A stretch of DNA of 39,058 bases, from contig JAVZCK010000019.1 of NCBI GenBank assembly GCA_038874435.1, positions 1 to 39,058 of the forward strand, given 5' to 3'. The stretch comes from Thermoplasmata archaeon. Lineage in GTDB: Archaea; Thermoplasmatota; Thermoplasmata; Lutacidiplasmatales; SKW197. Of the stretch, positions 1 through 39,058 are shown in pieces. Each line of letters opens with the position of its first letter. Positions within the stretch are counted from its first letter, which is position 1. A program made the translations under genes and the position numbers. A model generated the notes under the pieces. That model worked only from the letters and a program-made list of their open reading frames with translations. It ran no database searches and was not told the DNA's origin.

Positions 1-2
1 AT

Positions 3-1160
3 GGAAGTTTTGTGTGGATGAATGTATATACCAGCGATGTGAGGAACGGAGATGAACCGCCATGGGCACCATTGGCAAGGGCCCTGGCACCGATTCAGGT
101 TTACGAGGACATAAACCAGGAGTTTCCAACAAGCATTTTCTTTGATGGTGACAGAGACATGAGTAACAATGGGTTGCCAGCAACCTGGCCTGGTGGTGGC
201 ACAAATAGAAGATGGCACAGTGATGATGCAATTAATAACGCACTGGCAAAGTCGAACATGAGTGGAATGAAATATTATGCGAAATCGCTTGAAGAGAAAA
301 AGTCCATTACTACAGTATACCTCCAGGGCTTCCAGAAAGACAATCTCCTCGGTATCCAATACTGGTTCTACTATCCGTTCCACGATGACCCAGGCTTAGA
401 CCCGCATCCGCACGACTGGTGGTATTTCTGGGTTGTGTACGATGTCTCAGCAAAGAAACCAGTTAAGGTAATCTATGATTTCCATCACAATCTGAGAGCA
501 TGTGATTTTACAGACAGTGGGAGGGTAAAAAGAGAGGGCTTGCATGTCTACACATACCATGATGCAGGAGGTCATAGAACCTTGTGGGATGCTGGCGAGC
601 AACCTAGTTATTGGGATTTAGTCTGTCTCTCAAGGGGCTGGTCCTTAGCTGATGTTTATGAGGGAAGAGGATATCCGATATATACAACAAGAGATGTATT
701 GGCAGGTGATAAATTGTTTGGAACAATGATAGAGTATCTAAAACATCAAGGGACGATTGCAACTTGGAGAAATGAGAATAGTGACTGGAACGAAGGAGTT
801 ACACTGAGAGTTGAGGGCTTCAGCCATTGGGTCTGGGTGTGGAAAGTGGAAAACACACTCCAATCAGACCCAGAAAACATCAGAGCATTAGGATATGTTC
901 AGAAAGTTGTGAGAGTTTGTTTCACTGGTGATAACATGTATAGAGACGCGTATGGAGATTTATGGCCCTTGGGATTGTATGATGGACAGGGCAATCAGAA
1001 AATTAACTTCTACTTACCTTGGACGGTTAATTATATCTACTCTCATGGAACGATGATCTCCTCCACGATAATGGTCTGGTTCTGGCAGCAATATACAACT
1101 TATAACTTTTTCACGATGCATCCTGACATTTATACAAGGTATTACGATGGAAGTCCATAA
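3..1160 (+). CDS. Vps62/DUF946-like Trp-rich protein, 5' end cut by window edge (unit 1 large gene)
   Basis: The frame is open to the left edge, so the start probably lies outside; a GTG at 12 and an ATG at 18 are the only starts visible near the edge. Counting from the GTG, residues 26-43 (APIQVYEDINQEFP, then an acidic FFDGD) resemble the 'AP.l...dEkyfP' opening of Vps62/DUF946-like proteins. Residues 114-144 (IQYWFYYPF, then HPHDWW and VVYD) resemble the 'YWFfYP...HxxDWE' core of Vps62 and NPP1-like folds. The rest is rich in Trp and Tyr and ends in TRYYDGSP. No signal peptide is visible in the part seen. A membrane-anchored small gene follows at once, and the same pair recurs at 1752-3088. 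Family assignment is by eye only; molecular function is unknown. Confidence 0.6.
   Translation, partial: GSFVWMNVYTSDVRNGDEPPWAPLARALAPIQVYEDINQEFPTSIFFDGDRDMSNNGLPATWPGGGTNRRWHSDDAINNALAKSNMSGMKYYAKSLEEKKSITTVYLQGFQKDNLLGIQYWFYYPFHDDPGLDPHPHDWWYFWVVYDVSAKKPVKVIYDFHHNLRACDFTDSGRVKREGLHVYTYHDAGGHRTLWDAGEQPSYWDLVCLSRGWSLADVYEGRGYPIYTTRDVLAGDKLFGTMIEYLKHQGTIATWRNENSDWNEGVTLRVEGFSHWVWVWKVENTLQSDPENIRALGYVQKVVRVCFTGDNMYRDAYGDLWPLGLYDGQGNQKINFYLPWTVNYIYSHGTMISSTIMVWFWQQYTTYNFFTMHPDIYTRYYDGSP
100..208 (+). repeat. 109-bp perfect direct repeat, copy 1
   Basis: Identical to 3179-3287, with an offset of 3079 bp and no mismatch seen. It lies inside the N-terminal domain of the first Vps62-like gene. 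Both edges are sharp: the preceding base differs and the base after 208 is A here and G in the other copy. Confidence 0.9.
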
Positions 1161-1176
1161 GGGGAGGAGTATTTTT

Positions 1177-1740
1177 ATGCGAAAGGTAACCAAATCCATC
1201 TTTATCCTGATTAGTATTTTTCTACTTATATCATTTACCGTATTAGCGTTAATTTTGGTAACTTTAAGTACTAAGCCTTCTTCCTTGTGGGGTCTCAACA
1301 ATGCTGAAGGGGTGGTGTCTCTCACAATTTTTCTGAAACACGATACTGAAAATTACAACATAATAATTGGCGCAAATAATCTCACGAATGCGGGTTATAA
1401 ACCAATTATTTCTGGAAAAAACGATTGCTCAGATTGGAGTATCAGCACAATTTGGAAAATACCAGATGATAATTATGGACGACTATATACCTATAATATC
1501 TCAGTCACTTTGTATGGATTCAATTCCACCAACATACCCTCACGATCATTTATCAAAGCGGATTTTATTCCAGCTAGTATGGACACGGATCCTACTAAAA
1601 AGACAAAGGATAAAAATTTCTCAAAAACAGCTTGCTTTGAAATTGCATCTCTCCTAGGCGTAGAGTTAGATTGGGAACGACACACCTATATAATCGGATG
1701 GAGTAGTATGACATCCGAAGGTATCTATGAAGAAGAATAA
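1177..1740 (+). CDS. Small membrane-anchored partner protein (unit 1 small gene)
   Basis: This is a 187-residue protein of unrecognised family. The ATG at 1177 is preferred over an in-frame ATG at 1147, because GGGGAGG at 1161-1167 lies 9 nt upstream of it and the longer form would overlap the previous gene. Residues 1-6 are basic (MRKVTK) and residues 7-29 form one hydrophobic helix, so the likely topology is a signal anchor with the rest outside the cell. The exterior part holds several N-x-S/T sites. Its C-terminus (LDWERHTYIIGW) lines up with the end of the small gene at 2573 (CNLTVSWSDATWSVWY), so the two are probably diverged paralogues. Its constant position after a large Trp-rich gene suggests the two products act together; this is inference. 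Confidence 0.65.
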   Translation: MRKVTKSIFILISIFLLISFTVLALILVTLSTKPSSLWGLNNAEGVVSLTIFLKHDTENYNIIIGANNLTNAGYKPIISGKNDCSDWSISTIWKIPDDNYGRLYTYNISVTLYGFNSTNIPSRSFIKADFIPASMDTDPTKKTKDKNFSKTACFEIASLLGVELDWERHTYIIGWSSMTSEGIYEEE

Positions 1741-1751
1741 GGTGAATAAAA

Positions 1752-2561
1752 ATGTCAACAAAAAATAATGCAAACAACTACGAGAAGAAACCATCAGTTG
1801 TATCCGACCATCACAATCTGAGAGCATGTGATTTTACGGATACCAGAGTGCATAGAGAGGGAATCCATGTGTTCACATACCACGATGCAGAAGGTCATAG
1901 AGTGATGTATGGAAGAGGGTTAGATGTGCCAGACTTTACTTCTCTGTGGATCGGTTACCAGATATCTCAAGGAGGTAGACCTCTATACAATACATTTGAA
2001 CATGGCGGTCTTTACAGTTCCGATGGAGATTTTACAATAGGTCTGATGGTGGACTTGCTTTCAGCAAATGGAGAACTAGCTCCCTGGCGAGGCGTTTGGT
2101 TCTACTTTTATGACCCATGGTCAGGTGAGGGTAGATGGGAACTTCTCGCAGATTGGAATGCAGGAGTAACATTAAAAGTAGAAGACTTCCAGCACTGGGT
2201 TTGGGTGTATGGGGTGGAACCGAACAAAGGAGAAGATTCTTATGGTCAAGAAGTTGATTTAGTGAAATTCACAGAAACAGGTATGCCATTCTTTGATATG
2301 CCATATAACTCAGGAAAACCGAGGGATGGAAAAGAGTACTGGCCCCAGATGTACTATTTTAGTAATTACAGATTTTCTACACACCTCCCGTGGACCTCTG
2401 GGATTAGCTACCATGAGAGTACGCCAATATCTTCGACTGAAATGATATGGTGGTACAGACAATATGATCCAACTTCAGTTGAAAAAGCCGCAGGACATTA
2501 TACAGCGGGAACTCTTGGAAGCCCTACAATTTTTACTAGATATTATGATGGCTCACCGTAA
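1752..2561 (+). CDS. N-terminally truncated paralogue of the Vps62-like protein (unit 2 large gene)
   Basis: This 269-residue protein is homologous to the second part of the gene at 3-1160: HHNLRACDFTD, then H-x-F/Y-TYHDA-x-GHR, W-N-x-GVTL-x-VE, HWVWV and the identical end TRYYDGSP. It lacks everything before the HHNLRACDF motif, including the AP...P opening and the YWFYYPF/HDWW core. The remaining start (ATG 1752) has a ribosome site AAGGTGA at 1739-1745. The first 19 residues are Asn/Lys-rich, unlike a signal peptide. DNA at 1808-1837 is identical to 482-511. It may be a functional stand-alone C-terminal module or a decaying copy; the intact frame favours some retained function. Confidence 0.6.
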   Translation: MSTKNNANNYEKKPSVVSDHHNLRACDFTDTRVHREGIHVFTYHDAEGHRVMYGRGLDVPDFTSLWIGYQISQGGRPLYNTFEHGGLYSSDGDFTIGLMVDLLSANGELAPWRGVWFYFYDPWSGEGRWELLADWNAGVTLKVEDFQHWVWVYGVEPNKGEDSYGQEVDLVKFTETGMPFFDMPYNSGKPRDGKEYWPQMYYFSNYRFSTHLPWTSGISYHESTPISSTEMIWWYRQYDPTSVEKAAGHYTAGTLGSPTIFTRYYDGSP

Positions 2562-2572
2562 GGAGGTGGAAG

Positions 2573-3088
2573 ATGCTTTTGAGGAGATGGAGTATTCTTG
2601 TTATCATTTTTGTTGTGATATTTTGTTGTGTTTCTTTCTCATTTTTTATTTTTATAATTCCGTGGTCCAAAAATTTCCCATTTGATACGACCCATTATGT
2701 GAATGGGTTAGCCACAAGGCTCACTTTGAAGCCATCAGAAGTCGAAAGTTTAGATTTTAATAGGGTAAAAACTCAACTAGAGAAAATAGATTTTGGTATT
2801 GAAAATCACAGCAATCCTAATCCTAGTGGGAAATACTACAGGGAGTATATGATATACAGTCCACTCAACCGAACACCCATTATTCTATTATCTGTGTATG
2901 TTATCTTGGATATTTCTAACTCTACTCCTGATGCCTACATGGATGTGGACTACTGGGGAGTCTATCCCGAGAGTGAAATTGAGGCTAGGAAATCATATGT
3001 AGTCTCAGAAGTAAATCAAATATCACAAATATGCAACCTTACAGTAAGTTGGTCGGATGCCACATGGTCAGTATGGTATCAAGACTGA
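2573..3088 (+). CDS. Small membrane-anchored partner protein (unit 2 small gene)
   Basis: This is a 171-residue protein of unrecognised family. The start ATG 2573 is set by a strong AGGAGGT at 2561-2567, which overlaps the stop codon of the preceding gene and so suggests translational coupling. An Arg pair at residues 4-5 is followed by a hydrophobic stretch at about 8-29 (ILVIIFVVIFCCVSFSFFIF), again a single N-terminal anchor. The extracellular part is about 140 residues and ends in CNLTVSWSDATWSVWYQD, similar to the small gene of unit 1. Both small genes sit directly behind a large gene ending in TRYYDGSP, so the two-gene unit was duplicated as a block. Confidence 0.6.
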   Translation: MLLRRWSILVIIFVVIFCCVSFSFFIFIIPWSKNFPFDTTHYVNGLATRLTLKPSEVESLDFNRVKTQLEKIDFGIENHSNPNPSGKYYREYMIYSPLNRTPIILLSVYVILDISNSTPDAYMDVDYWGVYPESEIEARKSYVVSEVNQISQICNLTVSWSDATWSVWYQD

Positions 3089-3145
3089 GAGACTTTGAAT
3101 TAGTCTCATTGAGAATAGATTCCACCCCCGAGCATAATGTGAAGA

Positions 3146-3345
3146 TATGGTTAGATCATGCATTGGCCCAACTCTCGCTTTACGAGGACATAAACCAGGA
3201 GTTTCCAACAAGCATTTTCTTTGATGGTGACAGAGACATGAGTAACAATGGGTTGCCAGCAACCTGGCCTGGTGGTGGCACAAATAGGTGCCCTAAAATT
3301 CTTCCAATGAATTTTGATAATATTGATTTCCCTCAACCGAAATAA
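3146..3345 (+). pseudogene. 5' remnant of a third Vps62-like gene
   Basis: Positions 3179-3287 are identical, base for base, to 100-208 in the first gene, and the frame reads the same 36 residues (YEDINQEFP through WPGGGTN). The match ends abruptly at 3288. The frame then runs through unrelated sequence to a stop at 3343-3345, far short of the roughly 400 residues expected. An open frame extends left into the end of the small gene at 2573-3088, but it has no ribosome site of its own. I read this as a broken copy left by recombination rather than an expressed protein. Confidence 0.6.
3179..3287 (+). repeat. 109-bp perfect direct repeat, copy 2
   Basis: Second copy of 100-208, inside the gene remnant at 3146-3345. 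Perfect identity contrasts with the strong divergence of the two large genes elsewhere in the array, so this copy arose or was homogenised recently. Confidence 0.9.
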
Positions 3346-3410
3346 TTAGCGGGCAACGCACCTCACATTTGAATGGGCTCTCCATATGGTCTAACAGTTT
3401 TTCATTCGCT

Positions 3411-3431
3411 CATTTTTATTTTTCCTCTTTT
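3411..3431 (+). terminator. Possible T-rich archaeal terminator
   Basis: Two runs of five T and further T-rich sequence on the + strand, without a strong hairpin. This is the usual form of an archaeal intrinsic terminator, placed after the paired-gene array and before the next promoter. Confidence 0.35.
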
Positions 3432-3462
3432 ATGGTACTCTCAATGGTATTTTCCAATGAAA

Positions 3463-3472
3463 GTATATATAG
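3463..3472 (+). promoter_or_regulatory. TATA box of the giant surface-protein operon
   Basis: TATATATA at 3464-3471 with an upstream purine run (AATGAAAG) resembling a BRE. Transcription would start near 3493, leaving a leader of about 10 nt before the ATG at 3503. Confidence 0.65.
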
Positions 3473-3502
3473 GGAGAAACTCATACTCCCTGTGGTGAGA
3501 GC

Positions 3503-6500
3503 ATGAAAGAAGGGTGTAATTCTCACGAGAAAGGCAGGAGAAATTCCTTCCGCATGGGCAAAAAAGGGGTCTCAGAGGTTTTAGCTCAGCTTATGATTCT
3601 CACTATCACCGTAGTTTTGTTTTCTACGATTTTTTTGTGGGTGCATGCTCTACCCCCTGCTCAGGGCTATCCAAAAACTGAACTTCGAGGTGGAATGGAA
3701 ATTAAAGGCGTCTCTCCATACACCTACTACATCAATCTCACGCACATAAACGGTGAACCGCTAGAATACAATTCAACGGTTATCTATGTTTCAGTTGTAG
3801 CCGATGGTTCTAGCTATGTGCTGAATATAAGAAACGGCACTACCAAGTATTTGCTCCAGCCCGGTGATGTATGGTCTTGGACCCTCTCTAAAACCTTCAT
3901 CTCAAATGTGAGCGTTAAAATTGTGAATCCGATTAAAAACTATGTTGTTTGGCAGGCACTCCTTACTGGCTACATTCCAGATGAAGCTCCCTCCATAGTG
4001 GAGCGTGGCACCACACCAGACCCTGTGGTCATTGAACATGAATTCAAGGTCTGGGCAATAGTGAGAGATGCTGACCTGAACTACAATTCCGTCTATGTAA
4101 ATCTCTCTTCAATAGACCCTGTAAGGTTTCCCCAACCAATCAAAATGAACAATACTGTGGGCTGGAGATTTGAAACCGCAAACCTTTCTCTTAACGAAAA
4201 CATGGAACCAGGCAAATTCACAGTGATGCTATGGGCTGTGGACATGAAGGGACACAACACCACTGCGCTGCTCACAATAAACATTGTTTCGGGGGAGGGA
4301 ATGCCAAAGCTTGTTGTGGAGATGATTGAACTCTCAAATGGCTCGCCCACGCGAGGTGAAAAGGTCACAATTAATGCGATAATCAAAAACATGGGGAAGA
4401 GGGCAGCTGAATCCTCTGTCATTACATTCATTGATTACAGCGACCTTCATCCCTCTGGTATTGAAATTGGGAACCTGACGAATTTTTCAGTTTCTGGCTA
4501 CGGACAAAACATGGCGTTTATTGACTGGGTTGCCTCCCCCGGGGGTCTTCATAAAATTGAAGTGACAATAACCTATGTAATGCCTGGTAATCTGACAGGA
4601 ACGCCTGGAAATATTACTGTGGTTGTAAACCCGAAGGTCCTTCTTGTGGATGATGATGCCGCAATCGCAGGAAGTTCTGACGATTGTGTTTCAAATATTT
4701 CTGCAGCGCTCACCGCTTCAAATATAAAATTCGATGTAGTTCTGGTGGCTGCTGGTGCGGATGGACCTAAATACGACAGTGGCGATAAGCAACTGAAAGA
4801 TTACGATGTAGTAATCTGGGTTGGTGGTAGGGCAAACTACACACTTACAACCAACGACCAGAACAACTTATCAAGATTCATGAACAATGGCGGGAGGGCA
4901 TGGCTTGTTGGCCAGAACATTTTGGAAGGCGCAAATTCCCTCTACACAATGCTTGGGATAAGCAGTGTAAGTACCATTCCACTACCTGCATCTCTCCGTG
5001 GTGCAGACCCTGGCACTGGCTGGATTAACACTTCTTCGCTCACACCTGCACTGGTATCTGCGTCTCCATTCAACATTGCTAGAAAACTCACCCTAGGAAG
5101 TGCAAAGACCCTATTTACAGATTATGGAGTGACGAACATTGTTAGCTCACAGTATAAGGCTGGTGCATACAGGGTTGTGGCAATGCCCCATGAGTTTGGA
5201 AGGATAAGAGACACGGGAGACCAGGCAGTTATTGCCTACAAAATTGTGAACTGGCTTGGTGGAATAAACAACAGAACAGGAGAAGACCTTGCGGTCTCAG
5301 GACAGGTGATTTCACCACTGAATCCAAGATACAATCAACCTGTGAACATTACTGTGACTGTAAGAAACAACGGTGAAACAAGACAGACCACTGAAGTTGG
5401 CTTGATAATCAACGGAAAATTTGAGTCAACGCTGGTGCAAATGGTGACCCTTGACCCGAACGGGGACTCAAAGACACTGCCTCCGTTTTCATGGACTCCT
5501 CCAGGTGTAGGAAATTATGTGATTAAAGCAATGATTGACCCCAAAAACCAGATTGAGGAAACGAATGAGGAGAACAATGTCTATGTTAGCGAGATGGGTG
5601 TCTTTGAGATTGAGGTCATTTACACAGTGCTGGTTGTAGATGACGATTCTTCCAACACAAGTGGCTACCTGGATGTGGGAGCAAATGTGGTCAGATCGCT
5701 CACCCAGATTGGCTACACTGTTGGTTATGATTTGGACATTGATTGGGTTCCAATCGGGCAGAGCAGAAACCAGACAAAATACCCGCTCAGAAACTACAAC
5801 ACGGTGATATGGGTCACCGGGACGACTACAGGTACTGCACCTGCAAACACGCTAACTGCTGTTGACATCACTGACATAAAGAATTATCTAACAAGTGCAC
5901 CCACCCAGGTTTCATTTCTCCTGATCGGGAGAAGTGTGCTCTCAGACACAAATGTGCCTGCTGATTTTAAGAGGGATTATCTCGGTGCAGATATAACTGC
6001 GGGCAGCTCAATTCAGATGTCGGTTGTCTATGGAGTGCGAGAGAGCCCTATCACAAACGGAATTGCATTCCAAATGGATAATGCAAGTTTCTCTGGCAAC
6101 TACCTAGCAAGAAGCTACAGAAACACCGCAAATGCAATCCCACTCTTCTGGGCTGATGCGTCTAACTACTGGTATAGAACGAGTGACCTTGTTGTCGGGA
6201 GTGCGTTGAGGGATGTAAGTGGGTGGCATTCTGCTTATCTCGCCTTCGACCTCGCCTACACTACAAACATTAGTGCAGCCGCAGATTTCCTCTATGGAGT
6301 TATCCACTGGTTTGGAAAATTAGAGAATAAACCTGAACTGAGGGTAACACCACCAGATATGTTCGCAGGCACGAACACAAGGCAATACATAATTTTGCCG
6401 GAGCTTAATCCACAGCTTGGTGAATCTTATGTGCTTAAAGCCAACATCACGAACTGGGGAGGCCAGGATGCGGATGTGATTGTGAGATTCCTTGATGGCG

Positions 6501-9500
6501 ATACGGTTATTGGCTCTCAGAATGTGCATGTACCTGCAAGCTACAGGGATGCTTTTGGGCAAACCCAGAATGGCAAAGTGACTGCTGAGGTTATCTGGAC
6601 TCCTCTGTTTGCAGGATTTGAGCCAATCAGGGTAAATGTGGACCCTGAGAACTTGCTTGCAGGCATTGAAGCTCTGCGTCCCAACAACCTGGCAGAGCAA
6701 AGGATAGAGGTTTATTACTTCTATGATGATTTAGAAGAACCATCAAGAGTGTTAAGAAACTGGAAGCATGAGTCAACAATTGTGCGAATCAATGGAGAGG
6801 CACCACTGGAATACCTAGACCCTGGAAGCGATGTAAATGTCAACATTGCTAGATACTGGGATGGCTGGGACAAGTCCACAACAAAATTGCATGGATTCTC
6901 TCTCACCAACACCACTTATCACTCCTATCCCAATTGCTATGGAATGAAGGAACCCGCCGGTGAGGTGCCATTCATCTACGAATTCTACCTTCCAATAGAT
7001 GCATGGGACAACACAGGTTTTGGTCAAGGTTTCTATTTCGTTGGTGTGAATAAAACCTCAAATTACACACTCTGGAGATTTGATAGAGCAACACCTAAAT
7101 GGGATAGAATTGATACAAACACGATAAATGCAGGGCAGATAAGATTGTATGAAACCCAGACGCCAGAGACAGTATATAGAGTCGTGTCTAACGGCCCGAT
7201 GTTAATAGTGGTCACATCAAGTGAGGGCTCAAATGTGAACTGTGCAAACTGGGTAGATGGACTGGGAAGAGGCAGGAATTTCGTTGTTATGGGCGACATC
7301 AGAAACAGGCTTGGTGGCGAGACGCATGTGGTCGCAATAAATCCATATGGTGGCACTACTACAGTTACCGTAGAATGGGTTAACTATGCGAATGGTGCAG
7401 TAATTGAGACTGATACCCTTACCTTGGCGGGTGCAGGTTCTTGGCAGGAAGCTAGACTGAATGCCAACCACTATACCGCTTACGCTAGAGTTACTGCAAC
7501 AAATGACATTATTCTTTATCGTCTTTCAAACGACAATGATGAGATTGACAATGCGATGGGAGTGGGTGGGACAAGTTTGGATACGACCCTCTATTGTGTG
7601 ACCTATAGGTCTGTAAGTTCCTGGCCGTGGAGATTCTATATTGCAAATCCTGGTAGCACAGCTGCAACAGTCACGGTGCAGGAAATTGCAGGTGGTAGTT
7701 GGAGTGACACATGTACAGTAAATCCAACATCATTTTATATATTGAGTCGAAATTCTCCACCCAGCGATGGGAATCTCCATGTATTTCGGATAACCTCTAC
7801 TCAACCAGTAAGGGTAATCTTCGGACAGGACCAGTTTGGTGGCACATCCTTTAATACCGACTTCTTTGGTGCCTATCAGACCAACTTTGGCGTGGATTCT
7901 GTGGTCCAATATGTTCCCTCTAACGAAATCCCAGGGCAATATACCATAAGCTCGCCCACAGTTTATGCTACAAGCGGGAGCTCTGTCTCTATCCAATACT
8001 GTTATCAACACTTTTCTTTTGGAAAGGGAGATAGTGTGACCATAAACCCAAGTTTGCCAATCCTTGGTGTAACTAGTAACGCAAACATTCCTTCAAACAG
8101 CATCGACTATGTTGCTACATTCAATTTCACGCTTTCCTACACCACCATTGGAACAATAAGCAATATTCAATACAGAATAGATGGAGGAGCATGGCAGACT
8201 GTGGGCGGCGGTGCAATCTCACTGCCATGGGGTGCACACACCGTTTCATTCCAGGCATCAGTTAGCATAAACGGATACTTTGGAATCAATGGCATTTCAT
8301 TTAGTGAAGGTGGCTCAATTGTCTGGCAACTGAACAATGTGGCTGATAACCCGGCAACGGCAATCAATGAAAGAACTACACACTTTGGAGATAACAACTA
8401 TGCCTGGCAATACACTGCCAACAACAGGTTCCTTTACATTTTTGGTGGTGGTGGCAATTGCTGGATCCATACAATTCTCCCGTTTGAGGGTGCGACATTG
8501 GCAGGTGGTGGTGGCGGCGCTGGTATTTCTCCGATGGCATACAATCCAGTAAAACCAAATGCAGTCGTTATTTCCCAACCAAAGGATACAGAAGGATGTA
8601 ACTACACACAGACACCTGCGTTCACACTCTCATCAGAGATGGAAAGTGTGCACATTTCATTCTATCACAAGTTCTCTCTCGTGCCCTTCTTCAATGGGGG
8701 CGTGATAATGGTGGGAACAAGTGATAGTAACTGGAAATATGAATATATTGAGCCCACAAAACCGTATCCTACAAATACCTTGCTTTTCATGTTCCAGGAT
8801 GCCTATGGTCACTGGATGAACTGGGTTTATTCTGGTAACAGTGGAGGTAACACAGGTGACTGGGAGTTCGGAGAGGTCAACCTCACAAAGTACATACCCG
8901 CAAGTGGCACAAGACAGATAAAAGTGGCATTCCAGTATCTGTTCGGTGGTGCTGGTCTCAACGGCTATTGGTACATCGACGATGTTACTGTAAAAATAAC
9001 GAGGAAAAACAGTGCAAACGCAGCAGGTGTAGCAGACCAGTGGCAGTATATACAGGATGCAAACCGAGCCCACAGGGGTTCTGGTGTCTGGTGGAATGGA
9101 AACCCATCAACGGGTTATCTCTCTGGTGGCATTGATAACGCACTTATCACAAGACCCATTGATCTCACAAACGCAAAAAATGCAACGCTTGCTGCCTACT
9201 TCAGATTCAATGTAAACTGGGGTGTGGGTGGTGCTGGCAGACCTCCTGACGGCTTTAGAGTTGAAGTCAGTGCAGATAATGGCGTTACCTGGCAGCCCAT
9301 CTGCCTTGGTGTGCGAAGCGGCTGGAATGTTTCTGGTTGGGAGAATAGCCCAGATTTAGACCCAATAAGGCCGGGAATCCAAACCTACACTGGTGTCACA
9401 GAAACAGGGGATAAAGCATACTGGGTACCTGCAAGCTCGCTATACAGATTGAATGTTGACCTATCTGGCTGGAGAGGGTCTGTGGTCTTGCTCAGATTCC

Positions 9501-9895
9501 GTGTGGTCACAAACTCCACGCTGCCAAACCACTATGCACAACCAATCAGCACTGTTGGCTTCGGTGGACTTTACATCGATGATATCAAGGTCTTCGGTGA
9601 GACCATAATTCATGGAATGCAAGCATATGTAACAAAAGAGTTAGTGCCAGAGATCACTGAAGAAAAGGAGAAGCATGTTTGCAGTGAGGCAATTGTGGAG
9701 ACACAAAATCCCTCTACCAATTGTGAAAATGCACCGATTGATTGCATGGTAAACTCGGATACCAGATGTGAATCTACAAATCTAAATTATCTTAGCATTT
9801 TTGCTCAATTTACTGTTTTTGTTGCCGTATGGAATGTTACTGTAAAAGTTTTGAGACCAACAAAATCAAAAGGTGGTGATAAAAATGAAGAATAG
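3503..9895 (+). CDS. Giant pilin-anchored surface protein A (CARDB, VLLVDDD and MAM-like domains)
   Basis: A 2130-residue extracellular protein. A basic N-terminus ends in KKG (20-22), followed by VSEV and a hydrophobic helix (23-45), the form of an archaeal class III signal peptide cut after Gly22 by a prepilin peptidase. ATG 3503 fits the promoter; ATG 3554 is an alternative. Domains: CARDB-like about 266-377; Rossmann-like VLLVDDD about 378-590; CARDB about 592-705 (IEETNEENNVYVS); second LVVDDD about 708-940; CARDB-like about 943-1075; unrecognised beta-rich block about 1150-1680 with Gly-rich linkers; two MAM/jellyroll-like domains about 1690-2040 (YIDDV, YIDDIKVFGE). A hydrophobic stretch near the C-terminus is followed by a basic tail, perhaps a second membrane contact. 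N-x-S/T sequons are frequent. An adhesin or cell-envelope role is inferred. Confidence 0.8.
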   Translation: MKEGCNSHEKGRRNSFRMGKKGVSEVLAQLMILTITVVLFSTIFLWVHALPPAQGYPKTELRGGMEIKGVSPYTYYINLTHINGEPLEYNSTVIYVSVVADGSSYVLNIRNGTTKYLLQPGDVWSWTLSKTFISNVSVKIVNPIKNYVVWQALLTGYIPDEAPSIVERGTTPDPVVIEHEFKVWAIVRDADLNYNSVYVNLSSIDPVRFPQPIKMNNTVGWRFETANLSLNENMEPGKFTVMLWAVDMKGHNTTALLTINIVSGEGMPKLVVEMIELSNGSPTRGEKVTINAIIKNMGKRAAESSVITFIDYSDLHPSGIEIGNLTNFSVSGYGQNMAFIDWVASPGGLHKIEVTITYVMPGNLTGTPGNITVVVNPKVLLVDDDAAIAGSSDDCVSNISAALTASNIKFDVVLVAAGADGPKYDSGDKQLKDYDVVIWVGGRANYTLTTNDQNNLSRFMNNGGRAWLVGQNILEGANSLYTMLGISSVSTIPLPASLRGADPGTGWINTSSLTPALVSASPFNIARKLTLGSAKTLFTDYGVTNIVSSQYKAGAYRVVAMPHEFGRIRDTGDQAVIAYKIVNWLGGINNRTGEDLAVSGQVISPLNPRYNQPVNITVTVRNNGETRQTTEVGLIINGKFESTLVQMVTLDPNGDSKTLPPFSWTPPGVGNYVIKAMIDPKNQIEETNEENNVYVSEMGVFEIEVIYTVLVVDDDSSNTSGYLDVGANVVRSLTQIGYTVGYDLDIDWVPIGQSRNQTKYPLRNYNTVIWVTGTTTGTAPANTLTAVDITDIKNYLTSAPTQVSFLLIGRSVLSDTNVPADFKRDYLGADITAGSSIQMSVVYGVRESPITNGIAFQMDNASFSGNYLARSYRNTANAIPLFWADASNYWYRTSDLVVGSALRDVSGWHSAYLAFDLAYTTNISAAADFLYGVIHWFGKLENKPELRVTPPDMFAGTNTRQYIILPELNPQLGESYVLKANITNWGGQDADVIVRFLDGDTVIGSQNVHVPASYRDAFGQTQNGKVTAEVIWTPLFAGFEPIRVNVDPENLLAGIEALRPNNLAEQRIEVYYFYDDLEEPSRVLRNWKHESTIVRINGEAPLEYLDPGSDVNVNIARYWDGWDKSTTKLHGFSLTNTTYHSYPNCYGMKEPAGEVPFIYEFYLPIDAWDNTGFGQGFYFVGVNKTSNYTLWRFDRATPKWDRIDTNTINAGQIRLYETQTPETVYRVVSNGPMLIVVTSSEGSNVNCANWVDGLGRGRNFVVMGDIRNRLGGETHVVAINPYGGTTTVTVEWVNYANGAVIETDTLTLAGAGSWQEARLNANHYTAYARVTATNDIILYRLSNDNDEIDNAMGVGGTSLDTTLYCVTYRSVSSWPWRFYIANPGSTAATVTVQEIAGGSWSDTCTVNPTSFYILSRNSPPSDGNLHVFRITSTQPVRVIFGQDQFGGTSFNTDFFGAYQTNFGVDSVVQYVPSNEIPGQYTISSPTVYATSGSSVSIQYCYQHFSFGKGDSVTINPSLPILGVTSNANIPSNSIDYVATFNFTLSYTTIGTISNIQYRIDGGAWQTVGGGAISLPWGAHTVSFQASVSINGYFGINGISFSEGGSIVWQLNNVADNPATAINERTTHFGDNNYAWQYTANNRFLYIFGGGGNCWIHTILPFEGATLAGGGGGAGISPMAYNPVKPNAVVISQPKDTEGCNYTQTPAFTLSSEMESVHISFYHKFSLVPFFNGGVIMVGTSDSNWKYEYIEPTKPYPTNTLLFMFQDAYGHWMNWVYSGNSGGNTGDWEFGEVNLTKYIPASGTRQIKVAFQYLFGGAGLNGYWYIDDVTVKITRKNSANAAGVADQWQYIQDANRAHRGSGVWWNGNPSTGYLSGGIDNALITRPIDLTNAKNATLAAYFRFNVNWGVGGAGRPPDGFRVEVSADNGVTWQPICLGVRSGWNVSGWENSPDLDPIRPGIQTYTGVTETGDKAYWVPASSLYRLNVDLSGWRGSVVLLRFRVVTNSTLPNHYAQPISTVGFGGLYIDDIKVFGETIIHGMQAYVTKELVPEITEEKEKHVCSEAIVETQNPSTNCENAPIDCMVNSDTRCESTNLNYLSIFAQFTVFVAVWNVTVKVLRPTKSKGGDKNEE
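9287..9616 (+). repeat. Near-identical C-terminal segment, copy in gene A
   Basis: Aligns without gaps to 14904-15233. I count about 11 mismatches in 330 bp by eye. The N-terminal and middle shared domains are visibly less similar in DNA. Confidence 0.75.
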
Positions 9896-12800
9896 AAATA
9901 GAAGTTTGAAGAAAGGTGTTTCGGATGTGATTGCAACGCTGCTGATTCTAGCGATAACAGTGACGCTATTCAGCACGATCTTTGTATGGGTACAGACATT
10001 TCCTCCACCGGAAGGCAAGAGAGTTGTGGAAATTGAAGGAGAGCGAGGAATTAGTGAGGTCGCAGCTGGGCAATACAAGTACTACATTAATCTTACCCAC
10101 AAGGGCGGAGAACCGCTCTCAAAAAATCTGATAAACATTGTAATCACGCTCACAGATGTGGTGCCCACTGCCGTATTTGTCAAAACTGTTAGTGATTCTA
10201 CAGTAAATCTCGGCGATTTCTGGGAGTCAGGAGAGGTGTGGCGCTGGAACACTACGGGCACATATACTGTAATATCAAACATCACTGTTGTGGTCATTGA
10301 TACTGCGAAAAACATGATGATATGGCAGGGAAGATTACCAGGCATAGATTTAGATGCTCCGCCGCAGATTCTAGAGAGAGGAACAGAACCTGAAGTTGTG
10401 GAAACAGGAAAGGCATTTCGTGTCTGGGTTATTGTAAAGGATACAGACCTAAATTTCAATTCTGTGTATATAGACCTCCAGAAATTAGATAACACTACAT
10501 TCAGATACCCGATAAAAATGAACCACACATCTGGCTGGAAGTTCATTACGGAAAATCTCTCGCTTTCACCAACCGTTATGCCTGGCCGGTATACTGGCAT
10601 TATTAATGCCACGGACAACAAGAGCCATACTACTGTAGCCCAGATCACGATTAATGTAGTTACTGGTGAGGGCTTGCCTCAGCTAATTGTGGACCGCATA
10701 TTATTAAGCAATCAGTCTCCTACAAGGGGAGATAATGTCACAATCACTGCAGTGATAAAGAACTTAAAGGCAAGAGCAGCACAGAACGCTACAATTACCT
10801 TTAATGATTCACTTAGTAACTGGAATTATACCACGAACATCTCAGTTTCTGGCTATGGGCAAACCCTTGTGTTCACATACTGGGAGGCAAAGCCAGGTGG
10901 CGTGCATCGCATCAGTGTTAACATCACAAATGTGATGCCTGGAAATCTCACAGGAATCGGGGCAAATGTGACGGTGGTGGTCACGCCCAGGATTTTGCTT
11001 GTCGATGATGATGGAGCACTCACTGGTAGTCCGAACGATGTGGTTTCCTACATGGCTTCTGCCCTGATTTCCACAAACTTGCGGTATGATATTGCAGTTG
11101 TTTCTGGCGGTGCAGATGGTCCTGGTTACAACACGGGTGAAAAGAAATTAAAAGATTATGATGTGGTTATATGGATGGGAGGCAGCACCAACAGCACACT
11201 TACAGCCAATGACCAAAACAATCTCAACACCTTCCTTGACAACGGAGGCAGATTGTGGCTAATAGGACAGAACATCTTTGAAACCGTGCCTTCCTGGTTT
11301 ACAAATAAGGTTGGTGCAGGAATCAGCAACACTATCGCAATGCCTGCGAGATTAATTGGCACAAATCCTGGTGCTAACTGGATAGATACAAGTGGGCTCA
11401 ATCCACCGCTGCAGAGTGTTTCACCATTCACAATCGCAAGGCAGCTCAACCCTGTGTCAGGAGCAAGACCTGTATTTTACGATACTTCTTCCACACGTGT
11501 ACTCGCCACTCAATATAACGCCTCCACTTACAAGACAGTTGTGTTCGGTTTTGAATTTGCAAGAATAAACAGCACAGGAGACCAGGCGGTGATTGTGTAC
11601 AAAGTAATCAACTGGCTTGCAGGGATTGACCTGAGGACTGGTGTGGATGTGGCAGTTGCAGGGCAGACAATTGAACCCCTAACTCCCAGGTATAATCAGC
11701 CAGTAAACATCACTGCAATCATCAGAAACAATGGAAATGTGAATCTTACAGGTGTGAGGACACGTCTCTACATTAACGACCAGCCAAAGACCCTGTTGGA
11801 CAATGTCACTGATCTTGCTGGCAATGGAAGCTGGAAATCTATCAAATTCCAGTGGGTGCCTGATAGAGTGGGAAGTTACATTGTGAAGGTTATGGTCGAC
11901 CCAGATAACGAAATTGATGAAACAAACGAGGCAAATAATGTCTATGTTTCAGATGTAGCTGTGTTCAAAATTGAAGTTATTTACACTGCATTGCTTGTAG
12001 ATGACGATTCCTCATCTGAGAATGGTGGCGGTGGAACAAATCCAGATGTTGCAGCGCATGTGCTGAAAGCCCTTAATTTGCTTGGCTACACTGTCGGTGT
12101 GAATTTAGATGTTCAGAAAGTTCCGCGCGGACAGGATAGAGACAACAACGCATATAATGCCTCAAACTATAGCTGCATAATTTGGGTTACTGGTGCATGC
12201 AGTGCAGGCGGTGGTTACAACACCCTCACCAACAACGATATGAATGTCATCCAGAACTATCTGAGTGCTGGGCTTGACCAGGTTTCCTTCCTGCTCATCG
12301 GTAGAAACATTCTTGCAGATAGCGTGGTGCAGAACCGTCCTGATTTCTACCAGAACATCATGGGTGCAAGCACAACTGGTAGTGTGGTTGCGAAAACAGA
12401 GGTTTATGGCGTCCGGGAAAACCCTGTAACTAATGGGATGTATATTGGATTTGATAATGCCAGCATTGCCCCCTACAATGTGCGTTCCTACACCAAAATC
12501 GCCTCCGCTATCCCGTTGTTCTGGGCAGATGGAACGAGTTACTGGACAAGAACAAGCGACAATGTTGTAGGCACCGGCATAGCAAGCAACTCGGGCTGGC
12601 ATTCTGCCTACCTCTCCTTCGACCTTGCCTACACCACAAACACGAGTGCAGTGGCAGAATTCCTCTATGGAGTTATCCACTGGTTCGGGCGATTGGATAA
12701 CAAGCCAGAACTTAGAGTAACACCACCCGATATGTTTGCAGGCACAAACACAAGGCAGTACATAATTTTGCCAGAATTGAACCCACAGCTTGGCGAATCC

Positions 12801-15482
12801 TATGTGCTTAAGGCAAACATCACAAACTGGGGAGGAAAAGATGCGGACGTGATTGTAAGATTCTTAGATGGCGATACGGTTATCGGCTCCCAGAATGTGC
12901 ATGTGCCTGCAAGCTATAGAGATGTTTCTGGACAAACTCAAAATGGCAAGGTGACCGCAGAAGTTATCTGGACGCCATTATTTGCAGGCATTGAACCAAT
13001 CAGGGCAAATGTGGACCCTGATGGCCTGCTTGTGGGTGTTGAATTCCTTCGCCCGAACAATTTGGCAGAGCAACGAATTGAGGTGTACTATTTCTACGAT
13101 GACCTCGAAGACCCAGCAAAGGTTTCAATGAACTGGAAGCATGAGGCAACACTCTTACGGATCAATGGCGAGGCCCCGCTGGAATACATGGACCCAGTAG
13201 GTAATGTAGATGTCAACATTATAAGGAACTGGGAGGAGATGAAGGGCTTCAACAAGACCAACAAATCAGCTCACACTTATCCAAGCTCATTCTACATGAC
13301 AGAGGCAACTGGTGGCGGCAGATTGCCAATGAGCGTGCATATTGTGATAGATGCTAGTGGGTCTATGAGAGATGATTGGCCAGGCAATCCTGGAAAATGG
13401 ACCGCTACAAGAAACGCTCTCTTTGCGTTCTTAGATAAAATGAATACTACACTTGGAGATGAGGCCTGCTTGACAATGTTCTCTCACTCGGGTGTTACAG
13501 CCGGAGAAGTAAATCTCAGGAGCTATACATATACAAATCCCTATTGGGCTGCAAATTATGGGGATGCTTATCAATATACATGGGTTCATGTAATTAATAG
13601 ATTTACCACGAACATGCAAACCATCAAAAATGCGTTTGACGCAAGAGGCCCATACGGAAATACTCCACTTACAGATGCAATTGGTTTTGGCGCAAGGTGG
13701 CTCGTGGACAATGAGTATGTTGGTGGGCAAAGAGTGGGCTATAACAGAAGCCACTATCCTGCATTGATTGTTCTCACGGATGGTGCTTCAAACTACAACA
13801 ACCCTTATGGCACAGCCAACACAAACGCCATAAATGATATCAGGGGAAACGCATGGGGTGGTGTACCTGCACTCAGATTTGATGGTGGCAAAACGCTTAA
13901 CTCCACAGTGCCTGTGTTTATAATTGGTTTGGGCGGTGATGCCGTAGATAGTTATCTACAGCCTGTTGCAGATGCATCGTTTCAGATACTCAAGAGAGGA
14001 CCATTCTCGAGCGGAGGGCATACATGGAGAGATCAGTATTTCTATGCTCCCACAGGTAATGAACTCCAAGCAATCTTTGATGCCATCTTCAAAGCCCTAG
14101 AGGACTGGGGTGGCGATGTTACTGCCCCACCAATGGTCCCAACTGCTGCAAATCCTGCACAGCCGATGGCAATAACACTAACAAGGCCAATAAACACAAA
14201 CGGCTGTAACTATACGCTCACGCCTGCAATCACATTGAGCGCTGACATGGCTACTGCCAAACTCACATTCTATCACAGATACAACATGGTGGTTGGTAAA
14301 AACGGAGGCGTGGTGTTAGTTGGAACTTCCGATGGCAGCTTTAACAACTTCAAATATCTGGTGCCTACCAAAAACTATCCAAACAATCTTGCAACTGGCC
14401 TCTATGTAGATGCTTATGGGAATCCGATAACATATGCATATTCGGGAAGCAGTGCAGGAAGCACTGCTGGCTGGGAATATGCCGAATTTGACCTCACCCA
14501 ATTCATCCCTGCTAGTGGAACGAGACAGATAAAGATTGCCTTCCAGTTCCTTGCAAAATCTGAGAACACAGGTAACGGCGGTTTCTGGTACATTGACGAT
14601 GTTGAGGTGAAAATAACGAGGAAAAACACAGGAAGTGCAAGCAATGTGGCAGACCAGTGGCAGTATATACAGGATGCAAACAGGGCGCACAGGGGTTCTG
14701 GTGTCTGGTGGAATGGCAATCCTAGCACTGGCTATTTCTCTGGTGGCATTGACAACTCGCTGATCACAAGGCCCATTGACCTGACCAATGCAAGGAATGC
14801 TACGCTCTCCGCCTACTTTAGATTCAATGTAAACTGGGGTACAGGCGGCACCGGAAGACCTCCTGACGGTTTCAGAGTTGAAGTGAGTGCAGACAATGGC
14901 GTGACCTGGCAGCCCATCTGCCTTGGTGTGCGAAGCGGCTGGAATGTTTCTGGTTGGGAGAATGCTCCAGATTTAGACCCAATAAGGCCGGGAATCCAAA
15001 CCTACACTGGTGTCACAGAAACAGGGGATAAAGCATACTGGGTGCCTGCAAGCTCGCTCTACAGATTGAATGTTGACCTATCTGGTTGGAGAGGGTCTGT
15101 GGTCTTGCTCAGATTCCGTGTGGTCACAAACTCTACGCTGGCAAACCACTATGCACAACCAATCAGCAGTGTTGGCTTCGGTGGACTCTACATCGATGAT
15201 ATCAAGGTCTTCGGTGAGACAATAATTCATGGAACACCACAAGCAAAGGTGACTGTACCCGCGCCAACAAACGATTACGCCAGAATGTCTGATGCAGGAC
15301 AACCGTGCACTGCAGATAAATCGCAGAATGCAGAGATTTCTAAGGAAATAAACAGCATCTCTGAGCTGCCCGCTACATCGCCCTCTGGTTCATTCTACAG
15401 CATTTTCTTTATCGCTTCCACAATTTTGGCAGCGCCATGTACAAGAACATCACAGCAGGGAAGACCAAAATCTTTTTCATAA
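9885..15482 (+). CDS. Giant pilin-anchored surface protein B with von Willebrand A domain
   Basis: A 1865-residue paralogue of the preceding protein. ATG 9885 is chosen because AGGTGGTGAT at 9871-9880 precedes it; the start overlaps the end of gene A by 11 bp, so translation is probably coupled. A class III signal peptide is seen (KKG then VSDV, cut after residue 11). Order: CARDB-like about 263-368; VLLVDDD about 369-585; CARDB about 586-700; second LLVDDD about 702-940; CARDB-like about 941-1070; vWA about 1146-1409; two MAM-like domains about 1426-1786. The vWA has a full metal site: DASGS near 1156, TPLTDA and LTDGAS. It replaces the unknown block of A. The last 29 codons overlap the 3' end of the opposing DUF1611 gene and supply a hydrophobic FYSIFFIASTILAA followed by a basic tail. 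Metal-dependent adhesion is inferred. Confidence 0.8.
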   Translation: MKNRNRSLKKGVSDVIATLLILAITVTLFSTIFVWVQTFPPPEGKRVVEIEGERGISEVAAGQYKYYINLTHKGGEPLSKNLINIVITLTDVVPTAVFVKTVSDSTVNLGDFWESGEVWRWNTTGTYTVISNITVVVIDTAKNMMIWQGRLPGIDLDAPPQILERGTEPEVVETGKAFRVWVIVKDTDLNFNSVYIDLQKLDNTTFRYPIKMNHTSGWKFITENLSLSPTVMPGRYTGIINATDNKSHTTVAQITINVVTGEGLPQLIVDRILLSNQSPTRGDNVTITAVIKNLKARAAQNATITFNDSLSNWNYTTNISVSGYGQTLVFTYWEAKPGGVHRISVNITNVMPGNLTGIGANVTVVVTPRILLVDDDGALTGSPNDVVSYMASALISTNLRYDIAVVSGGADGPGYNTGEKKLKDYDVVIWMGGSTNSTLTANDQNNLNTFLDNGGRLWLIGQNIFETVPSWFTNKVGAGISNTIAMPARLIGTNPGANWIDTSGLNPPLQSVSPFTIARQLNPVSGARPVFYDTSSTRVLATQYNASTYKTVVFGFEFARINSTGDQAVIVYKVINWLAGIDLRTGVDVAVAGQTIEPLTPRYNQPVNITAIIRNNGNVNLTGVRTRLYINDQPKTLLDNVTDLAGNGSWKSIKFQWVPDRVGSYIVKVMVDPDNEIDETNEANNVYVSDVAVFKIEVIYTALLVDDDSSSENGGGGTNPDVAAHVLKALNLLGYTVGVNLDVQKVPRGQDRDNNAYNASNYSCIIWVTGACSAGGGYNTLTNNDMNVIQNYLSAGLDQVSFLLIGRNILADSVVQNRPDFYQNIMGASTTGSVVAKTEVYGVRENPVTNGMYIGFDNASIAPYNVRSYTKIASAIPLFWADGTSYWTRTSDNVVGTGIASNSGWHSAYLSFDLAYTTNTSAVAEFLYGVIHWFGRLDNKPELRVTPPDMFAGTNTRQYIILPELNPQLGESYVLKANITNWGGKDADVIVRFLDGDTVIGSQNVHVPASYRDVSGQTQNGKVTAEVIWTPLFAGIEPIRANVDPDGLLVGVEFLRPNNLAEQRIEVYYFYDDLEDPAKVSMNWKHEATLLRINGEAPLEYMDPVGNVDVNIIRNWEEMKGFNKTNKSAHTYPSSFYMTEATGGGRLPMSVHIVIDASGSMRDDWPGNPGKWTATRNALFAFLDKMNTTLGDEACLTMFSHSGVTAGEVNLRSYTYTNPYWAANYGDAYQYTWVHVINRFTTNMQTIKNAFDARGPYGNTPLTDAIGFGARWLVDNEYVGGQRVGYNRSHYPALIVLTDGASNYNNPYGTANTNAINDIRGNAWGGVPALRFDGGKTLNSTVPVFIIGLGGDAVDSYLQPVADASFQILKRGPFSSGGHTWRDQYFYAPTGNELQAIFDAIFKALEDWGGDVTAPPMVPTAANPAQPMAITLTRPINTNGCNYTLTPAITLSADMATAKLTFYHRYNMVVGKNGGVVLVGTSDGSFNNFKYLVPTKNYPNNLATGLYVDAYGNPITYAYSGSSAGSTAGWEYAEFDLTQFIPASGTRQIKIAFQFLAKSENTGNGGFWYIDDVEVKITRKNTGSASNVADQWQYIQDANRAHRGSGVWWNGNPSTGYFSGGIDNSLITRPIDLTNARNATLSAYFRFNVNWGTGGTGRPPDGFRVEVSADNGVTWQPICLGVRSGWNVSGWENAPDLDPIRPGIQTYTGVTETGDKAYWVPASSLYRLNVDLSGWRGSVVLLRFRVVTNSTLANHYAQPISSVGFGGLYIDDIKVFGETIIHGTPQAKVTVPAPTNDYARMSDAGQPCTADKSQNAEISKEINSISELPATSPSGSFYSIFFIASTILAAPCTRTSQQGRPKSFS
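14904..15233 (+). repeat. Near-identical C-terminal segment, copy in gene B
   Basis: Partner of 9287-9616 with a constant offset of 5617 bp. It codes for the last MAM-like domain. The similarity falls off sharply after the shared FGETIIHG motif. Confidence 0.75.
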
Positions 15483-16450
15483 ACCTTTACATAATTTTCT
15501 ATCTCTTCTTTTGTCATGTTTTCATGGTTAAGAGTAATTGCAAACACCTTTGAGTCGGAAAACATTTCAAGCATTGCAATTTCTTTTTTCAAATCAGGCA
15601 TCGGGAGTTTGAGCGTCTCCTTTCCAAAATTCCTGTATTGGCGTTTAGGTGCATGCTGGCAGATTATGCCGGTTGGCTGTGAAGCCATTATGATTGCTCT
15701 CGTGCCACAAACATAGGCAGGATGGGAAATGCTGCCCTGTCCCTCCACTATTATCACCTCTGGCTTCTTCTCATTCCATGCCCTCACAATCTCTGCCTCA
15801 AGCTCCCCTACCATGTAATCGCCTTTAATTGAATCGAGGGGAACGCCATATTCTGACCCTTGCATCAGGCCTGTCTGCCCAGTTGCCACAAAAACTGTCT
15901 TTATTCCGGCAAAATTGAGGGCATCTGTGACGATGAGAGCGGTGGTTCTCTTTCCTATGGACCCGTCTGTGCCAAGCACTGGGATTCGCAAACATCTAAG
16001 ACCTTTAGAAAGATTGCGGAACTGCTGCATTTCCTTAAGAGGTCTGGGTTTTCGTACATCTACCAGCTTAACTCCATATTCAGCGGCAAGGGCTGCAAGT
16101 TCAGCATCCTCTGAAAGATGCTCGTGCAATCCAGATACGATATTCAACCCGTGCTCAATTGCTTTCTTTACGATGTCCCTGTACTCCCGCGGTAAAAGCC
16201 CGCCGATTGTGGCAACCCCGATTATAAAGAATCTTGCATCTTTGACTGCTGCAATGGCTTCTTCCAGTGTCGCATAAATTTGAATGCCGTTTGGAATCCC
16301 ATCAAGCACCTCCCCAGCATCTCTCCCAGCTTTGGTGCTGTCAATTACACCAGCTATTCTGAACCTCTTAGAGTATCTTACAAGCCCGTTTGCAGTTTTA
16401 CCAGTATATGTTCCGAACTTTCCCTCACAATACACAATTGCGGTCTCCAT
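15395..16450 (-). CDS. DUF1611 family P-loop protein (DgcN-like)
   Basis: A 351-residue protein matching the usual length and layout of the DUF1611/COG3367 family. The N-terminal Rossmann-like half (about 1-140, with VIDSTKAGRDAGEVLDG) is followed by a P-loop domain. Its Walker A-type loop is GTDGSIGKRTT at 160-170, and VEGQGSISHPAY lies near 235. Characterised bacterial members (DgcN) act in D-glutamate catabolism as N-acetyltransferases. Whether this archaeal protein has that role is unknown, and no DgcA-like partner is next to it. A TATA box at 16473-16482 puts transcription start at about the ATG, so the message looks leaderless. Its last 88 bp overlap gene B on the opposite strand. Confidence 0.75.
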   Translation of the reverse strand: METAIVYCEGKFGTYTGKTANGLVRYSKRFRIAGVIDSTKAGRDAGEVLDGIPNGIQIYATLEEAIAAVKDARFFIIGVATIGGLLPREYRDIVKKAIEHGLNIVSGLHEHLSEDAELAALAAEYGVKLVDVRKPRPLKEMQQFRNLSKGLRCLRIPVLGTDGSIGKRTTALIVTDALNFAGIKTVFVATGQTGLMQGSEYGVPLDSIKGDYMVGELEAEIVRAWNEKKPEVIIVEGQGSISHPAYVCGTRAIIMASQPTGIICQHAPKRQYRNFGKETLKLPMPDLKKEIAMLEMFSDSKVFAITLNHENMTKEEIENYVKVYEKDFGLPCCDVLVHGAAKIVEAIKKML

Positions 16451-16472
16451 GGTGGTAGAATGAAATGTGGGA

Positions 16473-16482
16473 GATATATTTT
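16473..16482 (-). promoter_or_regulatory. TATA box for the DUF1611 gene
   Basis: AAAATATATC on the minus strand, about 26 bp before the ATG at 16450, consistent with a leaderless transcript. Confidence 0.55.
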
Positions 16483-16519
16483 TTCTTCAGTGTCAGAGAA
16501 GTTCTAAACCTCACGAAAA

Positions 16520-16528
16520 ATTTATATC
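16520..16528 (+). promoter_or_regulatory. TATA box for the acidic membrane protein operon
   Basis: ATTTATATC preceded by an A-rich CGAAAAA element. Its centre is about 33 bp before ATG 16557, so the leader would be only a few bases. The two divergent promoters lie within about 60 bp of each other. Confidence 0.55.
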
Positions 16529-16556
16529 AAGGGATGGCTTCTATTGGCTGATAACT

Positions 16557-17372
16557 ATGCCTGAAGATAAGAATAATAAAGAGGATGAGGAACTGCTGAA
16601 AGAAATTGAAGCTCTTGAGAAAGAATTGATGGGTGAAGAAAAAACAGAAAAGGAAGAGGAAAAACCAGAGGAAAAGGTCGAAAAAGAGGAGGAGAAAACA
16701 GAGGAGGAAGTGGTGAAGGAAGAGACAGATGAGGAAAAACTCAAGAAAACCCTGAAGAGTCCTCCGAAGAGGGAAAAACCGGAAGAAAAAGCAGAGGAAG
16801 AAGAAAAGCTCCCAGAAGAAGAGAAAGAAGAAGTGGAGCCCGTGGAAGAAATTGAAGAATTGAAAGAGGAAGAGGAGTCCATAGCAGAAGTAAGGGAAGT
16901 ATCTGTAGAGACGGGAAGCAGTTTCTATCTTTGGGTGATTTTGTTCATATTGGGTGTAGTCGTATATGCTGCAGTCATCTCTGCTTACCTATCTGGCATG
17001 TATCCACATAAAACAAGCACCTCAATCCTTCTATTCCTCTCCGACGCGGTGGCTGTGTTCGGGCTCTGGAAGTCAATGACTGTACCTTCGTACAAACCCT
17101 CGGTCAGAGCTGAAGTGAAGACGGCAAAGCCAAAACCTGAAACTACTGAAGTTGAAGAAGAGGAAGAGGTTGAAGAAGAAAAACCCGCAGAAGAGAAGGA
17201 AGAAGAGAAAGTTGAGGAAAAGACGGAAGAAGAAGAGATGAGGGAAAAGGAAGAGGAGGAGAAAGAAAAAGAAGAGCCAAAGAAAGTAAAATTCCTCTGT
17301 CCAATTTGCAAAGCAGAGGTGGATGCAGACGCAACCTCCTGTCCAAACTGCGGCGTTGCATTTGAAGAATAA
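16557..17372 (+). CDS. Acidic Lys/Glu-rich two-helix membrane protein with C-terminal zinc ribbon
   Basis: A 271-residue protein. ATG 16557 is chosen because the TATA box at 16520-16528 would lie inside any longer version. Residues 1-118 are almost entirely Glu, Lys and a few hydrophobics and are probably coiled or disordered. Two hydrophobic helices follow (about 122-145 and 152-172) with a short loop, then a second Glu/Lys tract (about 195-240). The end is a zinc ribbon with C-x2-C-x10-C-x2-C (CPIC...CPNC) at about 246-263. The short inter-helix loop suggests a hairpin with both charged tails on the same side, presumably cytoplasmic. Function unknown. It leads a four-gene operon with gaps of 0-14 bp. 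Confidence 0.75.
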   Translation: MPEDKNNKEDEELLKEIEALEKELMGEEKTEKEEEKPEEKVEKEEEKTEEEVVKEETDEEKLKKTLKSPPKREKPEEKAEEEEKLPEEEKEEVEPVEEIEELKEEEESIAEVREVSVETGSSFYLWVILFILGVVVYAAVISAYLSGMYPHKTSTSILLFLSDAVAVFGLWKSMTVPSYKPSVRAEVKTAKPKPETTEVEEEEEVEEEKPAEEKEEEKVEEKTEEEEMREKEEEEKEKEEPKKVKFLCPICKAEVDADATSCPNCGVAFEE

Positions 17373-17386
17373 AAAAGGGGATGCAG

Positions 17387-18028
17387 ATGCGTATCACATG
17401 GTATGGACATGCGTGCTTTAAGGTGCAGGGAGAGTCCAGCATTGTCACAGACCCCCACGATGGGAAATCTATCGGGCTTCCCGTACCTTCTGTAGAAGCA
17501 GATATTGTGCTCATGAGTCATGACCATTTCGACCACAACTGCAAAAGCGTGGTAAAAAATAGAGATTGCAAACTAATTAACAAGCCCGGCAAATACTCTG
17601 AGAAAGGTTTTGAGATAACTGGAATAGAGACATTTCATGACGAGGCTGGAGGTTCTAAACGAGGCAAAAATATTGTTTTCAAATTTAAACACGGAGAAAT
17701 AAATTTCTGCCATCTAGGTGACCTGGGTCATGCTCTCACACACGAGCATGCAGAAAAACTTGGAGATGTAGACGTGCTCTTTATTCCAGTGGGAGAGACA
17801 TATACCCTTCCAGTTAGTGAATGCTGGAAAACGATAAATGTGCTCCAACCCAAAATTGTTATACCAATGCACTACAAGATTGGATCACTTAGTCTCCCAA
17901 TTAGTTCCGTAGAAGTGTTCCTTAGAAATGCAGGAAGCGAAGAAGTCGTACACCTTGGTTCTAGAGAGAAAGATATCGACAAGGAGGACCTGAGTAGTAG
18001 GAGAAAAATCTGGGTATTCTCATTTTAA
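17387..18028 (+). CDS. UlaG-like metallo-beta-lactamase fold hydrolase
   Basis: A 213-residue protein of the COG2220/UlaG-like group. ATG 17387 is preferred over 17381, because the GGGG at 17377-17380 directly abuts the earlier codon but lies 6 nt before this one. Visible metal ligands are His8 (WYGHACF), the HxHxDH core at 45-50 (SHDHFDH), an Asp in GDLGH, and a late His in PMHYK. The TDPH segment after strand two is typical. Members are Zn or Mn hydrolases with diverse or unknown substrates. It is the second gene of the operon; the start lies 14 bp after the preceding stop. Confidence 0.85.
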   Translation: MRITWYGHACFKVQGESSIVTDPHDGKSIGLPVPSVEADIVLMSHDHFDHNCKSVVKNRDCKLINKPGKYSEKGFEITGIETFHDEAGGSKRGKNIVFKFKHGEINFCHLGDLGHALTHEHAEKLGDVDVLFIPVGETYTLPVSECWKTINVLQPKIVIPMHYKIGSLSLPISSVEVFLRNAGSEEVVHLGSREKDIDKEDLSSRRKIWVFSF

Positions 18029-18042
18029 AGGTGGCGGTTCTC

Positions 18043-18561
18043 ATGGACCTGTTTGAGGTAATGAAGACGAGGCGAAGTATAAGGAAATACAAGAGCCAGA
18101 TGGTTGATGACGAATTGATAAAGAAAATTTTTCAGATGGTGAGACATGCGCCCTCTGCCCACAATGCCCAGCCATGGAAATTTGTGGTTGTAAGGGATGA
18201 GGAAAAGAAGAGAAGGATTGCCCAGTACTGTAACAACCAGAAATTCATACATGAAGCCCCAGTTGTGATTGTTGCTTGTGGACTCCCTGACGAAAGCCAG
18301 GCCAACATAGGAAACTGGATCAGCGCGTTTGTAGTGGATGTCTCGATTGCGACGACTTACCTGATGCTGGCTGCTTGGTCACTGGGACTTGGAACATGCT
18401 GGATTGGAAACTTCAATGAAGATAAAGTAAAGGAAGTTCTTGGATTAGGCAATGATGTGAGAATTGTAGCAATTACTCCCCTTGGGTATCCTGATGAAAC
18501 GCCAGAACCCACTGGAAGAAAGAATGTCTCGGAAATCATGGCATTCGAGGGTTTTGATTGA
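18043..18561 (+). CDS. Nitroreductase family FMN protein
   Basis: A 172-residue protein. ATG 18043 is set by AAGGTGG at 18028-18034; an upstream GTG at 18031 overlaps this ribosome site. The nitroreductase signatures are KTRRSIRKY near the N-terminus (FMN phosphate contact), PSAHNAQPWKFVVV, and a C-terminal GLGTCWIGNF with PLGYPDE. The length is typical of compact archaeal members, which bind FMN and reduce nitro groups, quinones or flavins with NAD(P)H. The true substrate cannot be told from sequence. It ends directly against the start of the next gene. Confidence 0.88.
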   Translation: MDLFEVMKTRRSIRKYKSQMVDDELIKKIFQMVRHAPSAHNAQPWKFVVVRDEEKKRRIAQYCNNQKFIHEAPVVIVACGLPDESQANIGNWISAFVVDVSIATTYLMLAAWSLGLGTCWIGNFNEDKVKEVLGLGNDVRIVAITPLGYPDETPEPTGRKNVSEIMAFEGFD

Positions 18562-19113
18562 ATGCGGATTAGTGTCATTACCACGAATTCTGGCAAATTT
18601 GCGGAAATCGTGCAGTTCTTTGAAAATCTAAACGTTAATTTTGAAATGCAAAAACTGGATTTACTAGAAATTCAGGCAGATTCTCTTGAAGCTGTGGTAG
18701 CTGGAAAGCTTGATTCTGTTGATAAAAATTTTAGCAACTGTCTTGTAGATGACTCTGGCCTTTTTATAGACGCACTTTCTGGTTTCCCTGGTGTTTATTC
18801 TTCATATGTTTATAGAACAATCGGAGTGAACGGAATCTGCAAGTTAATGGAGGGCGTTGAGAACAGAAATGCACGCTTTGAATGCCTCTTCGGATTTCGC
18901 CTCAACAACAAGAATTACTTTTTCAAAGGTGTGTGTGAGGGCACAATTGTAGATGTACCTCGGGGTTCTGGTGGTTTTGGGTTTGACCCGATTTTTGTCC
19001 CTAAGGGCTATAGCCGGACATTTGCAGAACTTCCTACAGAAGAAAAGAACAAAATTTCTCATAGGGGTAGGGCCCTTCAAGAACTAAGGAATTTTCTGAT
19101 TGGCGTTCTATAG
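18562..19113 (+). CDS. rdgB: XTP/dITP diphosphatase (RdgB/HAM1 family)
   Basis: A 183-residue protein that removes deaminated purine nucleotides (ITP, dITP, XTP) from the pool by hydrolysis to the monophosphate and pyrophosphate. All family motifs are present: TTNSGKF at 7-13, VDDSGL at 62-67, SGFPGVYS at 73-80, GFGFDPIF, and SHRGRA near the C-terminus. The length matches archaeal HAM1 proteins. The ATG follows the nitroreductase stop with no gap, so translation is probably coupled. It is the last gene of the operon that begins at 16557; the intergenic stretch after it holds the Lhr promoter. Confidence 0.93.
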   Translation: MRISVITTNSGKFAEIVQFFENLNVNFEMQKLDLLEIQADSLEAVVAGKLDSVDKNFSNCLVDDSGLFIDALSGFPGVYSSYVYRTIGVNGICKLMEGVENRNARFECLFGFRLNNKNYFFKGVCEGTIVDVPRGSGGFGFDPIFVPKGYSRTFAELPTEEKNKISHRGRALQELRNFLIGVL

Positions 19114-19126
19114 AAACATTCATATT

Positions 19127-19144
19127 CAACTATCTATATAGTTG
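19127..19144 (+). promoter_or_regulatory. TATA box inside an 18-bp dyad, Lhr promoter/possible operator
   Basis: CAACTAT-CTAT-ATAGTTG is a perfect inverted repeat with 7-bp arms and a 4-bp centre, and the TATA element (TATCTATATA, 19131-19140) lies within it. Its centre is about 24 bp before ATG 19160, so the message should be leaderless. A symmetric site covering the TATA box is a classic position for a dimeric repressor. Confidence 0.55.
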
Positions 19145-19159
19145 TGAGATTTGATTGGT

Positions 19160-22100
19160 ATGCGGGCAGAGGTCCTCACAACAGATAAAGAGATTCTCAA
19201 GAAACTGCATCCAAAAATTGCCTCTTGGTTTAGAGCGAGGCATAGACATCTTGCTCCTGCTCAAAAAGAAGCAATTCCTAGAATTCTTGAGAGTAGAAAT
19301 GTGCTCATATGTGCACCAACTGGATCTGGCAAGACACTGAGCGCTTTTCTAGGCATATTAAGCAAACTCATGACACTGGCTGAAAAAGGCCTTCTCGAAG
19401 ATAGGGTTTATTGCATCTACATTTCACCTCTGAAGGCGGTAGCAAATGATGTCCGTAAAAACCTGCTTCTGCCGTTGAGCGAAATGATGCTTGATGAAAC
19501 CATAAGGGTCGCGGTGAGAACAGGCGATACTCCAAAAAGAGAGAAAACAGGCATGCTAAAGCGTCCACCCCACATTCTAATCACTACTCCCGAGTCCTTC
19601 ACACTCCTTCTAAATTCTGTGAGATTTCTACCTCACCTCCACGGTGTTGAATATGTTGTTTTAGACGAGATCCACGAACTTTGTGCTACGAAGCGTGGTT
19701 CTCTGCTCTCTGCGGAACTTGAATTTCTTGAGGAACTCTCCCCTGGCTTCGTGAGAATCGGGCTTTCAGCCACACAGTCGCCGATAGGGGAAATCGGCAA
19801 ATTTCTTGGAGGTTATTCTGGCAGAAAACCAAGAAATGTGGAAATCCTGAATTTAGGAACCACGAAAGAGTATGAACTTAAAATAATCTTCCCCAGAGGA
19901 ATTGGAAACAAAAGCAAAGAAGAAGGAATTCTCCAGATCGCTAGAATCTGTGCCCAAATCATCGAGAAACATAGAACTGTGATGATATTCACGAACACAC
20001 GAAAACTGACAGAGGAATTCGTCCAGGTTTTGCGTTCGCTTGGCATTGTTGCAATTGATGCACATCATGGAAGTCTAAGCAGGAAAAGACGGTTAGAAAC
20101 TGAGGACTCTCTGAAAAAAGGAGAACTGCGTGCTGTGGTAACTTCTACATCGTTGGAACTTGGAATTGATATAGGTAGTGCCGACTGCGTTATCCAAATT
20201 TCTTCTCCGAAATCCATCTCAAAGGCAATTCAGCGCTTTGGAAGAGCAGGACACTTTCTCGGAGGAAGCTCAAAGGGCTATTTTATCTCTACAAGTATTC
20301 AAGATTTGCTCGAGTGTGCAGCGATAATAATGAAAATTCAGAGGAGAGAGTTGGATAATATTGAAATCCCTGAAAAACCATCTGATGTGCTCGCCCAGGT
20401 GCTCGTCGGAATTGGAATTCATCTGGAATGGAAGATAAGAGATGTACTTAGAATTCTAAAGAGGTCATACACCTATCATAACCTTAAGAAACGAGACCTA
20501 GAGAACGTGCTTGAAGCGATATCTAGAGCTAAAAGACCCCTTGTTGACTATGAAATGAAACTTGAGGAATTTAAAACACGAAAAGGGGCTGCGAGTGTAT
20601 TTTATGAAAATGTTGGCACAATACCACAGGAACACAATTACGAGGTGTTTGACGAGTTTGGCGAATCGCTTGGCACACTCTCTGAAAGATTTGTAGAGTT
20701 TCTCAAGGCGGGTGATACCTTTGTGCTGGGTGCGAAAGTCTATGAGTTCGTGCGACGCTCTGCAAGTAAAGTTTTTGTAAGGGAAAGCAAGGAGAAGAGT
20801 GCAACTGTTCCTTCATGGGTTGGTGAGTTAAACGCAAGAAGCAAAGAACTCTCAGAGGCATTCATAGAACTGCTCGGCAAACTTGCAAGGATGGAAGAGA
20901 ATGAGAGAAGAACATTTCTCTTAAGCTATCTAGAAAATCCAGAGGTAATCGATGAAATCATGGATTCGCTTAGAAAGCAGGAAGAAATTGGAATCCCAGA
21001 GAAAAACAGAATTGTAGAAGAGTACATAATAGAAGGAGAAAAGGTAGCTACTGTGATACTTTCTCCCTTTGGGCGAAGAGTGAATGAGGCATTAGCCAGA
21101 TATATCGCTGCAAAACAGCAGGTAAAACCTGAAGTTATGGTTGATGATAACGGTTTTTCAATACAAACCAATGACTGCATTTCAGTTAAAGATTGCCTTA
21201 AACCAGAAAATTTCGAGAAAATTGTGACGCAGAATATTCTCTCTTCAGATGTGTTTCGAACTAGATTTAAACAGTGTGCTGCAAGGTCTCTTCTTATTTT
21301 GAACCGTATCCGTGGAAAAAAAATTTCATCTACTAAAAGTTCAAAAGCGGCCGAGGAACTGCTTGCAACTACCAGTCATAACAATCCAATTTACAGAGAA
21401 GCTGTCAAGGAAAATTTGCAAATAATAGATGTACATGGTGCCCTTCAGATTGTACATGGGCTTAGGAACGGAAGTATTAGAATAGAGAAAGGCCCAGAAG
21501 GTAAACTCTCACCGTTTGCAATTGAAATGCTCAGCAACTTGGCAAGGGATAGTGGCTTCTTGACAGACAATCTTAGAAAATTGAAGAGTCGAGCTGCCCT
21601 TAAAAAATATATCATATCCCATGACCTCCTGAACATTGCCTTCGAAAACGAGAATGCCGCATTGGAGTTCATAAGACAGTATCGCAGTTACTGGAATTAT
21701 GATTTAAATCTTGAAAAACTGATTGATGAAAAAAAAGTGCACTGTATCTGTTTGATGGAGAGGAAGGTCTATCTTTCCTCAGATGCTCAATCGATATACG
21801 CAGAATTTATAGCTCTAGACCCCAGTTCAGAAAGAAAGCGCGGACTTGCTAAGATGTTAGTTGAGCTACTTTCTACATTTCCATTTGAGGAAAATGAATT
21901 TGCCAAGATGCTCACGCTTTCAGAGAAACAAGTAGAAAAAATTCTAGATGAATTGCTTCTCGAAGGTACGCTAGTTCCTGTGATATACAATGACGCAGAA
22001 AAATTCCTAAACGCGCGATTCCTCGAATTCGTTATGGGGAAGGAGAGCGAATACATCAGCCAGAAGGAGGTGCAGACAAGAGTCACAATTGCAACATTAT

Positions 22101-23965
22101 CATTGGACTCTCCGAAAAAATTCTTTGAGAATTATCTTGGCGTTCGAGACCCATATTCATTATTCGCAAGGAAAATAATGACACCTGAAGAATGGGATAG
22201 ATGGATTGCAGAAGAAAAGGTGGTCCATGGCCGTTTTCTCGGAGGTAGAAGCGCTTTCGTGCTGCCTTCTGACCTTCCTCTGCTTCAGTCCCTGTATTTC
22301 ACCCCTCTCTCCCAAAATGAGAAAAAAGTGTTGGAATTGCTTGCAAATCCTTTGGGGTTCTCAGAACTTCGCAAGCTTTCTGGACTTTCCAGTAAACTGC
22401 TTAGAGAAATTTTAGATAAGTTAGAAGGCATTGCGTTGGTGCGAAGAGTGCAAGGTGAAACCTTGAATTATGTAGCGATTCCGAAAGTCCAGATGGAGGA
22501 AACAAAGGAAGAAGAAGTCATCTCTCGCCTCGTGAATGGATTTGGTGCTGTCTCTGTTGAAACATTGTCTAGATATCTCAATCTGCCCTACGAGAGAATT
22601 CATGCAATTGCAAGCAACCTTGCTGCAAAGGGTCGAATCAAGAGGGCGAAAATAATTGGAACTGAACGCACTGTATTCACAACTGATAAACTCGAGACAA
22701 ACAAACTGCCTGAATCTATTTTGCTCCCTGTGAATGACCCCTTGCTCGAAACCAAGTGGGCAGAAATTTTCGGGAAATATGGTGAGAAGAATCTTGTGTA
22801 TCTAGAAAATAGCGAACCCGCGGCTCTGATGAACGCAGAAGTGAAAGATGGAGTTCTTGAAATCCATGAACTTGATTTCGTTGGGGATTGTCTGCCTGAG
22901 AAACTTGGAAAATGGCTGGATTATTATGTGAAATGCAAGAAGATGCTAGTGGCCCGCATTCACAAGGTCTCCGGTCCAGGTTCACTACCGGACAACTTTA
23001 TCGCTTCGAATGGAAAATGGGTCTATTCAAAAGCAGAGTATGTTACAATGTGCCTTGGCTTCGGAGAACTCTTTCCGAAGATACTTACTCTCCAGAAAAT
23101 TTACAGAAGGATTGAAACAACAACACAGCTTATTAGGGAACTCTGGGGCGTCCACAATCATGAGGAGGTTAAACTCCGCGCTAAATTTCCGGTTCCTCCA
23201 GATGAAATAAAAGGGATTTATTATGCTCATGGACTCTCTGCAAATGCCTACATGAACATTGAGCAGATGAGCTTGGTCAGGGGAATAAAAAACTTGCGTC
23301 TTACCCCAGAAATCCAAGAGGTGCTGGCCCATATCGGTGAGGGGAAAAATGAGGAGGAGGTGTATGCTGAGGTCTCTCTTTCTTATAGAAAGTTCAGAAC
23401 TACGATTAACCAGATGTTGAAACATAATCTGATTTATGAAGAGAGGGATAGGAAGTTGAGGGTGACGCCTAGCACAGAACATGAAAAAGCGATGAGGGAG
23501 TTCATCCTGCACCTGATTTCCACATTCGGCATTGTGAGCCCCACCCTGATTTCGGGTTACACGAAGAATGCCATTGGAAAAGCAGAGGCCCTGGAGGTCT
23601 GCACCGGTTTAGCTCTTGAGGGAAGGTGCAGAGTAGGTTTTGCAGTGAAGGAACTTGATGTCCTCTTCTACATAAACCCTGAAATTTTGGAAACTGAGGA
23701 TTGCCAGTTCACGGGTGTGATTCCCTCGGAAGATAGAATTGTCAAATTTTTCTCACCAATTCTGAAAAAAATTTCTGGCATCTCAAATCCATACATTGTG
23801 GTATCCTCTGGCAGGATTGTCGGTTTTGCTGATGCAAGGAAAAAGGGGAAGGAAATCCATCTGGAAGAGTTCGTGGGTGATGATGATGCCTGGCAGGCAT
23901 TCAGAGAGTTTCTCTATTCAAGGGATTATGTGCTGAGGAAGGACTCTACTCAATCAACTTCCTGA
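19160..23965 (+). CDS. lhr: Lhr-type superfamily 2 helicase, long form
   Basis: A 1601-residue ATP-dependent 3'-5' nucleic-acid helicase. ATG 19160 fits the promoter; a TTG at 19151 does not. Core motifs: Walker A APTGSGKT (about 52-59), DEIH box VLDEIHEL (about 167-174), SATQ (about 203), TSTSLELGIDIG and QRFGRAGH (about 356-363). After the two RecA domains comes the Lhr barrel region with GDTFVLGAKVYE, VPSW-x-GE and RSKELSEA. Most archaeal Lhr proteins end at roughly 850-950 residues. This one continues with winged-helix-like segments and a part (LLPVNDPLLETKWAE) resembling the AlkZ-like/HTH_42 C-terminal domain of bacterial Lhr of about 1500 residues. Lhr proteins act in DNA repair. It overlaps the acyl-CoA ligase tail to tail by 20 bp. 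Confidence 0.88.
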   Translation: MRAEVLTTDKEILKKLHPKIASWFRARHRHLAPAQKEAIPRILESRNVLICAPTGSGKTLSAFLGILSKLMTLAEKGLLEDRVYCIYISPLKAVANDVRKNLLLPLSEMMLDETIRVAVRTGDTPKREKTGMLKRPPHILITTPESFTLLLNSVRFLPHLHGVEYVVLDEIHELCATKRGSLLSAELEFLEELSPGFVRIGLSATQSPIGEIGKFLGGYSGRKPRNVEILNLGTTKEYELKIIFPRGIGNKSKEEGILQIARICAQIIEKHRTVMIFTNTRKLTEEFVQVLRSLGIVAIDAHHGSLSRKRRLETEDSLKKGELRAVVTSTSLELGIDIGSADCVIQISSPKSISKAIQRFGRAGHFLGGSSKGYFISTSIQDLLECAAIIMKIQRRELDNIEIPEKPSDVLAQVLVGIGIHLEWKIRDVLRILKRSYTYHNLKKRDLENVLEAISRAKRPLVDYEMKLEEFKTRKGAASVFYENVGTIPQEHNYEVFDEFGESLGTLSERFVEFLKAGDTFVLGAKVYEFVRRSASKVFVRESKEKSATVPSWVGELNARSKELSEAFIELLGKLARMEENERRTFLLSYLENPEVIDEIMDSLRKQEEIGIPEKNRIVEEYIIEGEKVATVILSPFGRRVNEALARYIAAKQQVKPEVMVDDNGFSIQTNDCISVKDCLKPENFEKIVTQNILSSDVFRTRFKQCAARSLLILNRIRGKKISSTKSSKAAEELLATTSHNNPIYREAVKENLQIIDVHGALQIVHGLRNGSIRIEKGPEGKLSPFAIEMLSNLARDSGFLTDNLRKLKSRAALKKYIISHDLLNIAFENENAALEFIRQYRSYWNYDLNLEKLIDEKKVHCICLMERKVYLSSDAQSIYAEFIALDPSSERKRGLAKMLVELLSTFPFEENEFAKMLTLSEKQVEKILDELLLEGTLVPVIYNDAEKFLNARFLEFVMGKESEYISQKEVQTRVTIATLSLDSPKKFFENYLGVRDPYSLFARKIMTPEEWDRWIAEEKVVHGRFLGGRSAFVLPSDLPLLQSLYFTPLSQNEKKVLELLANPLGFSELRKLSGLSSKLLREILDKLEGIALVRRVQGETLNYVAIPKVQMEETKEEEVISRLVNGFGAVSVETLSRYLNLPYERIHAIASNLAAKGRIKRAKIIGTERTVFTTDKLETNKLPESILLPVNDPLLETKWAEIFGKYGEKNLVYLENSEPAALMNAEVKDGVLEIHELDFVGDCLPEKLGKWLDYYVKCKKMLVARIHKVSGPGSLPDNFIASNGKWVYSKAEYVTMCLGFGELFPKILTLQKIYRRIETTTQLIRELWGVHNHEEVKLRAKFPVPPDEIKGIYYAHGLSANAYMNIEQMSLVRGIKNLRLTPEIQEVLAHIGEGKNEEEVYAEVSLSYRKFRTTINQMLKHNLIYEERDRKLRVTPSTEHEKAMREFILHLISTFGIVSPTLISGYTKNAIGKAEALEVCTGLALEGRCRVGFAVKELDVLFYINPEILETEDCQFTGVIPSEDRIVKFFSPILKKISGISNPYIVVSSGRIVGFADARKKGKEIHLEEFVGDDDAWQAFREFLYSRDYVLRKDSTQSTS

Positions 23966-25715
23966 ACAAGGCCTCCTGCTCATCGTTGATCGAAACCAAA
24001 AATTTCTCAAGGATTTCTCTCTTCTCAGCCCTGAATTTGCCCGCCTTAATCAGTTCATCGGTAATTTGCGGCACCTTTGCCTGGCGTGCCTTCATTTTGA
24101 CTGCTGTGGGCACTACCTTCTTGATTGTAGGGTCTCCTGCAGCAATCTTCTTCTTCAATTCCTCCCGAATCACATACTTCAGCACCTTTCCCCTACCACT
24201 CACGGGGAATGACTCGACAACTTGCACATACCTTGGAACCTTTGCACTGGCCACATTACCATAGAGAAAATCCACGACCTCTTCTTCCTTCAACTCAATT
24301 CCTTTCTTTGGAATTACGAGTGCAGCTACTACCTCGCCTAGCTCCTTATCTGGCACACCTACAACCGTCACATCCAAAATCTTCGGGTGTTGGAGCAACA
24401 ACTCTTCAATTTCTCGTGGGTACACATTGAAACCACCCACAATCACCATGTCCTTTATCCTGCCCACAATCCGTACATAGCCACGCTCATCCATTGTAGC
24501 CATATCACCAGTATAGAGCCAGCCCTCCTCGTCTATCGCTTCCTTTGTTGCCTCTGGATTTTTGTAGTAACCCTTCATTATGTTGTAGCCTCTGCAGGCA
24601 AGCTCTCCAGGTGTTCCCCTTGGCACCTCCTTTCTATCTGCATCTACAATTTTCACTTCAACATCAGGTATAGCCCTTCCAACAGTTTCCACCCTGTCTT
24701 TGATTGAGTCATCAAATCTAGTTGCAGTGACTGCAGGCGATGCCTCAGTTAAACCATAAACAATTGAGACATTGCAGTGCATCTTTTCCATCACACCCTG
24801 CATGGTCTCAACTGGGCAGGGTGCACCTGCCATTATTCCAGTTCTCAAAGATGTCGTGTCATACTTCTTCTTTTCAAGAACTGCAAGCTCCCTGATGAAC
24901 ATTGTGGGCACACCATGAAGAACTGTGCATTTCTCCTTCTCGACTGTTTTCAGTACTTCTTCAGGGTCAAATGCAACAAGAGGGACCATGCAGGCACCTA
25001 CACTTGCAGAAACAGTGATGCTAAGCACACAGCCAAAGCAATGGGAGAACGGCACACAAATCAAAAGTTTATCTTTGTAACTCATCCGAAGAATCTCTGC
25101 GATGTCCCTTGCATTTCTGGAAATGTTGTGATGAGTGAGCATCGCACCCTTTGGTTTCCCAGTTGTGCCTGAAGTGTAAAGAATGAAGGTAACCTCATCT
25201 GGTTTTGGCTCAGCAATTCTTTTTTGGAACTCTTCGTTGGTCTTCCAATCGCTCCCGAGTTTCAGAACTTCCTCAAAATTCATTGCGTTGCCTATGTTTG
25301 TGCCCCTCGCAATTACATGCTGAAGCTTAGGAAGTTTCGGCTTAATCTCCTCCATCATCTTTATAAAGTCCACATTTGCAAATGGTTCTGAGGTCACCAC
25401 TGCAACCGAATCTGAGTGTCCAAGAATGTATTCTGCCTCAGAGGGCTTATACCATGTGTCCATCGGCACCACGACTGCCCCGATTTTTGGAATGGCAAAC
25501 CAGGCGACAATCCATTCCGGAAAATTGTGCATCCACAAACCAACTTTGTCGTCCTTCTTCACACCCAATTTCACGAGCCCACATGCGAATTGCGAGACTT
25601 TTTCATGCAGCTGGGCATAGGTCCAGCGCAAATCACCAAAGACCACTGCGTCTCTTTCTGGAAAGGCAACAGCGTCCCTATCAATCATCTGCCCTAGCGT
25701 AATTTTTTCAGTCAT
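23946..25715 (-). CDS. AMP-forming acyl-CoA synthetase/ligase
   Basis: A 589-residue member of the adenylate-forming (ANL) superfamily, which joins a carboxylic acid to CoA via an acyl-adenylate. ATG 25715 is chosen over GTG 25724 because the AGGTGA at 25721-25726 serves as its ribosome site. Motifs: P-loop YTSGTTGKPKG at about 180-190, YGLTEASP, YTGD, GRIKDMVIVGG hinge, and the catalytic Lys region SGRGKVLK. The sequence suggests a medium- or long-chain fatty acid ligase, but the substrate is not certain. A Lys-rich tail of about 65 residues follows the usual end of the family. It is the last gene of the glmM-glmU-bud32 run, 46 bp after bud32, a functionally unrelated neighbour. Confidence 0.88.
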   Translation of the reverse strand: MTEKITLGQMIDRDAVAFPERDAVVFGDLRWTYAQLHEKVSQFACGLVKLGVKKDDKVGLWMHNFPEWIVAWFAIPKIGAVVVPMDTWYKPSEAEYILGHSDSVAVVTSEPFANVDFIKMMEEIKPKLPKLQHVIARGTNIGNAMNFEEVLKLGSDWKTNEEFQKRIAEPKPDEVTFILYTSGTTGKPKGAMLTHHNISRNARDIAEILRMSYKDKLLICVPFSHCFGCVLSITVSASVGACMVPLVAFDPEEVLKTVEKEKCTVLHGVPTMFIRELAVLEKKKYDTTSLRTGIMAGAPCPVETMQGVMEKMHCNVSIVYGLTEASPAVTATRFDDSIKDRVETVGRAIPDVEVKIVDADRKEVPRGTPGELACRGYNIMKGYYKNPEATKEAIDEEGWLYTGDMATMDERGYVRIVGRIKDMVIVGGFNVYPREIEELLLQHPKILDVTVVGVPDKELGEVVAALVIPKKGIELKEEEVVDFLYGNVASAKVPRYVQVVESFPVSGRGKVLKYVIREELKKKIAAGDPTIKKVVPTAVKMKARQAKVPQITDELIKAGKFRAEKREILEKFLVSINDEQEALFRKLIE

Positions 25716-25761
25716 AGGATTCACCTATTGCCCGAATAAGCAAGTGAAATAAAAATGTTCC

Positions 25762-26412
25762 TCACTTCTCTTTTCCACCACGCAACCTCTTTGGATGCCC
25801 CCTGCCCCTCAACTCAATTTCATGCATTTTCTCAATTACCGCACAAGCGTGCAAATAGTGGCTTGCGTAACTCTCCAGCACAACCTCAAATTTATCAAAA
25901 ATCTCTGCATGGGCACTCAAGAATGCCTCTCTCAGCAAATGCAAGTCCACACCTTTTGCCTCCGTACTTCTGCTCTTTGAACCCAGGCTAAAATCAATCA
26001 GATAGAGCTTACCTTCGTAAAGAAGCATGTTGGATGTTGTTAAGTCCCCATGCACAATGTCACTCTGATGCAATTTTGCAATCACCCTTCCAATCTCCTC
26101 CAGCACCTTTCTCTGCTCTTCCTCATCCATACTCCCAATCTGACGCTTCAGATTAGGGCTTGGTATGTATTCCATAACAATCTTAAATTCATCCACATCC
26201 AGAATTAACGGTACTGCCACACCTGCACATCTTGCTGCATGCATCAAGCGTGCCTCTGCCTTTGTCCTCGCTTTCCTCAAGTCAAAATCAATTTCTGGAT
26301 GCCTGTAACCCTTGGCAATTCGCTCCTTCACCACCGCCTCCAGCTCAAAAAATTTTGTCCTGTAAATTATGGATTCTGCACCTCTTGCTATAACTTCCCG
26401 ACCCTCTGCCAT
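25762..26412 (-). CDS. bud32: Bud32/PRPK-type kinase of the KEOPS complex
   Basis: A 216-residue RIO-like protein kinase/ATPase that works with Kae1 in making the t6A37 modification of ANN-decoding tRNAs. Diagnostic motifs: GAESIIY (Gly loop), VVKER (ATP-binding Lys), YRHPEID, HGDLTTSN (catalytic Asp and Asn) and LIDFSLG (DFG-like metal site). The length is that of a stand-alone archaeal Bud32; in many euryarchaea it is fused to Kae1, but here no Kae1 domain is attached or adjacent. The start lies 9 bp after the glmU stop, so it is co-transcribed with glmM and glmU. Confidence 0.93.
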   Translation of the reverse strand: MAEGREVIARGAESIIYRTKFFELEAVVKERIAKGYRHPEIDFDLRKARTKAEARLMHAARCAGVAVPLILDVDEFKIVMEYIPSPNLKRQIGSMDEEEQRKVLEEIGRVIAKLHQSDIVHGDLTTSNMLLYEGKLYLIDFSLGSKSRSTEAKGVDLHLLREAFLSAHAEIFDKFEVVLESYASHYLHACAVIEKMHEIELRGRGHPKRLRGGKEK

Positions 26413-26421
26413 GCCCGTCCC

Positions 26422-27633
26422 TCAAATTATCCTTGTTTTTGGTGAATAACATCTGGCCTCAACAGCCCTCCCTGCGCCCACCCAGCACTCCTCGCTCAAA
26501 ACTGTGCCCGGGTTCACAGAACAATTTATCCCGAGCTTGCAATCGTCGCCAATCACTGCACCAAATTTTCTCAACCCTGTTTGCACCTTCACTCCCTGAA
26601 CATAAGAATGAATCTCCTTTCCATCCAGCCGCAAATTTGCAATTTTTGTGCCTGCACCGAGATTCACTCGCATTCCAATGATACTGTCTCCCACATAATT
26701 GAAGTGTGGTGCATTTGAGTTTGACATAATTATTGAGTTTTTGATTTCACTGGCATTACCAATGTGACAGTTATCACCAATGTATGTGCTTGGCCTGATG
26801 TAAGCATTAGGGCCAATTCGGCAATTTTTCCCAATGTAAACTGGCCCTACGATATAGCTGCCAGAGTGCACCACAGTGCCTTCCTCAATCACCACATTTC
26901 CTTTCACAACTGCATACTCCTCCACCTCTCCCAGAATCTTTCTCTGAACCTTACTCAACAAAATTTCGTTGGCCTTCAACAAATCCCAGGGCTTCCCTAT
27001 GTCCTCCCATGCACCAGCACTCTTAACAGAAACCACTTTCTTTTCGGACGCTAGCAAGTTTATTGCATCTGTTAACTCATACTCTCCCCTCGCCGAAACC
27101 TTTATTTTATCCAGTGCCTCGAAAATTTCGGGTGTGAAATAATAAATCCCTGCGTTAATATAGTCTCCCTTAACCTTTGCCTTTTCATGGATTTTTACCA
27201 CATCCTCACCATCAAATTCTATAGCCCCATACTCCAAGGTATTCTCTCTCCTCACCGCAGCAAGCACATTTTTCCCACCCTTTCCTTTAGCCAACACCTC
27301 TTTCAAAATCTCTTCCTCAAAAACAATGTCCCCATTGAGGCAAAGAAAATTTCCATCACAGAATTTTCTAACTGTTTTCACCGCATCTCCAGTCCCTGCT
27401 TGCTTCTCCTGTCTGATCAGGGTTATTCCCTCCTTCCCCTCTAACATCTCCCTGAACTGCGCTTCCTGCTGATGCACCACAATCGCAATTTCTTCAATTC
27501 CTGCATTTTTCAGGGCGTCTAGAATGTGGAGAAGCAATGGTTTACCTGCAACTGGAAGTAATGGCTTTGGCGTTTTCGCTGTAAGGGGTTTTAACCTTTT
27601 CCCCTCACCTGCTGCAAGCACAACTGCCTTCAA
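26422..27633 (-). CDS. glmU: Bifunctional sugar-1-phosphate nucleotidyltransferase/acetyltransferase (archaeal GlmU type)
   Basis: A 403-residue two-domain enzyme expected to acetylate glucosamine-1-phosphate and then form UDP-GlcNAc. The N-terminal Rossmann-like domain (about 1-225) has VVLAAGEGKRLKPLT, TPKPLLPV and LNGDIVF. The C-terminal part is a left-handed beta-helix of hexapeptide repeats, with an acetyltransferase site NAPHFNYVGDSIIG (His as likely base) and VNLGAGT. This is the layout of MJ1101/ST0452-type enzymes. TTG 27633 is proposed as start: it gives the family-typical MKAVVLAAG, overlaps the glmM stop codon, and has GAGGTG 6 nt upstream. GTG 27642 is an alternative. Its neighbour glmM supplies the substrate. 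Confidence 0.88.
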   Translation of the reverse strand: MKAVVLAAGEGKRLKPLTAKTPKPLLPVAGKPLLLHILDALKNAGIEEIAIVVHQQEAQFREMLEGKEGITLIRQEKQAGTGDAVKTVRKFCDGNFLCLNGDIVFEEEILKEVLAKGKGGKNVLAAVRRENTLEYGAIEFDGEDVVKIHEKAKVKGDYINAGIYYFTPEIFEALDKIKVSARGEYELTDAINLLASEKKVVSVKSAGAWEDIGKPWDLLKANEILLSKVQRKILGEVEEYAVVKGNVVIEEGTVVHSGSYIVGPVYIGKNCRIGPNAYIRPSTYIGDNCHIGNASEIKNSIIMSNSNAPHFNYVGDSIIGMRVNLGAGTKIANLRLDGKEIHSYVQGVKVQTGLRKFGAVIGDDCKLGINCSVNPGTVLSEECWVGAGRAVEARCYSPKTRII

Positions 27634-28931
27634 GCTATGCACCTCTTCACCACATCCATTGCCTGCTCATAAATCTTTTCGCATCTCTCTGCACTCCTGC
27701 TCTCTGAAAAAATTCTGATTTTTGGCTCTGTGCCTGAGAAACGCACAAGCAATGCACCATCCTCAAAAATCAACTTCAGGCCATCAACTGTAAAAGCTCT
27801 GCCTCCAAGCTCCCTCAATGCCTCAAAAACCTTCTTTTCAATCTCCAGACGCCTTTCCTTCTGGTATTTTACACTCCCTTTCTTGATGTGTAACCTTGGA
27901 ATATTCGCAACCATTTCCGAAATGCGTTTACCCTCTTCAGAAAGCAATTTCACTGCGGCGTAAATTCCATCTGGACAATAAGAATGCTGCGGAAAGATAT
28001 ATGTGCCAGAGGGTTCGCCTCCAAAAACTCCGTTCAGCTCACGTAATTTTGCACTTACAAACACATCGCCAGTTTTTGTCACCTCCACTCTTTCCTCCCC
28101 CAACAACCAATAAACCGCAGAAGTAGTGTCAATGCTCACCACGACCTTTCCCTTGGGCAATTGCCTTGCAAAATGGCAGAGAATCAAATCTGGCTCCACA
28201 TAATTTCCTTGCTCATCTATAACAGCAACTCTGTCTGCGTCTCCATCATGGGCAATTCCTGCCTCACAACCTTCAGCCACAACTGTTCTGGAAAGCGTCT
28301 TCAAGTGCTCGGGAACTGGTTCGCTCTCACGCCAGGGAAAGGTGCCATCTGGCTGGGCATTCAGCGAAAGCACCTGGCATCCCAGCATTCTCAAGATTGT
28401 TGGTGTAAATTCACCAGCGGCCCCATTTCCAGCATCTATCACTACCTTCTTTTCGATTTTTCCGAACTCGGCAACCAATTTTTCAATGTATCTTTCTTTC
28501 AGATGATATGCTGTTGAGTATCTGCCAATAAATTCATATCCTGGATTTCTGCAGTTTTTCCGTTCAATTACCTCCTCTATCTCTGCCATCTGCTTTTCAG
28601 AGAAGCCTGACCCATCAGGGTTTATGAGTTTAATTCCGTTGTATTCTGGGGGATTGTGCGATGCCGTAATTACAGCACAGCAATCAAAGAATCTAGCCAA
28701 ATAGCCAGCAACAGGTGTTGGTGCAATGCCCAAATCAACCACATTGCCACCAGATGCCATTATTCCTGATATGAATGCCTTTTCAATCATGTTCCTCGAG
28801 GTTCTTGTATCTGTAGCGACCAGCACATTTGGATAACTGCTGCCAACAGCTCTACCCGCTGCCATTGAAAGTTCTAAAGTCAGTTCGGAGTTTATAATCC
28901 CCCTTATCCCTGAGCTGCCAAAGTATTTCAT
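27630..28931 (-). CDS. glmM: Phosphoglucosamine mutase/phosphomannomutase family enzyme
   Basis: A 433-residue alpha-D-phosphohexomutase that interconverts sugar 6- and 1-phosphates. All four site motifs are present: TASHNPPEYNGIK (phosphoserine loop), DGDADR (Mg site), GGEPSG (sugar loop) and RFSGTEPKIRIF (phosphate loop). The next gene encodes a GlmU-type enzyme, so glucosamine-6-phosphate to glucosamine-1-phosphate is the most likely reaction; a phosphomannomutase role is possible and would feed the GDP-mannose used at 36825-37799. ATG 28931 lies about 29 bp from the centre of the TATA region, so the message is probably leaderless. First gene of a four-gene operon. Confidence 0.9.
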   Translation of the reverse strand: MKYFGSSGIRGIINSELTLELSMAAGRAVGSSYPNVLVATDTRTSRNMIEKAFISGIMASGGNVVDLGIAPTPVAGYLARFFDCCAVITASHNPPEYNGIKLINPDGSGFSEKQMAEIEEVIERKNCRNPGYEFIGRYSTAYHLKERYIEKLVAEFGKIEKKVVIDAGNGAAGEFTPTILRMLGCQVLSLNAQPDGTFPWRESEPVPEHLKTLSRTVVAEGCEAGIAHDGDADRVAVIDEQGNYVEPDLILCHFARQLPKGKVVVSIDTTSAVYWLLGEERVEVTKTGDVFVSAKLRELNGVFGGEPSGTYIFPQHSYCPDGIYAAVKLLSEEGKRISEMVANIPRLHIKKGSVKYQKERRLEIEKKVFEALRELGGRAFTVDGLKLIFEDGALLVRFSGTEPKIRIFSESRSAERCEKIYEQAMDVVKRCIA

Positions 28932-28953
28932 CGGGCAATGGAGATTTTAGGGC

Positions 28954-28966
28954 TATTTATATATAT
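28954..28966. promoter_or_regulatory. Shared TATA region between glmM and carbamate kinase
   Basis: TATTTATATATAT reads as a TATA box on both strands. Leftward it places a start at about 28933, just at the glmM ATG. Rightward it places one near 28987, giving carbamate kinase a leader of about 30 nt that carries a GGGGG ribosome site. Confidence 0.6.
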
Positions 28967-29018
28967 CTCCAGGTATTTACTTCAATTTACCTTTCAAAAC
29001 CTGAAAGGGGGTATTATC

Positions 29019-29972
29019 ATTACAAAAACTGCGGTAGTTGCAATCGGTGGAAATGCAATCTTAAGGGCAGGGCAAAGAGGCAGTGCTGAGGAGCAATTTG
29101 CAAACCTCTACAACAGCATGCCCTATCTGGTAAAAATGATTAAGGACGGCTATGACATCGTAATCACGCATGGGAATGGCCCCCAGGTGGGTAACATCCT
29201 CCTCCAGAATGAGTTAAGCAAAGAGCAGGTGCCCACTATGCCACTGGATGTTTGCGGTGCAATGTCACAGGGACTTCTGGGGTACCTGATCCAGCAAACC
29301 CTCACGAACCTGCTTGCAATTGAGAAACTGAATAAAACCGTAGTGTCCATTGTGACGCAAGTTGTTGTCAACGAAAACGACCCAGCATTCAAAAATCCAA
29401 CAAAGCCAGTCGGGCAATATTACCCTGCGGATGTTGCTGAAAAGTTGATGAAAGAGAAGGGCTGGGTTATGAAGGAGGATAAGGCAAGAGGAGGATTCAG
29501 GAGAGTTGTGCCCTCACCAGAACCTATAGATATTGTGGAAAAGGAGGCAATTAAGCGTCTGGTATTTTCCGGGCAAAACCAGGAATATGTTGTGATTGCT
29601 GCTGGGGGTGGAGGAATCCCTGTAATAAGAACATCCTCTGGCTACAAAGGGGTTGAGGCAGTTATTGATAAGGACCTTGCCTCCAGTGTGCTTGCAAATG
29701 CAATTGAGGAGAAATTTTTTGTAATTTTAACAGATGTGGAAAAGGTCTGTCTTAACTTTGGCAAACCAAACCAGCAATCCCTTTCGCATCTCTCGCTTTC
29801 TGATGCTGAAAAATACTTCGCTGAAGGACAGTTCCCGAGCGGAAGCATGGGTCCGAAGATTCTTGCCTCAATCAGATTCCTGCAGCGAGGTGGAGAAAAG
29901 GTGCTGATTACCTCAGGAGAAAAATTGAGGGAGGCACTGGAAGGAAGGACTGGTACCCTCATCACGAAATGA
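29019..29972 (+). CDS. arcC: Carbamate kinase
   Basis: A 317-residue enzyme of the amino-acid kinase family that transfers phosphate between carbamoyl phosphate and ADP. Motifs: AVVAIGGNAI at the N-terminus, THGNGPQVGN, the insert with VVNENDPAF and KPVGQYY, AAGGGGIPV, VIDKDLASS, LTDVEKV and SGSMGPK. ATT at 29019 is proposed as the start: GGGGG at 29007-29011 lies 7 nt upstream and the protein then begins like other carbamate kinases. The only in-frame ATG (28938) is 27 codons earlier, left of the TATA element. No arginine deiminase or ornithine carbamoyltransferase gene is nearby, so the pathway it serves is not shown. Confidence 0.9.
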   Translation: MTKTAVVAIGGNAILRAGQRGSAEEQFANLYNSMPYLVKMIKDGYDIVITHGNGPQVGNILLQNELSKEQVPTMPLDVCGAMSQGLLGYLIQQTLTNLLAIEKLNKTVVSIVTQVVVNENDPAFKNPTKPVGQYYPADVAEKLMKEKGWVMKEDKARGGFRRVVPSPEPIDIVEKEAIKRLVFSGQNQEYVVIAAGGGGIPVIRTSSGYKGVEAVIDKDLASSVLANAIEEKFFVILTDVEKVCLNFGKPNQQSLSHLSLSDAEKYFAEGQFPSGSMGPKILASIRFLQRGGEKVLITSGEKLREALEGRTGTLITK

Positions 29973-29973
29973 T

Positions 29974-32900
29974 TCAGTATTGCCTATTTTTTTGCTGAGC
30001 TCTCTGCATTTCTGGTTTTGCCTTTTTCTTTCTGAGGAACAAGAAGTAGATAAGAAGGACTACAACTACAATTCCAGCAATCACAACCAGCAGAATACCA
30101 AGAATGCAGGTGTTGACGATTGCTTCGCCTGTCTCAACTGTTGCCGTGATTTCATTTGATTTTTCACCTTCTCCTGCTCCATTTACTGCAGAGACCCTGT
30201 AGTGATAACTCTTTCCCGGCTCCACACTAATGTCAATGTATGTTGTGTTGCCAGCACTCACTTCCTCAAGCAAGGTCTCGTTTTCACCATCTACCCATCT
30301 GTAAATTCTGTAAGCTGTGATGTTTGAACCGCCATCGTCTGTGGGCTTGCTCCATTCTAGCGTTATCCAGAGCAATTTGCTCACCACACGAAGATTCAGC
30401 ACCTTGCCTGGCACTGTGAAAGGCACCACGCTCACAATTGCCTTCTCGCTTTCTCCAGCAGCATTTTCAGCACTCACTGCATAGTAGTATCTGACACCGT
30501 TCTTCAGATTTTTGTCCATGTAAGTTGTAGTATTGACCTCTGCAATCTTCGTCAGGTTGGTCTCATTTAGGCCCCTGTAAATGTTGTATTTGATTATCTG
30601 GCTCCCACCATCGCTCAATGGAGGATACCAGCTTAAATTCACAGTTCCATTGCCAGCAACTGCTTCCAAATACTGGGCTTTGCCTGGCACACCAATCGCT
30701 TTTGCACTCACCACATCGGAAAGAAGTCCCTCTCCATAACCATTTACCGCACTCACCGCATAGAAGTAATCTGTGCCAGAGATAATGTTTGTGTCTGTGT
30801 ACGAATACTGGACTCCTAGTGTAGCAAGAAGCGAGAGATTGTCTGGACTCATGCCCCTATAAACTTGATAATTCGTGATCTGGCTTCCACCATCACTCAG
30901 TGGGGCCTCCCATGTAAGCACTATTTTTCCAGCTTTTCCTTCAGCAGTGAGATTTCTTACCTTACCTGGTGCACCAATCACACTTGCACTCACAACATCG
31001 GATTTTGCACCTTCTCCCACTGCATTCACAGCACTTACAGCATAGTAATAAGTTCCACCTGTTGAGAGCGTGTCTGTGTAGGAGGTTATGTTAGCATTGA
31101 CTGCAATCAGAGAAAGATTGCCTGGTTCAGTGCCTCTGTAAATTCTGTAGTTTGTGATTGGGAAATAGCCAGTATCTAATGGCATCACCCAGGTAAGAGT
31201 AACATTCTTATCCAGAACTGAAGCAGTCAGGAAACGGGGCTGGGAGGGAAGATAGCCAGTAAGCACAGAAATTTCGTTGGAGGCAGGGCTTTCGCCCACT
31301 GTGTTATAGGCCCTCACCACATAATAGTATGTTCTACCGAACTGCACAGTCGCATCTACATAAGCAAGGGCACTTACGCTGTCCAGATATGTCTCAGCTC
31401 CACTTACAAGCCCACGATAAACCTTGTAGCCAGATATTTGAATTCCGCCTGTATCTGAAGGAGGTTGCCAGGCAATTCTCACCACACTTCCTGCTGCGTC
31501 AAAGTACCCAGTTAAATTCTTTGGTGGTGCTGGTGTGGTTGCTGCAGTTGCGTTTGCCTCATTCGATTTGTTTCCTTCTCCAATTGCATTTATTGCTGCA
31601 ACCTGATAGTAGTATGTTGTGCCAGCTGTTACATTTGTATCTGTGTAAGTTGTGAAGTTACCGATAATTGCAAATGGTGTTTCTGTGCCAGACGCTGTGC
31701 TCCTGTAAATCCGATAGTTTGTAATTGCACTGCCACCATCACTTGCCGGCTGTATCCAACTGAGGGTAATTTTTCTATCTCCGATTTCAGCTACTAGATT
31801 CCTTGGGGATGACGGAACACCATAGCCATAAACCTCGGCTTCCAACACACCTGTCTTGTTTCCCTCACCAATGTTGTTCAGCGCGCTCAGAGCATAATAG
31901 TAAACCTTACCAACGCTCACATTTGTGTCCTTGTATGTAAGCTGGTTTCCGAGTTCTGCATAAAGCAATAGATTTGTAGAAGTGTTACCCCTGTAGAGCC
32001 TGTAGCCAATTACGGGTGTGCCTCCATCATCAAGTGGAGGTTCCCAGCCCAGTGTGACATTTTCAAAAGAAGAAACTACTGTAAAGTTACGCGGTACTGA
32101 GGGTACGGATGGAGATAATGGCGTGGCACTTGCCTCGTTTGACAATCCACTTTCTCCAATAGTATTCACTGCACTAACAGCATAGTAGTAGGTGGTGCCT
32201 ACAGTCACAGCGGCATCCGTATAATTGAGTTGATTGCCAACAGTAGTAAGATATGTGAGATTGCCAGAGCTTGTACCTCTGTAAATTTTGTAGCTGGTAA
32301 TTGGACTTCCTCCATCACTTCCAGGTGTTTCCCATTGCAAAAAGATTTTGCCATGCCCAGCCTTTGCTACAAGATTTCTTGGTGGACTTGGAGCTGTGCC
32401 TAGATTCAACACCCAGGTATCGTTGAAAGGTTGGGTCGGGTATGCTCCAGCATCGCCATAAAATACATACACTGATTTCCCATCTGTAGCCAGTGCATGG
32501 GCACCTCGTGCTTGCGGAACTTTGCTCAGATTCAGCAATATCCAGGTATTTGCAGAGTATGAGTATGCCCATGTTTCATTGGAGTAGGGGCTCCCACTCA
32601 CACCACATGCACCACCAAACAAAATAATTTTTTGATGAACGCTAACATACGACATCTTTGCTACCCATCTTCCTGATGGTGCTATGGAGGTTGGCAGTTT
32701 GGTCCAACTGTTCGTGCTATAGTCATATGCCCATGTCTCTGCTTTAAGTGATGTGCCAGTGTTGCCGCCAAAAAGAATGCACTTTCCGCTATTTTCGTCG
32801 TACGCTAAAGCATGTTCTTCAATGCCCCCTGGATTCTGAGATGTTAATTTTTGTGTCCAGGTATTTGTAGAGTAGTCGTAAACCCATGTGTCACTAAGGT

Positions 32901-34395
32901 GTGTATATCCTGTTCCCACGCCTCCATACATCACAAACACACCGTTTTTCTTATCAAAAACCATTTCATGCCCATATCTCCCAGGTGGGCTTACGGATGG
33001 ATAGACACTAGACCAGGAATTTGTCCCATAATCATAAACCCATGTATCTGACATACAACTGTTTGTCGATGTGCGTCCACCAAAAAGCACTAATTTGTGG
33101 TGCAAGGAATCATATGCCATCGCATATGAATCCCTTGGAGAGGGGGCAGTAACTGGATTCATATTTCGCCAAATGTTAGTTCTCGGATAGTACACCCAGG
33201 TTTCGCTATTTAGGGCATTTGTGCTAGTCCTACCTCCAAAAAGAATGAAAACATCTGCTGATTCGTGATAAACTACTTCTATGTGTCTTCTCGCAGAGGG
33301 TCTCTCTGTGGGCTCAAGGCAGAACCACTGCAGACTTGTTGCATCAAAAAGCCAGGAATCACTGAGGAGTACTAGAGGATTGTTGCCCGCATGCCCACCC
33401 ACATAATAAAGATTGTTTCCGTCAGTTGCTACAACATAACCTCCTCTCGCACTTGGCAATGATTGGAAATTCAGTTGTACCCAACTGTTCGTTCCACTAT
33501 CATAGGTCCATGTCTCGTTTGAAAAACTTTTTTCATCTGCGGAAGTGGCACCACCAAACAGTATAAGCTTTTGAATAGTTGGCGCAAAAACCATTTCAGC
33601 CAACCATCTTGGAGTGGGACTCCCTAATGGACTTAGTTTCTGCCAGGTGTTCTGAGCATAGTCATAAGCCCATGTTTCGCTCAAAAGTGAACTCACATTT
33701 GCACCACCAAAGAGAATGCATTTCCCAGTTTTCTCATCATACCCAAACGCAGGGTCCTCTGCTTTCGGTGGTGTGTTTTGTGTGATTTTCTGTGTCCATG
33801 TGTTTGTACCGTAAGAATATACCCATGTATCGCTTAATCTATTCCAGTTGCTATCCACGCCACCAAACAGCACAAAAACTCCATTTTTCTTGTCGAAGAC
33901 CATTTCACATCCATACCTACTAGGTGGTTTTACTGATGGATTCATATTTGTCCATGTATTTGTTGAATAGTCATAAACCCATGTATCTGAGTAAAAGGTA
34001 CTTGTACCTGCAAAGCCGCCAAAAAGTACAATCTTGTGGTTAATTGTATCATAAGCCATGCCAAAAGCAAGCCTTGCTGGTGGCGAGTTTAAAGGGTTCA
34101 AAAGCCGCCATGTGTTTGTTTTCGGATTGTATTCCCAGGTCTCACCGCTCTGTTGGTTCGTACCTGTTCTCCCACCAAAGAGAATAAACACACCTGCAAT
34201 TTCATAGTACACCATTTCGGCCTGATATCTCGCAGACGGTTTTGATTCCTGTGTTAGTGGATACCATGTGTTGGCAGGAATTTCTATACTAGATACCACG
34301 TCTCTTTCATGCCTCGCTTTTTCTGCATTCGCCATCGCACTCAATCCAGTGCTGCAAACTAGCAACACCATAAGGAAAGATAACAGTTTCTTCAT
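29974..34395 (-). CDS. Exported Kelch-repeat and fibronectin III surface protein
   Basis: A 1473-residue membrane-anchored surface protein. ATG 34395 is set by AAGGAGG at 34405-34411 and gives a Sec-type signal peptide (MKKLLSFLMVLLVCSTGLSA). About residues 40-660 hold twelve Kelch motifs of roughly 50 residues, each with FGG, a Trp near ETW/DTW-x-YD and a following W. They form two sets of six, so probably two beta-propellers. About 668-1410 hold eight fibronectin III domains, most with a DGG-x-x-I-x-x-Y-x-I/V-YRG core and YYYAVSA-N-GEG. A hydrophobic helix (about 1424-1453) and a Lys/Arg-rich tail end the protein. Sequons are common. It ends one base from the opposing carbamate kinase stop. 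Probable role: adhesion or envelope structure. Confidence 0.85.
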   Translation of the reverse strand: MKKLLSFLMVLLVCSTGLSAMANAEKARHERDVVSSIEIPANTWYPLTQESKPSARYQAEMVYYEIAGVFILFGGRTGTNQQSGETWEYNPKTNTWRLLNPLNSPPARLAFGMAYDTINHKIVLFGGFAGTSTFYSDTWVYDYSTNTWTNMNPSVKPPSRYGCEMVFDKKNGVFVLFGGVDSNWNRLSDTWVYSYGTNTWTQKITQNTPPKAEDPAFGYDEKTGKCILFGGANVSSLLSETWAYDYAQNTWQKLSPLGSPTPRWLAEMVFAPTIQKLILFGGATSADEKSFSNETWTYDSGTNSWVQLNFQSLPSARGGYVVATDGNNLYYVGGHAGNNPLVLLSDSWLFDATSLQWFCLEPTERPSARRHIEVVYHESADVFILFGGRTSTNALNSETWVYYPRTNIWRNMNPVTAPSPRDSYAMAYDSLHHKLVLFGGRTSTNSCMSDTWVYDYGTNSWSSVYPSVSPPGRYGHEMVFDKKNGVFVMYGGVGTGYTHLSDTWVYDYSTNTWTQKLTSQNPGGIEEHALAYDENSGKCILFGGNTGTSLKAETWAYDYSTNSWTKLPTSIAPSGRWVAKMSYVSVHQKIILFGGACGVSGSPYSNETWAYSYSANTWILLNLSKVPQARGAHALATDGKSVYVFYGDAGAYPTQPFNDTWVLNLGTAPSPPRNLVAKAGHGKIFLQWETPGSDGGSPITSYKIYRGTSSGNLTYLTTVGNQLNYTDAAVTVGTTYYYAVSAVNTIGESGLSNEASATPLSPSVPSVPRNFTVVSSFENVTLGWEPPLDDGGTPVIGYRLYRGNTSTNLLLYAELGNQLTYKDTNVSVGKVYYYALSALNNIGEGNKTGVLEAEVYGYGVPSSPRNLVAEIGDRKITLSWIQPASDGGSAITNYRIYRSTASGTETPFAIIGNFTTYTDTNVTAGTTYYYQVAAINAIGEGNKSNEANATAATTPAPPKNLTGYFDAAGSVVRIAWQPPSDTGGIQISGYKVYRGLVSGAETYLDSVSALAYVDATVQFGRTYYYVVRAYNTVGESPASNEISVLTGYLPSQPRFLTASVLDKNVTLTWVMPLDTGYFPITNYRIYRGTEPGNLSLIAVNANITSYTDTLSTGGTYYYAVSAVNAVGEGAKSDVVSASVIGAPGKVRNLTAEGKAGKIVLTWEAPLSDGGSQITNYQVYRGMSPDNLSLLATLGVQYSYTDTNIISGTDYFYAVSAVNGYGEGLLSDVVSAKAIGVPGKAQYLEAVAGNGTVNLSWYPPLSDGGSQIIKYNIYRGLNETNLTKIAEVNTTTYMDKNLKNGVRYYYAVSAENAAGESEKAIVSVVPFTVPGKVLNLRVVSKLLWITLEWSKPTDDGGSNITAYRIYRWVDGENETLLEEVSAGNTTYIDISVEPGKSYHYRVSAVNGAGEGEKSNEITATVETGEAIVNTCILGILLVVIAGIVVVVLLIYFLFLRKKKAKPEMQRAQQKNRQY

Positions 34396-34404
34396 ACTAT
34401 GTGG

Positions 34405-34411
34405 CCTCCTT
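34405..34411 (-). promoter_or_regulatory. Strong ribosome binding site that fixes the Kelch protein start
   Basis: AAGGAGG on the minus strand, 9 nt before ATG 34395. It rules out the longer frame opening with TTG at 34434. Confidence 0.6.
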
Positions 34412-34434
34412 ACTCTTCCGAAATATTTCTTCAA

Positions 34435-34442
34435 TATTTAAA
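34435..34442 (-). promoter_or_regulatory. TATA box for the Kelch/FN3 gene
   Basis: TTTAAATA on the minus strand, predicting a start near 34412, just at the ribosome site. It ends 2 bp before the stop codon of the upstream glycosyltransferase gene (34444). Confidence 0.45.
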
Positions 34443-34443
34443 G

Positions 34444-35484
34444 CTATCTTGCCAATAGAAATTCTTTATAACATTTTACATACTCTGCAGCTGTTTTCTC
34501 CCACGAATACTTTTTTGCGTGTTCAATTCCTCTATTTTTTATATCCATCTTTAATGCCTCAATTATTCCCTCTGCAAATTCTTTAGGGTCGTTGTTTTTT
34601 ACATATACAGCAACATCACCTAGAAATTCTCTGTTAAACACCTTGTCCAAAACTACTACCTTGGCACCACATGCCAACGCCTCAAGACAAGATAAGCTCT
34701 CTATATATATGCTTGGCCACACAAAAACATCACATGAAGAGTAGTGCCTCCGTAATACTTCCTCTGAAACTACACCGGGTTCAACAATATCAAAACTCTT
34801 CTTTTTTATCTCCGCGATCTCTTTCTTTTGTTCTTTCCATATAGTCGGTCCAAACCTAACAAATCGAGATTCTATTCCTTTATCTCGTAAGTATTCAAGT
34901 GATCTGGCTACAAGGATAAAATTCTTTCTCGGTTCGTTGCTTCCGACAGAAAGAATATTTATTTTTGAAGGAGAAAAAAATTCTCCCTTTTCCTTTTGTG
35001 GATAATATTTTTCATGATCAATTCCGAGTCTTATCACACGAATTTTTGGGGACTTTATATTTGCATATTCTACAAGTTCCCTTTTAGACCATTCACTTAT
35101 ACTAACTATGCACTTTGCCCTTTTCAACGCTAAAATTCTCGTTTGCCAGTCTATTTTGTCCCCTAATCCCTTTATTCCGTATTGAGGCAGTTTAAGTGGC
35201 CAGATATCATAATATGTGATAAAATTCGTATTCAGGGTGGCCCAACCAGGGTCGAATGCATGTACTATTTTCGCTTGTGGAAATAGGGTTATTCTTTTCA
35301 CCCATGTTCTAATGAAATATCCTCTCTGTGCTTCTTTCAGACCTAAAGGAAAGAATGTAACTGATATTCCATTCTCCTGGCAGTATTTCCAGATTAACGG
35401 CAAAAGTTTGCGTATTACAGTACCATGACCAGTACCCTCTGGTACTGAAGGTTCAAATATACATGCTATATCTGTTTTTCTCAT
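34444..35484 (-). CDS. GT4-like glycosyltransferase (paralogue 1)
   Basis: A 346-residue GT-B fold protein. ATG 35484 is chosen because it sits about 27 bp after the TATA centre at 35507-35515 and aligns with the start of its paralogue at 38879. The N-terminal Rossmann domain has TGHGTVIRKLL and KIVHAFDPGW. The C-terminal donor domain has NILSVGSNEPRKNF, RFGP, CDVFVWPSIY and CLEALACGAKVVVLD. GT4 enzymes normally carry E-x7-E in this last segment; here it reads YIESLSCLEA, one residue shorter and with the first Glu displaced, so activity or donor preference may differ. It probably adds a sugar to a surface or lipid-linked glycan in the cytoplasm. It is followed by the Kelch gene. Confidence 0.82.
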   Translation of the reverse strand: MRKTDIACIFEPSVPEGTGHGTVIRKLLPLIWKYCQENGISVTFFPLGLKEAQRGYFIRTWVKRITLFPQAKIVHAFDPGWATLNTNFITYYDIWPLKLPQYGIKGLGDKIDWQTRILALKRAKCIVSISEWSKRELVEYANIKSPKIRVIRLGIDHEKYYPQKEKGEFFSPSKINILSVGSNEPRKNFILVARSLEYLRDKGIESRFVRFGPTIWKEQKKEIAEIKKKSFDIVEPGVVSEEVLRRHYSSCDVFVWPSIYIESLSCLEALACGAKVVVLDKVFNREFLGDVAVYVKNNDPKEFAEGIIEALKMDIKNRGIEHAKKYSWEKTAAEYVKCYKEFLLAR

Positions 35485-35506
35485 AAAAGTAATAAAATGC
35501 ATGATG

Positions 35507-35515
35507 CATATATTA
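35507..35515 (-). promoter_or_regulatory. TATA box for glycosyltransferase paralogue 1
   Basis: AATATATGC-like element on the minus strand, centred about 27 bp before ATG 35484; this supports a leaderless message and the shorter start. Confidence 0.5.
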
Positions 35516-35615
35516 TTTTTCTTTTGTGTTCTCAAGCTATCTGGCACATAAAATTTAAGTTCTCTTGAGTCGCAACGAACATACTCTGAGCAGTTTTATG
35601 TCAAGATAGATTGTG

Positions 35616-36806
35616 CTAAATGCTGGAAATAACACGCTTAAAGCTTTTTACCATGTAATCCAAATCCTCTTCATTGAGATATTGATGACATCCCACATAA
35701 AAACCATTTTTACCGATATATTCTGCATTCGGAAGTTTCCCTTCATATTCTTTCTTCATGTGTAAATATGCTGGCTGCTGGGTAGGGATACACCCAAATA
35801 TAGGGCGGCTTTCAATTCCCTCTGCTTCTAGCAATCTCTGAAATTTAGTTCTAGATACTTTGGTAGTCTCAAGGATAAGGGGATATGCTAAATAACTTAC
35901 CAACGGGTCAAATTTGGGAATCCTTAAAAAATCAGAGTAGTTAGATAGACAGTCATTTAGATATCTGACATTTTCGCTTCTTTTCTTCACAATTTCGTCT
36001 GCCTTTTCTAATTGAACTAAGGCAAGAGCGGGTGCGAATTCCATAAGCTTGAAGTTATACCCGATGATTTCATGCATGAATCTTGGGTCCATTTCTCCGC
36101 TCATTTTGGGACAGGTCCCTTTATTTCGGGTGCATAGTAGACAATCACATGCTCTACCATGAGCCTTTACCTTCCTACATATCCTCCAAAATTCTTCGTT
36201 GTTTGTGGTGATTGCACCCATCTCTCCCGCCTGAATGTTGTGGGCTATGTAAAATGAGAATGTACCACATAGACCTTTTGAACCTGTTCTGCTACCATCA
36301 GGGTATCTAGTTCCATGGGCCTGTGACGAGTCTTCAATCAATGGAATTTTTCTGTCATTTAGGTCGGGGAGTAAATTCGTAACTTCACAATAGTACCCCA
36401 TCAGGTGAACTGGTAGTACGGCTGCGATATCATCACTCCTACTCTCAATTGCTTGTTTAATATTCTCAGTTGTGATGTTAAAATTATCTAGAGAAATATC
36501 TACAAAAAGGGGCGTATACCCTGTCAAAACTATTGAGTTCACGGTTGCAATGTAGGTTACAGGTGTGGTAATAATATATCTTTTTATGTTAAACATATTC
36601 TTTATTGCAGTCAGCGTACAAATTAGTGCAGATGTCCCTGAATTTACTCCAACACAATATTTTGTTCCAATGTAATTTGAAAATCCTTTTTCAAATTGTA
36701 ATAGTTTGTTACCTTCAGATATCCGACCACTATCTATAACTTCCAAGATCGCTTTCCTTTCTTCCTCGCCGATTCTAAAATCTCCCACGGGTATCCATTG
36801 TTTCAT
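35616..36806 (-). CDS. DegT-fold PLP enzyme with His for Lys: probable sugar 3-dehydratase
   Basis: A 396-residue protein of the DegT/DnrJ/EryC1/StrS fold. ATG 36806 is set by GGGGTG at 36813-36818. In aminotransferases of this fold a Lys in S-F-F-x-x-K-x-L-x-x-G-E forms the PLP aldimine; here the segment is SFYIAHNIQAGEMG, with His189 at that position. The same change defines ColD (GDP-4-keto-6-deoxymannose 3-dehydratase) and E1/RfbH, which remove the 3-OH. Next to it, ACDCLLC then C seven residues on (C-x-C-x2-C-x6-C, about 220-232) recalls the [2Fe-2S] region of E1. The start lies 18 bp after the gene for GDP-mannose 4,6-dehydratase, whose product is ColD's substrate. I infer GDP-3,6-dideoxyhexose synthesis. 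Confidence 0.78.
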   Translation of the reverse strand: MKQWIPVGDFRIGEEERKAILEVIDSGRISEGNKLLQFEKGFSNYIGTKYCVGVNSGTSALICTLTAIKNMFNIKRYIITTPVTYIATVNSIVLTGYTPLFVDISLDNFNITTENIKQAIESRSDDIAAVLPVHLMGYYCEVTNLLPDLNDRKIPLIEDSSQAHGTRYPDGSRTGSKGLCGTFSFYIAHNIQAGEMGAITTNNEEFWRICRKVKAHGRACDCLLCTRNKGTCPKMSGEMDPRFMHEIIGYNFKLMEFAPALALVQLEKADEIVKKRSENVRYLNDCLSNYSDFLRIPKFDPLVSYLAYPLILETTKVSRTKFQRLLEAEGIESRPIFGCIPTQQPAYLHMKKEYEGKLPNAEYIGKNGFYVGCHQYLNEEDLDYMVKSFKRVISSI

Positions 36807-36824
36807 GAAGTCCACCCCTTTGCT

Positions 36825-37823
<999 letters not shown>

Positions 37824-37828
<5 letters not shown>

Positions 37829-38879
37829 TCCATTCTCTCAATAGCTTCTGATACAACTGCACATGCGCATGTACACATTTTTCCCAGGTATACTTCCTTG
37901 CCTGCAGAATCCCTCTTCTCCCAATGTCCATTTTCAATGCCTCAAGAATTCCTTCAGCCATCTCTTTGGGGTCATTCTTCACATAAACTGGTACATCCCC
38001 GAGAAATTCTCTATTAAACTCTGTATCTAAAGCCACAACTTTTGCACCGCATGCCATTGCTTCAAGTGGTGGCAATCCCATTCCCTCATAGATACTTGGC
38101 CAGATAAACACATCACATGTGGAATAAACTTTTCTAAGCACATCTACTCCAACAACCCCTGGTTCAATCAATCGCACATTACTTTCTTTTGCTGTTTTCC
38201 TTATTCTCTCGGTCTCCAATGGCCAGTCTGATGGTCCAAATCGCACGAAATTTACATTTTTTCCCATCTCCTGCAAAAACCCCACGGCCTTAACCACAAG
38301 TGGGAAATTTTTCCTCGGGTCGTTGTTGCCCGCCGTAACCAGATTTATCTTCCCTGCTTGGTTCCATTTAGTCGCAACTCTTTCAACAAAAAAATTCTGG
38401 TGATTCACACCCAAAGGTATTACTTTTATTCGCTCATCTGAAATTCCCAATATTCTTTTTGCCTCATTTTTTGAAAATTGACTGATACTTGTCAGCATTC
38501 TTGCTTTCATCAACATCTTTTTCCTGTACTTCCATTCCATTCTAGCACTTGCACTTCCTAAGTATAGTTCTGGAAATCTTAGAGGTGCAAGGTCCAGCAG
38601 TGTGATAAGTCGTGTATTTGGAGTTGCAAGGTAGGCATCAAGTGCATGCACAATCTTAGCTTTAGGATGCTTTAAATATCTCACAGGCCAGATTGTGATA
38701 TAACCGCCGACCTTCTTTTCTCTAATCTTAAGCTCAAACAATGGCTTTATAGAGACGATGGAAACTTCTATCCCCTGTTTTTTTGCAACCGTTGGTAAAT
38801 ATGCTAGAAGATTAGATGCAAATGTTCCGTGTCCCACACCACATTTCCAGTTCTGGGTTATAATCGCTACTTCTTTCAT
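37824..38879 (-). CDS. GT4 family glycosyltransferase (paralogue 2)
   Basis: A 351-residue GT-B fold protein. ATG 38879 is chosen because the peptide then opens MKEVAIITQNW with a first beta strand and GVGHGTFASNLL loop, and a TATA box lies at 38907-38914. The N-terminal acceptor domain has KIVHALDAYLATPNTR; the donor domain has NLVTAGNNDPRKNF, RFGPSDWP, CDVFIWPSIYEGMGLPPLEAMACGAK in sections, with a complete E-x7-E. The protein is clearly paralogous to the one at 34444-35484 (shared PRKNF, RFGP, EPGVV, EFLGD, EALKMDI). Donor and acceptor are unknown; the neighbouring GDP-sugar genes suggest a GDP-linked sugar. Confidence 0.87.
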
Positions 38880-38906
38880 AGTTCGCTCCACATGAAATGC
38901 GAGTGG

Positions 38907-38914
38907 ATATTTAA
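38907..38914 (-). promoter_or_regulatory. TATA box for glycosyltransferase paralogue 2
   Basis: TTAAATAT on the minus strand, predicting a start near 38884, about 5 nt before ATG 38879. Confidence 0.45.
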
Positions 38915-38973
38915 TTATTCTTGGCAGGGCACATGACTTCGGAAAGTTCATAGAAAGTTTGAATAGAAAAAAA

Positions 38974-39009
38974 TCCATCCCCGCTCTAAAATCAACCAGA
39001 GGGGATGGA
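38974..39009. repeat. Inverted repeat with 9-bp arms
   Basis: TCCATCCCC (38974-38982) pairs perfectly with GGGGATGGA (39001-39009) around an 18-nt loop. It lies between two divergent starts; the right arm holds the ribosome site of the putative gene at 39010. It could be a stem that hides that site or an operator. Confidence 0.5.
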
Positions 39010-39058
39010 ATGTCAACACAACAAGTCCATATATCGTCCGAACTAAAAAAATATATCG
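39010..39058 (+). CDS. Start of a putative rightward gene, cut by window edge
   Basis: ATG 39010 follows GGGG at 39001-39004 with 5 nt spacing and opens a frame (MSTQQVHISSELKKYI) that runs to the window end without a stop. Only 16 codons are visible, so no function can be suggested. The divergent layout with the glycosyltransferase makes a real gene plausible, but the evidence is thin. Confidence 0.3.
   Translation, partial: MSTQQVHISSELKKYI

What the first reader, a model, noticed from the sequence alone, without database searches (positions are those of the whole stretch)
1..3345. Tandem array of paired genes: Trp-rich Vps62-like protein plus membrane-anchored partner, with decay
Two consecutive units have the same layout: a large gene ending in TRYYDGSP, then a ribosome site, then a small protein with one N-terminal membrane anchor and a similar W-rich end. 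A third unit survives only as a 5' scrap. Fixed pairing, block duplication, N-terminal loss in unit 2 and orphan fragments resemble arrays of variable secreted effectors with partner proteins. No such archaeal system is known to me for this family, so this is the best candidate here for an undescribed system. The effector or immunity reading is speculation.
Basis: partly seen in the sequence, partly recalled or inferred. Interest (0 to 1): 0.7.

Follow-up and report, generated by a model that had tools for sequence, protein, structure and literature searches.

The report
Archaeal toxin–immunity-like surface gene array
The left end of this archaeal contig carries a shuffled array of large surface-protein ends, each followed by its own small membrane-anchored partner, which looks like a previously undescribed archaeal version of the "polymorphic toxin plus immunity protein" weapons known from bacteria; toxicity itself is untested.

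Summary
Window 1-3345 has two tandem units (large Vps62-like protein + small single-TM partner) and a 5' scrap containing a 109-bp perfect repeat of unit 1. Contig C38 of the same genome adds two more units. Copies are DNA mosaics: 97-100% identical blocks switch abruptly to ~50% before each variable C-terminus. The same pair occurs in two other Thermoplasmata-type archaea. In Yes46-08 the large protein is >=1359 aa with CARDB and TSP3 repeats before the Vps62-like end. JdFR-45 has an N-truncated unit plus a second unit reduced to the effector's last ~30 residues, partner intact. Partners are one divergent family: N-terminal TM, predicted alpha/beta ectodomain, strong sequon enrichment. A third genome keeps orphan partners without any effector. 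The window's genome has two further TSP3-stalk arrays with unrelated effector ends and different membrane partners. Best reading: a polymorphic toxin/immunity-like system whose effectors probably act on the cell envelope, with N-truncated cassettes as a recombination reservoir. The Vps62-like domain connects remotely to the Vps62/NPP1 superfamily. Toxicity, immunity and a complete gene are not shown; effector-partner co-variation was inconclusive. New variant of a known kind.

The parts
3..1160 (+). Unit 1 large (effector-like) protein, 385 aa seen, 5' part missing at the contig edge; ends TRYYDGSP
   Evidence: homologues
66..587 (+). Vps62/NPP1-superfamily-like core of unit 1 (residues ~22-195), with HPHDWW motif at 405-422
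   Evidence: hhalign A4 vs A6 prob 97.2, E 4.2e-11; A6 members pass Pfam Vps62 and, one, NPP1 cut-offs
843..1157 (+). Variable C-terminal region of unit 1 (residues 281-385), after the shared/mosaic part
   Evidence: identity drops from 100% to ~47% against C38 unit 1
689..815 (+). 127 bp exactly shared with the sense start of contig C38: branch point to an alternative C-terminus and partner
1161..1169 (+). Strong ribosome-binding site (GGGGAGGAG) of partner 1
1177..1740 (+). Unit 1 partner: TM helix at residues 10-28, ectodomain; orthologue 40% identical in Aciduliprofundum sp. JdFR-45
1752..2561 (+). Unit 2 large protein, N-truncated (no signal peptide/TM), ends TRYYDGSP; orphan cassette
1808..2220 (+). 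Block 98.3% identical (413 bp) to C38 unit 2, then abrupt divergence
2562..2569 (+). Strong ribosome-binding site (GGAGGTGG) of partner 2
2573..3088 (+). Unit 2 partner: N-terminal TM helix plus alpha/beta ectodomain (AlphaFold2 mean pLDDT 85.8)
3151..3288 (+). 5' scrap of a third unit (matches residues 24-69 of unit 1)
3179..3287 (+). 109-bp perfect direct repeat of 100-208, bracketing the two-unit block
100..208 (+). Upstream copy of the 109-bp perfect direct repeat

Best explanation
This is an archaeal polymorphic-toxin-like array. A long secreted or surface protein (stalk of CARDB and TSP3 repeats, as in the Yes46-08 relative) presents a C-terminal Vps62/NPP1-like effector whose last ~105 residues vary. 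The gene directly downstream encodes a cognate immunity-like protein anchored in the producer's own membrane with its domain facing outside. Downstream lie N-truncated effector ends, each still with its partner, plus homology scraps. Homologous recombination within the near-identical N-side blocks swaps a new C-terminus and its partner onto the expressed gene. Because the partners are extracytoplasmic or integral membrane proteins, the effector most likely acts on the envelope of neighbouring cells (membrane or surface damage), not on nucleic acids. Shown: anatomy, homology, mosaicism, tandem units, pairing in other genomes, orphan partners, parallel arrays. Inferred: secretion of the window copy, toxicity, immunity, envelope target, cassette switching as a process that serves the system.
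For: (1) Pairing: all four units of this genome, Yes46-08 and JdFR-45 have a partner directly downstream, mostly behind a strong Shine-Dalgarno site. (2) Mosaic: 97-100% identical DNA switches abruptly to ~50%; C38 branches off window unit 1 after exactly 127 bp. (3) N-truncated cassettes lack signal peptides but keep partners; in JdFR-45 a partner survives with only ~30 effector residues left. (4) Genome G147 has two orphan partners (one intact, one decayed) and no effector match. (5) Partners: one N-terminal TM, mostly with K/R before it, sequons 40 vs 13.2+-3.3 expected, confident ectodomain fold. (6) Yes46-08 effector carries CARDB + TSP3 upstream. (7) Two further TSP3-stalk arrays in the same genome with unrelated effector ends and different membrane partners. 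(8) This matches the polymorphic-toxin layout as described in PMC8416519.
Against: No known toxin domain is found and no Pfam, NCBIfam, PADLOC or PDB sequence match exists for the window's unit 1 protein. The last residues TRYYDGSP are conserved and C-termini are still homologous, so this is less 'polymorphic' than typical systems. C-terminus/partner co-variation was not significant (r=0.26, p=0.12, n=6). No complete full-length gene was seen: both long copies are cut by contig ends, and JdFR-45 shows only truncated copies. The two contigs could come from strain variants in a metagenome-type assembly. The Vps62-like HxHDW motif has W where the related archaeal proteins have E.
Confidence: 0.6

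Rival explanations
1. Variable adhesin or surface antigen: the large protein is a cell-surface recognition protein whose tip is varied by gene conversion from silent cassettes, and the small protein is its membrane anchor or surface co-receptor.
For: CARDB/TSP3 stalks, mosaic blocks and N-truncated silent cassettes fit antigenic or recognition variation equally well; downstream neighbours are other large surface proteins with pilin-type N-termini; VARTIG authors consider self/non-self recognition for a similar layout (PMC8416519).
Against: Partners are kept in every cassette, survive effector loss in JdFR-45 and stand alone in G147, which an anchor would not need. The parallel arrays use a different partner per effector type.
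Confidence: 0.22
2. The partner is a dedicated folding/secretion chaperone for the large protein, not an immunity protein.
For: Immediate downstream position and strong ribosome site; single TM with outward domain.
Against: Orphan partners without effectors; partners of N-truncated, signal-less cassettes remain open.
Confidence: 0.08
3. The array is mainly a by-product: lineage-specific tandem duplication and decay of a surface enzyme/binding protein with no conflict role, partly exaggerated by strain variants in the assembly.
For: Contig ends overlap by 127 bp as in k-mer assembly graphs; C38's last partner lacks a good start and its natural end; the family is rare.
Against: Same pair and same truncated-tandem layout in an independent genome (L016) and parallel arrays in this genome; C-termini and partners diverged far while N-side blocks stayed near-identical.
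Confidence: 0.1

Closest known systems
Polymorphic toxin systems (PTS; Zhang et al. 2012, PMC3482391)
   Same: Long first protein, downstream genes homologous to its C-terminal part, a dedicated downstream partner for each, recombination between cassettes.
   Different: No recognised toxin domain; C-termini remain one family within the array; partners are outward-facing membrane proteins; archaeal CARDB/TSP3 stalk rather than RHS, filamentous haemagglutinin, WXG etc.
VARTIG, Thermococcales (PMC8416519)
   Same: Archaeal, large secreted protein with hypervariable C-terminus, downstream membrane proteins, PTS-like organisation, function inferred only.
   Different: VARTIG's variable part is an Ig domain and is confined to Thermococcales; here it is a Vps62-like end, with same-genome N-truncated cassettes and fixed effector-partner pairs.
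Vps62 (PF06101) / NPP1 (PF05630) families
   Same: Window core aligns by profile to archaeal proteins that score above the Pfam cut-offs for Vps62 (three) and NPP1 (one).
   Different: Window proteins themselves hit neither model; the motif reads HPHDWW instead of HxGDWE; no partner gene was seen for those relatives.
Bacterial orphan CDI/Rhs toxin-immunity modules (own knowledge, not tested)
   Same: N-truncated toxin ends with cognate immunity genes downstream of a full-length gene, sharing a homology block for recombination.
   Different: No sequence relation found; no delivery machinery of those kinds identified here.

Membership tests
Polymorphic toxin system | Long protein whose C-terminal part recurs in downstream co-directed genes | tested here: met
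   window units 1-2, C38 units, L016
Polymorphic toxin system | Dedicated partner gene immediately downstream of each effector end | tested here: met
   six of six copies plus one remnant
Polymorphic toxin system | Recombination generating C-terminal diversity | tested here: met
   mosaic identity with sharp breaks
Polymorphic toxin system | Secretion leader and repeat/stalk region upstream of the effector | tested here: inconclusive
   CARDB + TSP3 stalk in Yes46-08; leader lies beyond the contig ends in both long copies
Polymorphic toxin system | Recognisable toxin domain | tested here: not met
   no Pfam/NCBIfam/PDB match; only remote Vps62/NPP1-type relation
Polymorphic toxin system | Partner neutralises the toxin | not testable with these tools
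   needs expression or binding assays
Polymorphic toxin system | C-terminus type predicts partner type | tested here: inconclusive
   r=0.26, p=0.12, six units
VARTIG | Hypervariable C-terminal Ig domain, Thermococcales only | tested here: not met
   no Ig domain call in the effector end; named relatives are Thermoplasmata-type archaea
Vps62 (PF06101) | Score above Pfam gathering cut-off | tested here: not met
   no hit; remote relation only
NPP1 (PF05630) | Score above Pfam gathering cut-off | tested here: not met
   window protein no hit; one relative of the superfamily passes at 25.8 vs 21 bits

The most novel reading that the evidence does not exclude
Some Thermoplasmata carry an undescribed platform of envelope-acting polymorphic toxins: TSP3/CARDB-stalk proteins with interchangeable ends (Vps62/NPP1-like, helical membrane-active, peptidase-like), each paired with its own outward-facing or multi-pass membrane immunity protein, and refreshed from N-truncated cassettes by homologous recombination. 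At least three such arrays coexist in this one genome.
Probability: 0.4. Interest if true: 0.75.

Novelty: new variant of a known kind. Interest (0 to 1): 0.6.

Why it matters
Archaeal polymorphic toxins reported so far are mostly nuclease-tipped (PMC8416519, citing Makarova et al. 2019). A family whose partners all sit in or outside the membrane would point to envelope-targeting antagonism among archaea and gives a concrete toxin-immunity pair to test. It would also assign a possible function to a Vps62-type domain, whose role is poorly known, and give an archaeal case of cassette recombination with visible DNA breakpoints.

Tried and rejected
Pfam, NCBIfam, PADLOC and PDB sequence searches of window proteins: nothing usable. 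PF06101 in the own genome: no hit, uninformative. Viral contigs, phages and plasmids: no relatives of the large protein, so no sign of a mobile-element origin. AlphaFold2 of the large protein: pLDDT 33, discarded. Foldseek of the partner: best TM 0.42 (YwmB), no E<=0.001, so no fold family assigned. Mantel-type test of C-terminus vs partner similarity: not significant. Second array's partner in 150 relatives: none outside this genome. Partner-profile scan of viral contigs could not be run. Makarova et al. 2019 (mBio) not held.
Full report
WHAT IS THERE. The window is the entire contig C19 of a 2.16-Mb, 43-contig archaeal genome. At its left end are two tandem units on the + strand. Unit 1 is a large ORF (3-1160, its 5' part lost at the contig edge) followed by a small ORF (1177-1740). 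Unit 2 is a large ORF (1752-2561) lacking about 150 N-terminal residues of unit 1, followed by a small ORF (2573-3088). Both large proteins end in TRYYDGSP and are homologous (E 4e-40). A scrap at 3151-3288 matches residues 24-69 of unit 1 and contains a 109-bp perfect repeat of 100-208. So the two-unit block is bracketed by a perfect direct repeat. Each small gene follows a strong ribosome site.

MORE UNITS IN THE SAME GENOME. Contig C38 (8,274 bp) carries two more units on its minus strand: large 8273-7815 (cut) + small 7792-7295, and large 7265-6327 + small from about 6264 to 5812. The last small gene has no good start and its natural end is replaced by downstream sequence. The sense start of C38 is exactly identical to window 689-815 over 127 bp and then diverges. 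Other contig ends in this assembly also overlap by exactly 127 bp, so C38 is an alternative continuation of the window's unit-1 gene: either a second locus or a strain variant.

MOSAIC STRUCTURE. Aligned copies show blocks of near identity that stop abruptly. C19 unit 1 vs C38 unit 2: about 98% over window ~338-500, then ~50-70%. C19 unit 1 vs C38 unit 1: 100% over 689-815, then ~47%. C19 unit 2 vs C38 unit 2: 97-100% over most of 1808-2220, then ~50%. C38 unit 2 is therefore a chimera of a unit-1-like front and a unit-2-like middle. The variable part is the last ~105 residues, after the HWVWV(Y/W) motif, plus the partner gene.

RELATIVES. One scan of 84,980 genomes found two true relatives. 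L015 (Thermoplasmatales archaeon Yes46-08) has a >=1359-aa protein with a CARDB domain and TSP3 repeats (Pfam) before the Vps62-like end, followed by a lipoprotein-like partner. L016 (Aciduliprofundum sp. JdFR-45) has an N-truncated large gene (7986-8936) with partner 8951-9499, then a remnant of a second large gene (...YYYDWTPISPTIYTRYYDGS, most similar to the C38 unit 2 tail) and a second intact partner, 9596-10279. No further effector copies exist in those two genomes at this sensitivity; one extra weak partner-profile hit was not followed. In 400 genomes of the class, the partner profile rings only in this genome, in JdFR-45 and in G147. G147 has one intact stand-alone partner between unrelated genes and one decayed copy, with no effector match. 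Viral, phage and plasmid collections gave nothing.

THE LARGE PROTEIN. It has no direct Pfam, NCBIfam or PDB match. Other Thermoplasmata encode membrane proteins with a remotely similar ectodomain. Profile-profile comparison gives 97.2% probability, E 4.2e-11, over residues 22-195. Three of six of those proteins pass the Pfam Vps62 cut-off and one also passes NPP1 (25.8 vs 21 bits). So 'Vps62-like' is right as a remote relation. The superfamily motif HxGDWE reads HPHDWW here. That NPP1 proteins act on outer membrane leaflets is my own knowledge and only a hint. The AlphaFold2 model was useless (pLDDT 33).

THE PARTNER. All partners have one N-terminal TM segment, all but the start-less C38 copy with K/R before it. 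N-x-S/T sequons in their ectodomains number 40 against 13.2+-3.3 in shuffles, which fits an extracellular, glycosylated domain. The unit-2 partner model is good (pLDDT 85.8): TM helix 2-34 plus an alpha/beta domain, but no solved fold matches convincingly (best TM 0.42). The two window partners are not similar directly; they join one family through relatives.

PARALLEL ARRAYS IN THE SAME GENOME. Searching with the Yes46-08 stalk found two further sets. Array 2: a >=4148-aa TSP3-bearing protein on C24 runs off its contig end; that end overlaps C28 by 90 bp. C42 and C28 overlap by exactly 127 bp at both junctions, so C42 reads as a repeated unit in the path C24 -> [C28:1-810] -> C42 -> [C28:1-810] -> C28. 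It carries helical effector ends with hydrophobic segments, ~430-470-aa partners with two TM segments, and N-truncated effector cassettes that each keep a partner. Between C28 and C42 the first partners differ in their first ~100 residues and in a second stretch towards the C-terminus, but are otherwise ~100% identical; the effectors differ mainly in a ~30-residue patch and the last residues. Array 3 on C21 has TSP3-stalk genes with ~89% identical stalk DNA, different ends (one looks peptidase C13/caspase-like by eye) and small multi-pass membrane proteins between them; a stalk scrap lies at the end of C33.

INTERPRETATION. The layout (long protein first, co-directed C-terminal homologues, a dedicated partner beside each) is what PMC8416519 gives as typical of polymorphic toxin systems and compares with the archaeal module VARTIG. 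Two facts favour immunity over anchor or chaperone: partners remain beside effectors that cannot be exported or have been deleted, and they occur as orphans. All partners being membrane proteins, with the window family facing outward, suggests an envelope-acting effector. I put this at 0.6. The main rival is a variable surface recognition protein with a membrane co-protein (0.22). Toxicity and neutralisation are not shown, the specificity test was inconclusive (r=0.26, p=0.12, six pairs), no full-length gene is complete, and strain mixture cannot be excluded.

VERDICT. A real, recombining effector-partner array, found as a pair in three different archaeal genomes, best filed as a new variant of polymorphic toxin-like systems and not as a proven member, because a recognisable toxin domain was tested and not found.

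Noticed in passing
G000 contigs C24 (L042), C28 (L044, L049), C42 (L043): Second array: >=4148-aa TSP3 protein, helical effector ends, ~430-470-aa membrane partners; variable patches sit at the effector end and in the partner's N-terminus while the rest is ~100% identical. Partner not found in 150 relatives.
   Followed up: partly
G000 contig C21 (L046:6239-11402) and C33 end (L048:5354-5641): Third set of TSP3-stalk genes with different ends and interposed multi-pass membrane proteins; one end looks like a C13/caspase-type peptidase by eye (not confirmed by Pfam). About 4.5 kb of C21 is masked.
   Followed up: partly
G000 contig C10 (L045:1070-5812): 1580-aa CARDB/TSP3 protein whose C-terminus also looks like a C13/caspase-type peptidase by eye.
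   Followed up: no
window 3503-9895 and 9873-15482: Two tandem very large surface proteins, the first with a pilin-type N-terminus and CARDB by Pfam; stretches 81-90% identical in DNA between them with a divergent middle (the second has a vWA-like insert by eye).
   Followed up: no
window 29974-34434: 1486-aa kelch-like plus fibronectin-type-III-like surface protein (by eye) with an internal 136-bp, 78% repeat.
   Followed up: no
L081:6887-7435 and L080:1940-2284 (genome G147): Stand-alone partner genes without any effector nearby: candidate orphan immunity genes.
   Followed up: partly
L009:4614-5812 (C38): The C38 array ends in the last partner's 3' end running into an unrelated 386-aa ORF without a clear start, a possible recombination junction.
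   Followed up: no
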